This document shows, piece after piece, positions 1 to 64,000 of a stretch of DNA of 64,000 nt. Location of the stretch: NCBI RefSeq assembly GCF_003970925.1, contig NZ_RWJF01000001.1:124001-188000 (forward strand). The letters are read 5' to 3'. Position numbers and translations under genes: made by a program. The notes under the pieces are model-generated. The model had not been told where the DNA came from and did no database searches. It saw nothing but the letters and a program-made list of their open reading frames with translations. The stretch's first letter is position 1; every line of letters starts with the position of its first letter. Origin of the DNA: Sphingomonas ginkgonis. Lineage in GTDB: Bacteria > Pseudomonadota > Alphaproteobacteria > Sphingomonadales > Sphingomonadaceae.

Positions 1-778
1 AGTGGCCCGGGCGGTCGCGCAGTGGAATCACCGTCGGAGCGTCGGCCCCCGGCAGCAGCGCGGCGATCGCGCGCAGGTTCTCGCCCGCGGCGTTGAGCAT
101 GATGTACTTGCTGCCCTTGGTCGCGAGCACGCCGTTGATCCGGCTCAGCATCTGCTCGGCGATGAAGGCGCGCGCATCGTCGAACGGCTTGGTCGTGCGG
201 ATGAGGACGGCCTGGCTTTCCAGCACCGTGTCGACCGCCCGCAGATTGTTCGCCTCGAGCGTGGCGCCGGTCGAGACGAGATCGCAGATGAAGCCGGCGA
301 TTCCCAGCCGCGGCGCCAGCTCGACCGCGCCGCTCATCTTGACCACGCTGGCCTTGATCCCGTGCCGCGCGAGGAAGGCGCGGGTGAGCAGCGGATAGGA
401 GGTGGCGATCCGTGCCCCGGCGAGCGACTGCGGCCCGTCGTAGGCGGTGCCCTCGGGCGCGGCGATGCGCAGGCTGCAGCGGCCGAAGCCCAATTCGGCA
501 AGCACCTCGTAGCCGGGCTCCTCCTGCCCCGCCGCGAACTCCTCCAGCACGTTCTGGCCGACGATCCCGAACTCGCATACGCCATCGCTGACGAAGGTCG
601 GGATGTCGTCGTCGCGGACGAACATCAGCTCGGCCGGGAAATTCTCGACCCGGGCGGTCAGGCTGTTCTTGCCCGACTGGATGCGGAACCCCGTTTCGCG
701 CAGCAGGTCGCGGCTCTGGTCAGACAGGCGCCCGCTCTTCTGCAGGGCGATGTGGAGGCGGGAGCGGTCAGCGAGCAT
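1..778 (-). CDS. hisG: ATP phosphoribosyltransferase HisG (3' end cut by window edge)
   Basis: First enzyme of histidine synthesis, condensing ATP with PRPP. Translation from the ATG at 778 reads MLADRSRLHIALQKSGRL and continues without a stop to the window edge (259 codons), so the C terminus is missing. The catalytic part includes the DGVCEFGIVGQNVL segment and the GATLEANNLR region before the PRPP-type site. The last visible residues (AAGENLRAIAALLPGAD) look like the start of the regulatory ACT-like domain of the long HisG form, which would not need HisZ; this is inference because the domain is cut. It overlaps the upstream yerC by 11 bp, so the two are probably one transcript. Confidence 0.93.
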   Translation of the reverse strand, partial: MLADRSRLHIALQKSGRLSDQSRDLLRETGFRIQSGKNSLTARVENFPAELMFVRDDDIPTFVSDGVCEFGIVGQNVLEEFAAGQEEPGYEVLAELGFGRCSLRIAAPEGTAYDGPQSLAGARIATSYPLLTRAFLARHGIKASVVKMSGAVELAPRLGIAGFICDLVSTGATLEANNLRAVDTVLESQAVLIRTTKPFDDARAFIAEQMLSRINGVLATKGSKYIMLNAAGENLRAIAALLPGADAPTVIPLRDRPGH

Positions 779-1100
779 CGCCGGTTCCCAGCGCGTCGAT
801 GACGGAACGATAGCCCTGGTTCTGCTCCTGGCGGAGGAAGCGGCCGACCCGGACGATGGTCGTGGTCGAGACTCCGGTAGCCTCGTGGATCTCGCGGTAG
901 CTGAGGTCAGAGCCGTCGAGCAGCCGGGCGACGTGGAGCCGCTCCGCGAGGGTGCGGATCTCGGCCGGGGTGCACAGGTCGAGCAGCAGGCGACGCATGG
1001 ACTCCCGGTCGCGCGGGGTCAGCAGTGCGTTGCACAGGTCGCCGGTCAGCGCGGCAAGATCGCGCGTCGGCTGAAGCCTCGCGCCGGTGGTCGCGTCCAT
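768..1100 (-). CDS. yerC: YerC/YecD family TrpR-related DNA-binding protein
   Basis: A 110-residue all-helical protein of the TrpR superfamily. Residues about 25-100 carry the TrpR-like pattern CTPAEIRTLAERLHVARLL followed by the helix-turn-helix SYREIHEATGVSTTTIVRV. TrpR relatives of this type are described as transcription regulators of poorly known target; here it sits directly upstream of hisG with an 11-bp overlap, so a role in histidine or purine-linked control is possible but not shown. An 18-bp palindrome lies 11 bp upstream of the start codon (1112-1129) and could be its own operator. A fair promoter (TTGACT, 16-bp spacer, TATCTG on the minus strand) lies further upstream in the 142-bp gap to argR. 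Confidence 0.88.
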   Translation of the reverse strand: MDATTGARLQPTRDLAALTGDLCNALLTPRDRESMRRLLLDLCTPAEIRTLAERLHVARLLDGSDLSYREIHEATGVSTTTIVRVGRFLRQEQNQGYRSVIDALGTGDAR

Positions 1101-1111
1101 TCTTGTTGTTC

Positions 1112-1129
1112 CATCGTGCTAATACGATG
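1112..1129. promoter_or_regulatory. Palindrome upstream of yerC-hisG, candidate operator
   Basis: CATCGT-GCTAAT-ACGATG is a perfect 6-bp inverted repeat around a 6-bp centre, lying in the 5' leader just before the yerC start. TrpR-type repressors bind palindromes of about this size, so autoregulation by YerC is a reasonable guess. The core differs from the E. coli trp operator. Confidence 0.35.
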
Positions 1130-1242
1130 AAACGCCAGATAGGCCGGGATCGGCGCGAGTCAAGCCTTGCCGCACCCGTCTTGCAAGCAAAGGCGAACTC
1201 TTGCCTCGTCCTCAACCTGGCGGGACTTGAGGATGCCGACAA

Positions 1243-1719
1243 CTAGCGAAGCAGGGTGCGGAGCCGCTGCGCCAGCAGGTCGGCGGCACCTGGATCGGCG
1301 ACCGCGATGAAGATGGTGTCGTCGCCGCAAATGTTGCCGACCATCTCCGGCGGGCCGGCCTCGTCGAGCGCGACGCCGACGAGGTGAGCCGATCCGGGCG
1401 GCGTCTTGAGGACGAGGAGGTTGCCCGCGACGGCGACCGAGCGGACCCACTCGCCGACGATCGCCGTCAGCCGGTCGCCGGCCTGCGATGGGCGCGGCGG
1501 CAGAGAGTAGCCCTGTCGTTCCTTGACGGCGCCGAGCTGCTCCAGGTCGCGCGACACGGTCGCCTGCGTGACGGCGAACCCGCGCTCGCGAAGCGCCGCG
1601 ACGAGCTGCTCCTGGCTCGGATGAGCGCGGCTTTGGAGCAGCTCGGCGAGTGCCCTTCGTCGCTCTTCCGGCTGGCTGCGTTGAGTGGGCAATGCGCGTC
1701 TCCGGCTATTTTCATGCAT
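1243..1719 (-). CDS. argR: Arginine repressor ArgR
   Basis: Hexameric arginine-dependent repressor of 158 residues, the usual family length. The N-terminal winged helix (about residues 15-75) includes the recognition segment VTQATVSRDLEQLG. The C-terminal oligomerisation and arginine-binding domain carries GNICGDDTIFIAV, matching the family GTIAGDDT pattern. It is divergent from argC; only about 40 bp separate the two coding regions and these contain two ARG-box-like sites, so it probably represses both itself and argCJBFG. ArgR is not usual in alphaproteobacteria, which makes its presence here notable. Confidence 0.95.
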   Translation of the reverse strand: MHENSRRRALPTQRSQPEERRRALAELLQSRAHPSQEQLVAALRERGFAVTQATVSRDLEQLGAVKERQGYSLPPRPSQAGDRLTAIVGEWVRSVAVAGNLLVLKTPPGSAHLVGVALDEAGPPEMVGNICGDDTIFIAVADPGAADLLAQRLRTLLR

Positions 1720-1740
1720 AGTGTTGCATAACTATACAAA
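1703..1740. promoter_or_regulatory. Two tandem ARG-box-like operators between argR and argC
   Basis: The site at 1723-1740, GTTGCATAACTATACAAA, matches the known ARG-box pattern TNTGNATWWWWATNCANA at 12 of 14 specified positions. A weaker copy at 1703-1720 matches 10 of 14; it overlaps the argR start codon. They are 2 bp apart, close to the paired arrangement known for E. coli ARG boxes. This fits ArgR binding and joint repression of the divergent genes. Confidence 0.7.
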
Positions 1741-1761
1741 AAGGTGAATAGCGCGCCTCCC

Positions 1762-2778
1762 ATGATTCGAATGGCCATTCTCGGGGCTTCCGGCTACGTC
1801 GGCGGCGAACTGCTGCGCCTCTGCGCGGCCCACCCGCAGCTGCGCGCGACACGGCTGTTCGGCGACAGCAAGGCCGGGCAGAGCGTCGGCGCGGTCCATC
1901 CGCACGTCGCGCCGGCCTACCGCGACGCGATCGTGGAAAGCTGGTCCGAAGCCGCGCTGGACGGGGTCGACCTCGTCTTCGCCGCCCTGCCGCATGGCGA
2001 GAGCAAGAAGCTCGCCGGCACGATCCTCGACCGCGGTATTCCCTTCGTCGATCTCGGGGCCGACTTCCGGCTGCACGATCCGGCCGATTACGAGCGCTGG
2101 TACAAGGAACCGCATGCGGCCGCCGATCTCCTGCCGAATTTCGTCTACGGCATTCCCGAGCTGCATCGCGAGACGATCCGCGGTGCGAAGGCGGTCGCAG
2201 CCGCCGGCTGCTACCCGACCGCCGCCATTCTCGCGCTCAAGCCGCTGGTCGAGGCGGGTATGGTCGAGCCAACGTCGATCATCGTCGATGCCGCCTCGGG
2301 GGTCAGCGGCGCCGGGCGCGCGCTGAAGGAAGGGACGAGCTTCAACACGGTCGACGGCAGCTTCGCCGCCTACGGGCTCCTCTCGCATCGCCACACGGCG
2401 GAGATGGAGCAGGAGCTCGGCGCCACCATCCTGTTCACGCCGCATCTCGTCCCGATGACCCGCGGAATCCTCGCCACCTGCTACGGCTCGGCGACCCGAT
2501 CGATGAACCCCGACGCACCCCTTCAGGCGCTGCGGGATGCCTATGCCGACGAGCCTTTCGTCCATGTCACCGCCGATCCGCCCGCGACCAAGTGGGTCGC
2601 CGGCTCCAACGCGGTCCAGCTGACCGCTCGCTACGACGAGCGGACCGGGCGGGTGCTGGCGCTGTCGGCGATCGACAATCTCGGCAAGGGCGCCGCCGGG
2701 CAGATGATCCAGTGCGCCAACCTCATGCTCGGCCTCGACGAGGGCGCCGGGCTGTCCAACTGCGGAGTCTTTCCATGA
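1762..2778 (+). CDS. argC: N-acetyl-gamma-glutamyl-phosphate reductase ArgC
   Basis: NADPH-dependent reduction of N-acetylglutamyl phosphate, third step of arginine synthesis. The N terminus shows the dinucleotide fold [16 protein letters not shown], and the catalytic cysteine is in [17 protein letters not shown] near residue 150. I place the start at ATG 1762 (338 aa); a GTG at 1744 is in frame but would put the ribosome site inside the operator, whereas AAGGTGA at 1741-1747 can serve 1762. First gene of argCJBFG; its stop overlaps the argJ start in ATGA. Confidence 0.95.
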
Positions 2779-3935
2779 GCGTCACCGCCGCCGAGGGCTT
2801 CGTCGCCGCCGGCTGCCATGCCGGGATCAAGCCGGAGCGTCCCGACCTTGCGCTTTGCCGGACCGAGGACTCCCGGCCGGTCCCGGCGGCCGCGGTCTTC
2901 ACCACCAACAAGTTCACCGCCCCGCCGGTCGACGCCAGCCGCGAGCGGCTGCAGGCGAACGGCGGACGCGCGGTCGGCTTCATCGTCAATTCGGGCAACG
3001 CCAATGCGGGCACCGGCGACAAGGGGCGCGGCGCTGCGGAAGCCATGTGCCAGGCGGCGGCTGATGCGTTTGGCTGCGAAACCAGCGACGTGCTGGTCTG
3101 CTCGACCGGGCTGATCGGCTTCGAGCTGCCGATGGACAGGATCCTCGACGCCACGCCGACGCTTGCCGCGACCCTGTCGCGCGAGGGAGGTTCTGCGGCG
3201 GCCGAGGCGATCCTCACCACCGACAACCGGGCGAAGGAAGCGCTAGTCCGCGGCAACGGATTCACCGTCGGCGGCATGGCCAAGGGCTGCGGCATGATCG
3301 CGCCCAACATGGCGACCATGCTCGCCTTCATCACCACCGACGCGGAGCTCAGCGCTGAGGAGATGCAGCCGATGCTCCGCCGTGCGGCGGACGCGACCTT
3401 CAACGTACTCAGCATCGACGGCGCGACCTCGACCAACGACACCGTCTTCCTGCTCGCCAGCGGCCGCCGGGGGCGTCCCGACCTCGAGGAGTTCGAGGAT
3501 GCGCTGAATCAGGTCTGCGAGGAGCTGATGCTGCAGATGGCGCATGACGGCGAGGGAGTCACCAAGGTCGCGCAGATCCATGTCGCCGGCGCCGCCAGCG
3601 ACCGCGACGCACGGACCATCGCCAAGGCGATCAGCAACAACATGCTGATCAAGTGCAGCTGGGCGGGCGGCGATCCCTACTGGGGCCGCATCCTCGGCGC
3701 GGCGGGCAGTTGCGGCGCCGAGTTCGACAAGGAAGACGCGTCGGTCGCCTACGGCGGGATCACCGTCGCGCGCGGCGGGATCGAGATCGAGCACGACCGC
3801 GCGGCGGTTGTCGCGCACATGGCGCAGGACGAGATCGAGATCCTCGTCGACCTCGGGCTCGGCACCGGTTTCGGCCGCGCGGTCGGGGTCGACCTCGGCC
3901 CCGGCTACATCAAGGAAAACGTCCAGACCTCATGA
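2775..3935 (+). CDS. argJ: Bifunctional glutamate N-acetyltransferase/ornithine acetyltransferase ArgJ
   Basis: Transfers the acetyl group from N-acetylornithine to glutamate, recycling it. The 386-aa precursor contains the autoproteolysis motif [15 protein letters not shown]; the Thr of ATML becomes the N-terminal nucleophile of the beta chain. Start ATG 2775 overlaps the argC stop (ATGA). The N terminus [17 protein letters not shown] fits the family. Recycling explains why no argA or argE is needed nearby; argD is absent from the cluster and must be elsewhere or supplied by another transaminase. Confidence 0.96.
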
Positions 3936-4810
3936 CCGCGCTCACGCCCCCGCAGACCGCCAACATCCTCGTCGAGGCGCTGCCCTACATCCGCCAGTTC
4001 GCCGGCAAGGTGGTGGTGGTGAAGCTCGGCGGCTCCTCGATCGACCAGGAGACGCTCGACCGCGCGCTGGCGCAGGACGTGCTGCTGCTGCGCAGCGTCG
4101 GGGTGCGCTGCGTCGTCGTCCACGGCGGCGGCCCGCAGGTCAACGCGCTGCTCAAGCGGCTCGGCAAGGAACCGAAGTTCGAGAACGGCCTCAGGGTCAC
4201 CGACGAGGACACGCTCGAGGTGGTCCGAATGGTGCTGGTCGGCAAGATCAACCGCGACCTGGTCGCGACGATCAACGGGCAGGCCGGCACGGACCCGGCG
4301 GCGGTCGGCATCTCCGGCGAGGACGCCGGGCTGCTGACGGTTGAGGCGATCGACCCCCGCCTGGGCTTCGTCGGCAGCGTGACCGAGGTCCGCGCCGCCT
4401 ATCTCCACCGGCTGCTCGACGAAGGCTTCGCGCCCGTCGTCTCGACCATCGGCTCGGACGTGTCCGGCCAGCCGCACAACATCAATGCCGATGATGCGGC
4501 CCGCGCGATTGCGGTGGCAATGGGCGCGGAGAAGCTGGTCTATCTGACTGCGGCTCCGGGCTTGCTCGAGGACGTCAACGACGAGGGCAGCCTCGTGCCG
4601 GCGCTGTCAGCCGAGGATCTTCGCCGCCGGATCGGCGATGCAAGCATTAGCGCGGGCATGATCCCCAAGCTCCAGGCCTGCCTAGAAGCGGTCGAGGGCG
4701 GGGTCGGCGCCGCGCACATCATCGATGGCCGCGTTCCCCATGCCTTGCTGATCGAGCTGCTCACCGCCAAGGGCGTCGGCACCAAGGTGACGCTGGAGCC
4801 GCAAGCATGA
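3932..4810 (+). CDS. argB: Acetylglutamate kinase ArgB
   Basis: Phosphorylates N-acetylglutamate. It has 292 aa of the amino-acid kinase family: a phosphate-binding [11 protein letters not shown] near residue 25 (many family members have KYGGNAM), [14 protein letters not shown], and [15 protein letters not shown] followed by [13 protein letters not shown] near the C terminus. Overlaps argJ (ATGA) and argF (ATGA). The segments [19 protein letters not shown] and [12 protein letters not shown] look to me closer to actinobacterial than to rhizobial ArgB; that is an impression to be tested by phylogeny. Confidence 0.95.
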
Positions 4811-5667
4811 ACGACCTGCTGACGATCGCCGCGCTGAGCCGCGCCGATATCGACCGCATCTTGTCGCTGGCCGAGATGCCGATCGGGTCCGCGCGCCCGC
4901 TCGAGGGCAAGGGCGTAGCGCTCTATTTCGAGAAGCCGAGCGCGCGCACCCGCAACTCGACCGAGATGGCGGCGGTCCAGCTTGGCGGCCATCCCATCTA
5001 TCTGCAGCCGGCGGAGCTGGGCATCGGCACCCGCGAGACACCCGAGGACGTCGCCCGCACCCTCGCCTGCTACCATAGCCTGATCTGCGGCCGGGTGTTC
5101 GACCACAAGGTGCTGGAAGCGATGGCGACGGCGACGCCGGTGCCGGTGCTCAACATGCTGTCCGACCGCGACCACCCGCTCCAGGCGCTGGCCGACCTGC
5201 TCACCATCCGGCAGCTGATGGGGCGGATCGAAGGCGTCAAAATTGCCTTTATCGGCGAGGCGAACAATGTCTCGCGCTCGCTTGCCGATGCCTGCGCGCT
5301 GGTCGGGTCCGAGCTGCGGGTCGCCTCGCCCGCGGGCTTCGGCTTCGCGCCGGGAACCCCGGCGGTGACCCAGTTCGTCGACCCGCACGAGGCGATCGAG
5401 GGCGTCGACGTCGTATACACCGACGTCTGGGTGTCGATGGGAGATCCCGAAAGCGACGAGAAGCGCGAGGCGTTCGAACGCTTCCAAGTCAACGAAGCGC
5501 TGATAGCGCTGAGCCCGCACGCCCACTTCCTCCATTGCCTCCCCGCGCATCGCGGCGAGGAGGTCACCCATGCGGTGATGGAGGGACCGAACTCGGCGGT
5601 CTGGCGTCAGGCCGAGAACCGCATGCACAGCGCGCGGGGCGCGCTCCACTGGATGATCGAGGGTTAA
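4807..5667 (+). CDS. argF: Ornithine carbamoyltransferase ArgF
   Basis: Makes citrulline from ornithine and carbamoyl phosphate. It has 286 aa, slightly short for the family. The carbamoyl-phosphate loop reads [12 protein letters not shown], that is S-A-R-T-R instead of the common S-T-R-T-R, a substitution worth noting. The ornithine-side motif [11 protein letters not shown] and [15 protein letters not shown] are intact. Overlaps argB by 4 bp; 7 bp before argG. Confidence 0.94.
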
Positions 5668-5674
5668 GACAACG

Positions 5675-6904
5675 ATGGCGGACAAGAAGCTGAAGGTAGT
5701 GCTGGCCTATTCGGGCGGGCTCGACACCTCGATCATCCTCAAGTGGCTGCAGACTGAATATGACGCGGAGGTGGTGACCTTCACCGCCGACCTCGGCCAG
5801 GGCGAGGAGGTCGAGCCGGCGCGGCGCAAGGCCGAGCTGCTGGGGGTCAAGCCGGAGAACATCTTCATCGACGACCTGCGGGAGGAGTTCGTCCGCGACT
5901 TCGTCTTCCCGATGTTCCGCGCCAACACCGTCTATGAGGGTCAGTATCTGCTCGGCACCTCGATCGCCCGGCCGCTGATCGCCAAGCGCCAGATCGAGAT
6001 CGCGCGCCAGGTCGGCGCCGACGCGGTGTGTCACGGCGCGACCGGCAAGGGGAACGACCAGGTCCGCTTCGAGCTCGGCTATTACGCGCTGGAACCCGAC
6101 ATCCGCGTGATCGCCCCGTGGCGCGAATGGCAGTTCGCCAGCCGCGAGCAGCTGATCGACTTCGCCGAGAAGAACCAGATCCCGATCAGCAAGGACAAGC
6201 GCGGCGAAAGTCCCTTTTCGATCGACGCCAACCTGCTTCATTCGTCGAGCGAGGGAAAGGTGCTGGAGGATCCGGCGCAGGAAGCGCCGGAATATGTCCA
6301 CCAGCGCACCATCTCGCCCGAAGAAGCGCCGGACCAGCCGACCATCGTCACCATCGGTTTCGAGAAGGGCGACCCCGTTTCGATCGACGGCGAGGCGCTG
6401 TCCCCTGCCGCGCTGCTGACGAAGCTCAACCAGCTCGGCCACGACAATGGGATCGGCCGCCTCGACCTCGTCGAGAACCGCTTCGTCGGCATGAAGTCGC
6501 GCGGCGTCTATGAAACCCCGGGTGGGTCGATCCTTCTTCCGGCCCATCGCGGGATCGAGAGCATCACGCTCGATGGCGGGGCGATGCACCTCAAGGACGA
6601 GCTGATGCCGCGCTACGCCAAGCTCATCTACAACGGGTTCTGGTTCTCGCCCGAGCGCGAGATGCTGCAGGCGCTGATCGACAAGAGCCAGGAGCATGTC
6701 ACCGGCACGGTCACGATGAAGCTCTACAAGGGCAATGCGACGGTGATCGGGCGGGAAAGCGCCCACTCGCTCTACGACGAGGACCTCGTCACCTTCGAGG
6801 AAGGCAGCGGCAGCTACGACCAGCGCGACGCCGCCGGGTTCATCAAGCTCAACGCGCTGCGGCTGCGGATCGCGGCGCAGCGGGAGAAGAAGCTGGCGAG
6901 ATAA
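5675..6904 (+). CDS. argG: Argininosuccinate synthase ArgG
   Basis: ATP-dependent condensation of citrulline with aspartate. It has 409 aa, normal length. The PP-loop [18 protein letters not shown] is at the N terminus, with [19 protein letters not shown] and the tetramerisation C-terminal region following. Last gene of the plus-strand arg operon; a strong hairpin follows, before the convergent argH. Confidence 0.97.
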
Positions 6905-6907
6905 TTG

Positions 6908-6940
6908 ATACCTCTCCGTTGCGAAGCAATGGGGAGGTAT
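6908..6940. terminator. Bidirectional hairpin between argG and argH
   Basis: A 15-bp stem (arms ATACCTCTCCGTTGC and GCAATGGGGAGGTAT, two wobble pairs) around a GAA loop fills the 44-bp gap between two convergent genes. There is no clear T-run on either side, so it may stop transcription by stem strength alone or protect 3' ends. It could also be one copy of a dispersed palindromic element. Confidence 0.6.
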
Positions 6941-6948
6941 GAGGGTAG

Positions 6949-8343
6949 CTAAATTCCCAGTTCCGCCCTCGCTCGTGCGACCTGCTCGCGCACCCGGACG
7001 GGAGCGGTCCCGCCATAGCTCGTCCGGCTGGCGACGCTCGCCTCGACCGTCAGCACGCCGAACACCCGCTGGTCGATGCGGTCGTCGATCTCGCGCAGTG
7101 TGGCCAGTGGCAGTTCCGGCAGGTCGCAGCCGCGCTCCTCGGCCGCCTTCACCGCTCGGCCGGTAATATGGTGGGCCTCACGGAACGGCACGTTCGCCTC
7201 CCGCACCAGCCAGTCGGCAAGGTCGGTGGCGGTGGAGAAGCCGGTCGCCGCTGCGGCGCGCATCCGCTCTGGCACGAAGGCGCACTCGGCGACCATCCCG
7301 GTCAGCGCCTGCAGGCACAGCATCAAGAGATCGTGCGCCTCAAACACCGGCTCCTTGTCGTCCTGCATGTCCTTGGAATAGGCGAGCGGAAGCCCCTTCA
7401 TCGTGACCATCAGGCTGGTCATGCAGCCCATGATCCGCCCGGTATGCCCGCGCACCAGCTCGGCCGCGTCGGGGTTACGCTTCTGCGGCATGATCGAGCT
7501 GCCGGTCGAGTAGCTGTCGGGCAGGCGGACGAAGCCGAACGGCGCCGAGGCCCAGATGATCAGCTCTTCCGCCAGTCGCGATAAGTGCAGGCTGCACTGG
7601 ACCGCGGCGGTCAGGTAATCGAGCGCGAAGTCGCGGTCCGAAACGCTGTCGAGGCTGTTGGCCGTCGGCCGGTCGAACCCGAGCGCCGCCGTCGTCTTGT
7701 CGCGGTCGAGGGGGAAGCCGGTGCCGGCCAGCGCCGCGCTGCCCAGCGGGCACTCCCCGGCCCGCGCCAGCGCATCGGCGAAGCGCGAGCGGTCGCGCCG
7801 GAGCATCTCGAAATAGGCGAGCATGTGGTGGCCGAGCGTCACGGGTTGCGCGACCTGCAGGTGGGTGAAGCCAGGCATCACCGTGTCGGCGTGCTGCTCG
7901 GCGACCTCGACCAGCACCATCTGGAGGTCGCGGATCGTCTCGCCCGCCGCTTCCAGCGCGCCGCGCACCCACAGCTTGAAGTCGGTCGCCACCTGGTCGT
8001 TGCGCGAGCGGGCGGTATGAAGCCGCCCCGCCGCGGGCCCGATCAGCTCGGCGAGCCTGCTCTCGGTCGCCATGTGGATGTCCTCGAGCGCGAGGTCGTC
8101 GGGCAGGTTGCCGGCGGCATAGTCGCGCTCGATCCGGTTGAGCCCGTCGATGATCTCCCGGGTGTCGTCGGCGGAGAGGATGCCTTGGTCGCCGAGCATC
8201 CGCGCATGGGCCTTCGACCCCGCGATGTCCTCGCGCCACAGCGCCTTGTCGAACGGGAGCGAGGCGTTGATCCGCTGCATGATCCGCGCCGGCTCGGCGG
8301 CGAAGCGGCCACCCCACATCTTGTTCGACTGGTCCTGGGTCAT
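6949..8343 (-). CDS. argH: Argininosuccinate lyase ArgH
   Basis: Last arginine step, releasing fumarate. It has 464 aa. The N terminus [19 protein letters not shown] and the fumarase/aspartase signature [17 protein letters not shown] are clear; the catalytic HxxxD-type region [18 protein letters not shown] is present. Transcribed alone on the minus strand, convergent to argG. Confidence 0.97.
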
Positions 8344-8435
8344 GGGCGGGCTTTGTCATGCACGGAACGCCCCCGCAACCTTCCTCCGTGCTGCCGGTTG
8401 AGCGCGTGCGGATGGGATTGTTGCAAGGAACAGGA

Positions 8436-9410
8436 ATGAACGCCGAACGCGGCACGCTGAAGGCTGCGGTCCAGACCGGACCGGGGCGGATGGACACTCG
8501 CGAACTCGAATTGCCGGAGCCAGGCGCCGGCCAGGTGCGCGTGAAGATCGAAGGCTGCGGCGTTTGCGCCTCCAACCTCACGCCGTGGAGCGGGCCGGAG
8601 TGGATGAGCTTTCCCGGCGAGCCCGGAGGGCTCGGCCACGAGGGCTGGGGCACGATCGAGGCCGTCGGCGAGGGTGTCGACGGGTTCGCCGTCGGCGACC
8701 GCGTGGCCGCCCTCTCCTACCACAGCTATGCCAGCCACGACCTGGCCGACGCCGACAAGATCGTGAAACTTCCGCCCGAGCTCGCCGGCCAGCCCTTCCC
8801 CGGCGAGCCGCTGGGCTGCGCCTTCAACATCTTTCGCCGCGCCGACATCCACGCCGGGCAGACCGTCGCCATCGTCGGCATCGGCTTTCTCGGCGCGATC
8901 CTGACCCGGCTGGCGACCGACGCCGGCGCACGGGTGATCGCCATCTCGCGGCGCCCCTTCTCGCTCGACGTCGCGCGGCAGTTCGGCGCGGCCGAGACGA
9001 TCCCGATGGAGGACCATCACGGGATCATCGAACGGGTGAAACAATTGACCGCCGGCAAGTTTTGCGCGCGCGTCATCGAGGCGGTCGGCAAGCAGTGGCC
9101 GCTCGATCTCGCCGCCGAGATCACCGCCGAGCGCGGCAAGCTGATCGTCGCCGGCTACCACCAGGACGGGCCGCGCCAGGTCAACATGTGGCTGTGGAAT
9201 TGGCGCGGCATCGACGTGATCAACGCCCACGAACGTGATCCTCAGGCCTATGTCGAGGGCATCCGCGAGGCGGTCGACGCCGTCGCAAGCGGTCGGCTCG
9301 ACCCCTCCCCGCTCTACACCCACAGCTACCGGCTGGAGGAATTGGGGCAGGCGCTCAACGACACCCGCGACCGCCCCGACGGCTTCCTCAAGGCGATCGT
9401 TCGCCCATGA
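8436..9410 (+). CDS. Zinc-type medium-chain alcohol dehydrogenase
   Basis: MDR-superfamily NAD(P)-dependent oxidoreductase of 324 aa. The catalytic zinc ligands are seen in EGCGVCASNL and GLGHEGWGTIEAVGEG, and the Rossmann motif is VAIVGIGFLGAIL. The structural-zinc cysteine cluster is missing. Start ATG 8436 is chosen because GCAAGGAACAGGA lies just before it; the longer frame reaching back to 8358 has no such site. Joined to the next gene by ATGA. Its place in the inositol/glycan cluster suggests oxidation of a sugar or cyclitol hydroxyl, but the substrate cannot be read from sequence. Confidence 0.85.
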   Translation: MNAERGTLKAAVQTGPGRMDTRELELPEPGAGQVRVKIEGCGVCASNLTPWSGPEWMSFPGEPGGLGHEGWGTIEAVGEGVDGFAVGDRVAALSYHSYASHDLADADKIVKLPPELAGQPFPGEPLGCAFNIFRRADIHAGQTVAIVGIGFLGAILTRLATDAGARVIAISRRPFSLDVARQFGAAETIPMEDHHGIIERVKQLTAGKFCARVIEAVGKQWPLDLAAEITAERGKLIVAGYHQDGPRQVNMWLWNWRGIDVINAHERDPQAYVEGIREAVDAVASGRLDPSPLYTHSYRLEELGQALNDTRDRPDGFLKAIVRP

Positions 9411-10399
9411 CGGCCAAGCCGCAGCTCGGCTTTCTCGGCACCGGCTGGATCGGCCGCCACCGGATGGAGGCGATGCTCGCGACCGGCGCGATCGAGGCGG
9501 TCGCAGTCGCCGAGCCCGACGACGAGAGCCGCGCCGCGGCGATCGGACTGGCGCCGGCCGCCATGCCGCTCGAGACCATCGACGAGCTGCTCGCGCAGGA
9601 TCTCGACGGGATCGTCATCGCCAGCCCCAGCGCGCTTCACGCCGAGCAGTCGATCCGTGCGCTCGAGAAAGGGTTCGCGGTGTTCTGCCAGAAGCCGCTC
9701 GGCCGCAGCGCGGACGAGGTGCGTGGCGTGGTCGAGGCGGCTAGGACGGCGGACAAGCTGCTCGGGGTCGACCTCAGCTATCGCCACACGGCCGGCATGC
9801 AGGCGATCCATCCGCTGCTGCAGGGCGGCGAGCTGGGGCGGATCTTCGCCGCCGACCTCGTCTTCCACAATGCCTATGGGCCGGACAAGCCGTGGTTCTA
9901 CGACCCCGCCCAGTCGGGCGGCGGCTGCGTGATGGATCTCGGTGTCCACCTGGTTGACCTCGCGCTGTGGGCGTTGGACTGGCCCGAGGTCATCGACGTC
10001 CAATCGCACCTGTTTGCCGACGGCGAGCCTCTGCGCGACCCGGCCGCACGCTGCGAGGATTATGCGGTCGCGACCATCACGCTGGCCGGGGGCGCGGTCA
10101 TCCGGCTGGGCTGCTCGTGGCGGCTGCAGGCGGGGGTCGAGGCGGTAATCGGCGCGGACTTCTACGGAACGCAGGGCGGCGCGTCGCTTCGCAACGAGGC
10201 GGGGAGCTTTTACGACTTCACCGCCCACCGTCTCGCCGGCACCCAGTCCAGCCCGCTTGCCGGGCTGGAGAGCGACTGGGGCGGCCGGGCGGCGACGGAC
10301 TGGGCCCGGCGCCTTGCGGCCGGAGAAGGCTTTGCGGCTGAGGTGGAGCGACTAGTCGACGTGTCCGGCGTGCTCGACCGCATCTACCGCCGCGACTAG
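9407..10399 (+). CDS. Gfo/Idh/MocA family oxidoreductase
   Basis: A 330-aa NAD(P)-dependent sugar or inositol dehydrogenase-type protein. The N-terminal nucleotide fold is GFLGTGWIGRHRMEAML; the family EKP motif appears as CQKPLG, with Glu replaced by Gln, while the catalytic Lys is kept. The C-terminal domain has GGGCVMDLGVHLVDLALWAL, giving the conserved His. The family includes inositol 2-dehydrogenases, so acting on the product of the nearby inositol-phosphate synthase is attractive but unproven. Its last 48 bp overlap tail-to-tail with the minus-strand gene ending at 10352. Confidence 0.88.
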   Translation: MTAKPQLGFLGTGWIGRHRMEAMLATGAIEAVAVAEPDDESRAAAIGLAPAAMPLETIDELLAQDLDGIVIASPSALHAEQSIRALEKGFAVFCQKPLGRSADEVRGVVEAARTADKLLGVDLSYRHTAGMQAIHPLLQGGELGRIFAADLVFHNAYGPDKPWFYDPAQSGGGCVMDLGVHLVDLALWALDWPEVIDVQSHLFADGEPLRDPAARCEDYAVATITLAGGAVIRLGCSWRLQAGVEAVIGADFYGTQGGASLRNEAGSFYDFTAHRLAGTQSSPLAGLESDWGGRAATDWARRLAAGEGFAAEVERLVDVSGVLDRIYRRD

Positions 10400-12040
10400 C
10401 GCGTCCAGCTTCGCTTCCATCTCGTCGGCAGCGGCGCGATTGCGGTCGGCTTCGGCCGGCCAGTGGCCGAGCATGTCCGCCGATAGCCGATGCGCGCCGA
10501 TGCGGAAGGCGGCATAGGCGCGGAGCATGAAGTCGAGCAGCGCCGGATCGCTGTTCAACGACCGCGCCAGCCGGGTCGCGTCGTCGCTTGCGAGATCCAG
10601 CTCGAGGATCGCCCCCGCCACGTCCCAGGCGATGTCCTGCGGCCCGACGAGATCGTGCGCGCAGTGGTGGTCGGTGGCATCGGTCTTGAGCAGTTGGCCG
10701 GACGGGACCCGAAGCCACTCGTGCCGCTGCATCCGCCCGTCGATCGCGACCGGACTGACGAGACTGGTCAGTCGCTTGGTGTCCGGCTGCCACTTGCCGA
10801 GCTGGCGCGGCGCGTTGTGGCGGGCCATGACGACGAGCTCATCGAGCGTGGCTCCGCTCGTCGCCGGCAGCGCGGCTCGAACCTGCAGATAGGCGGCGAG
10901 CTCGTCGATCGTCGGGGCCGACGCGACGGCGTCCTCGTGCCAACGCTGCACCAGCCAGCCATAGGCTAGCCCGGCTGTCTCTGCGCCAAAGCCGGCATGG
11001 TGGAGCCGGCGGGCGAGCGCGAGGCGCTGCTCGCCGAGTTTGCCGATCCCGGCGAACCGCACCTGCCATGCGCCATCGGCGGTCCTGACCCGGTACTTGG
11101 TGGCTTCCCACATCGGGTTGATCGCCGGCCAGCCGAACTCGGCCAGGCCGCCCTCCGCCCGCCAGGCGCCTCCCGACAGGTTGACGAGCGGCTCGCGGAG
11201 TTCGCCGACTTGGGAGGTGACCCAAGTGGGCAGCCGTGGGCCGAGCAGCGCATTCGGTTCGATTATCGGCCGCTGCGCCCGCGCCCAGCGCTGACGATGA
11301 CGCTCGCTCGCCTGTGCGCCAAGCGGACCGGCGTGACCGGGAAGGAAGGCAATCCGCTCCTCGGGAACGCCGTGCGACGCCAGCCAGTCCGCCACCGCGC
11401 CAAAGCTGCTGCCGGAGAGGCCGGGCCCCTCGTCGACCACGACATAGTGCGCCACGCCGTCGAGCAGCTTGGCCGACAGTTCGGCGTCGATCCTCAGTTC
11501 GCGGGCGAAGGGATCGCCGCTCGGTCGCAGCGTGGTCGGTCGGTCGGCATCCAGCACCGCAGCGGCCATGCAGGCAAGCCCGGAGCCGATGCTGCGCAGG
11601 CCGATGATCCGCGGCGGAGCGAGCAGTTGGAGCTGTTCGGCGGCGAGCGCATAGGCCTCCGGGTAGAGGACATAGAAGGCATGCCCCTCGGCCAGCCGGA
11701 TCCGAACCTCGTCACCCGGGAAAAGCACCTTTGGCAGCGAGGGTATCGGCACCGCGTCGGCAAAGTCCGATTGCCAGCTGCGGACCAGCGCATGGCCGAG
11801 CGAGACCAGCCCGTCGAGAAGCGCCGCCTCCGTCGGCCGCGCCCGGTCCTCGCCAGCTGCTGCGAAGTCGCGGTCGGCGACACCCTGCGCGAGACCGGCG
11901 AGGCCGATGAACAGTCCTGCTAAGGCTGCATGGCGCTCAAGGCCCGGGCTTAGGCAATTGGCCCGCTCGCGCCGGTCGCGAAGCTCGTCGAGGCGCGCGT
12001 CGGCGGAGACCGTCTCTTCATGGTCTCCGTAGACGAGCAT
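10352..12040 (-). CDS. Two-domain protein: phosphoribosyltransferase-like and kinase-like halves, function unknown
   Basis: 562 aa that I do not recognise as a named family. The first half (about residues 130-260) resembles a PRTase fold: IGLRSIGSGLACMAAAVL, then VVVDEGPGLSGSSFGAVADWL, which recalls the acidic-acidic...G-S-S PRPP loop. The second half (about 300-530) resembles an aminoglycoside/choline-kinase type fold, with LLKTDATDHHCAHDL and VGPQDIAWDVAGAILELDL taking the place of the HxD and D-W metal motifs. The start directly abuts the stop of the decarboxylase gene (TGA then ATG), so it is the last gene of the minus operon. Catalytic activity of either half is inference. Confidence 0.72.
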   Translation of the reverse strand: MLVYGDHEETVSADARLDELRDRRERANCLSPGLERHAALAGLFIGLAGLAQGVADRDFAAAGEDRARPTEAALLDGLVSLGHALVRSWQSDFADAVPIPSLPKVLFPGDEVRIRLAEGHAFYVLYPEAYALAAEQLQLLAPPRIIGLRSIGSGLACMAAAVLDADRPTTLRPSGDPFARELRIDAELSAKLLDGVAHYVVVDEGPGLSGSSFGAVADWLASHGVPEERIAFLPGHAGPLGAQASERHRQRWARAQRPIIEPNALLGPRLPTWVTSQVGELREPLVNLSGGAWRAEGGLAEFGWPAINPMWEATKYRVRTADGAWQVRFAGIGKLGEQRLALARRLHHAGFGAETAGLAYGWLVQRWHEDAVASAPTIDELAAYLQVRAALPATSGATLDELVVMARHNAPRQLGKWQPDTKRLTSLVSPVAIDGRMQRHEWLRVPSGQLLKTDATDHHCAHDLVGPQDIAWDVAGAILELDLASDDATRLARSLNSDPALLDFMLRAYAAFRIGAHRLSADMLGHWPAEADRNRAAADEMEAKLDALVAAVDAVEHAGHVD

Positions 12041-13057
<1,017 letters not shown>

Positions 13058-13074
13058 GCGGTTACTCTCCATGT

Positions 13075-14166
13075 TCATGAAAGGGCGAGGGCGGGACGCG
13101 TCGACCGCACCTGCTCCGAGGATACCAAGAGATCACGTTCCAGTTCCGCGGCCCGATGTCCAGCGGTGTGCGATTCCAGGATGACGTGCCGCGCGGCAAC
13201 ACCCATGTTCCGGCGAGCGGCGTCATCGAGCGCCAGCGCTGCCAGTACATCGTTGGTCCGCCTGGCAAGGATGATCTGCTCGCCTGGCCGGAACAGCTGG
13301 TCGAGCCCTGGCCAGATGTCGGAGATGACCGGCGTCGCGCAGGCGGCGGCTTCGAACAGTCGGACCGAGGGCGACCAGCCAGCGGCGATCATGTCGGCCC
13401 GGGTCACGTTGAGGGTGAGGCGAGAGGCGGCGTAGAAGGCGGGGTGTTCGGCAGGCGGCACATGCTCGATCCGCTCGACATTGGCCGGCCAGTCGATCGT
13501 CGCCGGATACTGCGGACCGGCGACGCAGAAGCGGCGCTCCGGGGCCAGCCGGGCGGCTTCGACCAGCAGCGCGTCGAGGGTCGGCTGGCGATCGTCGCTG
13601 TAGGTGCCGAGATAGGAAAGATCCCAGCGGGGTTCCGCAGGAAGGGGGCGATAAACCTGCTCGTCGACCGAGCAATAGAGCGCACGCGCGGCCGGGGAGC
13701 GGTACTGCTCCTCGAGGAAGCGCAGGGTCGGACCACCGGTAAAGCTGAAATAGACGTCGTAGTTGGGGATCAGCTCGGGCGCGAGATATTCGAAGTCGCC
13801 GCGCGCTAGCTTGGCGAGGGTGACCGGCGTGTCGATGTCGTAGAAGCAGCGGACGCCTTCTGCGGTCTCCTGCACGAACCGCCCGACCGCGACGCCGTCA
13901 GGGACGTAGGAGCCGACCATGACCGCATCGGCATCGCGGATTTCCGCGGTCCAGCGCTTCAGCTCCTCGAGGTCCGAGTAGAAGCGCAGGGTGCAGAAAT
14001 CGGGATCGGGCAGGTCGCGCTGGTTGCGGTACCAGGGCACGTCCCGCTCAAGGAACAGGATATCGTGGCCCCGCTCGGCGAAGGCGCGGAGCAGCGCCCG
14101 GAAGGTGGTGGCGTGGCCGTTGCCCCAGCTGGAGGACAGCGAGAGGCCGAGAACGACGAGCTTCAT
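13075..14166 (-). CDS. CgeB-type glycosyltransferase 1
   Basis: 363 aa of the CgeB/DUF3880-glycosyltransferase 1_2 type, GT-B fold. The N terminus reads LVVLGLSLSSSWGNGHATTF, then ALLRAFAERGHDILFLERD; the donor-side half has WSPSVRLFEAAACATPVISD and GEQIILAR. First of three adjacent paralogues on the minus strand, all overlapping by 4 bp. No membrane segment, so it is probably cytosolic. Acceptor and donor are unknown; the UDP-xylose-type enzyme next to it suggests one donor. Confidence 0.85.
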   Translation of the reverse strand: MKLVVLGLSLSSSWGNGHATTFRALLRAFAERGHDILFLERDVPWYRNQRDLPDPDFCTLRFYSDLEELKRWTAEIRDADAVMVGSYVPDGVAVGRFVQETAEGVRCFYDIDTPVTLAKLARGDFEYLAPELIPNYDVYFSFTGGPTLRFLEEQYRSPAARALYCSVDEQVYRPLPAEPRWDLSYLGTYSDDRQPTLDALLVEAARLAPERRFCVAGPQYPATIDWPANVERIEHVPPAEHPAFYAASRLTLNVTRADMIAAGWSPSVRLFEAAACATPVISDIWPGLDQLFRPGEQIILARRTNDVLAALALDDAARRNMGVAARHVILESHTAGHRAAELERDLLVSSEQVRSTRPALALS

Positions 14167-15257
14167 GCCGCCACCATCTCGCGCTTGGCGGCAAGCTCGC
14201 GGCGCAGGATCGCGTCGACCTGCTCGCCCCTGAGCGCATAGGTATGGTCACGCGACACGCGGCGCAACGCGGCGTCGCCGATGGCCCGCGCACGCTCGGG
14301 GGTGAGCGCCTGGAGGTGTTGGGCGACGTCCTGACCGTCGCGAGCGACCAGCACTTCCTTGTCAGGGGCGAGGAACTGCTCGATCCCCTCCCAGGCGTCG
14401 GTGATCAGGCAGGCCGCCGCACCGGCCGCCTCGAACACCCGAGTGGCGGGCGAGAAGCCGATGTTCGCCATGCTGTCGCGGGCAACGTTGAGCACGGCCA
14501 ACGGCGTGCAGTTGAAGGCATTGTGGTCGGCGGTCCCGACATGGCCGATCCCGCGAACGTTCGCCGGCATCGCCTTGGTCTCCCACCCGTTGCCGCCGAT
14601 CAGGAAGGGGCGGTCGGACAGCAGCGCGGCGGCGCGAAGGAAGAACTCCTCGACGCGGACCTCGCGGTCGGGAAGGCGGTTGGCAAGGAAGTTGAGATCG
14701 GCCTGGAAGCGCGCGTTGGGCGGGACCGGGTGATGGGTCGCCGGGTCGAGCGCGTTGTACACGGGAATGCACTGGCGCGCACCGAAGCCGGTGTAACGCT
14801 CGACGACCGGCGGACCGCCGCCGTAGGTCAGCACCAGGTCGAACTCCGGCAGGCGACGGCGCAGCGGATGGTCGGACTGGCCGGCGATCTCCTCGAGCGT
14901 CGCCGCGGCATCGACGTCCCAGTAGATGCGGAGCGCGCCCGGCGCCGCTTGGTCGAGCACGCCCTCCAGGAGTTCGTCGTCGAACACCCCGACCCCGCTC
15001 GCCTTGACGACGGCATCGGCCTCGCCGGCGCGCGCCAGCACAGCGCGGCAGGCCTCGGGCGTTGCATCCCACACGACCACCTCCGCCCATTCTGGCGGAT
15101 CAATGTCGCGGTGCTGCTGGCGATCGAAGGCGTCGGGCTCGAAGAAGGTGATCCGGTGCCCGCGCCGGGCCAGTTCGCCAAGCACGCCGCGGTAATAGGT
15201 CGCGGCGCCGTTCCAGTAGCTGCTGAGGAGGCTGGAGCCGTAGAAGGCGATGTTCAT
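14163..15257 (-). CDS. CgeB-type glycosyltransferase 2
   Basis: 364 aa, paralogue of the neighbouring genes. The N terminus is MNIAFYGSSLLSSYWNGAAT then YYRGVLGELARRGHRITFFE; the C-terminal half has GFSPATRVFEAAGAAACLI and WEGIEQFLAPDKEVLVARDG. The frame is open far upstream to 16040, but ATG 15257 is taken because it overlaps the preceding stop in ATGA and gives the same N-terminal pattern as the paralogues. Confidence 0.85.
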   Translation of the reverse strand: MNIAFYGSSLLSSYWNGAATYYRGVLGELARRGHRITFFEPDAFDRQQHRDIDPPEWAEVVVWDATPEACRAVLARAGEADAVVKASGVGVFDDELLEGVLDQAAPGALRIYWDVDAAATLEEIAGQSDHPLRRRLPEFDLVLTYGGGPPVVERYTGFGARQCIPVYNALDPATHHPVPPNARFQADLNFLANRLPDREVRVEEFFLRAAALLSDRPFLIGGNGWETKAMPANVRGIGHVGTADHNAFNCTPLAVLNVARDSMANIGFSPATRVFEAAGAAACLITDAWEGIEQFLAPDKEVLVARDGQDVAQHLQALTPERARAIGDAALRRVSRDHTYALRGEQVDAILRRELAAKREMVAA

Positions 15258-16366
15258 GCGGGGACGGGTTCCTTGATCGGGGCGCCGAGTCGCCCGGCGA
15301 TCGCCAGCAGCTCGTCGACGCGGTGCGCGCAGCTGTGGCGCGCGTGGATGGTGGCGAGGCCGTGCGTGACGAGCGACCGGCGCAGGTCTGGGTCGGCGGC
15401 GAGCGCGCGCAGGTGACGCGTCATCTCCGCCCCGTCGCGCGCGACCAGATAGTCCTCGCCCGGCGTGAACAGCTGCTCGCAATCGTCCCACGGCGCGGAG
15501 ACCAGCGGGATGCCGCAGGCCAAGGCCTCGAACACGCGGATGGTCGGAATGCCTGGCAGCAGCGTGGTGTAGAAGCGGCGCGGAACGTGCACCGTCGCGA
15601 GGTGATGCGCGAACACCTCCGGCGCGCGGGCATTGGGCAGCCAGCCGCGGAAGTTCACGCCGTAGCGCTCGAGCGTCGTCAGTGCCTCGGGCGGGTAGCG
15701 GACGCCGAAGATGTCGAGCGGGAGCCCGGCCTCCTGCGCCGGGCGGAACAGGTACTCCTCCAGCTCGGCCGAGCGCTCGCCGTCGCCCCAGTTGCCGATC
15801 CACACCAGTCCGTCGCGGTCGACCGGCTCGGCCGGCGGGTGGAACAGCCGCGTATCGGCCGCCTCGTGCCAGACGAACACCCGACCTTCCCAGCCCCAGC
15901 GCCGATAGACTGCGGCCAGCGTCTCGCCGAACGCCAGCACCCCGTCGTAGCCGCTGAGGTCGAAGGCGCGGATTGCCTGCTCTTCGCTGACCGCCCGGTG
16001 GTGGGTGTCGTGGAACAGGATGGTGAAGGGAGCGCCGCACCGGCGCTGCTCACCGATCGCCGCGACCAGTGCCGGGTCATTCCACTCGTGGACGATGACG
16101 AGGTCGGCGCCGTCGGTCAGCGCGGCGAGATCGGCGTCGGGCTCGAAGCTGCGCGATTCGAGCTCTGGATAAGCATAGCGGTAGGCGTGCAGTCCCTCCG
16201 GCCCATGGTCGGCGAGCAGGTTCTGCAGGCTCCACGCCCCGGCCGGCTCGTAAGCGCGGACGTCGTGCCCGCGGGCGATGAGTTCGCGCAGCACGCCGCG
16301 GAGAAAGTGGGCGTTGCCGTGGTTCCAGCAGCTCGCCAGCGAATGGGTGAAATAGACGACCCTCAT
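15254..16366 (-). CDS. CgeB-type glycosyltransferase 3
   Basis: 370 aa, third paralogue. The N terminus VVYFTHSLASCWNHGNAHFL is followed by RGVLRELIARGHDVRAYEP; the donor half has GIPTIRVFEALACGIPLVSA and GEDYLVARDGAEMTRHL. Compared with copies 1 and 2 it carries a distinct middle with ILFHDTHHRAVSEEQAI. Overlaps its neighbours by 4 bp at both ends. Confidence 0.85.
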   Translation of the reverse strand: MRVVYFTHSLASCWNHGNAHFLRGVLRELIARGHDVRAYEPAGAWSLQNLLADHGPEGLHAYRYAYPELESRSFEPDADLAALTDGADLVIVHEWNDPALVAAIGEQRRCGAPFTILFHDTHHRAVSEEQAIRAFDLSGYDGVLAFGETLAAVYRRWGWEGRVFVWHEAADTRLFHPPAEPVDRDGLVWIGNWGDGERSAELEEYLFRPAQEAGLPLDIFGVRYPPEALTTLERYGVNFRGWLPNARAPEVFAHHLATVHVPRRFYTTLLPGIPTIRVFEALACGIPLVSAPWDDCEQLFTPGEDYLVARDGAEMTRHLRALAADPDLRRSLVTHGLATIHARHSCAHRVDELLAIAGRLGAPIKEPVPA

Positions 16367-17427
16367 GCCGCCACCCGAGCATCGGCGCCGATGACCGAAC
16401 GATAGTGACCGAGCATGGCGGCAGCGGTCGCCCGCGGGGTGAAGCGCGCCGCGCGGGCGCGGGCCGCTGCGCCCAGCCGGTCGCGCTCTTGAGGATCTTG
16501 CAGCAGGCGCTCGGCTGCCTCCGCGAAGGCTGCGGCGTCACAAGCCGGCACGAAGGTCGCGGCGCCGTCCCACAGTTCGCGGAAAACCGGGGTGTCGGCG
16601 AGCAGAAGCGCGCAACCGGCCTGAGCCGCCTCGAGCACCGCCAGCCCGAACGGCTCATAAAGTGCCGCCGAGGCGAAGACTGGGCGAGCCGCGAGCTTCG
16701 CCGCCAGCGCGTCGTCGCTCAGCCGGCCAAGCGCCACGGCATGATCGAGAGTCACCCCGCCGCCATGCGGCTCGCGGAGGCTGCCGGCGGCTTCGAGCGG
16801 CACGGACAGAAAGGCTGCGGCGCGATCGAGGGTCGTGACATTCTTGCCCTCGTCGCCGAGCCGCCCGGCGGTCAGCACCGTGTCGCTGCGAGGAAGCCCG
16901 GACGGCAGCGGCAGCGGCGAGCGGCCGTTGTGAACGACTTGCGGCAGGACGCCGTAGCAGCGCTCGACCGCGGCGGCGAAGGCGTGGCTCGGCGCTACCG
17001 CGAGGATGGAACGGCGCAGTCCCTCGGCGACCAGCGCCGCGCGCCAGGCAAGGTCGACCGGCAGCGGGCCGTCCTTAACCGCTTCCCACCAGCTCGCGAC
17101 GCAGCTGTGGATCAGCGCGACGACCGGGACCGCGAAGTCGGCGCAGGCGAGCGCCGGCGAATGGATTTGCACCAGGTCCGCGCCGCGCTCCCGCGCCAGC
17201 CGGGCGAGGGCAGCGGCGGCATCGCGCACCGCAGCTTCGTCCGCGGCCAGCCAGTCGAGCGGCAGGCCGGTATCGACGAGGGCAAGCGCGGCATGATCGA
17301 GCCCGGCCGGCACCGGACCCATCAGCGCGACGAGGACGTCGACCCCCGCCGCGCCGAGCGCGTCGGCGAGATCGCGGGTATAGGTCCAGACACCGCCCAC
17401 CGCATCCGTGGTGAGGATCAGCCTCAA
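16363..17427 (-). CDS. GT4-type glycosyltransferase (TTG start)
   Basis: 354 aa, GT-B glycosyltransferase. The N terminus RLILTTDAVGGVWTYTRDLA is a typical GT4 beginning with a glycine-rich loop, and SAALYEPFGLAVLEAAQAG is the E-x7-E donor motif. The only sensible start is TTG at 17427, which overlaps the preceding TGA (TTGA); upstream codons belong to the previous gene. The cytosolic enzyme extends a glycan with a nucleotide sugar not identifiable here. Confidence 0.83.
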   Translation of the reverse strand: MRLILTTDAVGGVWTYTRDLADALGAAGVDVLVALMGPVPAGLDHAALALVDTGLPLDWLAADEAAVRDAAAALARLARERGADLVQIHSPALACADFAVPVVALIHSCVASWWEAVKDGPLPVDLAWRAALVAEGLRRSILAVAPSHAFAAAVERCYGVLPQVVHNGRSPLPLPSGLPRSDTVLTAGRLGDEGKNVTTLDRAAAFLSVPLEAAGSLREPHGGGVTLDHAVALGRLSDDALAAKLAARPVFASAALYEPFGLAVLEAAQAGCALLLADTPVFRELWDGAATFVPACDAAAFAEAAERLLQDPQERDRLGAAARARAARFTPRATAAAMLGHYRSVIGADARVAA

Positions 17428-18494
17428 TGCGCCGCCCCGGCCGCCATCGGCTCGCGCGCCCCCAGCGACAGGCCGCGTTCCCCCGCCAGCCACTCGGCCA
17501 GCGCGGTCACGCCCGAGCGCCATTCGACCGGCGCCTTGAGCCCGAGCTCGCGGCGGACCGCGCGCCCATCGGCGACGAAGTAGCGCTGGTCGCCCGCACG
17601 CCAGTCGTCAAAGCGGAGGTCGACCTCGCGCCCGGTCAGCTCGCCGATGAAGCCGATCAGCTCGCGCAGCGACACCGCGTTGCGCGGGCCGCCGCCGAGG
17701 TTGAAGGCTCGCCCGCTAACACGGTCGATGTTGCGCCAGACCGCCATGTAGGTGTCGACCGCGTCCGACACGTCGAGGATGTCGCGGACCTGGCAGCCGT
17801 CGCCATAGAGGGTGATCGTCTCGCCCTCGAGCGCCTTGATGAGGAAGTGCGCGACCCAGCCCTGGTCCTCGGTTCCCATCTGCCGCTCGCCATAGATGCA
17901 GCTCATCCGCAGCACCGCGGTGGGCAGGCCGAAGCTACGGCCATAGTCGAGCACATACTGGTCGGCGGCGCCCTTGGAGCAGCCATAGGGCGTGTGGAAG
18001 TCGAGCGGCCGGGTCTCGCCGATGCCATGGTCGCGGACGGCCGGATCGACCGGGGAGTAGCGCTCGTCCTCGAGCCTCAGGTCGACATCGGCAAGATCAC
18101 CGTAGACCTTGTTGGTCGAAGCGAAGATCAGCGGCACGCGCCGGCCGCCGGTGCGCAGCGCATCGAGCAGGTTGAGCGTGCCGAGGATGTTGACCGAGAA
18201 ATCATCGCGCGGGTCGACCAGCGAAGTCGTGACGGCGACCTGCGCGGCCATGTGGAAGACGGCGGACGCCTCTTTGGCCGCGGCGACCACCGAGTCCTCG
18301 TCGCGGATGTCGGCGACGACGCTGCTAATCCGCTCGGGATGGCGACTGGTCAGCCAGGCGAGGTTGCGTTCGACCCCGGCGCGGGCGAGCGCGTCGTAGA
18401 CCAGCACGTCATGGCCCTCGCCGGCGAGCCGGTCGGCGATGTTGCAGCCGATGAAGCCTGCCCCGCCGGTGACGAGGATCGGCCGGCGGCTCAC
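17424..18494 (-). CDS. NAD-dependent sugar epimerase, CDP-paratose 2-epimerase-like
   Basis: 356 aa, extended SDR. ILVTGGAGFIGCNIADRLAG and ARAGVERNLAWL are close to the TyvE pattern, as are PYGCSKGAADQYVLDYGRSF with the Tyr-x3-Lys pair and GTEDQGWVAHFLIKALEG. A 2- or 4-epimerase of an NDP-sugar is likely; the exact sugar is not readable. The start is GTG 18494, overlapping the upstream stop as GTGA. Sits in the middle of the minus operon. Confidence 0.82.
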   Translation of the reverse strand: MSRRPILVTGGAGFIGCNIADRLAGEGHDVLVYDALARAGVERNLAWLTSRHPERISSVVADIRDEDSVVAAAKEASAVFHMAAQVAVTTSLVDPRDDFSVNILGTLNLLDALRTGGRRVPLIFASTNKVYGDLADVDLRLEDERYSPVDPAVRDHGIGETRPLDFHTPYGCSKGAADQYVLDYGRSFGLPTAVLRMSCIYGERQMGTEDQGWVAHFLIKALEGETITLYGDGCQVRDILDVSDAVDTYMAVWRNIDRVSGRAFNLGGGPRNAVSLRELIGFIGELTGREVDLRFDDWRAGDQRYFVADGRAVRRELGLKAPVEWRSGVTALAEWLAGERGLSLGAREPMAAGAAH

Positions 18495-19606
18495 GCCACC
18501 AGTCCCCGCTTCTCGAGCTCGGCGCGGGCCTGATCGACCCTGTCGACCGCCTCCTCCTCGGCGACCCAGCCGGCCAGCTCGGCGAGCCCTTCCTGGAAGT
18601 CGCGCTCCGCCCTGAAGCCGAGCCGATCGGCCGCGAGGCTCCCGTCGCAGAAGCAGTGGCGGATGTCGCCCACCCGGGTCTTGCCGACCACTTCCGGTTC
18701 GATGTCGTTGCGGTTCATCGCCGCGCCGAGCGAGCGGGCGACTTCGGTGACCGAGCGATCGTGGCCGGAGCCGATATTGAACACGCCGCCGACCGCCTCG
18801 GGCTTCTCCAGCGCGTCGGCGAAGGCGCGGGCGACGTCGCCGACATAGACGAAGTCGCGGCGCTGCTCGCCGTCCTCGAAGACCATCGGCTTCTGCCCGT
18901 TGAGCAGCCGCGACGCGAAGATCGCCAGCACGCCGGTATAGGGATTGGATAGCGCCTGCCCGGGGCCGTAGACGTTGAACAGGCGGAGGCAGACCCCTTC
19001 CATGCCGTAGGCCTCGGCCATGATCATGGTCGTTCGCTCCTGCACGAACTTGTTGAGCGCGTAGATCGAGGCGAGCGCCGGCTGCTTCCATTCCGGCGTC
19101 GGCACCGGGCTGAGCGGCCGACCCTGGTCGTCGAGCGGCTCCCAGCTCTGGCTCTCCGACCGGCGCGGCTGGCGGATGGCGTTCTCGACCAGCTTGCCGT
19201 CGACGTCGCGGTACAGCCCCTCCCCGTAGATGCTCATGGAGGAGGCGGTGACGATCCGCCGCACCGGGCGCTCGATCAGCTTTTCGGTGAGCACCGCGGT
19301 GCCGACGTCGTTGACGCTGGTGTAACGTTCGACCGCATACATCGACTGGCCGACCCCGACTTCGGCGGCGAGATGGATCACGCTGTCGACGCCGTCGAGC
19401 GCCTTCGTCACCGCGTCGCCGTTCCGGACGTCTGCGCGGATCAGCTCGGCCTCGCGGTTCAGCGCGGCGGGCCGCTCGGTGTCGCCGTGGACCTGCTCGA
19501 TCAGACTGTCGAGAACCCGGACCTTGTGGCCCCTGCGAAGCAGCTCCTCGGTCACAAATCGGCCGATGAAGCCGGCACCGCCCGTGATCAGAACCGTCTC
19601 GCCCAA
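18491..19606 (-). CDS. NAD-dependent epimerase/dehydratase (extended SDR)
   Basis: 371 aa from TTG 19606. ETVLITGGAGFIGRFVTEEL gives the NAD site; the catalytic region is TASSMSIYGEG and SIYALNKFVQERTTMIMAEA with Tyr-x3-Lys; LRLFNVYGPGQALSNPYTG follows. I choose TTG because GGGGAGCAAGGA lies just upstream and the fold starts there; an in-frame ATG near 19693 would add about 29 residues without family character. First gene of the seven-gene minus operon, divergent from the phosphatase gene. Confidence 0.8.
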   Translation of the reverse strand: MGETVLITGGAGFIGRFVTEELLRRGHKVRVLDSLIEQVHGDTERPAALNREAELIRADVRNGDAVTKALDGVDSVIHLAAEVGVGQSMYAVERYTSVNDVGTAVLTEKLIERPVRRIVTASSMSIYGEGLYRDVDGKLVENAIRQPRRSESQSWEPLDDQGRPLSPVPTPEWKQPALASIYALNKFVQERTTMIMAEAYGMEGVCLRLFNVYGPGQALSNPYTGVLAIFASRLLNGQKPMVFEDGEQRRDFVYVGDVARAFADALEKPEAVGGVFNIGSGHDRSVTEVARSLGAAMNRNDIEPEVVGKTRVGDIRHCFCDGSLAADRLGFRAERDFQEGLAELAGWVAEEEAVDRVDQARAELEKRGLVA

Positions 19607-19809
19607 TATCCTTGCTCCCCACCGGAACGACGCGGCACCGGAACAATCCGACCGCGAAATGAATTGTTCGTCTGTCCAATGAAGCTTGTTCATCTTTGTT
19701 CCCGGGGGCGCGACCCTTGCCGGGCAAGCCAGCCGTTTTCTTTTGCTACCGGCATGAGGGAACAAAGCTTCGTGGAGCGCTGTTGAGGGGCCGAAACAAG
19801 GGGAGCCCG
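19607..19809. promoter_or_regulatory. Divergent promoter region of the glycan cluster
   Basis: 203 bp between the SDR gene (minus) and the phosphatase gene (plus). It holds ACCGGAAC twice (19621 and 19637) and TTGTTC three times (near 19664, 19690 and 19698), the latter partly complementary to the GAACAA at 19641. These repeats could be operator half-sites. I see no convincing -35/-10 pair. Confidence 0.4.
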
Positions 19810-20409
19810 TTGACAGCGTCCGTTCTACTTATCCGTCACGCCGCGCATGGCGACCTGGGCGAGCGCCTGTCGGGACGCGGTCCGGCGCCGGGTCTGACGG
19901 AGACCGGACGCGGGCAGGCCTTGGCGATGGCGACAATGCTCCGGGACGAGCCGATTGCCGCGCTTCACGCGAGCCCGCGGGCGCGCGCGCTGGAAACGGC
20001 GGCCGCGCTGGCCGACGCGGCTGGCCTCGAGTTCGACACGGTCGCCGCCCTCGACGAGGTGGATTTCGGCGCCTGGACGGGCTGCCGCTACGAAGAACTG
20101 GATGGACAGCCCGATTGGGACCGCTGGAACGCCGAGCGGGCGTCGGCGCGGACGCCGGGCGGCGAGTCGATGGCGGAAGCGGCCGACCGGGCGCTCGACC
20201 ATGTTCGCGACACCGCGCGGAGCCACCCGGGGCAGACAGTCGCGATGGTCAGCCACTGCGACGTAATCCGCGGCGTGCTGGCCCGAGCGATGGGCCTGAG
20301 CCTGGACAAGATCCTCAACTTCGACGTCGACCCCGCCTCGGTCAGCCGACTGGCGGTCGGCGACTGGGGCGAGCGGGTCGTCAGCATCAACGAACGGGCC
20401 GCCGCATGA
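19810..20409 (+). CDS. Histidine phosphatase (phosphoglycerate mutase-like), TTG start
   Basis: 199 aa of the RHG branch: SVLLIRHAAHGDLGERL has the phospho-accepting His after Arg, SPRARALETA the second Arg, and VAMVSHCDVIRGVLARAMG the second catalytic His. The substrate is open; inositol phosphate or a sugar phosphate from the neighbouring pathway is a plausible guess. The start is TTG 19810, preceded by AAGGGGAG at proper distance. Ends in ATGA overlap with the methyltransferase. Confidence 0.85.
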   Translation: MTASVLLIRHAAHGDLGERLSGRGPAPGLTETGRGQALAMATMLRDEPIAALHASPRARALETAAALADAAGLEFDTVAALDEVDFGAWTGCRYEELDGQPDWDRWNAERASARTPGGESMAEAADRALDHVRDTARSHPGQTVAMVSHCDVIRGVLARAMGLSLDKILNFDVDPASVSRLAVGDWGERVVSINERAAA

Positions 20410-21194
20410 ACGCCACCCTCGCCAGCCCCGCCGCGGACCGCGACGGGCTGAAGAAGCGAGTGGAGGAGCTCGGACCCTGGTTCCACAATCTCGAGCTCGA
20501 CGGCGTGCAGACGGCGCCGGAGCATTTCCTGCCCGACTATCCGCGCTCGAAGTTCCGCCGGTTCGAGCGGCTGCTGCCGGCCGATCTCACGGGCAAGAGC
20601 GTGCTCGACATCGGCTGCAACGCGGGCTTCTACAGCTTCGAGATGAAGCGGCGCGGCGCGGCCCGCGTGCTCGGCATCGATCATGACCCGCGCTATCTCG
20701 AGCAGGCCCGCTTCGCCGCCGGCGTTCTCGGCTTCGACGACGTCGAGTTCCGTCCGGGCGAGGTATGGGACGTAGGCGCGCTCAGCGAGCGGTTTGATCT
20801 CGTCGTGTTCATGGGCGTCCTTTATCACCTGCGCCATCCGCTGCTCGCGCTGGACCTGATCCGCGAGCATGTCGCCGACGACATGCTCCTCTATCAGTCG
20901 CTGACGGCCGGTTCGCGCGAGGTCGTGCAGCCGGAGCCCGACTATGAGTTCCACGAGGGAGTGGAGGCGCTGACCGGCGAGGGCTGGCCGGCCATGTACT
21001 TCGTCGAACACCGCCTCGCCCGCGATCCCACCAACTGGTGGGTGCCCAACATGGCCTGCAACGGTGCGATGCTCCGTTCCGCCGGCTTCGAGCCCGTCGG
21101 CCAAGCCGACGAGGACGTTTTCTTCTGCCGCCTCGCCGACCACTCGGTCGCGCACGGCGGCGCCGTCTATCCCGCGAAAGGACCGGCCGCTTGA
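20406..21194 (+). CDS. SAM-dependent methyltransferase, CmoB-like
   Basis: 262 aa, class I methyltransferase. The SAM site is KSVLDIGCNAGFYSFEMKRR with acidic loop GIDHDPRYLEQA. The front LGPWFHNLELDGVQTAPEHF and VVFMGVLYHLRHPLLALDLI resemble the tRNA-uridine carboxymethylating CmoB group, but here it sits among sugar genes. I believe it matches a named family seen in similar inositol clusters (Rta_06860 type), which a model search should confirm. The acceptor is unknown. Confidence 0.83.
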   Translation: MNATLASPAADRDGLKKRVEELGPWFHNLELDGVQTAPEHFLPDYPRSKFRRFERLLPADLTGKSVLDIGCNAGFYSFEMKRRGAARVLGIDHDPRYLEQARFAAGVLGFDDVEFRPGEVWDVGALSERFDLVVFMGVLYHLRHPLLALDLIREHVADDMLLYQSLTAGSREVVQPEPDYEFHEGVEALTGEGWPAMYFVEHRLARDPTNWWVPNMACNGAMLRSAGFEPVGQADEDVFFCRLADHSVAHGGAVYPAKGPAA

Positions 21195-22108
21195 TCGAAG
21201 CCGCGATGATCTGGAACGAACCCAACAACAAGTCGCATTGGGATCCGGAGGTCGACCCCGACTGGTCGAAGTTCGCGCAGATGGGCATCCTTGCAGCGGA
21301 GGCGATCCATGCCGCCAATCCGGCGGTCAAGCGCGTGCTCGGCGGCATCTCGCCGATTGATCCGAGCTTCATCCAGCGGCTGCAGGGTCATGGGCTGATC
21401 GATCATCTCGACGTGATCGCGATGCACGGCTTTCCGCTTGACTGGAACCTGTGGAACATCAACGAATGGCCGGCCAAGGTCGACGAGATCCGCGCCGTCG
21501 TGCCGAACCACGAGCTGTGGGTCAGCGAGGTCGGGGTCGGATCGTTCGGTGCCGAGGAGGTGCAGGAGTTCGGGGTCAAGCGCACCGCCGAGCTGCTGAT
21601 CGGCAAGGTGCCGAGGATCTTCTGGTATTCGCTCTACGATCTGCCGCGCGAGTGGGAGGCGACTACCCGCCACAAGGAGGCGGAAGGCTCGAGCTACTAC
21701 CGCCATTTCCACATGGGGCTGCTCGACCAGTCGGGGCGGCCGAAGCTCGGGCTCGAGGCATTCCGCCCTCATGCCGCCGAGCTGGGCCTGATGCAGTGGT
21801 TCCACTTCGAGGACCACCGGCTCGACGAGGCGGTGCGCTGGCTCAAGGAGCTGGGCGTGACCCGGCTGCGTACCGGCCTGAGCTGGGCCGACCGTTTCCG
21901 CCCCGGCGCGCTCGACTGGTTCGACCGGCAGATGGAGGCACTCGAGCCGTTCGAGGTGACGGCCACCTTCTGCTTCACCCCGGAGCATCTCGGGATCGAG
22001 CCGCACCACACCAGCGCGCCGAGGGACCCGCAGATGTTCGCGGATTTCTGCGCCGAGATGATCGAGCGCTATGCGCCGGCGGAGTCCGCCGCGATCGCCG
22101 CCGAGTAA
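21191..22108 (+). CDS. Glycoside hydrolase-like protein with apparently permuted TIM barrel
   Basis: 305 aa from TTG 21191 (TTGA overlap with the previous stop; ATG 21206 is an alternative). The protein begins almost at once with the clan GH-A acid/base motif MIWNEPNNKSHW (residues 6-17), has the nucleophile-type strand HELWVSEVGVGSF near 110 and WYSLYDLPREWE near 145. The segment DEAVRWLKELGVTRLRTGLS and TATFCFTPEHLGIEPHH, which normally precede WNEPN, come last (about 210-300). It resembles GH39-type xylosidases in reversed block order. No signal peptide, so it should be cytosolic. Confidence 0.72.
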   Translation: MIEAAMIWNEPNNKSHWDPEVDPDWSKFAQMGILAAEAIHAANPAVKRVLGGISPIDPSFIQRLQGHGLIDHLDVIAMHGFPLDWNLWNINEWPAKVDEIRAVVPNHELWVSEVGVGSFGAEEVQEFGVKRTAELLIGKVPRIFWYSLYDLPREWEATTRHKEAEGSSYYRHFHMGLLDQSGRPKLGLEAFRPHAAELGLMQWFHFEDHRLDEAVRWLKELGVTRLRTGLSWADRFRPGALDWFDRQMEALEPFEVTATFCFTPEHLGIEPHHTSAPRDPQMFADFCAEMIERYAPAESAAIAAE

Positions 22109-22120
22109 GGACGAGTAGCC

Positions 22121-23230
22121 ATGGATTCGACGATCAACATCGCCATTGCCGGGGTCGGCAACTGCACGTCCAGCCTGGTCCAGGGCATCGCCTACTACCA
22201 GAACGGCGGGGCGAACGAGCAGATCGGGCTGATGCACTGGGATCTCGGCGGCTACCGTCCGAGCGACATCAAGGTGGTCGCCGCCTGGGACGTCGACAGC
22301 CGCAAGGTCGGCAAGGATGTCGCCGAGGCCATCTTCGCCGAGCCCAACTGCACCGAGGTCTTCTGCGCACATGTGAAGCCGACCGGCGCCATCGTTCAGA
22401 TGGGCAAGCGGCTGGACGGGGTGGCCGAGCACATGGCCGACTACCCGGCCGAGCGCAGCTTCATGCTTGCGGACGGGGCGGAGCCGAGCCAGGAGGAGGT
22501 TGTCCGCGCGCTCAAGGAAAGCGGCGCGCATGTGCTGATGAACTATCTTCCCGTCGGCAGCCAGGAAGCGACCGAGTTCTACGCCGAGTGCGCGCTCGAG
22601 GCCGGCGTTGCCTTCGTCAACTGCATCCCCGTCTTCATCGGCAGCGATCCCGCCTGGGCCAAGCGGTTCGAGGAGCGCGGCATCCCGGTGATCGGCGACG
22701 ACATCAAGGCGCAGCTCGGCGCGACCATCGTCCACCGAGTGCTGACCGACCTGTTCGCCAAGCGCGGCGTGCGGCTCGACCGGACCTACCAGCTCAACAC
22801 CGGCGGCAACACCGACTTCCTCAACATGCTCGAGCGCAAGCGGCTCAAGAGCAAGAAGGAGAGCAAGACGGAGGCGGTCCAGTCGGTCACCGACCGCCGG
22901 CTCGACGACGAGAACATCCATGTCGGACCGTCCGACTATGTGCCGTGGCAGAAGGACAACAAGCTCTGCTTCCTGCGCATGGAAGGGCGGATGTTCGGCA
23001 ATGTCCCGCTCAATCTCGAGCTGCGCCTGTCGGTCGAGGATTCGCCCAACAGCGCCGGGGTGGCAATCGACATGATCCGCTGCGCCAAGCTGGCGCTCGA
23101 CCGCGGGCTGGGCGGGGTGGTCGAGGCACCCGCTGCCTTCTTCTGCAAGCACCCGCCCAGGCAGATGACCGATGACGAGGCGCTCCGCGCGACCGAGGAG
23201 TTCATCCACGAAGGTCCGCTGGTCCATTGA
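22121..23230 (+). CDS. ino1: Inositol-3-phosphate synthase
   Basis: 369 aa; cyclises glucose-6-phosphate to myo-inositol phosphate with NAD. NIAIAGVGNCTSSLVQGI is the NAD site, MNYLPVGSQEATEFYAE, PVFIGSDPAWAKRFEERGIP and GDDIKAQLGATIVHRVLTDL follow, and QLNTGGNTDFLNMLERKR is the family hallmark. It is of the short bacterial/actinobacterial type. AAGGACGAG precedes the ATG. Last gene of the plus operon; it ties the whole cluster to inositol metabolism. Confidence 0.96.
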   Translation: MDSTINIAIAGVGNCTSSLVQGIAYYQNGGANEQIGLMHWDLGGYRPSDIKVVAAWDVDSRKVGKDVAEAIFAEPNCTEVFCAHVKPTGAIVQMGKRLDGVAEHMADYPAERSFMLADGAEPSQEEVVRALKESGAHVLMNYLPVGSQEATEFYAECALEAGVAFVNCIPVFIGSDPAWAKRFEERGIPVIGDDIKAQLGATIVHRVLTDLFAKRGVRLDRTYQLNTGGNTDFLNMLERKRLKSKKESKTEAVQSVTDRRLDDENIHVGPSDYVPWQKDNKLCFLRMEGRMFGNVPLNLELRLSVEDSPNSAGVAIDMIRCAKLALDRGLGGVVEAPAAFFCKHPPRQMTDDEALRATEEFIHEGPLVH

Positions 23231-23271
23231 GGGTGCGGTCGGGATCCCGGATTTTCGCCGGCGCGCTGGCC

Positions 23272-23294
23272 GGCGGTGCTTGACAAGCACCGCC
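23272..23294. promoter_or_regulatory. Perfect 10-bp inverted repeat centred on TTGACA
   Basis: Arms GGCGGTGCTT and AAGCACCGCC flank GAC, and TTGACA (23280-23285) lies across the centre. It may be the terminator stem of the inositol synthase gene, an operator over the trp -35 box, or both. The TTTT at 23304-23307 comes 9 bases later, too far for a normal terminator. Confidence 0.5.
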
Positions 23295-23316
23295 CCGACG
23301 CGCTTTTGAGTCGGCG

Positions 23317-23412
23317 GTGAGCAGGCTCCTTCTCTCCGCATCGGCAACCGCCGCGCCGCGCTGGCGCTGGTGGCGTTTGGCTGCTCGCGCGGCGCGATGG
23401 CGTGGCTGGTAA
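23317..23412 (+). CDS. trpL: trp operon leader peptide
   Basis: A GTG-initiated 31-codon frame ending at TAA 23410. Its second half reads PRWRWWRLAAR then AARWRGW, with five Trp codons among 17. It lies directly in front of an intrinsic terminator and trpD, the classical layout for ribosome-mediated attenuation. Regulation by charged tRNA-Trp is inferred from layout. The start is the least certain part, as no strong ribosome site precedes it. Confidence 0.78.
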   Translation: MSRLLLSASATAAPRWRWWRLAARAARWRGW

Positions 23413-23440
23413 TCCCAACGGATCCCAACCGCTTCCGCGA

Positions 23441-23462
23441 CCCGCCCAACGGCGGGTTTTTT
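23441..23462 (+). terminator. trp attenuator
   Basis: CCCGCC-CAAC-GGCGGG followed by six T, about 30 bases after the leader-peptide stop and 18 before trpD. A clear intrinsic terminator, expected to be read through when ribosomes stall at the Trp codons. Confidence 0.85.
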
Positions 23463-23479
23463 ATTGCCAAGGTTCCCCG

Positions 23480-24544
23480 ATGACCGACGCCGCCGCCACG
23501 ACTGCCTCCGCCCTGCCCTTGGTTGACCATGGGCCGGTGCCCAACCCGTTGCCCAAGCTGCTGACCGGCGAGGACCTGCCCGCCGCCGACAGCCAGCACC
23601 TGTTCGAGCGGCTGGTGCTCGGCCGGCTCGAGCCCGCCGAGATCGCCGGCATGCTGATTGCGCTGCGCATGAAGGGCGAGACCGCCGAGGAGATGATCGG
23701 CGCCGCCCACGCGCTGTCCGCCGCCTCGCTCCCCTTCGCCCGCCCCGACTATCTCTATGCGGACTGCTGCGGCACCGGTGGGGACGGGTCGGGCCTGATC
23801 AACGTGTCGACCGCCGCCGGGTTCGTCGCCGCGGCGTGCGGCCTGCCGATCGCCAAGCACGGCAATCGCAGCATCAGCTCGCGCTGCGGCTCGGCCGACG
23901 TGCTCGAGGCGCTGGGGGTGAGAATCGAGATCAGCCCGGAGCGCGCGCGCAAGCTGCTCGACGAGATCGGCTTCTGCTTCCTGTTCGCGCCGGAGTATCA
24001 CCCGGGCATGCGGCACGCGGCGCTGGTCCGACGCCAGCTGTCGGTCCGCACCGTGATGAACCTGCTCGGCCCATGCATCAATCCGGCGCGTCCGCCCGTG
24101 CAGCTGCTCGGAGTCGCGGATGCTCGCATGCTGCGCCGGATCGCGTTGACCCTCGACGCGCTCGGCGTGCGCGACGCGCTGGTGGTGCACGGCTCCGGGC
24201 TGGACGAGATCGCGCTCCACGGCGAGACCCGCGCCCTGCGGCTGTCGAACGGGATGATCGAGGAACTGGAGATCGCGCCGGAGGACGCCGGCCTGGTCCG
24301 TGCGCCGCTCAAGGCGGTGACCGGCGGGAGCGCCGAGGAGAATAGCCGTCGCCTGACGGCGCTGCTCGGCGGCGGCGGCGAGCTGGCCGAGCAAGACATC
24401 GTCGCGCTCAACGCCGGCGCGCTGCTGATGACCGCCGGGCTTGCCCATGACCTCCGGAGCGGGGTCGTCCAGGCGCTCGACACGTTACGCTCCGGCGCGC
24501 CGCTGCGCACGCTCAAGACCTATGCGGAGGCCAGTCATGGCTAA
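23480..24544 (+). CDS. trpD: Anthranilate phosphoribosyltransferase TrpD
   Basis: 354 aa. Joins anthranilate to PRPP. The PRPP loop CCGTGGDGSGLINVSTAAGF and the segment AKHGNRSISSRCGSADVLEA are clear, with RTVMNLLGPCINPARPP further on. Usual gene length. trpE and trpG are not in the window, so the leader controls only the later pathway here. The ACGLPIAKHGNRS and CFLFAPEYHPGMRHA parts look enterobacterial in style. Overlaps trpCF by 8 bp. Confidence 0.96.
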   Translation: MTDAAATTASALPLVDHGPVPNPLPKLLTGEDLPAADSQHLFERLVLGRLEPAEIAGMLIALRMKGETAEEMIGAAHALSAASLPFARPDYLYADCCGTGGDGSGLINVSTAAGFVAAACGLPIAKHGNRSISSRCGSADVLEALGVRIEISPERARKLLDEIGFCFLFAPEYHPGMRHAALVRRQLSVRTVMNLLGPCINPARPPVQLLGVADARMLRRIALTLDALGVRDALVVHGSGLDEIALHGETRALRLSNGMIEELEIAPEDAGLVRAPLKAVTGGSAEENSRRLTALLGGGGELAEQDIVALNAGALLMTAGLAHDLRSGVVQALDTLRSGAPLRTLKTYAEASHG

Positions 24545-25895
24545 TGTCCTCGCCGAGATCGTCGCCAACAAGCGCCGCGAGGTCGCTGAACGGCTGGACG
24601 ACTTCGACGGCAGCGCCGCCGTCCCCACCACCCGCAGCCTGCGCGCGGCGCTGGCCCGGCCCGGCGCCCGCTTCATCATGGAGGTCAAGCGCGCCTCGCC
24701 TTCTGGACATCGCGGCAAGCACTCGATCGAGGATGCGGCGCGCGCCTACGCCCCGATCGCCGATGCTGTGTCAGTGCTGATCGACCGGAAATATTTCCAC
24801 GGATCCATCGGCGATCTGCGCGCCGTGCGCAGGCTCTTCGACGGTCCGATCCTCGCCAAGGACTTCGTCGTCGATCCCCGCCAGGTCACCGAGGCGCGGC
24901 TGGCCGGCGCGGACGCCGTGCTGGTCATGCTGTCCGTGCTCGGGGACGAGGAGGCGCGGGTCGTCCTGGCCGAGGCGGCACTGCTCGGAATGGACGCGAT
25001 CGTTGAAGTTCATGACGAGGCCGAGATGGCGCGCGCCGCCGCGCTCGGCGCCGCGATCATCGGGATCAACAACCGCGACCTGAAGACACTGCGGACCGAC
25101 CTCGTCGTCACCGAGCGGCTGGCAGCGCTGGCGCCCCGAGACGCGCTGCTGATCAGCGAGAGCGGGATCGCCGAGCGCGCCGATATCGAGCGGCTCGCCC
25201 GCCATGTCGACGCCTTCCTCGTCGGCTCCTCGCTGATGGCTGCGGACGACATCGCCGAGGCCGCACGGTCGCTGGTGTTCGGCCGGGTCAAGATCTGCGG
25301 GCTGACCCGCGCCGTCGACGTCGAGGCAGCCGCGCTGGCCGGAGCCAGCCACGCGGGCTTCATCTTCGTGCCCGACACGCCGCGCCACCTGACCCCGGCG
25401 GCGGCGGCCGGGCTAGTCGAGCAGGCGCGGGACGCCGGCATGAAGCCGGTCGGCGTGTTCCGGGATTGTCCACCCGACGAGGTGGTGCGGACGGCCAACG
25501 AGCTGGGGCTCGGAGCCGTGCAGCTGCACGGTAGCGAGAGTCCCGAGCAGATCGCCGCCGTCCGGTGCGGGCTCGCTCCCGACGTCGAGCTTTGGGCGGC
25601 TCAGGACGGGGATCGCCTGTCGGCATCTCGCGAGGGCTGCGATCGCACGCTGTTCGACAGTCCCGGCGGGGGGTCGGGCCGATCGTTCGACTGGTCGCAC
25701 CTGTACGACCGGCAGGACCTCAGCCATGGCTTCGTGGCCGGAGGCATAGGCCCCGACAACGCCGCCGACGCCGCTCGCCTCGGCGCCTACGGCATCGACG
25801 CCAGTTCGCGGCTCGAGAGCGCCCCCGGAATCAAGGATCACGCCAGCATCGCCGCGATGATGGCCTCGCTTCGAACCCCGACGAGAGAACAATGA
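24537..25895 (+). CDS. trpCF: Fused indole-3-glycerol phosphate synthase / phosphoribosylanthranilate isomerase TrpCF
   Basis: 452 aa carrying two barrels in one chain, as in E. coli. TrpC half (1-255): [64 protein letters not shown]. TrpF half (256-452): [68 protein letters not shown]. The start ATG 24537 lies inside the trpD end. Fusion is common in gammaproteobacteria; alphaproteobacteria usually have separate genes, so this operon may be acquired. Ends in ATGA overlap with trpB. Confidence 0.94.
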
Positions 25896-27067
25896 GACAG
25901 CAAGGCCGGTTCGGCGACTATGGGGGCTGCTTCGTCCCGGAGATCCTGGTGCCCGCGCTCGAGCAGCTCGAGGCGGCCTTCCTCGACGCCGAGGAAGATC
26001 CCCGCTTCCGCGCCGAACTTGACGAGCTGCTGGCGACCTATGCGGGACGGCCGACGCCGCTCACCCTGTTGCGCAATCTCGGGGGCGAGCATGCGCGCAT
26101 CTACCTAAAGCGCGAGGATCTGCTTCACGGCGGCGCGCACAAGACAAACCAGGTTCTGGCGCAGGCGCTGCTCACGAAGCGGATGGGCAAGACGCGCCTG
26201 ATCGCCGAGACGGGGGCGGGGCAGCATGGCGTTGCGACCGCGCTGGCCGGCGCGCTGTTCGGGCTCAAGACCGAGATCTACATGGGCGCCGACGATGTCG
26301 CCCGGCAGCAGCTCAACGTCTTCCGGATGGAGCTGATGGGCGCCAGGGTGATCCCGGTCACCGCCGGGACGCGGACGCTCAAGGACGCGGTCAACGAGGC
26401 GCTGCGCGACTGGAGCGCGAGCTTCGCCGACACCCACTACATACTCGGCACCGCGGCCGGCCCGCACCCCTTCCCGACCATGGTCCGCCAGTTCCAGCGG
26501 GTCATCGGCAAGGAAGCGCGGGCGCAGCTGCTGGAGGCGGAGGGCCGCTTGCCCGACGCGGTGATCGCCTGTGTCGGTGGCGGCAGCAACGCCATCGGCA
26601 TCTTCAGCGACTTCATTTCCGACGAAGGCGTTCAGCTGGTCGGCTGCGAGCCCGCGGGCAAGGGGCTCGACGGGCACGAGCATGGGGCGACCATCCTCAA
26701 GGGCAGCGTCGGCATCTTCCACGGCGCTCGGACGCTCGTGCTTCAGGACGGCGACGGGCAAATCAGCGACAGCTGGTCGGTCTCGGCGGGGCTCGACTAT
26801 CCGGCGGTGGGACCGGAGCATAGCTGGCTGCGCGACAGCGGCCGCGGGACCTATGTCGGCGTCACCGACCAAGAGGCGCTCGACGCCTTCCAGTTGCTGG
26901 CCCGCTCAGAAGGGATCATCCCCGCGTTCGAAAGTGCGCATGCGGTGGCGCAGGCGCTGAAGATGGCGGAGGCGGCGACGAAGGAGACCGTGCTCGTGGT
27001 CAATCTGTCGGGCCGCGGCGACAAGGACATGGTGCAGGCGCAGAAGCTGCTCGGAGGCCGGGCATGA
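25892..27067 (+). CDS. trpB: Tryptophan synthase beta chain TrpB
   Basis: 391 aa, PLP enzyme joining indole and serine. The PLP lysine is in [38 protein letters not shown] and [16 protein letters not shown] are the loop and phosphate-binding motifs. Start ATG 25892 overlaps the trpCF stop. Overlaps trpA by 4 bp, which fits synthesis of the alpha-beta complex. Confidence 0.97.
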
Positions 27068-27840
27068 GCCGCTACGACGCGATGTTCGCCCGGCTCCACA
27101 ACGAGGGCGCGCTCGGGGCCTTCCTGATGCTCGGCGACCCCGAGCTTGCGACCAGCGCGAGGCATCTGGACGCGCTGGTGGAAGGCGGCACCGACATGGT
27201 CGAGGTCGGCATCCCCTTCTCCGACCCGGTCGCCGACGGTCCGGTCATCCAGGCGGCGGCCGAGCGGGCGCTCAAGGCGGGCGTTCGGGTCGACGATGCG
27301 CTCGAGCTGATCGCGGGCTTCCGCAAGCGCCATCCCGACGTGCCGCTCGGAATCCTGACTTACGCCAACATCGTCGAGGTGCGCGGTCGCGAGCGGTTCA
27401 TGGCCGACGCGGTGACGGCGGGCGCGGACAGCCTGCTGGTGGCGGATGTGCCGAGCCTCGAGGCCGAGCCCTACTCCGCGCTGGCCCGGGCGACCGGTAT
27501 CGACCTCGTCATGATCGCCGCGCCGAACACCGGCGAGGAAGCGCTCGACCGGCTCGCACGGCTGTCATCGGGCTACACCTATTGCGTCGCCCGGGCGGGA
27601 GTGACGGGCGAGCGGAGCGACTTGGCGCTCGATCACCAGCAGCTGTTCGGCAAGCTGAAGGAGCGGAACGCACCGCCGGCCGTGCTCGGCTTCGGCATCT
27701 CCAGTCCCGAGCAGGTCCGCGCCGCGCTCGACAGCGGGGCGGCGGGAGTGATCGTCGGCTCGGCAATCGTTCGCATCGCCGCCGAGGGCGGCGACGTGGC
27801 TGGCTTCGTTGACAGTCTGAAGACAGCCACTAGGCGCTGA
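27064..27840 (+). CDS. trpA: Tryptophan synthase alpha chain TrpA
   Basis: 258 aa barrel that cleaves indole glycerol phosphate. Catalytic Glu is in [19 protein letters not shown], with [15 protein letters not shown] and [14 protein letters not shown] later. Last gene of the trp operon; the next gene starts 5 bp on and may be co-transcribed. Confidence 0.96.
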
Positions 27841-27845
27841 GCGCC

Positions 27846-28733
27846 ATGGCAATCGATCTCAGCGGCCGCACGGCCATCGTCACCGGAGCCGGCGCGGGTC
27901 TCGGCCGCGCCCACGCCCTGCTGCTCGCCGAAGCCGGCGCGGCAGTGCTCGTCAACGACATGAACGGCGAGGCGGCGGAGGCGGTCGCGGCGGAGATCGT
28001 CGCGGCGGGCGGCAAGGCGCTGGCGCACGCCTGCTCGGTCACCGACTATCCGGCGGTGCAGGCGATGGTCGCCCGCGCCGAGGCGGAGCTCGGGCCCGTC
28101 GACATCCTCGTCGCCAACGCCGGGATCCTGCGCGACAAGAGCTTCGCCAAGATGGAGCTCGACGACTTCCGGCTGGTCGTCGAGGTGCACCTGATGGGCT
28201 CCGTCCATTGCGCCAAGGCGGTGTGGGACGGAATGCGCGAGCGCGGCTTCGGACGGATCGTCTTCACCACCTCGTCGAGCGGGCTCTACGGCAACTTCGG
28301 GCAGAGCAACTACGGTGCGGCGAAGATGGCGCTGGTCGGGCTGATGCAGACGCTGAGCCTCGAAGGGGCCAAGTCCAACGTCCGGGTGAACTGCCTCGCG
28401 CCGACCGCGGCCACGGGGATGACCGAGGGGCTTCTGCCCGCGCCGATCTTTGAGAAGCTGGGGCCGGAGAAGGTCAGTCCGGCGCTGCTCGCGCTGGTCG
28501 CGGACGAGGCGCCGACCCGGACCATCCTCGCCGCCGGCGCGGGCGCGGTCGAGCAGGCGCATGTCACGCTGACGCGCGGGATCGTCGCGGCCAGCGATGG
28601 CATCGCGGCGGGAGCGGATATTCTTGCCCGGATGGCCGAGATCGCCGACCGGGCCGACGAGACGGTGCCGGCGCAGGGGAGCGATCAGGGCCAGCTCGAA
28701 CTCGCGAAGGTGATGCGCGCCGAGGGGCGCTAG
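27846..28733 (+). CDS. SDR-family dehydrogenase, MFE-2/hydroxyacyl-CoA dehydrogenase-like
   Basis: 295 aa classical SDR. AIVTGAGAGLGRAHALLLAE gives the NAD site; NAG is in ILVANAGILRD; catalytic Ser and Tyr-x3-Lys are in TTSSSGLYGNFGQSNYGAAK. The pattern, and the extended C-terminal part, resemble the dehydrogenase half of peroxisomal multifunctional enzyme type 2, acting on 3-hydroxyacyl-CoA. It starts 5 bp after trpA but has no clear link to tryptophan. The stop shares CTAG with the convergent paaD stop. Confidence 0.82.
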   Translation: MAIDLSGRTAIVTGAGAGLGRAHALLLAEAGAAVLVNDMNGEAAEAVAAEIVAAGGKALAHACSVTDYPAVQAMVARAEAELGPVDILVANAGILRDKSFAKMELDDFRLVVEVHLMGSVHCAKAVWDGMRERGFGRIVFTTSSSGLYGNFGQSNYGAAKMALVGLMQTLSLEGAKSNVRVNCLAPTAATGMTEGLLPAPIFEKLGPEKVSPALLALVADEAPTRTILAAGAGAVEQAHVTLTRGIVAASDGIAAGADILARMAEIADRADETVPAQGSDQGQLELAKVMRAEGR

Positions 28734-29160
28734 TGGCACTTGAATCGATCGAACGGCTCCAGGCATTCGCGGCAGCGCCATTGCGCCTTGCACGGCGTGG
28801 AGCCGAACCGGCTGACTTCCTCCGTATCCGTCGAGCCGCATTGCGGGCAGGCCACCGTCGACGAGCGTTCCGGCGGGGCGATGCCGTAGCGGCGGAGCTT
28901 GTCGCGGCCGGCCTCGCTGATCCAGTCGGTCGACCAGGGCGGTGACAGGATTGTGCGGATGCCGACTTCGCCATAGCCGGCGGAATCGAGCGCGGCGCGG
29001 ATGCTCTGCTCGATCGCCAGCGTCGCCGGACAACCCGAATAAGTCGGGGTAATCAGCACTTCGCCGTCCCCGACCGCGCGGACGATCCCGAGGTCGACCA
29101 CCGAGACAACCGGGATCTCCGGGTCCGGGACGCCTTCCAGCACTTCCCAGACGCTGGCCA

Positions 29161-29161
<1 letters not shown>
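28730..29161 (-). CDS. paaD: PaaD-like zinc-binding protein (phenylacetyl-CoA epoxidase subunit family)
   Basis: 143 aa. Residues 1-95 are a MIP18/DUF59 fold (VPDPEIPVVSVVDLGIV, YSGCPATLAIEQSIRAAL); the C-terminal part is a zinc ribbon with CPQCGSTDTEEVS and CRECLEPF. PaaD-type proteins help insert or maintain metal in the PaaABCDE epoxidase, but no paaABCE is nearby. Start ATG 29161 overlaps the thiolase stop by 1 bp; an ATG at 29209 is inside the thiolase gene. Last gene of the hppD operon. Confidence 0.82.
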
Positions 29162-30363
<1,202 letters not shown>

Positions 30364-30368
30364 GCCGC

Positions 30369-31457
30369 TCAGATCACCCCGCGGCGCATCTGATCGAGCT
30401 CGATGGACTCGAACAGCGCCTTGAAATTGCCCTCGCCGAAACCCTCGTTGCCCTTGCGCTGGATGAGCTCGAAGAAGATCGGGCCGATGACGTTCTGGGT
30501 GAAGATTTGCAGCAGCAGCCCCTGCCCCTCGGTCGGCGCGCCATCGACGAGGATGCGGCGCTTCTCCAGCTCGGTGGTCGGCTCGCCATGGCCTTCGACG
30601 CGCGTGTCGACCAGCTCGTAATAGGTGTCAGGCGTGTCCTGAAAGGCGATGCCGCGGCCGCGCAATATGTCGACCGAGGAATAAATGTCGTCCGAGCCGA
30701 GCGCGATGTGCTGGATTCCCTCGCCCTTATATTCGCGGAGGAACTCCTCGATCTGGCTCTTGTCGTCCTGGCTCTCGTTCAGCGGGATCCGGATCTGGCC
30801 GCAGGGCGAGGTCATCGCCTTGGAGAAGAGACCGGTCTGCTTGCCCTCGATGTCGAAGTAGCGGATCTCGCGGAAGTTGAAGAGCCGCTCGTAGAACTCG
30901 GCCCAATGGCTCATCCGGCCGCGGTTCACATTGTGGGTGAGGTGGTCGATGTAGGTGAGGTGGCTGTCCGCCTCGGCCATCTGCGCTTCCCACCCGTCAT
31001 CGAACCGGAAGTCGATGTCGTAGATCGACCCGGCCGAGCCGTAGCGGTCGACGAGGTAGAGGCGCGAGCCGCCGATTCCCTCGATCGCCGGGATGTTGAG
31101 CTCCATCGGGCCGACGTCGCCCTCGACCGCGGTGGCGCCAAGCTCAAGCGCCCGGCGGAAGGCGGCGCCGGCATCCTTGACGCGGAAGGCCATGGCGCAG
31201 GCCGAGGGGCCGTGGTCGCGCGCAAACTGCTGCGCAAAACTGTCGGGCTCGGCATTGATGATGAAGTTGATCCCGCCCTGGCGGTGGAGCGTGACGTCCT
31301 TGCGCTTGTGGCGGGCGATCGCCGGGAAGCCCATCTGGGTGAACAGCGAGCGCAGCAGCTCGGGATCGGGCGCGGCATATTCGACGAACTCGAAGCCGTC
31401 GGTGCCCATTGGGTTCTCGAGGCCCAGGGGCCCGAGTTCAAGCGTGGCGGTAGCCAT
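30369..31457 (-). CDS. hppD: 4-hydroxyphenylpyruvate dioxygenase
   Basis: 362 aa; Fe(II)-dependent conversion of 4-hydroxyphenylpyruvate to homogentisate, the entry to tyrosine breakdown. Vicinal oxygen chelate repeats: first half with [19 protein letters not shown], second with iron ligands in [20 protein letters not shown] and [24 protein letters not shown] lies 9 nt before the ATG. First gene of an operon with the thiolase and paaD, so aromatic catabolism coexists with the synthetic genes of this window. Confidence 0.96.
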
Positions 31458-31639
31458 GTGAAATTCTCCTCAAGCAGCCCAACTGCGCTCGCCCGGCGTG
31501 CGTTTCAAGGCCTCGAATGGTCCCAAAGGTCACACTGTCGAACCCCGCCGGCGGCGTTGTGGCGCCGCCCGCGCGGGCGAGACTTACGGGTCTGGACGCT
31601 GTAGGTCCGATCGCGGGCTGTAGGACAGGAGAAACGGCG

Positions 31640-31897
31640 GTGGCGATGGAGGACGGGTGGCGCGAGGCGGACGGCGCCCTGCTGAAGAGCTTTCGTTTCC
31701 GGGACTTCTCGGAGGCGTTCGGGTTCCTCGCCCGGGTCGCGCTGCATGCCGAGAAGGTCGACCATCACCCCGAGTTCACCAGCGTGTGGAACCGCGTCGA
31801 CTTCCGGCTGACCTCGCACGACCGTGGCGGAGTGACCGAGCGCGACCATGCGCTGGCGGCGGCGATCGACGCGCTCGATCAGCGGACCAGCGCGTAG
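31640..31897 (+). CDS. phhB: Pterin-4a-carbinolamine dehydratase (short N terminus)
   Basis: Recycles the pterin cofactor of phenylalanine hydroxylase, whose gene is at 46580. The active-site block [16 protein letters not shown] and [16 protein letters not shown] are clear. From GTG 31640 (AGGAG 8 nt upstream) the protein has 85 aa; ATG 31646 is the alternative. Both lack part of the N-terminal helix usual in the family, so the start is doubtful. Its last 19 bp overlap the convergent fluC gene. Confidence 0.75.
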
Positions 31898-32241
31898 CCG
31901 AGCGCGACCCCGGCCAGCGAGCCGAACAGCGACGCCGCGGCATAGGCGAAAGCCCCCGCCCAGGCGCCGCGCTGCATCAGCGTGAGCGCGTCGAGGCTGA
32001 AGGCGGAGAAGGTGGTGAAGCCGCCGAGCACGCCGGTCATCAGGAAGACCCGGGGCGGCTCGGCCATGCCGCGGTGGGTGGCCCAGCCGGCGACCAGCCC
32101 CATGACGAGGCAGCCAACCAGGTTGACCGCCAGAGTCGCCGCGTAGGGCGGTTGCCCGAGCAGCAGCGCGAGCCGGCCGGCGAGATAGCGGAGAACCGCG
32201 CCGGCGCCGCCGCCGACGAAGACCAGCAGCGGCGGGATCAA
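31879..32241 (-). CDS. crcB: Fluoride channel FluC/CrcB (TTG start)
   Basis: 120 aa, four membrane helices. [15 protein letters not shown] and [17 protein letters not shown] are the family's pore motifs, with Asn and the two Phe lining the fluoride path. The TTG at 32241 overlaps the preceding stop (TTGA) and is the only start that gives a family-length product. Dual-topology dimer in the inner membrane. No fluoride riboswitch is seen since it follows the DUF808 gene in an operon. Confidence 0.9.
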
Positions 32242-33182
32242 TGCGCGGTCCCGCGGGCCCGGTGGACGAAGTCGACCAGCTGCGCGAGGACGGCTCCGAC
32301 CAGCGCCCCGACGGTCGCCGAGAGCAAAGCCCCGGTGAGCCACTCCCCCGCGCCGCCGAGCGGTCCGAGCGCCTCGCCCGCCCTGACGGCGACATCATGG
32401 ACGAGGTGCGGCAGCGTGTCGTGCCCAAGCTCCTCGACCGCGTGGATCAGGATGCCGCCGCCAACCCACAGCATCGCGGCAGTGCCGACAACGGAAAGCG
32501 ACGCGAGGAGCCTGGGCACGATGTGGACCAGGCCCCGCCCGATCGCCCTGGTGGTCCCGTTCTCCCGCCGGCACATGTGCAGGCCGATGTCGTCCAGCTT
32601 CACGATCAGCGCGACGACGCCGTAGACGGCAATGGTGATCAGAACGCCGACCAGCAGCAGCGCCGCCGCACGCAGACCGAAGCTGCTCGCCTCGAGCGAG
32701 GCGAGCGCGATGACCATGATCTCGGCCGACAGGATGAAGTCGGTGCGGATCGCGCCGGCGACCTGCCGCTGCTCGAGTTCGGCCGGCGTGTCGGCCTCCA
32801 TCAGCTCTTCCTCGCGATGATCGTCGCCGCGCAACGCCTCGATGATCTTCTCGGCCGCCTCGAACGAGAGATAGGCGCCCCCGGCGAGCAGCAGCACGTT
32901 GATCAGCACCGGGGCGAAGGCCGAGAGGAGCAGCGCCACGGGGAGGATGATCAGCAGCTTGTTGCGGATGCTGCCCCAGGCGATCTTGGCGATGATCGGC
33001 AGCTCGCGCTCGGGGCTCAGCCCGGTGACGTAGCGCGGGGTCACCGCGGTGTCGTCGATCACCACGCCGGCCGCCTTGCCGCTCGCCTTCATGGTCGCGG
33101 CGCCGACATCGTCGATGCTGGAGGCGGCCAGCTTGGCGAGGGTAGCGACGTCGTCGAGGAGCGCGATCAGTCCGGAGGGCAT
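32238..33182 (-). CDS. DUF808/YedI family membrane protein
   Basis: 314 aa with several hydrophobic segments, for example KLLIILPVALLLSAFAPVLI, LLLVGVLITIAVYGVVALIV and GALLSATVGALVGAVL. The N terminus SGLIALLDDVATLAKLAASS and DDTAVTPRYVTGLSPERELP are characteristic of this conserved inner-membrane family of unknown function. Start ATG 33182 preferred over 33248, which lies in the thrC tail gap. Overlaps crcB. Confidence 0.88.
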   Translation of the reverse strand: MPSGLIALLDDVATLAKLAASSIDDVGAATMKASGKAAGVVIDDTAVTPRYVTGLSPERELPIIAKIAWGSIRNKLLIILPVALLLSAFAPVLINVLLLAGGAYLSFEAAEKIIEALRGDDHREEELMEADTPAELEQRQVAGAIRTDFILSAEIMVIALASLEASSFGLRAAALLLVGVLITIAVYGVVALIVKLDDIGLHMCRRENGTTRAIGRGLVHIVPRLLASLSVVGTAAMLWVGGGILIHAVEELGHDTLPHLVHDVAVRAGEALGPLGGAGEWLTGALLSATVGALVGAVLAQLVDFVHRARGTAH

Positions 33183-33207
33183 GGGCGGATCCCTACCCCG
33201 CGCCGGG

Positions 33208-34506
33208 TCAGGCGTCGACCCGGCCCTCGATCGCCTCGACGAGCGCATCGAGCCGGGCCGGCACCGCCCGCTTGGCGGTCGGGCGATGCTCGATCGCGGC
33301 GAGCGCGGGCGGGGCGGCGATCGGCGCGCCGGTGATCGGCTCGATCACGTCGGCGAACTTGAAGGGGTGCGCGGTGGCGGCGACCAGCCACGGGCGGTCG
33401 GCGCGCTCGGCCTCGGAAAGACGGGCATAGGCCTCCGCCGCGCAGGCGGAGTGCGGGCACCAGATATAGCCGCTCGCCTCGAAGTCGGCACGGATGCGGC
33501 GGGTGATGGCGCCGTCGTCGACCAGCTCGACGCGCAGGCCGCGGTCACGAATGGGGAGTGCGACCAGCCGCTCGAAATTGCTTGGTGCGCCGACGTCCAT
33601 CGCGTTGGCGAGCGTCGCGACCGAGGCGCGCGGTTCGTAGCGGCCGTTCTCGTACCAGTCGCGCAGTGTGCGGTTGGCATTGGTGGCGAGCAGCAGCGGG
33701 CCGACCGGCGCCCCCATCGTCCGGGCGAGCAGGAAGGAGAAGCCCTGCCCGAGGTTGCCGCTGGGCGCGACCACGCCGGGGCGGATCCGCGATCCGGTGA
33801 AGCTTTGAAGGACCGCGTGCGCGGCATAGGCGGCCTGCGGCAGGAGCCGGCCGATGTTGATCGAGTTGGCCGAGGTGAGGCGCAGCGCGTCCGAGAGCGG
33901 GCGATCGTTGAAGGCGGCCTTCACCAGCCGCTGGCAATCGTCGAAGTCGCCGTCCACCTCGAGCGCGTCGACCGGCTCGCCCCAGCAGGTCAGCTGCTTT
34001 TCTTGGAACGACGAAACCCGGCCCCTGGGAAAGAGGATGGTGGCGCGAACCGCCGAGCGGCCCTCCGCCGCGCACCCGACCGCCCCACCGGTGTCGCCGG
34101 AGGTCGCGACCAGCACGTGGAGCGGCGCCGAACGGTCGCCGATCCGGTCGAAGCAGGCGAGCAGGAAGCGCGCGCCGAAATCCTTGAAGGCACCGGTCGG
34201 CCCGTGGAAAAGCTCGAGCGCGGACAGGCTCGGTTGGGCGGGATCAGGGGCGACCAGTGGGACCGGAAAGTCGAACGCCTCGGCGCAGATCGCCGGCAGC
34301 TCGGACTCGAGCGCGTCGCCCGCGAACCAGGGCTTCAGGAACTCGGCGGCGAATGCGGCGAGCGGCACGTCCGGATCGAGGCGGGACCAGTCGGGAGCGG
34401 GAATCCGCTCGGGCATGTAGAGGCCACCGTCGGGCGCTGCGCCGTGGCGGATCGCCTGGCTGAGGGTGGCGGGCGGCGCCGAGCCGCGGGTGGAAACGAA
34501 CTTCAT
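33208..34506 (-). CDS. thrC: Threonine synthase ThrC
   Basis: 432 aa PLP enzyme, homoserine phosphate to threonine. The N terminus KFVSTRGSAPPATLSQAIRH, PDGGLYMPERIP, and the PLP lysine in FHGPTGAFKDFGARFLL match the family; VATSGDTGGAVGCAAEG holds the cofactor phosphate. Overlaps thrB in ATGA. Third gene of hom-thrB-thrC. Confidence 0.96.
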   Translation of the reverse strand: MKFVSTRGSAPPATLSQAIRHGAAPDGGLYMPERIPAPDWSRLDPDVPLAAFAAEFLKPWFAGDALESELPAICAEAFDFPVPLVAPDPAQPSLSALELFHGPTGAFKDFGARFLLACFDRIGDRSAPLHVLVATSGDTGGAVGCAAEGRSAVRATILFPRGRVSSFQEKQLTCWGEPVDALEVDGDFDDCQRLVKAAFNDRPLSDALRLTSANSINIGRLLPQAAYAAHAVLQSFTGSRIRPGVVAPSGNLGQGFSFLLARTMGAPVGPLLLATNANRTLRDWYENGRYEPRASVATLANAMDVGAPSNFERLVALPIRDRGLRVELVDDGAITRRIRADFEASGYIWCPHSACAAEAYARLSEAERADRPWLVAATAHPFKFADVIEPITGAPIAAPPALAAIEHRPTAKRAVPARLDALVEAIEGRVDA

Positions 34507-35462
34507 GACACGGTCTCGTCGAGCTTGAGGAGCTGGACGCCGGGCGAGTCGACCGGCGCACGATAGGCGCGGGCGGCGAGACCGGCGTCGACGAAGGCCC
34601 AGCGCATCGCTTCCTCGACCTCGGCTGCGTCGGCGTCGAGCGCCCAGGCGAAGACCGACGGGCCGGAACCGGAGAAGGTGCAGCCGAGCGCTCCGGCGTC
34701 GCGGGCGGCGCGCTGGACCGCGGGGAGGACGGGAAGGAGGTGGGTGCGCTGGGGCTCGACCAGCACGTCCTCCAGACCGGCGCGGATCAGGCGCGGGTCG
34801 CTGGCCGCACAGCCGGCGACGAACGCGGCGACTCGGCGGCTGTGCTCGACCGCGGTGCGCAGCGAGACGCTCGGCGCGAGGATCGCGCGGGCCATGCGGG
34901 TCTCGATCTTGACCGCCGGGTGGAAGAGGATGGCGGTGATCTCGCGCGGGGTCGGCAGCCGCTGGAGCAACGGCGGACGCTCGCTGGCGGCGAGGACGAG
35001 GCCGCCAAGCAGGCTGGCCATGACATTGTCCCAGTGCGGGGGGTCGGAGGCGACGCGCTCGCCCTCCAGGGCATGGGGCAGAAGCTGGTCGAGCGTGAAC
35101 GGTTCGCCGAGGAGGGCGTTGGCGGCAGCCGCGCCGGCGACGGCGGAGGCGGCCGAGCCGCCCATCCCGGCGGCCATCGGCACGCCCTTGTCGATGTCGA
35201 GCCGGACCCCGCAAGGCGCGCCGGCGGCGTTCAGCACCGAACAAGCGGCGGCCAGCGCGGTGTTGGTCGCCGGGCTGTCGGGCAATGTCCGGAACAGGCC
35301 CGACACCTTGCCGAGGCGGACTCCGGGCGTCTCCTCGCGGTGCGCGGTGACGGTGTCGCGCGCGGCATCGAAGGCCTGGCCGAGAATGTCGAAGCCGACC
35401 CCGACATTGCCGATACTCGCGGGCGCGCTGGCGGCGGCGCGATCGAGGGAAGCGCGGATCAT
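34503..35462 (-). CDS. thrB: Homoserine kinase ThrB, GHMP family
   Basis: 319 aa. PMAAGMGGSAASAVAGAAAA is the GHMP phosphate loop and ALGCTFSGSGPSVFAWALD the third motif; ASAPASIGNVGVGFDILGQ is the N-terminal motif. Most alphaproteobacteria use an unrelated aminoglycoside-kinase-like homoserine kinase, so a GHMP enzyme in an hom-thrB-thrC order resembles the enteric operon. Start ATG 35462 overlaps the hom stop. Confidence 0.94.
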   Translation of the reverse strand: MIRASLDRAAASAPASIGNVGVGFDILGQAFDAARDTVTAHREETPGVRLGKVSGLFRTLPDSPATNTALAAACSVLNAAGAPCGVRLDIDKGVPMAAGMGGSAASAVAGAAAANALLGEPFTLDQLLPHALEGERVASDPPHWDNVMASLLGGLVLAASERPPLLQRLPTPREITAILFHPAVKIETRMARAILAPSVSLRTAVEHSRRVAAFVAGCAASDPRLIRAGLEDVLVEPQRTHLLPVLPAVQRAARDAGALGCTFSGSGPSVFAWALDADAAEVEEAMRWAFVDAGLAARAYRAPVDSPGVQLLKLDETVS

Positions 35463-36700
35463 GCGGTCAGCCGGAGCGGATCCGTCGCGGCGCGCGGTTC
35501 GGCGCGGCCGAGCAGCGCCCGCTGCGCGTCCATCACGTCGGCGAAGACCGCCAGCGCGGTCGGCCATCGTCCCGCTCCCTTGCCGAACACCCTGGTTACC
35601 GTCCCTGCGCCGTCGGTGAGCAGGAAGCAATTCTCCTCGCGCTGCGGCGCGGCAAGCGGGTGCTCCGCGGGCAGCGCGACGATCTGGACAGACGCGTCGA
35701 GGCTGCCGTTCCCATAGTGGCGGCAGGAAGCGACCTGCTTCAGTACCTCGCCACGAGCGGCGGCAGCGGCAATCGTCGCCGGGGTGATCTCGCGCAACGA
35801 CTGCCTGGCGATTCGGTCGGGGGCGAGCGCGATCCCGAACGCCTCGCGGATGAGGATGGCGAGCTTGTCGGCCGCGTCATGCCCGTCGACGTCGCCGCTC
35901 GGGTCGGCCTCGGCAAAGCCCATCGCCTGCGCCTTAGCCAGCGCGGAGTCGAAGCCCCGCCCCTTGCCCATCAGGCCGAGGATGAAGTTGCAGGTGCCGT
36001 TCATCACGCCCTCGATCTTGGCCAGGTTGCGGCAGCGACGCACCGTCTCGATGATCGGGACGCCGCCGCCGACCGCGGCGGAGTAGCGCAGCTCACCGCC
36101 GCCCCGGCTCGCACAGGCATGGAGCGAGTCCCAGTGCCTTGCCACCGCGGCCTTGTTGGCGGTCACCACCTGGATTCCGTCCAGCAGCGCCGAGCGCATC
36201 AGGTCGGCCGGCCCGTCGGCGCCGCCCATCAACTCGATGAGAATGTCGGGGCGCGGGGCAAGCGCCTCCTCGACGGTGGCGGTGAAGAGCCCGGGCCCAC
36301 GCGACGCGGCCAGGTTGCGGACCAGGACGGGCGCCAGCTCGAACTGGTCGGGCCTTGCCCGGAGCAGTTCGAGGACGCCGCCGCCCACCGCCCCGCAACC
36401 GAGCAGGGCCACCCGCAGCCTGCGCGGTTCGGCATCGGCTCGATCGGGATTGGCCGTCGGAGCTTCGGCGACGACGCTGACCGACTCGCGCGAGAAGCCC
36501 AGCCGGTCGAGACAGTCGGTCAGCCGCGTGCTTGCATCGGGCGCCACGGCAAGGACGCGCTCGCCGCGACGCCAGCAGTCATAGATGACCGAAGCGGCAC
36601 CGAGCAGGTCCTGCTCCTGCTCGAGCGGTCCGTCGAACCGCAGCAGGCGCGGGAGCGCCGCCTCTCCTCCACCCGTTGCGTCGACCTTGCCCGCGCTCAT
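35459..36700 (-). CDS. hom: Homoserine dehydrogenase with degenerate aspartokinase-like N terminus
   Basis: 413 aa. The dehydrogenase part starts near residue 95: LRVALLGCGAVGGGVLELL, then VTANKAAVARHWDSLH, MNGTCNFILGLMGKG and AEADPSGDVDGHDAADKLAI. The first 90 residues (LLRFDGPLEQEQDLLG, IYDCWRRGERVLAVAPDAS) look like the first strands of an aspartokinase, with the K-F-G-G motif degraded to RFDG. No ACT domain follows the catalytic part, so threonine feedback may be lost and control left to the leader. Overlaps thrB. Confidence 0.9.
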   Translation of the reverse strand: MSAGKVDATGGGEAALPRLLRFDGPLEQEQDLLGAASVIYDCWRRGERVLAVAPDASTRLTDCLDRLGFSRESVSVVAEAPTANPDRADAEPRRLRVALLGCGAVGGGVLELLRARPDQFELAPVLVRNLAASRGPGLFTATVEEALAPRPDILIELMGGADGPADLMRSALLDGIQVVTANKAAVARHWDSLHACASRGGGELRYSAAVGGGVPIIETVRRCRNLAKIEGVMNGTCNFILGLMGKGRGFDSALAKAQAMGFAEADPSGDVDGHDAADKLAILIREAFGIALAPDRIARQSLREITPATIAAAAARGEVLKQVASCRHYGNGSLDASVQIVALPAEHPLAAPQREENCFLLTDGAGTVTRVFGKGAGRWPTALAVFADVMDAQRALLGRAEPRAATDPLRLTA

Positions 36701-36721
36701 CGCCTTGCCTTCGCCCTCATG

Positions 36722-36756
36722 AAAAGACCCGCCCTCCGGTTGCCGGGGAGCGGGTC
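36722..36756 (-). terminator. thr operon attenuator
   Basis: On the minus strand arms GACCCGCTCCCCGG and CCGGAGGGCGGGTC close over CAA and are followed by TTTT, 22 bases before hom. A smaller hairpin (GTTCTC / GAGAAC, 36770-36785) sits between the leader-peptide stop and this stem, as in attenuators. Confidence 0.75.
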
Positions 36757-36787
36757 GGTGATCCTGGTTGTTCTCGTCGGAGAACCG

Positions 36788-36838
36788 TCAGCCGATGCCC
36801 CCTGGCGCGAGCCGGGTCATAATGATCCTCGTCATCAT
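36788..36838 (-). CDS. thrL: Probable thr leader peptide
   Basis: Sixteen-codon frame MMTRIIMTRLAPGGIG, stop about 32 bases before the terminator stem. Thr, Ile and Met codons make up more than half of its first eight, fitting control of a threonine/isoleucine/methionine branch. A GTG five codons upstream is also in frame. Evidence is position and content only; there is no good ribosome site. Confidence 0.55.
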   Translation of the reverse strand: MMTRIIMTRLAPGGIG

Positions 36839-36905
36839 GGCTTGGCCGCGCACCGCTCCGCTGCCGGGAACCGGCGACCATGCGAGGCGGTGAGAAATAC
36901 AGTTC

Positions 36906-36919
36906 ATGGGATCCCAAAT
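36906..36919. promoter_or_regulatory. GGGATCCCA palindrome upstream of the thr leader
   Basis: ATGGGATCCCAAAT lies 68 bases before the leader peptide start on the minus strand, downstream of a TTGACG box (near 36942). Related GGATCCCA sites recur before other amino-acid operons here (23420, 39398, 46354, 48223). Confidence 0.45.
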
Positions 36920-37004
36920 CGCACGAGCCGGGCCCGAGCGTCAACGGGAGAAATTCGCACAAGCCTAAGCGGGGGACCGGCTTGACCCCGATCATGGGAT
37001 ACAA

Positions 37005-38237
37005 TCAGGGGCGCACCTGCCCGGAACCGCGCAGCTGATACTTGAAGCTGGTGAGCTGCTCGGGTCCGACCGGGCCGCGGGCGTGGAGCTTGCCGGTGGC
37101 GATCCCGATCTCCGCCCCGAAGCCGAACTCGCCGCCGTCGGCGAACTGGGTCGAGGCGTTCCAGATGACGATCGCGCTGTCGACCTCGGCGAGGAACTTC
37201 TCGGCCGCCGCGGTATCGGCGGCGACGATCGCCTCGGTATGGCCGGTACCGTAGCGACCGATGTGGTCGACCGCCTGTTCGAGGTTCCCCAGCACCTTCA
37301 CCGCGAGGATGGGCGCGAGATACTCGGTGCTCCAGTCGGCCTCGGTCGCCTCCTTCATCGGCACGATGGAGCGGGCGAACTCGTCGCCGCGCAACTCGCA
37401 GCCGTCGAGGGCCCCGGCGATTTGCGGCAGCAGCCCGGGCGCGACCGCCGCGTCGATCAGCAGCGTTTCGGTCGCGCCGCACACCGAGATCCGGCGGAGC
37501 TTGGCGTTGCGGACGATGTCGATCGCCATTTGCGGGTCGGCGCTGGCGTGGACGTAGGTGTGGCAGACGCCCTCGAGATGGCCGAGCACGGGCACCCGCG
37601 CCTCGCGGCTGACCCGCTCCACCAGCGCCTTGCCGCCGCGCGGGATGATGAGGTCGATCGTGCCGCCCAGGCCGTCCAGCATCATGCCGACCGCGGCGCG
37701 GTCGGTGGTCGGAACGAACAGCACCGGCGGGACGGTCAGCCCGGAGTACCGAAGCGCCCGCTGGATCGCCGAGTAGATGGCGAAGCAGCTGTTGAGCGCC
37801 TCCGACCCGCAGCGCAGGATGATCGCGTTGCCCGAGCGGAGCGCGATCGCGGCCGCATCGGCGGTGACGTTCGGGCGGCTCTCGTAAATCATGCCGATCA
37901 CCCCGATCGGCGTCCGCACCCGGCTGATGTCGAGCCCGTTCGGGCGGGTCCAGCGGTCGATCACCGCGCCAACCGGGTCGGGCAGGTTGGCGATCTGCTC
38001 GACCGCCGCGGCCATCGCCTCGACCCGCTCCTCGTCGAGCATCAGGCGGTCGAGGAGCTGGGTGGCCGCCGCCATGTCCTGCGCGTTGGCGGCCAGAATC
38101 TGGTCGCGGGCGCGGCGGATCTCGCCGGCCATGGCGCGGATCGCCTCGCTTCGCTGATACGCGCCCGCGTCGCGCAGCCGATTGGCCGCAAGCCGTGCCG
38201 CGGTGCCGAGCTTCGGAAGGTCTTCGGCGATGTTCAC
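37005..38237 (-). CDS. proA: Gamma-glutamyl phosphate reductase ProA
   Basis: 410 aa, NADPH reduction of glutamyl phosphate. IGVIGMIYESRPNVTADAAA and LRSGNAIILRCGSEALNSC are typical; the catalytic Cys is in ISVCGATETLLID; FGFGAEIGIATGKLHARGPV near the end. The start is GTG 38237, overlapping the proB stop as GTGA; longer frames run into proB. Confidence 0.95.
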   Translation of the reverse strand: MNIAEDLPKLGTAARLAANRLRDAGAYQRSEAIRAMAGEIRRARDQILAANAQDMAAATQLLDRLMLDEERVEAMAAAVEQIANLPDPVGAVIDRWTRPNGLDISRVRTPIGVIGMIYESRPNVTADAAAIALRSGNAIILRCGSEALNSCFAIYSAIQRALRYSGLTVPPVLFVPTTDRAAVGMMLDGLGGTIDLIIPRGGKALVERVSREARVPVLGHLEGVCHTYVHASADPQMAIDIVRNAKLRRISVCGATETLLIDAAVAPGLLPQIAGALDGCELRGDEFARSIVPMKEATEADWSTEYLAPILAVKVLGNLEQAVDHIGRYGTGHTEAIVAADTAAAEKFLAEVDSAIVIWNASTQFADGGEFGFGAEIGIATGKLHARGPVGPEQLTSFKYQLRGSGQVRP

Positions 38238-39382
38238 ATCAGCACCAGGTCGTCGCGGTGGATCACTTCGTCGGGCCCCGCATACCCGATCCGCGCCGCG
38301 ATTTCGCCGCTGGCGATGCCGCGGATCGCGCCAACCTCGGCGGCCGAATAGGCGCTGATCCCGCGCGCGAGCTCGCGGCCCTCGACCGTCAGCACCTTGA
38401 GGCAGCTGCCGCGCTCGAAGCCGCCGGCGACGGCGCGGATGCCGGCGGGGAGCAGGCTCTTGCCGGCGAGCAGCGCGGCCGCCGCGCCGGGATCGATGGT
38501 CAGGCTGCCGGCGGGAACGAGGGTGCCGGCGATCCACTGCTTGTAGGCGCGCGCCGGGGAGCCGGCGGCGGCGATGACGGTCGAGCGTGCGCGATTATCA
38601 CCGAGCGCGGCCAGCGGATGGGCGTCGAGCCCCGACGCGACGATCGTCGCGCAGCCGAAGCCGCGGGCGATCCGCGCGGCGGCGATCTTGGTCCGCATCC
38701 CGCCCGAGCCGACTCCGGTCACTGAGGCCTCTCCCGCGAGCGCCTCGATCGCCGGCGTGATGTCCGGGATGTGAGGCAGATGCTCGGCGGTGGGGTCCTT
38801 GCCCGGATCGGCCGAATAGACGCCGTCGACGTCGGAGAGGAGGATGAGAAGGTCGCTCCGCATCAGCTGGGCGACCCGGGCCGACAAGCGATCATTGTCG
38901 CCGTAGCGCAATTCCTCCCGCGCGACGCTGTCGTTCTCGTTGACGATCGGCAGCGCGCCGGCACCGAGCAGCACTTCCATCGTCGCCCGGGCATTGAGCC
39001 AGCGGCGCCGCGATTCGGTGTCGTCGAGCGTGAGCAGCAGCTGCGCCGCCGGGATCCCGTGCGGGTCGAGTGCGCGCTGCCAGTGTGCCATCAGCAAAGG
39101 CTGGCCGGCCGCCGCCGCCGCCTGCTTGAGCTCGAGCCGGGGCGAGCGCCTGAGCCCTAGGTGGCCGCGGCCGAGCGCCACCGCGCCAGAAGAAACGACC
39201 GCAAGCTCTTTGCCGTCGGCGCGGAGAGCAGCGAGGTCGGCAGCGAGTGTCGCCAGCCACTCGGCGCGCATGCCCTGCCCGTCCGCCGCGACCAGCAGCG
39301 AGCTGCCGACCTTGACGGTGATCCGCCGCGCAGCCGCGATCAGCGCGGCGGCCGGCGCGTCCTTCTGTTGCACCTCGGGCAT
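38234..39382 (-). CDS. proB: Glutamate 5-kinase ProB
   Basis: 382 aa from ATG 39382. ITVKVGSSLLV is the phosphate loop, AVVSSGAVALGRGHLGL and PIVNENDSVAREEL the substrate loops, GVGSGGMRTKIAAARIA the nucleotide site; the last 100 residues form the PUA domain. ATG 39382 has AAAGG 7 nt before it; ATG 39409 lies inside the GGATCCCA palindrome and is less likely. Divergent from the aromatic leader. Confidence 0.94.
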   Translation of the reverse strand: MPEVQQKDAPAAALIAAARRITVKVGSSLLVAADGQGMRAEWLATLAADLAALRADGKELAVVSSGAVALGRGHLGLRRSPRLELKQAAAAAGQPLLMAHWQRALDPHGIPAAQLLLTLDDTESRRRWLNARATMEVLLGAGALPIVNENDSVAREELRYGDNDRLSARVAQLMRSDLLILLSDVDGVYSADPGKDPTAEHLPHIPDITPAIEALAGEASVTGVGSGGMRTKIAAARIARGFGCATIVASGLDAHPLAALGDNRARSTVIAAAGSPARAYKQWIAGTLVPAGSLTIDPGAAAALLAGKSLLPAGIRAVAGGFERGSCLKVLTVEGRELARGISAYSAAEVGAIRGIASGEIAARIGYAGPDEVIHRDDLVLM

Positions 39383-39397
39383 CGCCAAGCCTTTATC

Positions 39398-39414
39398 TTG
39401 GGATCCCATTGACA
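39398..39414. promoter_or_regulatory. GGGATCCCA palindrome next to TTGACA, proB/aromatic operon divergence
   Basis: TTGGGATCCCATT (39398-39410) runs into TTGACA (39409-39414) facing the aromatic leader. It could be an operator shared by proBA and the aromatic operon. No good -10 follows at 17 bp. Confidence 0.45.
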
Positions 39415-39494
39415 GGCAAGGCGGCTTGGGTCACTGCTCCGGTCGATCGCGGCTCCGCAAGGGGCCGGCGGGCCTTTCTTCGGAGCCACCGACG

Positions 39495-39575
39495 ATGAGC
39501 AAGGCAGCTGACCTCATCTCCTCGCGTCCGCGCGGCTCCTTCGCCCTTGCCTGGTTTAGCAGCCGGTTCGCCTGA
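39495..39575 (+). CDS. Aromatic operon leader peptide
   Basis: 26-codon frame beginning MSKAADLISSRPR and ending in GSFALAWFSSRFA. Three Phe and one Trp codon lie in the last 11, just before the stop. It sits 76 bases before the DAHP synthase fusion gene, so translation speed through Phe/Trp codons could control the operon that makes their precursors. Confidence 0.72.
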   Translation: MSKAADLISSRPRGSFALAWFSSRFA

Positions 39576-39637
39576 GGGCGGCCGGGCTTTTCCAACCTTC
39601 ACCTGACAGGTAGGCCGCCCGTTGCCAGGGCGGCGGC
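39561..39637 (+). promoter_or_regulatory. Alternative hairpins in the aromatic leader
   Basis: Three complementary blocks follow the leader stop: A GGGCGGCC (39576-39583), B GGCCGCCC (39613-39620), C GGGCGGC (39628-39634). A-B and B-C exclude each other. B-C would sit close to the ribosome site of the fusion gene. A ribosome finishing the leader covers A and favours B-C; one stalled at Phe/Trp frees A. A hairpin at 39561-39588 followed by TTTT could also act as a terminator. Confidence 0.55.
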
Positions 39638-39650
39638 AAGAGACGAGACG

Positions 39651-41498
39651 ATGACCGAACAGCAGAGCCGGCGGCTCGCGGAACTCCGCGGCGAGCTAGA
39701 CCGCATCGACGACCAGATCCTCGACCTGATCGAGCAGCGGATGGCGGCGGCGAGCGCGATCGCGCGGGCCAAGGACGACGAGGGCGACCAGCGGCTGAAG
39801 CTGCGGCCGCGGCGACAAGCGCAGATCGTCGAACGGCTGCACGCGCGGGCGACCAGTGCCCGCCCCGAGCTGATCGCCAATGTCTGGCGCGAGATCATGG
39901 CGCACAGCCTGCAGGCGCAGGCGGCGACCGAGATCGTCCTGGCGCCGAGCGACACGCCCGAGCTGCTCGAGGCGCGCGCACGGGCGCATTTCGGGTCGGC
40001 GGCGGCGATCCGCTTCGCGGTCAGCGCGGCGCAGGCGCTCAAGGCAGCGCTGAGCGGCGAGGCGATCGCGGTGCTGCAGGAGCCGATCAGCGGCGACGAT
40101 CACCTGCGGCTATTCGACATGGTGCTGGGCGAGGACCGCCAGCCGCTCGGCTTCGCGATCGGGCGCGTCGCGGCGGAAGACGCGCTGGCCGAGGAAGCGC
40201 CGGAAAAGAAGCGGCGGGTCCGCTTCGCCGATCACCAGAGCCCGAGCGACTGGACCCCGGTTGGCTGGCGCGAGCGGCGCGCCGAGCAGCAGCCCGACTA
40301 TCCCGACGCGGGCGCGCTGCAGCGGGTCGAGCGGCGGCTGGCGGGCAGCGCGCCGCTGGTCGAGGTCGCCGACATCATCCACCTGCGCGCCTCGCTGAGC
40401 CAGGTCGCGAACGCCCAGGGCTTCATCCTCCAGGGCGGCGATTGCGCGGAGAGCTTCGCCGAGTTCAACGCCGAGAAGGTGCGGACCACCTACAAGCTGC
40501 TGCTGCAGATGGGGGCGCTGCTCCGCTCGGCGACCGCGGGCGAGGTGGTGCACCTGGCGCGGATCGCCGGCCAGTTCGCCAAGCCGCGCAGCGCCGGCAG
40601 CGAGACGATCGGCGGGGTAACCCTGCCGAGCTACCGCGGAGACGCGGTCAACGGGCCGGCCTTCACCGCGGCGAGCCGGACCCCCGACCCCCGCCGGCTG
40701 CTCGACGCGCACCGCCAGGCGCAGGTCACGATTGAGCTGCTCCACGCCTACGCCTCGGCGAGCTACGCCGACCTGGCCGAGCTGCACGCGGAGACGGGGC
40801 TGGAGGGACCGCTCCGGCCGGTGTCGATGTTCACCAGCCACGAGGCGCTGCTGCTCAACTATGAGCAGGCGCTGACCCGCTGGGACGCGCCGAGCGAGAG
40901 CTGGTGGGCGACCACCGGGCACATGCTGTGGATCGGCGATCGTACCCGCCAGCTCGACGGCGCGCATGTCGAGTTCTGCCGCGGCGTGGCCAATCCGATC
41001 GGGCTGAAGTGCGGACCGTCGCTGAAGGTTGACGAGCTGCTCCGGCTGGTCGAGCGGCTCGACCCCGAGAACCGCGCGGGGCGGCTGGTGCTGATCGGGC
41101 GGTTCGGCTCGGCGAAGGTGGCGGAGCATCTGCCCGAGCTGATGCGGGCGACCCGCCGCGCGGGGCGGAACCTCGTCTGGACGATCGACCCGATGCACGG
41201 GAACACCCGGAGCGCCGGCGCGCGCAAGACTCGGCTGGTGAGCGACATCCTCGCCGAGATCGCCGCCTTCTTCGCGATCGCCCGGGCGGAGGGCGTGCAC
41301 CCGGGCGGGATGCACCTCGAAATGACCGGCGGCGACGTCACCGAATGCCTCGGCGGCAGCGCGAGCCTGGTCGAGGAGGATCTCGAGCGGCGCTACCTCA
41401 CCCATTGCGACCCGCGGCTCAACCGCGGCCAGGCGATCGACGTCGCGGCGGCGGTCGCCGGGCTGCTCGCGCCCGAGCGGCGATCGGACGCGGCATGA
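39651..41498 (+). CDS. Fused chorismate mutase / type II DAHP synthase
   Basis: 615 aa. Residues 1-75 are an AroQ chorismate mutase ([40 protein letters not shown]); 90-170 resemble the accessory domain of alphaproteobacterial chorismate mutases; 205-615 are a plant-type DAHP synthase ([94 protein letters not shown]). It thus carries the first step of the shikimate route and the first step after chorismate. The frame is continuous across the joint, so it is a real fusion. First gene of the aromatic operon. Confidence 0.92.
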
Positions 41499-42802
41499 GC
41501 GTCACGGCGATGAGCCGGGCCGAGCTGACCGGGTCGCCGGGCGGTCCCTTGCGGGGCCGGATCGCAGTGCCGGGCGACAAGAGCATGTCGCACCGCGCAC
41601 TGATTCTCGGCGGGCTGGCGGATGGCGAGACCCCGATCAGCGGCCTGCTGGAAGGCGACGACGTGCTCGCGACGGCGCGCGCGGTGGCGGCGTTCGGGGC
41701 GAGCGTTGAGCGGCTCGGGCCGGGCGAATGGCGGGTCACCGGCGCGGAGTGGACGAGCCCGGCCGAGTCCGTCGACTGCGGCAACAGCGGGACCGGGGCG
41801 CGACTGCTGATGGGCGCGGCGGCGGGCTTTCCGCTGACCGCCACCTTCACCGGCGACGCGAGCCTCAGCGGACGGCCGATGGAGCGGGTGCTCGGGCCGT
41901 TGCGCCAGATGGGCGCCGTCACCGAGGGCGCCACCCTGCCTGTCACGATCCGCGGCGGCGGTCTGCACGGGATCCGCTTCGTCAACGCCAAGGCCTCGGC
42001 GCAGGTCAAGTCGGCGATCCTGCTCGCCGGGTTGCGGGCAGAGGGCGAGATCATCGTCGAGGAGCCGGCGCGCAGCCGCGACCATAGCGAGAACATGCTT
42101 CGGGCGTTCGGCGCGGAGGTGGAGGTCGCTGCGGACGGCACCGTCCGGCTCGGCGAGAAGCGGGCGTTGACGGGAACCGACGTCGCCGTCCCGGGCGACC
42201 CGAGCAGCGCCGCCTTCCCGCTCGTCGCGGCGCTGCTGGTGCCGGGATCGGAGGTGCGGATCGAGGGCGTGATGCTCAACCCGCTGCGCACCGGCCTGTT
42301 CGCGACCCTCGTCGAGATGGGCGCGGACCTCATCGTGAGCGGCGAGCGCGATGTCGGCGGCGAGCGGGTCGGCGACCTCCTTGTCCGGGCGTCGGCGCTG
42401 CGCGGAGTCGAGGTGCCGGCGAGCCGCGCGCCGTCAATGATCGACGAATATCCGATCCTTGCCGTCGCGGCGGCCTGCGCCACCGGACGGAGCGTGATGC
42501 ACGGGCTGGCCGAGCTCAGGGTCAAGGAGAGCGACCGGCTGGCCGCGATCATCGCCGGCCTCAACGCCTGCGGCATCGAGGCCTGGGACGAGGGCGACAG
42601 CCTGATCGTCGTCGGAGCCGGCGGACCGCCGGCGGGCGGCGGGTCGGTGCAGGCGCACCACGACCACCGGATCGCGATGAGCTTCCTCGTGCTCGGGCTC
42701 GCCGCGCGGGCACCGATCGGGGTCGACAGCGCGGCGATGATCGCGACCAGCTTCCCGACCTTCGTCCCGCTGATGCAGGGCCTCGGCGCGGGGATCGCGT
42801 GA
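41495..42802 (+). CDS. aroA: EPSP synthase AroA, class II type
   Basis: 435 aa. Makes EPSP from shikimate-3-phosphate and [60 protein letters not shown] and [19 protein letters not shown] are of the class II pattern, but the PEP loop reads [10 protein letters not shown], with Gly where the tolerant class II enzymes have Ala, so ordinary sensitivity would be expected. Overlaps the previous stop (ATGA) and the next start (GTGA). Confidence 0.95.
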
Positions 42803-43329
42803 GCGTCGCCTACCAGGGCGCGCCCGGGGCGTTCGGCCATGCCGCCTGCCGCCGCTTCCTGCCCGGGCACGAGCCGGTCGCCCGCCCCAGCTTCGCCGAG
42901 GTGATCCGCGCGGTGGAGGCGGACGAGGCGGACCTCGGCATGCTGCCGCTGGAGAACAACCATGCCGGGCCGACCGGCGCGGGTCCGCTGATCGCGGGAT
43001 CGACGCTGCGGATCGTCGCCGAGCACGACCTTCCGGTGCGGATGCACCTGCTCGGGTTGCCGGGGACCGAGCTTCGCGACATCCGGCTGGTGCGCAGCCA
43101 CCCCGTCGCGATCCGCCAGTGCGCGGCGACGCTCGGCGGGCTGGGGCTGGCGAGCGAACCCGCGGAGAACACCGCGGTGGCCGCGCTGGCGCTCGCCGAC
43201 CGCGGCTGCGCGGTGCTGGCGAGCGAGGAGGCGGCGGCGCTCTACGGGCTGGCGATCCTCCGGCGCGACGTGCATGACCGCCCCGACAACGCCACTCGCT
43301 TCGCGGTGGTCGCCAAGGGAGCGGCATGA
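42799..43329 (+). CDS. pheA: Prephenate dehydratase without ACT domain
   Basis: 176 aa from GTG 42799. The catalytic domain is complete: [28 protein letters not shown] (family usually PxENS), [12 protein letters not shown], and the essential Thr in [14 protein letters not shown]. The protein ends there, about 80-100 residues short of ordinary PheA, so the phenylalanine-sensing ACT domain is absent. Converts prephenate (or arogenate) toward phenylalanine. Lies between aroA and aroC with 4-bp overlaps. Confidence 0.85.
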
Positions 43330-44384
43330 GCCTCAACAGCTTCGGTCACCTGCTGCGCTTCACGACCTGGGGCGAGAGCCACGGGCCGGCGATTGGCGCG
43401 GTGGTCGACGGCTGCCCGCCGGGCCTGCAACTGAGCGAAGCGGACATTCAGCCCTGGCTCGACCGGCGCCGTCCGGGCACCAGCCGCTTCACCACACAGC
43501 GCCGCGAGCCCGACCAGGTGCGGATCCTGTCCGGCGTGTTCGAGGGCCGGACCACGGGCACCCCGATCAGTCTGTTAATCGAGAACGAGGACCAGCGCTC
43601 CAAGGATTATTCGGAGGTGGCGCAGGCTTATAGGCCGGGACACGCCGACATCACTTACGACGCCAAGTACGGGCTTCGCGATTGGCGCGGCGGCGGGCGG
43701 AGCAGCGCGCGGGAGACGGCGTCGCGAGTGGCAGCAGGCGCGGTGGCGCGGCTGGTGATCCCCGAGGTGAGCATCCGTGCCTATCTGGTCGAGCTCGGCG
43801 GCGATCCGATCGACCGGGCCGCCTTCGACGAGGCGCAGATCGAGGCCAACCCCTTCCACTGCCCCGATGCGGCGGCGGCGGAGCGCTGGGCTGAGGCGGT
43901 CGACGCCGCTCGCAAAGACGGATCGTCGCTGGGCGCGGTGGTCGAATGTGTCGCGACGGGCGTGCCGGCCGGCTGGGGCGCGCCGCTCTACGCCAAGCTC
44001 GACGCCGAGCTCGCGGGGGCGATGATGGGGATCAACGCGGTCAAGGGCGTGGAAATCGGCGACGGGTTCGGCGCGGCGCGGCTGCGCGGCGAGCAGAACG
44101 CCGACCCGATCCGCCCCGGCCCCGCATTCGACAGCAATCATTCGGGCGGGATCCTCGGCGGCATCTCGACCGGCCAGCCGGTGGTCGTGCGGGTCGCGTT
44201 CAAGCCGACCTCGTCGATCCTGACGCCGGTGCCGACCATCGGGCGCGACGGACAAGCCACCGAGATCGCGACCAAGGGACGGCATGATCCCTGCGTCGGG
44301 ATCCGGGGCGCGCCGGTGGTCGAGGCGATGATGGCGCTGGTTCTCGCCGACCAGAAGCTGCTTCACCGCGGCCAGTGCGGATGA
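43326..44384 (+). CDS. aroC: Chorismate synthase AroC
   Basis: 352 aa, reduced-flavin enzyme. [39 protein letters not shown] and [20 protein letters not shown] are the three family signatures. ATGA overlap with both neighbours. Confidence 0.97.
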
Positions 44385-45478
44385 TCAAGACCATCCCCGT
44401 CGAGCTCGGCGATCGCGCCTACGAGGTGCGGATCGGCGACGGGCTGCTCGGACGCGCCGCCGAGCAGCTAGCCCCTTTCGCGCGCGGCGGGCGGCTGATC
44501 GTCGTCAGCGACGAGACGGTGTGGGCGGCGCAGGGGGACGCGCTTCGGACCGGCGCCGAGGGGCTGGCACTCGAGCCGGTGCTGGTGCCCGCGGGCGAGG
44601 AGAGCAAGGGCTGGGCGGGGCTGGCGTTGGTCTGCGACCGGCTGCTCGCGCTGGGGATTGAGCGGAAGGACCATCTCGTGGCGTTCGGCGGCGGCGTGAT
44701 CGGCGACCTCGCCGGCTTCGCCAGCTCGGTAGTCAATCGGGGTTGCGGCTTCGTGCAGGTGCCGACCACCCTGCTGGCGCAGGTCGACAGCTCGGTCGGC
44801 GGCAAGACCGGGATCAATGTCGCGGCAGGAAAGAATCTGGTCGGCGCCTTCCACCAGCCGAGCCTGGTACTGATCGACCCCGAGGTCCTCGCATCGCTCG
44901 ACCCGCGGCAGGTCCGCGCCGGCTATGCCGAGATCGCCAAATATGCGCTGATCGAGGATGCCGAGCTGTTCGGCTGGCTCGAAGTCGATGCGCCGGCGGT
45001 GCTGGCAGGCGACCCGGAAGCACGGCGGCGGGCGATCGCCGCGGCGGTCGCGGGCAAGGCGCGGATCGTCGCCGAGGACGAGCGCGAGACCAGCGGCCGG
45101 CGGGCGCTGCTCAACCTCGGCCATACTTTCGGTCACGCGCTGGAGGCGGAGACCGGCTATTCCGACCGGCTGCTCCACGGCGAGGCGGTGGCGCTGGGAA
45201 CGGTGCTGGCGTTCGCCTACTCGGCGTCTCGTGGGCTCTGCCCGGCGGTCGATGCCGAGCGGGTGCAGGCGCACTTCGAGGCGGTCGGCCTGCCCACCCG
45301 CCTGTCGGAGGTTGGACTCGATGCAATGGGCGCGCGGCTCGCCGGGCACATGCGACTCGACAAGAAGCGTGAAGCCGGGCGGGTCGCCTTCATCCTTGCC
45401 CATGGAGTCGGCCAGGCGTTCGTCGACAAGGGCGTCGAGCTGGACGAGGTGGCCGCCTTCCTCGACGGGGCGCGCTGA
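44381..45478 (+). CDS. aroB: 3-dehydroquinate synthase AroB
   Basis: 365 aa, NAD and metal dependent. [40 protein letters not shown] and [16 protein letters not shown] (metal His) are clear. Start ATG 44381 overlaps the aroC stop; GTG 44375 is 2 codons earlier and less likely. aroQ and aroK are not in the operon. Confidence 0.96.
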
Positions 45479-46323
45479 TGCGCTTCGCGGAGGTCATCGG
45501 CGACCCGGTCGCCCAGTCCCTGTCCCCGGCGATCCACCGCCACTGGCTCGAGGCGCTCGGGATTGACGGCGATTACCGGGCGAGCCGGGTGTCGCCCGAC
45601 GAGCTGCCCGACTGGCTGGCGAAGCGGCGCGCCGATCCGGACTGGCTCGGCTGCAACGCGACCATCCCGCACAAGGAACGGGTGCTCGCGCTGCTCGACG
45701 AGGTCGAGCCCGATGCGGCGGCGATCGGAGCGGTCAATTGCCTCTACCGGCGGGGTGACAAGCTCGTCGGGGCCAACAGCGACGTCGAGGGAATCGCGGC
45801 GGCGCTCGACGACACGAAACTGGAGGGCGAGCGGCTGGCGCTGATCGGCGGTGGCGGGGCAGCCCGGGCAGCGATCGCCTATGCCGCGCGGCGCCGGGTC
45901 GCTGCGCTGGCGGTGGTGGTTCGGGATCCCATCAAGGCACAGGCGCTCCGCTCGATCGCACCGCATCTCGAGCTCACGCTGCTGACCGTCGCCGAGGCCG
46001 ACGAGGCGTTCGACGGCGCGGCGGCGATCGTCAATTCGACCCCGCTCGGCATGGCGGGCGCGGCGCCGATGCCGCCCGACCTGCTCGCCGCGCTCGGCAA
46101 TCATGGCGGCAGCGCGACACTGTTCGACATGGTCTACAAGCCTCGCGCCACGCCATTTCTCGCGCTGGCAAAGGGATCCGCCGAGCGGCGGGTGGAAGGG
46201 CTGGTCATGCTGGTCGGTCAGGCCCGCCGCGCCTTCCATCTCTTCTTCGGCGCCGAACCGCCGGCCGATGACGCCGCACTGCGTGACCGGCTCGCCACGC
46301 TCACCGGCGGTTCAGCCGGCTAG
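45478..46323 (+). CDS. aroE: Shikimate dehydrogenase AroE
   Basis: 281 aa. AEVIGDPVAQSLSPAIHRHW is the substrate site, CNATIPHKERVLALLDEV holds the catalytic Lys, GAVNCLYRRGDKLVGANSD follows, and LIGGGGAARAAIAYAA binds NADP. TGATG overlap of 1 bp with aroB. Last gene of the aromatic operon, 61 bp before the phhA leader. Confidence 0.95.
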   Translation: MRFAEVIGDPVAQSLSPAIHRHWLEALGIDGDYRASRVSPDELPDWLAKRRADPDWLGCNATIPHKERVLALLDEVEPDAAAIGAVNCLYRRGDKLVGANSDVEGIAAALDDTKLEGERLALIGGGGAARAAIAYAARRRVAALAVVVRDPIKAQALRSIAPHLELTLLTVAEADEAFDGAAAIVNSTPLGMAGAAPMPPDLLAALGNHGGSATLFDMVYKPRATPFLALAKGSAERRVEGLVMLVGQARRAFHLFFGAEPPADDAALRDRLATLTGGSAG

Positions 46324-46347
46324 TGCGATCCCGAGCGCGCAAATCGA

Positions 46348-46363
46348 TTGACAGGATCCCAAT
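46348..46363 (+). promoter_or_regulatory. TTGACA box and GGATCCCA site before the phhA leader
   Basis: TTGACAGGATCCCAAT: a perfect -35-like box runs straight into the recurring GGATCCCA motif. No convincing -10 follows at 17 bp. The leader peptide starts 22 bases after the motif. Confidence 0.45.
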
Positions 46364-46384
46364 CTGGGTCTTGGGAGAGACGAG

Positions 46385-46492
46385 ATGATGTCGAACGCCG
46401 TCCTTGCCCATCGTGGCCGCGCCCTGCGCGGAACCTCGGCGTTCGCCTTTACCACCTATTATTACGGATCCGCCCGGGCGGAGACGGACTGA
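46385..46492 (+). CDS. Phe/Tyr leader peptide of phhA
   Basis: 35-codon frame from a double ATG, with AGAGACGAG just upstream as a ribosome site. The centre reads SAFAFTTYYYGSARA: two Phe, then three Tyr codons in a row. It ends 31 bases before a strong terminator, so it looks like a real attenuation peptide sensing charged tRNA-Phe and tRNA-Tyr. Confidence 0.8.
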   Translation: MMSNAVLAHRGRALRGTSAFAFTTYYYGSARAETD

Positions 46493-46523
46493 CGCGCTAG
46501 CTAGCCAAGCTCGACAGGAACCG

Positions 46524-46555
46524 AACCCCGCCCGGACCGTCCGGCGGGGTTTTTT
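46524..46555 (+). terminator. phhA attenuator
   Basis: Arms built from CCCCGCC(C)GG and CCGGCGGGG with six T after. The left arm contains CCGCCC (46528-46533), which can pair instead with GGGCGG (46476-46481) just after the Tyr codons; that GGGCGG in turn can pair with the CCGCCC before it (46470-46475). This gives the four blocks of a classical attenuator. Confidence 0.82.
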
Positions 46556-46579
46556 CTTGTCCAAGGAGATGAGGACCCC

Positions 46580-47446
46580 ATGAGCAACCCCATTGAACAA
46601 AAGGACGCAGCCGCCAAGCATGGCGTGCTCGCCTCCCCCGTGCCGCCGCCCGAGGCGGCTGCCGACTGGACCGTGCCCCAGCATTGGGAGGAGCTGACCG
46701 CCGAGGACCACTGGGTATGGGACACGCTCTACGCCCGGCAGAAGACGCTGCTCCACAATCGCGCGGTGCATGCGTTCGAGGAAGGGCTGGACGTCCTGTC
46801 GCTCTCGCGACCGGGTGTGCCGAACCTCGACGAGCTCAACGAGAAGCTCGGGGCGCGGACCGGCTGGAAGGTCGTCGCCGTGCCCGGGTTGGTGCCCGAC
46901 GACGTGTTCTTCCGCCACCTTTCCGAACGCCGCTTCCCGGCCGGAAACTTCATCCGCGAAGCCAAGCAGCTCGACTATCTGGAGGAGCCGGACGTCTTCC
47001 ATGACGTGTTCGGCCATGTTCCGCTGCTGTCGAACCCGGCGGTCGGCGACTTCATGCAGGCGCTCGGCGAGCTTGGCCTACAGGCGATCGATCGCGGCGC
47101 GCTGCACCGACTGGCGCGGCTCTACTGGTACACGGTGGAATTCGGGCTGGCGCGCGAGGACGGGCGACTGAAGATCTATGGCGCGGGAATTCTCTCCAGC
47201 TTCGGCGAGAGCCACTATTCGCTCGAAAACCCCAAGCCGCACCGGCTTACGTTCGACTTGAAGCGGGTGCTGCGAACGCGCTACCGGGTCGACAATTTCC
47301 AGCAGAGCTACTTCGTGATCGACCGCTTCGAGGACCTCCTCAAGCTCGTCGAGCGCAGCGATCTTCCGTCCCTCTACGAGGAACTGGCGACGCTGCCCGA
47401 CATCGACCCGTCGGTGGCCGACCCAGAGGAGCGGCTCGCCGCATGA
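46580..47446 (+). CDS. phhA: Phenylalanine 4-hydroxylase
   Basis: 288 aa, pterin and Fe(II) dependent conversion of Phe to Tyr. The iron ligands are in EPDVFHDVFGHVPLLSNP and in YWYTVEFGLAREDG; GAGILSSFGESHYSLE follows. AAGGAGATGAGG precedes the ATG. Because of its leader and since no tyrA is in the window, it may be the route for tyrosine synthesis here; hppD at 30369 would fit a catabolic role as well. Confidence 0.96.
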   Translation: MSNPIEQKDAAAKHGVLASPVPPPEAAADWTVPQHWEELTAEDHWVWDTLYARQKTLLHNRAVHAFEEGLDVLSLSRPGVPNLDELNEKLGARTGWKVVAVPGLVPDDVFFRHLSERRFPAGNFIREAKQLDYLEEPDVFHDVFGHVPLLSNPAVGDFMQALGELGLQAIDRGALHRLARLYWYTVEFGLAREDGRLKIYGAGILSSFGESHYSLENPKPHRLTFDLKRVLRTRYRVDNFQQSYFVIDRFEDLLKLVERSDLPSLYEELATLPDIDPSVADPEERLAA

Positions 47447-48207
47447 ACGATTGGACGCGCGTCACCCCTTCCCGCTATGAAGCTGGGGAGGAGAAGAGTG
47501 GTGACGGGCAAGGCAGAGGGCGCCGCGTGGACAGCCGCGTAGCGCAGCGCATCCGCGAACTGATTGTCGAGGGCGTCCTGCCGCCGGGCAGCCGGGTGGC
47601 GGAAGCCTCGATCGCCGAGCGGCTCGGAGTCTCGCGCACGCCGGTCCGCAACGCGCTTCCGGCGCTCGCCACCGAGGGGCTGCTCGAGCCCGCGGGCAAG
47701 CGCGGCTATGCCGTTCGCGCCTTCACCACCGAGGACAGCTTCAAGGCCACAGAGATCCGCTGTGTGCTGGAAGGCTATGCCGCGCGCGAGCTGGCGTCGA
47801 GGCCGGACCGAACGCTCATCGTCTCTCAGCTCCGGGAAGTGCTGAAGGAAGGCGATGCGATCTTCGCCAAGGGCCATGTCGTCAAGGACGACGAAGAGGC
47901 CTACGCGCGAATGAACGGCCGTTTCCACGACCTCATCAACGAGGGCGCGCGGGATACATTGCTGGGCGAGCTGATCCAGCGGGTCTACTCGGTCCCGTTC
48001 GTCGCGCCCAACGTCGTCGCCTTCAACCGGGTGCCGCTGGACGAGATCTTCCCGATCCTCGTGTCGGGCCATCACCAGCATCACGCGATCGTCGATGCGA
48101 TCGAATCCGGACAGGCCGACCTTGCCGAGACGCTGATGCGCGGACACAGCAAGCCAGCAGCGCGGAGCCTGGGGCTGGAAGGTGGGTCCGCTTCGGTCAA
48201 GGAATGA
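47443..48207 (+). CDS. GntR-family transcription regulator, FCD type
   Basis: 254 aa. Winged helix (about 28-95) with RIRELIVEGVLPPGSRVAEA and SIAERLGVSRTPVRNALPAL; the C-terminal FCD ligand domain has NGRFHDLINEGARD, GHHQHHAIVDAIESG and MRGH, the usual metal-binding His set. ATGA overlap with phhA; a GTG at 47527 is a possible shorter start. A regulator of aromatic metabolism is likely by position, ligand unknown. Confidence 0.88.
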   Translation: MNDWTRVTPSRYEAGEEKSGDGQGRGRRVDSRVAQRIRELIVEGVLPPGSRVAEASIAERLGVSRTPVRNALPALATEGLLEPAGKRGYAVRAFTTEDSFKATEIRCVLEGYAARELASRPDRTLIVSQLREVLKEGDAIFAKGHVVKDDEEAYARMNGRFHDLINEGARDTLLGELIQRVYSVPFVAPNVVAFNRVPLDEIFPILVSGHHQHHAIVDAIESGQADLAETLMRGHSKPAARSLGLEGGSASVKE

Positions 48208-48419
48208 CTTGACCCAGAGTGATTGGATCCCATAAGAACGACTCCGTTCGGTCCAGCACCGGACAAGCATCAAGAGTGGACGGACGGCCAACAGGCCCGA
48301 TGCCCACGCCAACCTGCCCAGCCCGGGCAAGGTGGCGGTCCTCACGGGACGATGCGGCCGACCAGGCAACCAAGCGGGTCACGAAGCCACATCATCCCCG
48401 AACGACGAAGAAGGGGAAG
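48208..48419 (+). promoter_or_regulatory. metX leader: promoter, GGATCCCA site, hairpins
   Basis: TTGACC (48209), 17-bp spacer holding TTGGATCCC, ATAAGA (48232) form the best promoter of the window. The following 180 bases can form hairpins, the strongest from CGCCAACCTGCCC (48307) with GGGCAAGGTGGCG (48323). I do not recognise a SAM riboswitch class, nor a Met-rich leader peptide. Confidence 0.55.
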
Positions 48420-49427
48420 ATGACGCTGTCCGTCCTGTCACCGCGATCGCTGGAGCTGAACGACGCAAGCGTCGAGGCCGAGTGTCGGCCCGCGCCCGTC
48501 GTTCTTCACGAGGTTCCGCTGCCGGTCGAGCTCGCCCGTTACGGCGACAAGGTCCGCGCCGCGCTGGCCGGCAACCCGCTCGGCGAGCCGGTGGTAGTGC
48601 TGGGCGGCATCTCCGCCGATGCCTGCCCTCTGGTCCGCCCCGATGGTCGGGCCGGCTGGTGGCCGCGCTTCGTCGGTCCGGGCGGTGCCGTCGACCCGGC
48701 GCTGCACCGGATCATCGGGCTCGACTTCGCGGCCGACGAGAGCGGTGACTTCGCGCCCTCCACCGCCGACCAGGCCGACGTGGTGCTGGCGGCGCTTGAT
48801 GCACTGGGGAGCGAGCGACCCGTCGCCTTTGTCGGGGCCTCCTACGGCGCGATGGTCGGGCTGGCGTTGGCCGAGCGCGCTCCGGAGCGGGTGGCCCGGC
48901 TGGTGGTCATCTCCGCCGCCTGTGCCCCGCATCCCGCCTCCACCGCCATCCGCGAGCTGCAGCGGCGGGTCGTCTGCATGGGGCTGCGCAACGGCTGCGG
49001 CGAGGAAGCGCTGACCATCGCCCGCGGCATGGGAATGATGACCTACCGCACGCCGCAGGAGTTCGCCGAGCGGTTCGAAGGCGGGATCGAGGCGGCGGAG
49101 AGCCGCAGCTGCTCCGCGCCGGGCGATTATCTCCGCAGCCGCGGCGATGCCTTTCTTTCGGTCATGTCCCCGGGACGCTTTCTCAGCCTGTCCGCCTCGA
49201 TCGACCGCCACCGGATCGACCCGGCCCGGATCGGCGCGCCGACCCTGCTGATCGGGGTGACGAGTGACCAGCTGGTCAGCACCGCGCAGATGGAGACGCT
49301 CTCGCGCCGGCTCGGCGGGCCGGCCGAGCTCCACTTCATCGATTCCCTTTACGGCCACGACGCTTTCCTCAAAGAAGCGGATCGCATGGCCGAGATCGCC
49401 CGCCCCTTCCTGGCCCCCGCCGCTTGA
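48420..49427 (+). CDS. metX: Homoserine O-acyltransferase, MetX family
   Basis: 335 aa alpha/beta hydrolase-fold acyltransferase that activates homoserine. Nucleophile Ser in AFVGASYGAMVGLALAERAP, catalytic Asp in GVTSDQLVSTAQ, His in DSLYGHDAFLKEADRM. The GASYG elbow, rather than GGSMGG, recalls the xanthomonad MetX group, which uses succinyl-CoA; donor thus open. AAGGGGAAG precedes ATG 48420; the frame is open upstream to 48219 but lacks family similarity. TTGA junction with metB. Confidence 0.88.
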   Translation: MTLSVLSPRSLELNDASVEAECRPAPVVLHEVPLPVELARYGDKVRAALAGNPLGEPVVVLGGISADACPLVRPDGRAGWWPRFVGPGGAVDPALHRIIGLDFAADESGDFAPSTADQADVVLAALDALGSERPVAFVGASYGAMVGLALAERAPERVARLVVISAACAPHPASTAIRELQRRVVCMGLRNGCGEEALTIARGMGMMTYRTPQEFAERFEGGIEAAESRSCSAPGDYLRSRGDAFLSVMSPGRFLSLSASIDRHRIDPARIGAPTLLIGVTSDQLVSTAQMETLSRRLGGPAELHFIDSLYGHDAFLKEADRMAEIARPFLAPAA

Positions 49428-50572
49428 GCAGCCCGCGCGACCCCGCGACGGTGGTCGCCGGCGCACGCCCGGACCGCAGCGACGGTGGCGTCGTGCCGCC
49501 GCTGTGGATTTCGGACACCTACCGCTGGGCATCGCCGGACGAAAAGCCGGACTATGACTATTCGCGGACGGTGAACGCCAACCGCACATTGCTGATCGAG
49601 GCGCTTGCGGAGCTGGAGGGTGCAGCCGGCGGAGTGGTGACGGGGAGCGGCCAGTCCGCCGCACTGTTGGCGCTGCTGCGGTTGCCGGCGGGTGCGCGGG
49701 TGATTGCCCCGCATGACTGCTACGGCGGGACTTACCGGCTGCTCGATGGTCTGCAGAAGCAGGGCAAGCTCGTTGCCCACTTCGTCGACCAGGGCGACGC
49801 GGCAGCGGTGGACGCGGCAATGGCGGAGCAGGTCGACCTGCTGTGGATCGAAACCCCGAGCAATCCACTGATGCGGGTCGTCGATATTGTTGCCTTGGCA
49901 GCTCGGGCGAAGGCGGCCGGCGCGCTGACGGTCGCGGACAACACCCTGCCAACGCCCTTGCGCCAGCGACCGCTCGAGCTGGGCTGCGACCTCGTCATGC
50001 ATTCGACGACGAAGGCGCTCAACGGGCACAGCGACCTGTTTGGCGGCGCGCTGCTGGCGAAGGATGCGGCGTTGGCCGAAGAACTCGCTTGGTGGAGCAA
50101 CGCGGCGGGTCTGAACGCCTCGGCGTTCGACGCGTCGCAGATCCTGCGTGGGCTGCGGACGCTCCCGTTGCGAGTGGACCGGCAGGAGGAGACCGCAATG
50201 CGCCTCGCCGCCTGGCTGGCGCAGCAGCCGGCGGTCGAGCGGGTCCATTATCCGGGCCTTGCCGATTATTCCGGCCATGCGCTGGCGGTCCGCCAGCAGC
50301 GCGGGCCGGGCTTCCTGATGAGCTTCGAACTGCGGGATGCCGGCGCCGCGTCCCGCTTCCTCGGCGGACTGAGGCTGGTCACCCTCGCCTCGTCGCTCGG
50401 CGGCTTCGCGACGCTGATCTGCCAGCCGTCCACCATGACCCACCGCGGCATGCCGCCAGAAGCGCAGGCGGCGGCGGGGATCCGACCCGACCTGCTCCGC
50501 CTGTCGGTCGGGCTGGAGGCGGCCGAGGACCTGCAGGCAGACTTCGAGCGCGGTTTCGCGGCGCTGGCATGA
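49424..50572 (+). CDS. metB: Cystathionine gamma-synthase/lyase type PLP enzyme (TTG start)
   Basis: 382 aa. Couples the acylated homoserine with cysteine. TGSGQSAALLALLRLPAGAR, LLWIETPSNPLMRVVDI, DNTLPTPLRQRPLELG and the PLP Lys in VMHSTTKALNGHSDLFGG are typical. TTG 49424 overlaps the metX stop (TTGA). ATGA overlap with moaD, joining two pathways in one message. Confidence 0.92.
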   Translation: MSSPRDPATVVAGARPDRSDGGVVPPLWISDTYRWASPDEKPDYDYSRTVNANRTLLIEALAELEGAAGGVVTGSGQSAALLALLRLPAGARVIAPHDCYGGTYRLLDGLQKQGKLVAHFVDQGDAAAVDAAMAEQVDLLWIETPSNPLMRVVDIVALAARAKAAGALTVADNTLPTPLRQRPLELGCDLVMHSTTKALNGHSDLFGGALLAKDAALAEELAWWSNAAGLNASAFDASQILRGLRTLPLRVDRQEETAMRLAAWLAQQPAVERVHYPGLADYSGHALAVRQQRGPGFLMSFELRDAGAASRFLGGLRLVTLASSLGGFATLICQPSTMTHRGMPPEAQAAAGIRPDLLRLSVGLEAAEDLQADFERGFAALA

Positions 50573-50814
50573 GGCTGACCCTTGTCTTCTTCGGCCGACT
50601 GGCCGACGTTGCCGGGCGCGAGCTGCCGTTCGACAGCGCGGCACGGAACGTCGGCGGATTGCGAAGGGAGCTGGCCGGACGCTTCCCCGGGCTTGCCGAG
50701 GATCTCCTGGGCAGTCGCGTCCGGATCTGCATTGCCGACTCGCTCGTCAGCGACGATGAGGCGCTTCACGATGGACAGCGGCTCGACATCCTCTCCCCGC
50801 TCAGCGGCGGCTGA
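50569..50814 (+). CDS. moaD: Molybdopterin synthase small subunit MoaD
   Basis: 81 aa ubiquitin-like sulfur carrier. LVFFGRLADVAGRELPF and LLGSRVRICIADSLVSDDEA, ending SPLSGG with the di-glycine that is thiocarboxylated. ATGA overlap with metB; moaE follows in an overlapping frame. Confidence 0.93.
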   Translation: MRLTLVFFGRLADVAGRELPFDSAARNVGGLRRELAGRFPGLAEDLLGSRVRICIADSLVSDDEALHDGQRLDILSPLSGG

Positions 50815-51283
50815 CCCGCGCCGCCGTGCGCGGCTCGCGCATGGCGCGTTCGACCCCGCGGCCGAGCTCGAGGCTCTGATCGCCGCCAGCGACGGCGCAG
50901 GGGCGGTGGTGAGTTTCACCGGGCTTACCCGGGGCCATGCGGGCGCAGTCGGCATGCTGGTCCTCGACCATCACCCGGTGCTGACCGAGTGTTCGCTGCA
51001 GGACATTGCCGCTGAAGCCCTCGCCCGGTTCGACATCGGCGCGGCGTGGGTGGTCCATCGCTGCGGCGCGGTCCCCGCGGGCGAGCCGATCGTCTTCGCC
51101 GGCGCCGCGAGCCGCCATCGCCGCGCGGCGTTCGAGGCGGCCGACTATATGATGGACCGGCTGAAGACCGACGCCGTGTTCTGGAAGCGCGAAGTGGGAC
51201 CGGCCGGCGAGCGCTGGATCGAACCCACGGCCGGCGACTATGACGACCGCTCACGCTGGAACCGAGACGATGCCGGGAATTGA
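50771..51283 (+). CDS. moaE: Molybdopterin synthase large subunit MoaE
   Basis: 170 aa from ATG 50771, the only start codon in frame near the beginning; it overlaps moaD by 44 bp. Family similarity begins at GAFDPAAELEALIAASDGAG; VVSFTGLTRGHAG, VLDHHPVLTECSLQDIAAEA, WVVHRCGAVPAGEPIVFAGA and the catalytic KTDAVFWKREV follow. Ends inside the moaB start. Confidence 0.9.
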   Translation: MDSGSTSSPRSAAADPRRRARLAHGAFDPAAELEALIAASDGAGAVVSFTGLTRGHAGAVGMLVLDHHPVLTECSLQDIAAEALARFDIGAAWVVHRCGAVPAGEPIVFAGAASRHRRAAFEAADYMMDRLKTDAVFWKREVGPAGERWIEPTAGDYDDRSRWNRDDAGN

Positions 51284-51806
51284 CGAGAGCCTGATCTTCC
51301 ACCCGCTGCGGATTGCGGTGCTGACGATCAGCGACACGCGGGACGAGGCGACCGACAGGTCGGGGGCGCTGCTCGCCGAGCGGCTGACCGCGGCCGGCCA
51401 TGCGCTCGCCGACAAGCGGATCGTTACGGACGAGGTGACGGCGATTCGCGGAGCAATCGAGCCGTGGATCGCCGACGAGGGCGTCGACGTAATCGTCACT
51501 ACCGGCGGCACCGGCTTTGCCCCGCGCGACGTGACTCCGGAGGCGGTGAAGCCGCTGTTCCGGCGCGAGATGGACGGCTTCTCGGTCGTGTTCCACCAGG
51601 CGAGCCTGGAGACGGTCGGCGTGGCGACTCTCCAGTCGCGGGCCTTCGCCGGGCAGGCGGGGGACACGTTCATCTTCTGCCTTCCGGGCTCGACCGGCGC
51701 CTGCCGCGACGGGTGGGACCGGGTGCTCGCCTTCGAGCTCGACAGCCGCCATCGTCCCTGCTCGCTGGCCGGGCAGATCCCACGGCTGCGGGACCACTGC
51801 GCATGA
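51270..51806 (+). CDS. moaB: Molybdenum cofactor biosynthesis protein MoaB
   Basis: 178 aa, adenylyltransferase-type fold. [20 protein letters not shown] and [20 protein letters not shown] are the family motifs, with [18 protein letters not shown] later. Start ATG 51270 fits the usual MPGIDE-type beginning; ATG 51240 would add ten residues. Confidence 0.94.
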
Positions 51807-52279
51807 GCCGGCTGACCCATATCGACGCCGAGGGCCGTGCGCGGATGGTCGACGTATCAGGCAAGCCGGACACGGCGCGAGTGGCGCGGGCCGCCGCGAC
51901 CCTGCTGTGCGAGCCGGCGACGCTTGCCGCAGTGATCGAGGGGCGCGCACCCAAGGGGCAGGTGATCGCCACCGCCGAGCTGGCCGGCGTGATGGGCGCC
52001 AAGCGAACCAGCGATCTCATCCCGCTTTGCCACCCGCTGGCGCTCAGCAAAGTGGTGGTGACGATCGAGCCGGATGCGGCGCTGCCGGGTTTCCGGATCG
52101 CTGCCGAGGCGCGGACAACCGGGCCGACCGGGGTCGAAATGGAGGCGCTCACCGCCGCCTCGGTGGCGGCGCTGACGCTGTACGACATGCTAAAAGCGCT
52201 CGATCGCGGGATGCGGGTCACCGACCTCCGGCTGCTTGCCAAAAGCGGGGGTCGGTCGGGCGACTGGACCGCCGAATGA
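51803..52279 (+). CDS. moaC: Cyclic pyranopterin monophosphate synthase MoaC
   Basis: 158 aa. [19 protein letters not shown], the catalytic [20 protein letters not shown], and [19 protein letters not shown] with [14 protein letters not shown] overlaps on both sides. Its partner moaA is not in the window. Confidence 0.96.
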
Positions 52280-53466
52280 TCGGGTTTGACGAGGCGAGCG
52301 CGATCCTTGCCGCCGTTTCCGAGCGAACGCCGGTTGAGACGGTGCCGATTGCCGAGGCCGCAGGGCGGGTGCTGGCGGCCGCGCTCACGGCGGCGCTCGA
52401 CTCTCCGCGCAGCGACGTTTCGGCGATGGACGGCTATGCCGTTCGCTCGGACGACCTGTCCGCGCTTCCCGCACGGCTGCCGGTCGACCTGGTCAGCTAT
52501 CCCGGCGGACCCGGTCTGCCTCCGCTCGGACCGAGTCAGTGCGCGCGGATCTTCACCGGGGCGCCGCTGCCGCCGGGCGCCGACCGGGTGATCATGCAGG
52601 AGGATGTCGAGCGCGAGGGAGATGTGGCGGTGATTGCCGGTCCACCCGGTCCCTCTCCGCACGTTCGAGCGCGAGCCTCCGACTTCGCTGCCGGGACCGA
52701 GCTGCTGAGCGCCGGTACCCGCCTCACTCCCACCGCGATCGTCACCGCCGCCGCTGCGGATGCGGCGAGCCTGCCGGTGCACGGACGACCGCGGATGATC
52801 ATCCTCGGGACCGGCGACGAGCTGGCCGCGCCGGGCACCGCGCGCGAGCGGCCACGCGCGATCCCCGAAAGCCTGTCGCTCGGGGTCGCCGCCATGGCCG
52901 AGCGCTGGGGCGCGACCTGCCTCGCCATCCGTCGCCTTCCCGACGAGCCGGCGACCCTGGAGCGCGCCGCGGCCGAGGCGCTCGAAGAGACCGACATCGT
53001 CGTCGTGACCGGCGGCGCTTCGGTCGGCGAGAAGGACTTTGCCAAGGCGATGTTCGCGCCGGCAGGGCTCGAGCTCCTTTTTTCCAAGGTCGCGATCAAG
53101 CCGGGCAAGCCGGTTTGGCTTGGGCGAGCGCGCGGACGGCTCGTGCTCGGCCTGCCGGGCAATCCCAGTTCGGCGATGGTCACCGCCCGGCTGTTCCTCG
53201 TCCCGCTGCTGCTGCGGCTCTCAGGGGGGGACCCCGCGGAAGGCCTGCGCTGGCGGCCGGTCCCGCTCGGTGCCGCGCTGCCGGCGGGCGGCGCGCGCGA
53301 GGAATTCGTCCGCGCCGCCTGGCGGGACGGGGCGGCCGAACCGCTCGGCGACCAGGTCAGCGGCTCGCAGCGGCCACTCGCCAATGCCGAGCTTTTGCTC
53401 CGGCGACCCGCGGGCTGTGACGCCACGGAGGCGGGGTCGAACGTGCCGGCCCTCTGGTTCGAGTGA
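52276..53466 (+). CDS. moeA: Molybdopterin molybdenumtransferase MoeA
   Basis: 396 aa. Inserts molybdate into adenylated molybdopterin. [55 protein letters not shown] and [20 protein letters not shown] then [12 protein letters not shown] are all family motifs. Last gene of the metX-moeA message. Confidence 0.95.
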
Positions 53467-53558
53467 GATGCTTCGAAGGCCGATCTTTCCGTTTGCGCTG
53501 CAAGCTGGCAGGAGCGCGCGCGTGACCCGGCAATCCTCCAACTGCGACTAAACCGTCG

Positions 53559-54278
53559 ATGCGCGCCATCATCCTCAGCGCCGGGCGCGGCTCGCGGCTG
53601 CTGCCGCTGACCGAGCTGATGCCCAAGTGCCTCGTCCCGGTGGGCGGCCGGGCGATCCTCGACCATCAACTGCGGGCGCTCGCCGAGGCCGGGGTCGAGC
53701 GGGCGGTGGTGGTCGCTGGCTACCGCTTCGATCAGGTCGGCGCGCACCTGGCCCTGCACGCCCCGCCATTGCCGGTCGAGCTTCGCTTCAATCCCTTCTG
53801 GGCGGTGTCGAGCAGCATCGGCAGCGTATGGGCGGCGCGCGACCTGCTGGACGAGGCATTCTGCCTGATGAACGGGGACACCACCCTCGATGGGGAGCTG
53901 CTCGGGCGCGCGTTCGCGGCGGCAGGTCGCGGCGTCGGCCTGGTGGTCGAGCCGCTCGCCGAGCCGCACTCCGATGACATGCTGGCGACGGTCGAAGGAC
54001 GCAAGGTCACCGCGGTCGCCAAGTCGCTCGATCCGGCTTCGGCGACTCACCGCTCGCTGGGGGTCGTGGTCGCCGGGGCGAGCAGCGACTACCCGATCGT
54101 GCTGGAACGGGTGATCGCGGGCACCGACGGCATCAACGCCTACCACCACGACGTGGTCAACGCGCTCGCCAGCCAGGGCGAGGTGGAGGCGATCGTCGAG
54201 GACAGCGGGTCGTGGCAGGAAATCGACCGGCCCGAGGACATCGAGCGCTGGTCGGCCCGGGCGAACCGCCGCGAATGA
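53559..54278 (+). CDS. Sugar/alcohol-phosphate nucleotidyltransferase
   Basis: 239 aa, NTP-transferase fold. AIILSAGRGSRLLPLTELMP is the nucleotide loop, PKCLVPVGGRAILDHQL the Lys segment, MNGDTTLDGELLGRAF the metal Asp. Substrate not readable; beside a CDP-alcohol phosphotransferase, a cytidylyltransferase for inositol, choline or glycerol phosphate is likely. Followed by an ATGA overlap. Confidence 0.85.
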   Translation: MRAIILSAGRGSRLLPLTELMPKCLVPVGGRAILDHQLRALAEAGVERAVVVAGYRFDQVGAHLALHAPPLPVELRFNPFWAVSSSIGSVWAARDLLDEAFCLMNGDTTLDGELLGRAFAAAGRGVGLVVEPLAEPHSDDMLATVEGRKVTAVAKSLDPASATHRSLGVVVAGASSDYPIVLERVIAGTDGINAYHHDVVNALASQGEVEAIVEDSGSWQEIDRPEDIERWSARANRRE

Positions 54279-55387
54279 GGCGCCGGGTCGCCTTCCTGTT
54301 CCTCGGCGAGACCCTGCTCATCCCGCACCTCTTCCCAATCGTCGAGGCGCTTGCCGGGCTTGATCCCGGGCTGCCGATCGACCTGTGGGTGGCGACCTCG
54401 GTGCACGAGGATCTGCTGACGCGCTGGACAGCCGAGTTCCGCTCGGTGCGGATCCGCCGCGCACCGGGCTTCCGGACCGTGCGGGCGAGCGACGGCCGCA
54501 ACCCGCCGTTGCCGCCCAAGCTGCCGATACTGCTGCGGCTGGTACCATACCTGCTCCGAACGCCCGTGGCGGTCTGCGCCGAGCAGACCAGCCTGTGGAT
54601 CCCCCGCGTCCTGCCCTGGTTGCCGACCCGGTTCGTCAAGACCTCGCATGGCGTCGGATCGATGAGCGCGCGCGACGACCGGCGGCGGATGGCGGCCTTC
54701 CACACGCTGGTGCCGAGCGAGCAGGAGCGGCGCACCTATCTCGACCGGGGAATGGCGCCCGAGCGGATTATCGCCACCGGCTACGTGAAGGCCGCGTTTC
54801 GCCAGCGCACCCCGGCCAAGGCGCTGTTCGCCGATGAGCGACCGATCCTCCTCTACACGCCGCATTGGCAGGCGCACCGCTCGTCGTGGCCGGCATGGGG
54901 GCGTGCCGTGGTCGAACAGCTGGGTGCGCAACGGGACTGGAACGTCATCCTTGCTCCACACCAGCGGCTGGTCGAGACCGCCCCGGAGGTCCGCGAGGTA
55001 CTGGCGGGGGTGTCCGGGCTGCCCCACGTACACGTCGATCTCGACAGTTTCGCGATGGTCGACGGCAGCTACACGGCGGTGGCCGACCTCTATCTTGGCG
55101 ATACCTCAAGCCAGCTGATCGAATATCTGGTGCGTCCCCGCCCGGCGCTGTTCCTCGACCCTGCCGGTCGCGACTGGCGAGCCGATCCGGGCTACGCGAT
55201 GTGGGCGGCGGGAGAGGTGGTGACCGACCTCGCCGATCTCGCACCCGCGATCGCGCGGGCGCCGGAGCGGCATGCCGGCTTCCTGGCGGCCCAGACGAGG
55301 ACCGCCGCCGACGCGGTCGGCGACACCAGCGGCGCCGGTGCCGGGCGCGCGGCCGAGGAGATACTGCGCGTTCTCGCCATGGCGTGA
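54275..55387 (+). CDS. CDP-glycerol glycerophosphotransferase-like protein
   Basis: 370 aa. RRVAFLFLGETLLIPHLFPI at the start, and the donor half with ILLYTPHWQAHRSSWPAWGR, VILAPHQRLVETAPEV and VADLYLGDTSSQLIEYLVRP, the D-x-S-S pattern of TagB/TagF-type transferases. It probably adds polyol phosphate units to a lipid or glycan head group. ATGA before it, GTGA after. Confidence 0.75.
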   Translation: MRRRVAFLFLGETLLIPHLFPIVEALAGLDPGLPIDLWVATSVHEDLLTRWTAEFRSVRIRRAPGFRTVRASDGRNPPLPPKLPILLRLVPYLLRTPVAVCAEQTSLWIPRVLPWLPTRFVKTSHGVGSMSARDDRRRMAAFHTLVPSEQERRTYLDRGMAPERIIATGYVKAAFRQRTPAKALFADERPILLYTPHWQAHRSSWPAWGRAVVEQLGAQRDWNVILAPHQRLVETAPEVREVLAGVSGLPHVHVDLDSFAMVDGSYTAVADLYLGDTSSQLIEYLVRPRPALFLDPAGRDWRADPGYAMWAAGEVVTDLADLAPAIARAPERHAGFLAAQTRTAADAVGDTSGAGAGRAAEEILRVLAMA

Positions 55388-56535
55388 GCTTTGGGCTAAC
55401 GGGCCGCCCGATGGAGCCTTTCCGACAAGCCCGTAATCTTCCCGTCATCTTCGCCGTGGGCGACAACCCGGTTCCGATCTGGGGAATGAGCGCACGCGAG
55501 CGGCTGCGGCGGATCGCCGCGGCGCAGGATTTGCCTTTCGAAGCGGGCGCCGCGGACACGCTGATCCTTGCCAATCTCGCGTTCGTCTTCGACCCGTCGT
55601 GGCTGGCCTGGCTGCGGAACCGGCCAGGCACTGTGCTGACGCGTGGCGGCGTTCCGGTGCTGGCTCATGTGGCGGAGCGTGATCGCGCGAGGGTGAGCCA
55701 TGCCATGGAGAGCGGCGGCGAGGCTCCCGCGGGGCTGGAGGAAATGCCGGCCGAGCGCGAGGAAGGGATTTTCAACGAGGCGCTGCGCAAGCGCGAGCGG
55801 CCATTCGCCGAGCGGCTGGTGCCGGAGAACGTGCCCGCGATCGAGCGCGCGACCTATGTCGGCGCCTACAAGGGCGTCACGGACCTGCTCACCAAATATC
55901 TCTGGCCGGAATGGGCCTTCTGGCTGACCCGGCTTGCCGCCCGGGTCGGTCTCTCGCCCAACGGCGTGACCGCGATCGGCTCGCTGCTGTGCATCGTCGC
56001 CACTATCGCATTCTGGAACGGATGGTTCTGGAGCGGGCTGGCGGTGGGTCTCGTCTTCATGGTGCTCGACACGGTCGACGGAAAGCTCGCCCGCTGCACG
56101 ATCACCTCGTCCAAGCTCGGCAATGCCTGGGACCATGGGGTCGACCTTGTTCACCCACCCTTTTGGTGGTGGGCGTGGGCGACCGGCTGCGCCGCTTACG
56201 GTCGGCCGCTGTCGGACGAGACCTTCTGGTTGGTGATCGCCGCCATGCTGTTCGGCTATGTCGCGCAGCGGCTGATCGAGGGCGCCTTCATCGTTCGCTT
56301 CAAGATGCACATCCACGTCTGGGAGCGGTTCGACAGCCAGTTTCGGCTGGTCACCGCGCGGCGCAATCCGAACATGGTGATTCTGTTCGCTGGGCTGCTG
56401 GTCGGTCGTCCCGACTGGGGGATCGTCGCGGTCGCGGCGTGGACGATGCTGAGCCTTGTCGTCCACCTCGTCCGCCTTCTGCAGGCGATGGGGCGCGGCC
56501 GGCGGGGCGAGCCGATCGTCAGCTGGCTGGCCTGA
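55384..56535 (+). CDS. CDP-alcohol phosphotransferase with N-terminal domain
   Basis: 383 aa from GTG 55384 (GTGA overlap) or 374 from ATG 55411. Residues 1-150 resemble a shortened nucleotidyltransferase (VGDNPVPIWGMSARERLRRI); 150-380 are membrane-bound with the signature VLDTVDGKLARCTITSSKLG then NAWDHGVDLVHPPFWW, i.e. D-G-x2-A-R-x8-G-x3-D-x3-D. Related enzymes make phosphatidylinositol or di-inositol phosphates. Ends overlapping the flippase tail by 17 bp. Confidence 0.8.
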   Translation: MSFGLTGRPMEPFRQARNLPVIFAVGDNPVPIWGMSARERLRRIAAAQDLPFEAGAADTLILANLAFVFDPSWLAWLRNRPGTVLTRGGVPVLAHVAERDRARVSHAMESGGEAPAGLEEMPAEREEGIFNEALRKRERPFAERLVPENVPAIERATYVGAYKGVTDLLTKYLWPEWAFWLTRLAARVGLSPNGVTAIGSLLCIVATIAFWNGWFWSGLAVGLVFMVLDTVDGKLARCTITSSKLGNAWDHGVDLVHPPFWWWAWATGCAAYGRPLSDETFWLVIAAMLFGYVAQRLIEGAFIVRFKMHIHVWERFDSQFRLVTARRNPNMVILFAGLLVGRPDWGIVAVAAWTMLSLVVHLVRLLQAMGRGRRGEPIVSWLA

Positions 56536-57868
56536 CCTCAGACCCGTCCGCTGCGCGGGCGAAGCGGAGGACGTTGAGGCCCAGCAGCAGCGCACCGAGC
56601 AGCGAGGCCGCGAAGACTCCGATGCTCGCGCCCTCCGCGCCGATCCGCGGCAGGAGCCAGACCATCAGCAGCAGCTGCAGCGCTACGCCGGCACCACGGC
56701 TGGCGACCGCGCTGCCGGACCGATTGACGGCGAGCAGCACGGGCTCGAACGCGACCACCGCGAGGTCGATCGCGCCGGCCGCCGCAAGCCACAGCAGCAA
56801 GGGGTAGGCCTCGCCGTAGACATGGTTGCCGCCGACCAGCACCAGACCCGGCCGGCCGACCAGCGCGACGAGCAGGAGAATGACGAACCCAGCCGCCGCG
56901 CTGGCCCAGAACAGGCGGTTGAGCACCCCGCGCAGCGCGGACCCGGTCACCCCGCGGACCGCACGCACGACCTCGGGAAAGGCGGCACGGCTGATCAGCT
57001 GGGACAGCTTGGCAAGCGCCTGCGCGAGCTGCGCGGCCAGCCGGAACCCGCCAGCGGCGGCCGGCCCGACGAACCCTCCGACGAACAGCAACGGCAGCTG
57101 CTTGGTGGCGAGGCCGAGCGTCGAGGCGATGTTGGTGCTGACGAGGAAGCGTCCGAACTGCGGGTTTTCACGGCGGACCAGGGCAAGGCTGAACGGCGCG
57201 CCGAACGCCAGCGACAGGTCGCCGCTGCGCCCGAGCAACAACCAGTAGGCCGCGGCGGTCGCCACCTCCGCTACCGCCCAGGCCCAGAGAAAGCCGTGGA
57301 GGTCGGGCGCGAACAGCGCCGCGGCGAGCGCGCCGAGCATCCGCCCCAGCGGGGTCACGCTGTCGGCCGCGGTAGCGTGACCGAATCGGTCGTTGAGCCG
57401 GAGCACCCCGAGCGCGGCGGAGCGGAGCGAGACCAGTTCGGCGACCATCAGCACGATCGTGTCGCGCAGCAGCGCCGGGGTGATCCCGAGCTCGTCGCGC
57501 CAGACGACAATGATCAGCACCGCCGCGACCACGCCGACGATCGCGCTGACAGCATCCAGCAGCATGCAGGCGCGGTACAGCCGGCCGAGCGCCGCCTCGT
57601 CACCGCGAGAACGATGGTCGATGCCGTAGCGGACCACCACCTGCCAGGTCTGGAAGCCGACCAGCACGCCGAGCGACTGCGCCGCGCCGGTGACTAGCGC
57701 GAAGCGGCCGAAGTCGGTGACCCCGAGCGTCCGCGTCGCGATGCCGAGGTAGAGAAGCGACAGCACCGCCACCACGCCGCGGCCGGCGAGCAGCCAGCCG
57801 AGGTTGCGCACCGCCGCGCGAACCCCGCTGACGCGCGGCTGATCCGATGCTGTCGAAGGTTCGCCCAC
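56519..57868 (-). CDS. Polysaccharide/lipid flippase, Wzx/MATE-like
   Basis: 449 aa from GTG 57868; the frame is open upstream to 58414, into the next gene. About twelve hydrophobic segments, among them NLGWLLAGRGVVAVLSLLYL, AVIVGVVAAVLIIVVW-like and ALLLGLNVLRFA at the end; GFQTWQVVVRYGIDH early. It would move a lipid-linked glycan across the inner membrane, fitting the head-group genes beside it. The start is uncertain since no ribosome site is seen. Confidence 0.78.
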   Translation of the reverse strand: MGEPSTASDQPRVSGVRAAVRNLGWLLAGRGVVAVLSLLYLGIATRTLGVTDFGRFALVTGAAQSLGVLVGFQTWQVVVRYGIDHRSRGDEAALGRLYRACMLLDAVSAIVGVVAAVLIIVVWRDELGITPALLRDTIVLMVAELVSLRSAALGVLRLNDRFGHATAADSVTPLGRMLGALAAALFAPDLHGFLWAWAVAEVATAAAYWLLLGRSGDLSLAFGAPFSLALVRRENPQFGRFLVSTNIASTLGLATKQLPLLFVGGFVGPAAAGGFRLAAQLAQALAKLSQLISRAAFPEVVRAVRGVTGSALRGVLNRLFWASAAAGFVILLLVALVGRPGLVLVGGNHVYGEAYPLLLWLAAAGAIDLAVVAFEPVLLAVNRSGSAVASRGAGVALQLLLMVWLLPRIGAEGASIGVFAASLLGALLLGLNVLRFARAADGSEVRPAS

Positions 57869-57915
57869 CGGCAGCGGCGTAGAAAGCGCGGCGGACCGCC
57901 GCAAGCCCGCGGCGA

Positions 57916-58422
57916 CTACTGGTAGTCGACCGTGACCTGGATGGTTCCGCTGTAGAGCCCGCCGGTGGTCGTCGCCGGAAGGTCGATCCGGCCGCCGACG
58001 TTGAAATCGTTCCCTGGGACACCCGAGCTGGTCAGGGTCACCGACGCGGGTGCGCTGGGCGTGAAGCTGATCCTGCTGCCGTCGCTCTGGTTGACGAGTT
58101 GGCTGGCCGCCGTGCTGATGAGCACGACCATCTTGTTGGTGCCTTGAACGTTGAGGGTCGCGGCAGCGGGTGCGCCGGCACAGCTGAGCCCGGCGCCGCA
58201 GCTGACCACCCCCGCCTGGCTGATCGACACGCTGCTCGCGGCAGCGACCTGCGGCAGGACGATGGTGCCGAAGTTGAGGTCGGACTTGCGGGTGAGGACC
58301 AGCGGCTTCACCACCGAGGCGGTGGCCGAGACGCTGATCGTCGCGGCATAGGCGGGCACCCCGGCCAGCAGCAGCACCGCCGCAGCCGGCCAGCAACAGA
58401 CACGCTGGCGCCAACTTCCCAT
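57916..58422 (-). CDS. Secreted DUF4402 domain protein
   Basis: 168 aa. Signal peptide: PAAAVLLLAGVPAYA then ATISVSATA, cleavage after AYA. The mature part has the DUF4402 beta-rich pattern KSDLNFGTIVLPQ, VVSCGAGLSCAGAPAAATL, and ends SGTIQVTVDYQ. Such proteins are surface or fimbria-associated in sphingomonads. TTAAGG lies 8 nt before the ATG. Confidence 0.88.
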   Translation of the reverse strand: MGSWRQRVCCWPAAAVLLLAGVPAYAATISVSATASVVKPLVLTRKSDLNFGTIVLPQVAAASSVSISQAGVVSCGAGLSCAGAPAAATLNVQGTNKMVVLISTAASQLVNQSDGSRISFTPSAPASVTLTSSGVPGNDFNVGGRIDLPATTTGGLYSGTIQVTVDYQ

Positions 58423-58457
58423 GCCGTCGGCCTTAAGGTCGCGCGGTAAAGAAGCGT

Positions 58458-59627
58458 TTAACTATAGACCAGGCGAATACGGCTGGCCGCGGCGACCGCC
58501 AGCGCCTTGGCTTCCTCGACCGACTTGGCCCTGGCGAGCGCGACAGCCATCCGCCGGTTCTTCAGCGTCCTCGGCTTGGCGAACAGCCGTACATCGACCG
58601 GTGCGGCAGCGCTGCCGAGTGAGAGCGCCTCGGCGACCCCCTCGAAGCCGAACGAAACGCTTTCCCGGTCGGCCAGCACCACCGCGGAGGCGGCGGGGCC
58701 GGCGCTTTCGATCGCCGGGATCGGCAGGCCAAGGATCGCGCGGAGGTGAAGCTCGAACTCGTTCGGACTCTGTCCGATCAGCGTCACCATGCCGGTGTCG
58801 TGCGGGCGCGGGCTGAGTTCGGAGAAGATCGCCTGATCGCCGGCGATGAAGAACTCCACACCGAACAGCCCTTGTCCGCCGAGCGCGCGAACGACCGTCT
58901 CGGCCTGTCGCTGGGCACTCTCGACCACGGCCGGGGAGAGCGCCGCCGGCTGCCAGCTCTCGCGATAGTCGCCGCCTTCCTGGCGGTGGCCGATGGGTGG
59001 GCAGAAGAGCACGCCGTTGCGGGTAGCGACGGTCAGCAGGGTAATCTCGCTGTCGAAGCGGATGAACTGCTCGACGATTACCCGCGGGCGGTCGCCGCGC
59101 ATGTTGGAAACCGCATGGTCCCAACCGGCACCAACCTCGTCCAGCGTCGCGGCGGTGCTCTGGCCCTTGCCGCTGCTCGACATAACCGGCTTGACCACGA
59201 CCGGGAGCCCGATGAACTCCGCCGCGGCGACCGCCTCCTCGCGGCTTTCGGCGAACCGGTACTGCGAGGTGGTGAGGCCAAGCTCGCGCGCCGCGAAGTC
59301 TCGGATCCCGTCGCGGTTCATCGTCAGCTGCGCGGCCCTGGCTGAAGGCGCGACCCGCCATCCCTCCTGCTCCAGCGCAACCAGGGTCGCGGTGTCGATC
59401 GCCTCGATCTCGGGAACGATCACGTCTGGACGGTGCTTCTCGACCGCCGCTCGGAGCGCCGCGCCGTCGAGCATCGAGAAGACCTCGCCCGCGTCAGCGA
59501 CCTGCATCGCAGGCGCATCGTCGTAGCGGTCGCAGGCGATCACCCGGCAGCCGAGCCGCTTGGCGGCGATGGCGAATTCGCGGCCGAGCTCGCCGGCGCC
59601 GAGCAGCATGAGTCTGGCAAGATACAT
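58458..59627 (-). CDS. purT: Formate-dependent GAR transformylase PurT
   Basis: 389 aa ATP-grasp enzyme of purine synthesis. LMLLGAGELGREFAIAAKRL at the start, KPVMSSSGKGQSTAATLDEV the ATP loop, GHRQEGGDYRESWQP the substrate site, FFIAGDQAIFSELSPRPHDT then GMVTLIGQSPNEFELHLRAI the metal site. Monocistronic by spacing. Confidence 0.96.
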   Translation of the reverse strand: MYLARLMLLGAGELGREFAIAAKRLGCRVIACDRYDDAPAMQVADAGEVFSMLDGAALRAAVEKHRPDVIVPEIEAIDTATLVALEQEGWRVAPSARAAQLTMNRDGIRDFAARELGLTTSQYRFAESREEAVAAAEFIGLPVVVKPVMSSSGKGQSTAATLDEVGAGWDHAVSNMRGDRPRVIVEQFIRFDSEITLLTVATRNGVLFCPPIGHRQEGGDYRESWQPAALSPAVVESAQRQAETVVRALGGQGLFGVEFFIAGDQAIFSELSPRPHDTGMVTLIGQSPNEFELHLRAILGLPIPAIESAGPAASAVVLADRESVSFGFEGVAEALSLGSAAAPVDVRLFAKPRTLKNRRMAVALARAKSVEEAKALAVAAASRIRLVYS

Positions 59628-59682
59628 GGCGGACCGTTAGCGTGGCGTCCGACGATCGTCACGTCTTCGGGGGAGTTCGACC

Positions 59683-60588
59683 ATGCGCCTGTTCTTTGCC
59701 GCGTCCGCGCTGGGCTTGCTTGCTGCCGCTCCGGCCCCGGCCCCGAGCAAGGATCAGACCCCGACCGACATCGTCAACGCCGCACCGGTCGCCGCCTGGC
59801 GCGCCATCCCCGCCGACGACCTGATGCTGATCGACTTCGAGGGCGGCGGGCAGGCGATCGTCCAGCTCGCGCCCGACTTCGCACCAGTCCATGTCGCCAA
59901 CATCCGGGCGTTCGCTCGCGGCGGCTATTGGACCGGCGCGACAGTCTATCGGGTGCAGGACAATTACGTCACCCAATGGGGAACCAACGACGACAAGAAG
60001 GGATTTCCGGCCGGCGTCGTGGCCAAGCCACCGCGCGAGTATGAGCGGCCGGTCCGCGGCCTGGCGCCTGTCTCGCTCCCCTATCCCGACAGCTATGCCG
60101 CTCGGGTCGGCTACTGGCATGGCTGGCCGCTCGCCTGGGATCCGCGGCGCGGCATGGCGAACCTCACCCACTGCTACGGCATGGTCGGTGTCGGGCGCGA
60201 CCTCTATCCCGACACCGGAGCGGCGGGCGAACTCTACACAGTGATCGGACAGGCGACCCGCCAGCTCGACCGCAACATCGCGCTCGCCGGGCGGGTTGTC
60301 GAGGGCATGACCCTGCTGTCGGCCCTGCCGCGTGGGACGGAGGCACTGGGCATGTACAAGGAGGGAACAGTTGCCCGGCGCATTGTCCGGGTGCGGTTAG
60401 CCAGCGAACTGCCGACACACGAGCGGCCGTCGTTCGAGTATCTCGACGAGCGAAGCCCGAGCTTCGCCGCCTATGTCGCCAAGCGGGCGAACCGGAAAGA
60501 CGCGTTTTACGAGGTGCCGATCGGCGGCGTGGACCTGTGCAATGCGCCGGTGCCCGTCAGGCGGACACCGGCACAAGCGGCACGCTGA
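59683..60588 (+). CDS. Exported cyclophilin-type peptidyl-prolyl isomerase
   Basis: 301 aa. N-terminal signal LFFAASALGLLAAAPAPAPS; domain about 45-245 with DFAPVHVANIRAFARGGYWT, VYRVQDNYVTQWG, ELYTVIGQATRQLDRNIALA and GRVVEGMTLLSAL. It would fold periplasmic proteins. GGGGGAG before the ATG. The active-site FHR pattern of standard cyclophilins is changed to VYRVQ. Confidence 0.86.
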   Translation: MRLFFAASALGLLAAAPAPAPSKDQTPTDIVNAAPVAAWRAIPADDLMLIDFEGGGQAIVQLAPDFAPVHVANIRAFARGGYWTGATVYRVQDNYVTQWGTNDDKKGFPAGVVAKPPREYERPVRGLAPVSLPYPDSYAARVGYWHGWPLAWDPRRGMANLTHCYGMVGVGRDLYPDTGAAGELYTVIGQATRQLDRNIALAGRVVEGMTLLSALPRGTEALGMYKEGTVARRIVRVRLASELPTHERPSFEYLDERSPSFAAYVAKRANRKDAFYEVPIGGVDLCNAPVPVRRTPAQAAR

Positions 60589-60605
60589 CCGGGGTCAGCA
60601 GTAAA

Positions 60606-60866
60606 TCAGGCCGCCCAGGCGTGCGAGCGGTTTTGGTTCCGATGCGAGATGATGGCCGGTCCGTTATGGTGGCGCGTGCTGGCCTCCGCGAGCGGAAGCG
60701 CCGTGGCGCAGAAGGCGCACTCGGCTGACATCCGGCCGATCAGCCAGTGGGTTCGGCCGCAGCCGGGGCAGTGGTTGACTTCATGCTCGCGGTACACCGC
60801 GTGATAGCCCCGCCCAGCCAGATCGTGCTTCAGCCCAAATTCGCCCAACGTCGGGAAATTCGTCAT
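60606..60866 (-). CDS. Small CxxC zinc-ribbon-like protein, function unknown
   Basis: 86 aa from ATG 60866, with AAGGAACAGGG just upstream. Two cysteine pairs, NHCPGCGRTHW and ECAFCATALPL, 17 residues apart, should bind one zinc. The N terminus NFPTLGEFGLKHDLAGRGYH is unlike known domains to me. Convergent with the cyclophilin gene. Confidence 0.75.
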   Translation of the reverse strand: MTNFPTLGEFGLKHDLAGRGYHAVYREHEVNHCPGCGRTHWLIGRMSAECAFCATALPLAEASTRHHNGPAIISHRNQNRSHAWAA

Positions 60867-60929
60867 CGCCCTGTTCCTTTCGCGGGGGGATGAACGACCT
60901 GACGCCCATTTCGGTTTCATTGCAGGACA

Positions 60930-63407
60930 CTAAAGCGAGCGCAGCGCCTCCGCCGGCCGGGCGCGAAGAGCAGGCCAAGCGGCAGCCATCGCGACCAGGA
61001 TCGCGAGCGCCACACCAGCGAGCGGAAGCAGGACCAGTTCGCCCCAGCCGGGCTCGAACCCGAAGTCGAACAGCTTTACCACCAGCAGCCAGGCGGCGAA
61101 CGCGCCGAGCCCGAAGGCAGCCAGCGCAATCACCCCGCTCATCGTCGCGAATTCGACCAGCTGGGCGGCGAGCACTTGGCCGCGAGACGCGCCGACCAGC
61201 TTGAGCAGCACGGCCTCGCGCTGCCGTTCGCGGCGGGTCGCCGCGACCGCTCCGGCCAGGACGACGATGCCGATCAGAATGGCGAGCGCGGTAGCGAGCC
61301 GGATCGCCACCTCCAACGCGGTCAGGATGGCGGTGACCCGTTCGACGACGTCGCCGACCCGGATCGCGCTGACCATCGGGAAGTCAGATGCCACCTGCCT
61401 TTCAAAGGCAAGGGTCGAGACATGCGGCCCAGGCGCGACTGTCGCCATCATCGTGTAAGGAGCCTGCTCGAGCGTCCCAGGCGCGAAGATGATCGCGAAG
61501 TTGAACCCGAGCGAGCGCCAGTCGATCTCGCGCAGCGACGCGATCCGGGCGACGATCGGTCGGCCGAGCACGGAGACGGTGAGCGTGTCGCCGACCTTGA
61601 GCTTGAGCGCAGTCGCAGCCGCGACGTCGAGCGAGATGAGCGGCGGCCCGCTGTAGTTCGCCGGCCACCATCCGCCCGCGACCACGCGGTTGCCGGGTGG
61701 CAGGGTGCGCGCGAAGGTCAGCCCGCGATCGCCATTGAGGATCCAGGCGCCCTCCGGGATGTCGTGCATCTGGCTGACTGGGGTTCCGTTCACCGCGGTC
61801 ACCGGTCCGCGAAGCGATGGGACGAGGCGGAGCTCGGCGCTCGGCAGCAGGCGCTGCGCCAGCCCGGCGAAGCGTTGCTGCCCGGCAGCGGGGATGTCGA
61901 GCAGGAACAGCGCGGGAGCCTTGGCCGGGACGGTGGTGCGGAGCTCCGCAAGAATGCTCGCGCCCGTTCCCGCCAGCGCGATCAGCAGGGCCAGGCCAAG
62001 CCCGAGCGCGACGCTCAGCCGCACGGTCGCGGCCCCCGGGCGATGCAGCGCGGCGAGCCCGAGACGCGCGACCGGGCTTCCCCGGTGCGACACCGCACGA
62101 GCGCCCCGCGCGATCAGCCGGCCGAGCCCCGCGAACAGCAGGGCGAGGAACAACGCCGCGGCGACCACTTCCAGAGCGAAGCGATGGTCGCTCGTCTGCA
62201 GCACCGCGATCCCGACCGCGCCCAATCCGGCGACCAGTGGAACGAGGAGATGACCGCGTCCGGTCGCGGTTTCGACCGCCCCGCGCAGCACCGTGGCGGG
62301 AGGGTCGCCGGCGGCGCGGGCGAGCGGCGCCCACGCCGCGGCGAGGGTCGCCAGCGCGCCCACCAGCGCGGAGAGGCCGAGCGCGCGCCATTGCGGGTGG
62401 GGATCCGGGACCACCGGCAGCAGTCCGGCGGCGGCGCGCCCGACCAGTTCCGGCGCGAGCGCGCCGAGCAGCAGCCCGCCGACGATCGCACCCACGCCCA
62501 GCAAGCCGACCTCGCCAAGAAGCATCAGCAGCAAGGTCCGCCGGCTCGCTCCGTGGATCTTGAGGATGGCGATGGTCGGTCGCCGGCTCGCCGCGAAGGC
62601 CGCCACCGCACTCGAGATGCCGATCGCGCCAATGCCAAGCGCGCCGAGCGCGATCAGCAGCAGTAGTTGGGCGGTCCGGTCGGTGAAGCGCCGCATGCCC
62701 TGCGCTGCGTCACCGCGGTCGCTTGCCCGCCAGCCGCCATCGGGGAAGCGGGCCTGGAAGGCCTTGCCTAACGCTTGGCCGTCGGCGCCGTCGGGTAGCC
62801 GCAGCCGGTAGGCGGAGGAATAGAGACTACCAGGCTGGAGCAGGCCGGTGGCGGCCAGCCCATCGCGGGTGACCAGCACTGGCGGGGCAAGCGCGAAACC
62901 CGCTGCCGAGGGCATCTGGTCGATGACCCCGCTGACCCGCAAATCCGCATTGCCGATCCGCACCGCGGCGCCGGGTTGAAGGCCGAACCGCTCGGCAAGG
63001 TCGCGCCCGATCGCGGCGGTTCCACCATCCAACGGCATCCCGCCGGCAACGAAGCTGACCGACCCGGCCGCCGGCCAGGGCCGGTCGGTCCCGCTCAGCT
63101 CGACCAGCGAGGCATCGCCCCTCGCGGTGCGGAGCATGGCCCGGAGCGTCGCGCTGCCGCTGACCGGGCCCAAGCGCCGCATCGCCGCCAGCTCTTCCGT
63201 CGTCGCCTCGCGTTGGCTGGTGACCAGCAGCAGGTCGCCGCCGAGCAGGTCGCGGCTCTTGCCGTCGATGGTTGCGCCGATCGCGCTCGCGAGGCTGGTG
63301 ACACTGGCGAGGCCGGCGACCGCCAGCAGCAGGCAGGCGAACAACAGCCAGAGGCCGCCGGCGCCCCCCGCAAGGTCGCGCCGGGCGAGCCGCAGCGCGG
63401 CGCTCAC
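60930..63407 (-). CDS. ABC exporter permease, FtsX/YbbP-like
   Basis: 825 aa, two FtsX-like halves. Helices at the start (GGLWLLFACLLLAVAGLASV), in the middle (ALGIGAIGISSAVAAFAASR) and at the end (ALAFGLGAFAAWLLVV-type), with large periplasmic parts. With the overlapping ATPase it forms a YbbA-YbbP-type complex, probably lipoprotein or lipid handling. ATGA junction. Confidence 0.9.
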   Translation of the reverse strand: MSAALRLARRDLAGGAGGLWLLFACLLLAVAGLASVTSLASAIGATIDGKSRDLLGGDLLLVTSQREATTEELAAMRRLGPVSGSATLRAMLRTARGDASLVELSGTDRPWPAAGSVSFVAGGMPLDGGTAAIGRDLAERFGLQPGAAVRIGNADLRVSGVIDQMPSAAGFALAPPVLVTRDGLAATGLLQPGSLYSSAYRLRLPDGADGQALGKAFQARFPDGGWRASDRGDAAQGMRRFTDRTAQLLLLIALGALGIGAIGISSAVAAFAASRRPTIAILKIHGASRRTLLLMLLGEVGLLGVGAIVGGLLLGALAPELVGRAAAGLLPVVPDPHPQWRALGLSALVGALATLAAAWAPLARAAGDPPATVLRGAVETATGRGHLLVPLVAGLGAVGIAVLQTSDHRFALEVVAAALFLALLFAGLGRLIARGARAVSHRGSPVARLGLAALHRPGAATVRLSVALGLGLALLIALAGTGASILAELRTTVPAKAPALFLLDIPAAGQQRFAGLAQRLLPSAELRLVPSLRGPVTAVNGTPVSQMHDIPEGAWILNGDRGLTFARTLPPGNRVVAGGWWPANYSGPPLISLDVAAATALKLKVGDTLTVSVLGRPIVARIASLREIDWRSLGFNFAIIFAPGTLEQAPYTMMATVAPGPHVSTLAFERQVASDFPMVSAIRVGDVVERVTAILTALEVAIRLATALAILIGIVVLAGAVAATRRERQREAVLLKLVGASRGQVLAAQLVEFATMSGVIALAAFGLGAFAAWLLVVKLFDFGFEPGWGELVLLPLAGVALAILVAMAAAWPALRARPAEALRSL

Positions 63408-64000
63408 GCCTCACTCAGCCGGCCGTCGGCCATGCGCAGGATCCGCCCGGCGCGTGCCGCGACGGCGGGATCGTGGGTGATGACGAGGAGCCCCGCCTCG
63501 GCGGCCGAAGCGCGGTCGAACAGCAGTTCGATGATCGCCTTGCCGGTCGCCTCGTCGAGGTTGCCTGTCGGCTCGTCGGCGAGCAGCAGCCGCGGACGGC
63601 CAGCGGTCGCGCGGGCGATCGCCACCCGCTGTTGCTCGCCGCCCGACATCTGCGCCGGATAGTGGCTAGCGCGGTGACCAAGACCGACTGCCACCAACTC
63701 GTCTCGGGCCCGCGCAAACGGATTTGCCGCGCCGGACAGTTCGAGCGGCACCGCGACATTCTCGAGCGCGGTCATGGTCGGGAGGAGATGGAAGGCCTGG
63801 AGCACGACCCCGATCGAACGGCCACGCAAGCGCGCCAGCTGGTCTTCCCCGAGCGAGGCGAGGTCCTCGCCGAGAACCCGGATCGAACCACCGTCCGGCC
63901 GCTCGAGACCAGCGACGATCGAAAGAAGGCTGCTCTTCCCCGATCCCGAGGCGCCAAGCACGGCGACGGTCTCGCCTGGCTGGAGCGCGAGATTGACGCC
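63404..64000 (-). CDS. ABC transporter ATPase, YbbA/LolD-like (5' end cut by window edge)
   Basis: Partial. Walker A is VLGASGSGKSSLLSIVAGLE, signature YPAQMSGGEQQRVAIARATA, Walker B RLLLADEPTGNLDEATGK, H-loop VITHDPAVAARAGRIL. The frame reads on to the window end, so the start codon is outside. MacB/LolD type; partner is the permease that follows. Confidence 0.95.
   Translation of the reverse strand, partial: GVNLALQPGETVAVLGASGSGKSSLLSIVAGLERPDGGSIRVLGEDLASLGEDQLARLRGRSIGVVLQAFHLLPTMTALENVAVPLELSGAANPFARARDELVAVGLGHRASHYPAQMSGGEQQRVAIARATAGRPRLLLADEPTGNLDEATGKAIIELLFDRASAAEAGLLVITHDPAVAARAGRILRMADGRLSEA

Follow-up and report, generated by a model that had tools for sequence, protein, structure and literature searches.

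A conserved gene cluster of Sphingomonas ginkgonis as a probable radical-SAM-free version of a cytosolic pathway to a methylated glycoside

Which product is made by a compact set of glycosyltransferase, sugar-nucleotide, methyltransferase and inositol-3-phosphate synthase genes, and whether these genes form one pathway, are the questions raised by a locus of Sphingomonas ginkgonis lying within a stretch of 64,000 nucleotides (the window). In our reading, to which we give a probability of about 0.6, the cluster represents the form without radical-SAM protein of a stress-linked cytosolic pathway leading to a small methylated, probably xylose-containing glycoside. The system is already known as the protein-family models TIGR04290/TIGR04295, presumably the "rhizo-twelve system" of NCBIfam. 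A literature search, which did not extend to the S. meliloti gene names, returned no study of it, no paper that names the two models, and no product, enzyme activity or mutant. The exchange between a radical-SAM protein and a Gfo/Idh dehydrogenase, a permuted barrel with fused relatives and EcfG-like promoters at operon heads go beyond a previous sequence-only reading of this DNA.

Organization, spread and promoters of the cluster

The previous reading had listed 14 genes with almost no spacing, and all of them were recovered at positions 8436-23230. The neighbours, recognised by eye, are presumably argG, argH and trpD. The cluster consists of three tightly packed transcription units: MDR-Gfo/Idh on the plus strand, eight genes on the minus strand with SDR3 first and the two-domain protein (TD) last, and the histidine phosphatase (HP), methyltransferase, glycosidase-like (GH) and INO1 genes on the plus strand. 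With the starts chosen, which are TTG or GTG in five of the 14 genes, a 4-base overlap was found at 9 of 11 same-strand junctions. The features are as follows:

8436..9410, plus: MDR zinc-type dehydrogenase, 324 aa; PF08240/PF00107 (ADH_N/ADH_zinc_N)
9407..10399, plus: Gfo/Idh/MocA dehydrogenase, 330 aa; PF01408, PF22725 (GFO_IDH_MocA)
10352..12040, minus: TD, two-domain protein, 562 aa; no Pfam/NCBIfam match
12041..13078, minus: SDR1, predicted UDP-glucuronate decarboxylase (UDP-xylose synthase); human UXS1 2b69, 3e-99
13075..14166, minus: CgeB-type glycosyltransferase 1; PF13524 (Glyco_trans_1_2), 2e-37
14163..15257, minus: CgeB-type glycosyltransferase 2; PF13524, 3e-35
15254..16366, minus: CgeB-type glycosyltransferase 3; PF13524, 2e-37
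16363..17427, minus: GT4 glycosyltransferase, TTG start; PF13439/PF00534
17424..18494, minus: SDR2, CDP-tyvelose 2-epimerase-like, GTG start; 9rl0 1e-79, 1orr 1e-75
18491..19606, minus: SDR3, GalE-like epimerase with insertion, TTG start, first gene of the minus-strand operon; PF01370, 6wjb 6e-40
19759..19784, plus: EcfG-like promoter GGAACAAAGCTTCGTGGAGCGCTGTT, 51 bases 5' of the HP start
19810..20409, plus: histidine phosphatase, branch 1, TTG start; PF00300 (His_Phos_1), 2e-45
20406..21194, plus: TIGR04290 family methyltransferase; 348.8 bits (cut-off 300), Methyltransf_9
21191..22108, plus: circularly permuted PslG-like (beta/alpha)8 glycosidase (predicted), TTG start; E10 and E113 the presumed catalytic pair
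22121..23230, plus: inositol-3-phosphate synthase (INO1); PF01658, M. tuberculosis Ino1 1gr0 4e-124

The cluster is a conserved unit, beyond chance gene order. In four of six congener loci all 14 genes keep both their order and their orientation (47-87% identity). The remaining loci are a rearranged one that lacks the phosphatase and one truncated at its contig end. Scattering of the genes in related genomes had been named as the result that would speak against a single pathway. In the relatives checked they stay linked, in agreement with the pathway proposed. Of 61 related genomes, 7 carry the TIGR04290 methyltransferase, and these same genomes carry TD. In addition, the core block was found in named Alphaproteobacteria, among them two model symbionts, Rhizobium etli CFN 42 and Sinorhizobium meliloti 1021 (at pSymB 242509-249807), and in five Acidobacteria loci; the pathway spans many Alphaproteobacteria and reaches the Acidobacteria. 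The relative of the S. meliloti 1021 pSymB copy in RU11 is of the dehydrogenase type. Rhizobial copies are housed on large replicons such as pSymB. The pathway is widespread and probably moves horizontally. An MdoH glucan synthase gene lies a few kb from one plasmid copy.

Promoters were sought with the pattern GGAAC-N15-18-[CGT]GTT, and the counts are over loci that include relatives of each other. An EcfG-like promoter stands at an operon head in 49 of 91 loci, and no head site was seen in the other 42. The pattern preceded SDR3 in 25/67, INO1 in 20/73 and HP in 16/70 cases; it was never found before SDR2 (0/72), CgeB3 (0/70) or GH (0/84). In the window the motif occurs only at the HP operon, with no site at SDR3 or INO1, and in its narrow form it was absent before MDR. 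This site is kept at -48 to -53 in loci L029-L032, where GGAACAAAGCTT and CTGTT are fixed. The best reading of these putative promoters is that the pathway would be induced by the general stress response, which points toward a role in stress protection.

Predicted activities of the encoded proteins

The enzymes of sugar-nucleotide supply are the most readily assigned. Among solved structures SDR1 matched human UXS1 at 3e-99 and the next family at 8e-48, and its YDEGKR active site is invariant (39 rows). SDR2 is closest to Tyv (1e-79 vs 6e-33 for other solved SDRs), with the motifs STNKVYG and YGCSKG invariant or nearly so (67 rows). Both the UDP-xylose synthase-like and the CDP-paratose epimerase-like predictions of the sequence-only reading, the latter through PDB entry 9rl0, are thus upheld at the level of protein family. 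The host genome has two genes that score above the cut-off for NDP-sugar dehydrogenases, which would supply the precursor. Among 59 named loci with full flanks, CgeB 1 was counted in 52, a fourth CgeB paralogue (about 42-51% identity) being included in this number, and CgeB 2 and CgeB 3 in 43 each. No cluster protein has more than one hydrophobic segment, which fits the earlier view that the glycosyltransferases are soluble.

The methyltransferase, which had been called CmoB-like, belongs instead to the dedicated family TIGR04290, whose curated cut-off of 300 it exceeds with 348.8 bits; its SAM-type motif is intact, and its prediction as a methyltransferase stands. TD, present in 25 of 68 cluster genomes, gave no Pfam or NCBIfam match and only chance-level PDB profile matches. 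Its residues D203, E204, G205, P206, G207, S209, G210 and S212 are invariant (47 sequences), and we take the DEGPGLSGSS loop of its N part to resemble a phosphoribosyltransferase motif.

The protein described as glycosidase-like gave only a sub-threshold GH39 match in Pfam/NCBIfam (E 0.096), GH39 being, we assume, the family label of PslG. In native order its sequence aligned to PslG in two swapped pieces (31.8 bits), whereas after re-ordering it aligned to PslG 26-319 as a single domain (53.0 bits, 3e-13). The structure model (pLDDT 85.5, pTM 0.87) has eight strands; E10 follows strand 1 and E113 lies on the fourth strand. Both residues are invariant (25 rows), and the acid/base and nucleophile glutamates lie three strands apart in the modelled barrel, as in PslG-like glycosidases; the canonical strand order of the latter is not kept, the barrel being permuted. 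By sequence and model this is a PslG-type barrel in circularly permuted form, and a predicted glycosidase. Since it starts directly at the acid/base strand, it has no signal peptide, as judged by reading. The label glycosidase-like given by the sequence-only reading does not hold as worded; that reading had said nothing of the permutation, nor of the un-permuted domain that is fused to an SDR2-type epimerase of NDP-sugars in 8 of 77 loci, an example of the fused protein being RHE_RS22270 of R. etli. Permuted and un-permuted barrels were never found together in any of the 77 loci, and the family offers a natural case for direct comparison of the two topologies within a single pathway.

Exchange of the dehydrogenase pair and the radical-SAM protein

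In relatives, Bradyrhizobium among them, a B12 radical-SAM protein (TIGR04295) sits between the second epimerase and GT4, and neither the window nor its whole genome has a match to this family. Among the 61 cluster genomes chosen, the radical-SAM protein stands alone in 26 and Gfo/Idh alone in 34; none has both and one has neither. The 11 plasmid loci behave likewise (four radical-SAM type vs seven dehydrogenase type, none with both). In seven loci without visible radical-SAM, MDR, Gfo/Idh or TD genes, Gfo/Idh was found outside the fetched stretch. TIGR04295 occurs in 13 of 385 genomes of the class, all 13 among the 16 with TIGR04290. A core-gene tree of 60 loci requires seven switches between radical-SAM and Gfo/Idh, at least five of them on starred branches, the labels of which were assigned by hand, with Gfo/Idh not seen in L034, whose contig ends there. 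A sign test on the five independent contrasts on starred branches gave p = 0.0625, a number of contrasts at which p<0.05 is unreachable. Active-site residues of the dehydrogenases themselves are conserved: K96 and H181 of Gfo/Idh are invariant, as are C44, H68-E69 and C128 of MDR (29 rows each), the latter being presumably of the catalytic-zinc type.

Apparently, MDR with Gfo/Idh and the B12 radical-SAM protein serve the same step. We lean towards the view that the dehydrogenases fill the place of the cobalamin radical-SAM enzyme in a single obligatory step, with at least five separate exchanges, in a pathway that also has a permuted glycosidase, the un-permuted form being epimerase-fused. Such an exchange would account for nearly every host having exactly one chemistry. 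The two modules could also be alternative tailoring devices on a scaffold that takes one of them, giving related but different glycosides: the radical-SAM protein would add or rearrange carbon (e.g., by C-methylation) and the dehydrogenases would act at a different position, by oxidation or epimerisation. Methylases are frequent among B12-domain radical-SAM proteins, the relatives of TIGR04295 include the methylases HpnR and PhpK (also AprD4 and BchE), and the two modules occupy different positions in the clusters. However, exactly one module is present in 60 of the 61 chosen genomes and the core genes were kept through at least five switches, so that we consider alternative tailoring somewhat unlikely. 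If replacement holds, the step is narrowed to chemistry open to a B12 radical-SAM enzyme and to two dehydrogenases alike, and the either/or pair becomes a handle on the pathway product.

The proposed product and related systems

In the pathway that we propose, SDR1 would supply UDP-xylose and SDR2 and SDR3 two further NDP-sugars, from which the glycosyltransferases would assemble an oligosaccharide, in many cases attached to or together with inositol from INO1 and the phosphatase, and the TIGR04290 enzyme would methylate it. One carbon of a sugar or cyclitol would have to undergo a redox rearrangement (e.g., epimerisation via a ketone), a step performed here by MDR and Gfo/Idh and in other lineages by the B12 radical-SAM enzyme. 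The barrel may trim or transfer glycosyl units in step with SDR2, its fusion partner in some relatives.

An intracellular, xylose-bearing, methylated inositol glycoside or an inositol-primed glycan had been suggested before. The single pathway, the supply of UDP-xylose, the methyltransferase and the soluble enzymes stand; inositol as a general primer is not supported. GT4 acting on inositol phosphate like MshA or PimA, with the phosphatase following, is a tentative option to which we give somewhat less than even odds. Of 57 permuted-barrel loci 52 have INO1, which adjoins the phosphatase in many, a DSP-type phosphatase occurs in four of the nine INO1 loci lacking HP, and three of the four PDB matches of GT4 are inositol glycosyltransferases (two PimA and one MshA, besides Tll1590). 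These matches, however, are weak (5e-8 to 2e-7) and confined to the donor half. Against named inositol families, too, the scores fall below cut-offs: INO1 scored 446.3 bits against the mycothiol family TIGR03450 (cut-off 638), MDR 82.7 of 450 bits for IolM, its second-best NCBIfam relative, and Gfo/Idh 86 of 355 bits for IolG, its best. Moreover, INO1 and HP are absent from the fetched stretch in all 8 fused-type loci, so that an inositol primer may not be a general feature.

Two polymeric products must also be considered. Mycobacterial methylmannose polysaccharide involves glycosyltransferases, a methyltransferase and a trimming hydrolase, and here soluble glycosyltransferases, a dedicated methyltransferase and a predicted cytosolic hydrolase share one cluster. 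Three dissimilar CgeB enzymes nevertheless suggest a defined oligosaccharide over a homopolymer, and an intracellular methylated polysaccharide seems quite improbable. The cluster might instead be the cytosolic arm of a surface polysaccharide (O-antigen, capsule or exopolysaccharide) with flippase and polymerase elsewhere. PslG belongs to an exopolysaccharide cluster (PMC9075953); a pyruvyltransferase is present in 12 of 101 loci, in nine of them beside MDR/Gfo/Idh or one gene away, and the location on replicons such as pSymB and the nearby MdoH gene of one copy would also fit. However, no initiating glycosyltransferase, Wzx, Wzy, Wzz or exporter is among the 14 genes, where the sequence-only reading had already missed Wzy, Wzz and export genes; nor do the annotations of nine plasmid copies, taken from an incomplete gene table, name any of these. 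With glycosyltransferases that are soluble, we regard a surface product as unlikely and prefer the small methylated glycoside.

Among characterised systems, the Psl endoglycosidase PslG resembles the re-ordered barrel along the entire domain and shares both catalytic-glutamate motifs, WNEPN and SEVG/TEVG, but the cluster barrel is circularly permuted and lies outside any Psl-type export cluster. Relatives of INO1, the phosphatase and GT4 occur in the mycothiol pathway (Ino1, the MSMEG_4193-type phosphatase, which we take to be tied to mycothiol, and MshA); unlike in that pathway, all are below family cut-offs (137.6 bits vs 203.85 for the phosphatase) and no MshB-, MshC- or MshD-type gene is among the 14. 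The inositol dehydrogenases IolG and IolM are relatives of Gfo/Idh and MDR, respectively, both of which remain under the cut-offs of these families. The closest system is that of TIGR04290/TIGR04295 (B12_rSAM_oligo): unlike the TIGR04295-bearing loci, the window carries MDR, Gfo/Idh and TD in a genome without TIGR04295, and it has in common with them the methyltransferase family and the SDR-GT4-CgeB block.

Organization of the cluster

The cluster of 14 genes spanned positions 8436-23230 of the window, in a host genome of 3.2 Mb and two contigs, and its neighbours, identified by reading, were argH and trpD. It was arranged in three units:

Unit 1, + strand: MDR and Gfo/Idh dehydrogenases
Unit 2, − strand: SDR3, SDR2, GT4, CgeB3, CgeB2, CgeB1, SDR1, two-domain protein (TD)
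Unit 3, + strand: His-phosphatase (HP), methyltransferase (MT), glycosidase-like protein (GH), inositol-3-phosphate synthase (INO1)

Under the chosen start codons, a 4-base overlap was found at 9 of the 11 same-strand junctions, and the gap between the divergent units lay at 19607-19809. The assigned families were borne out by family and structure-sequence searches. By sequence, SDR1 is clearly UXS-like and SDR2 clearly Tyv-like, and SDR3 is only GalE-like. The methyltransferase scored 348.8 bits against model TIGR04290 (cut-off 300). In alignments of 29 to 101 rows per gene, relatives kept the active-site residues of both dehydrogenases (MDR and Gfo/Idh), SDR1, SDR2, INO1, HP and MT. Elsewhere in the window, a gene at 39651-41498 (+) encoded a class-II DAHP synthase with a fused chorismate-mutase type II domain, followed nearby by chorismate synthase and shikimate dehydrogenase genes.

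Conservation and distribution

The named relatives in protein searches were Sphingomonas/Sphingomicrobium. That the genes form a single conserved unit was confirmed: TD and TIGR04290 (above cut-off) were present in the same 7 of 61 relatives, and all 14 genes, with order and orientation unchanged, in four of six congener loci; the remaining two were one rearranged locus without the phosphatase and one ending at its contig end. The cluster is patchy, since only 16 of 385 genomes of the class carried TIGR04290.

A scan of named genomes gave at least 593 stretches, at least 571 of them with methyltransferase relatives; the best 80 were used, a set biased to close relatives because the ranking was by methyltransferase similarity. 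The complete core block occurred in Alphaproteobacteria and also in Acidobacteria, at five loci (L089, L094, L103, L104, L123; GT4 undetected in L104), and Verrucomicrobia and Gemmatimonadota contigs had pieces only (methyltransferase, GH, phosphatase or CgeB). In locus L033 (genome G006), GH and SDR3 were each broken over two frames (7660-8672 and 12018-13129; sequence unedited). The methyltransferase was also found on 133 of 72,556 plasmid records, including Sinorhizobium (66), Rhizobium (35) and Roseomonas (10), and the SDR2-to-methyltransferase block on S. meliloti 1021 pSymB.

Table. Gene presence in the 59 of the best 80 named loci with both 10-kb flanks (lower bounds because stretches end, except CgeB1, in which a fourth CgeB paralogue is counted), and loci with the promoter pattern GGAAC-N15-18-[CGT]GTT in the 280 bases before each gene
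Gene; presence (of 59); pattern
CgeB1; 52; 4/91
CgeB2; at least 43; 3/91
CgeB3; at least 43; 0/70
GT4; at least 40; 1/67
SDR2; at least 40; 0/72
SDR3; at least 39; 25/67
HP; at least 46; 16/70
GH; at least 55; 0/84
INO1; at least 48; 20/73
Gfo/Idh; at least 22; 0/34
MDR; at least 21; 4/35
SDR1; at least 20; 1/59
TD; at least 12; 0/22
MT; –; 12/103
Radical-SAM gene; –; 0/26

Exchangeable parts

In many relatives, a 1.3-kb gene between SDR2 and GT4 matched TIGR04295, 'B12_rSAM_oligo' (701 and 720 bits, cut-off 400). It was present in 22 of the 63 loci having both SDR2 and GT4 in view (three pairs of duplicates retained), and within these 22 stretches none of MDR, Gfo/Idh and TD was found, while 34 of the other 41 showed at least one of them. 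With duplicates out, plasmid loci in and stricter thresholds, 70 loci divided into 24 with the radical-SAM gene only, 33 with MDR/Gfo only, none with both and 13 with neither within the stretch. Whole-genome searches placed a Gfo/Idh orthologue beyond the stretch in 11 of these 13, among which fall the seven blanks of the 63-locus set; in the other two, the stretch end cuts MDR (L033) or the contig ends (L034). Sixty-one genomes were picked by hand: 14 from the class, and those of 47 of the best 80 named loci, most of which had SDR2 and GT4 in view. Among them, 26 carried TIGR04295 without Gfo/Idh and 34 the reverse; no genome had both, and one (G197, 83% complete) had neither. TIGR04295 occurred in 13 of the 385 class genomes, every one among the 16 with TIGR04290. 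Eleven hand-picked plasmid loci divided 4 versus 7 between the types, with both in none; L159 showed MDR without Gfo/Idh. TD stood outside this mutual exclusion.

In a tree of SDR2 and CgeB1-3 from 60 loci (quick method, LG+G4), the type switched 7 times, at least 5 of them on starred branches. The five independent pairs on starred branches, with labels assigned by hand from locus and whole-genome results, were all opposite (sign test, 0.0625). A dehydrogenase-type cluster on a Roseomonas mucosa plasmid (L152, human-source isolate) was flanked on both sides by IS elements, and on an Azospirillum argentinense plasmid a radical-SAM-type cluster had glucan-biosynthesis genes (protein G, MdoH; L161 18888-22411) a few kb away. 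A polysaccharide pyruvyltransferase was seen in 12 of 101 loci and an FrhB/FdhB-type protein in 13, adjoining MDR/Gfo/Idh or one gene off in L029, L090, L107, L119, L121, L124, L125, L128 and L135.

The glycosidase-like protein, modelled as an eight-stranded barrel, aligned in native order to the Psl-cluster glycosidase PslG as two segments in exchanged order (residues 3-185 with PslG 132-319; 202-295 with 26-129, the latter weak taken singly). It differs from PslG in being circularly permuted, and once re-ordered its sequence aligned continuously with PslG 26-319 (53.0 bits, 3e-13). In L052, L056 and L063, a canonical-order domain, 28-35% identical, was fused to the SDR2 N-terminus. The 77 loci with SDR2 comprised 60 with the permuted form only, 8 with the fused canonical form only, none with both and 9 with neither, several of which end at stretch ends. 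Since fused forms occur with both types (5 radical-SAM, 3 dehydrogenase), this exchange is separate from the previous one. INO1 was present in 52 of 57 permuted-barrel loci and in 0 of 8 fused-barrel loci (duplicates removed; fetched stretches counted).

Two congeners carried INO1 beyond the cluster, G016 (cluster-less) and G007 (second copy). A Rhizobium etli CFN 42 p42b stretch without INO1 and His-phosphatase had a metallophosphoesterase and a nucleotidyltransferase nearby (L151 7344-8883). A DSP-type phosphatase was found in 8 of 68 cluster genomes (G006, G008, G030, G447, G448, G451, G458, G467), all TD-positive, and immediately beside TD in seven, which suggests a phosphate-handling side branch for TD. 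Its loci were L033 (9550-10155), L034, L071 and L105, where the His-phosphatase is absent, and L029, L074 and L087. In Mesorhizobium and various others, a second module of varying membership surrounded the methyltransferase: nucleotidyltransferase (23 loci), fourth CgeB, GT4 (19), GNAT (17), another methyltransferase (15) and PIG-L deacetylase (9), in loci including L069, L077, L096, L099, L100, L111, L115, L116, L130 and L133.

Promoters, proposed pathway and relation to known systems

The promoter pattern follows the EcfG consensus. Markov controls gave a mean below 1 and a maximum of 4, and a site preceded one or more of SDR3, INO1 and HP in 49 of 91 loci. The pattern tried first, [CG]GTT, was widened to take in the HP site of the window (kept in L029-L032); counts with the wider form therefore lack independence from the window. 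The narrower form gave SDR3 15/67, INO1 18/73 and HP 6/39, and elsewhere SDR1 0/59, Gfo/Idh 0/34, MDR 2/35 and CgeB2 2/91. A stress role fits with the manganese catalase, ferritin-like and sigma/anti-sigma genes close to some plasmid copies.

In the pathway we propose, UDP-glucuronate would be converted to UDP-xylose by the UXS-like enzyme (the host genome has two NDP-sugar dehydrogenase genes), SDR2 and SDR3 would supply two epimerised NDP-sugars, and GT4 and the CgeB trio would join three to five units. The product may be methylated by the TIGR04290 enzyme, with inositol provided by INO1 and the phosphatase in many lineages; a redox step would fall to MDR and Gfo/Idh here and to TIGR04295 elsewhere, and the barrel might edit the glycoside.

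No paper naming either model was found in the literature searched. Nevertheless, the system, labelled 'rhizo-twelve', is already recognised by two NCBIfam models, TIGR04290 and TIGR04295, and the window holds a variant of the same kind, not a separate kind.
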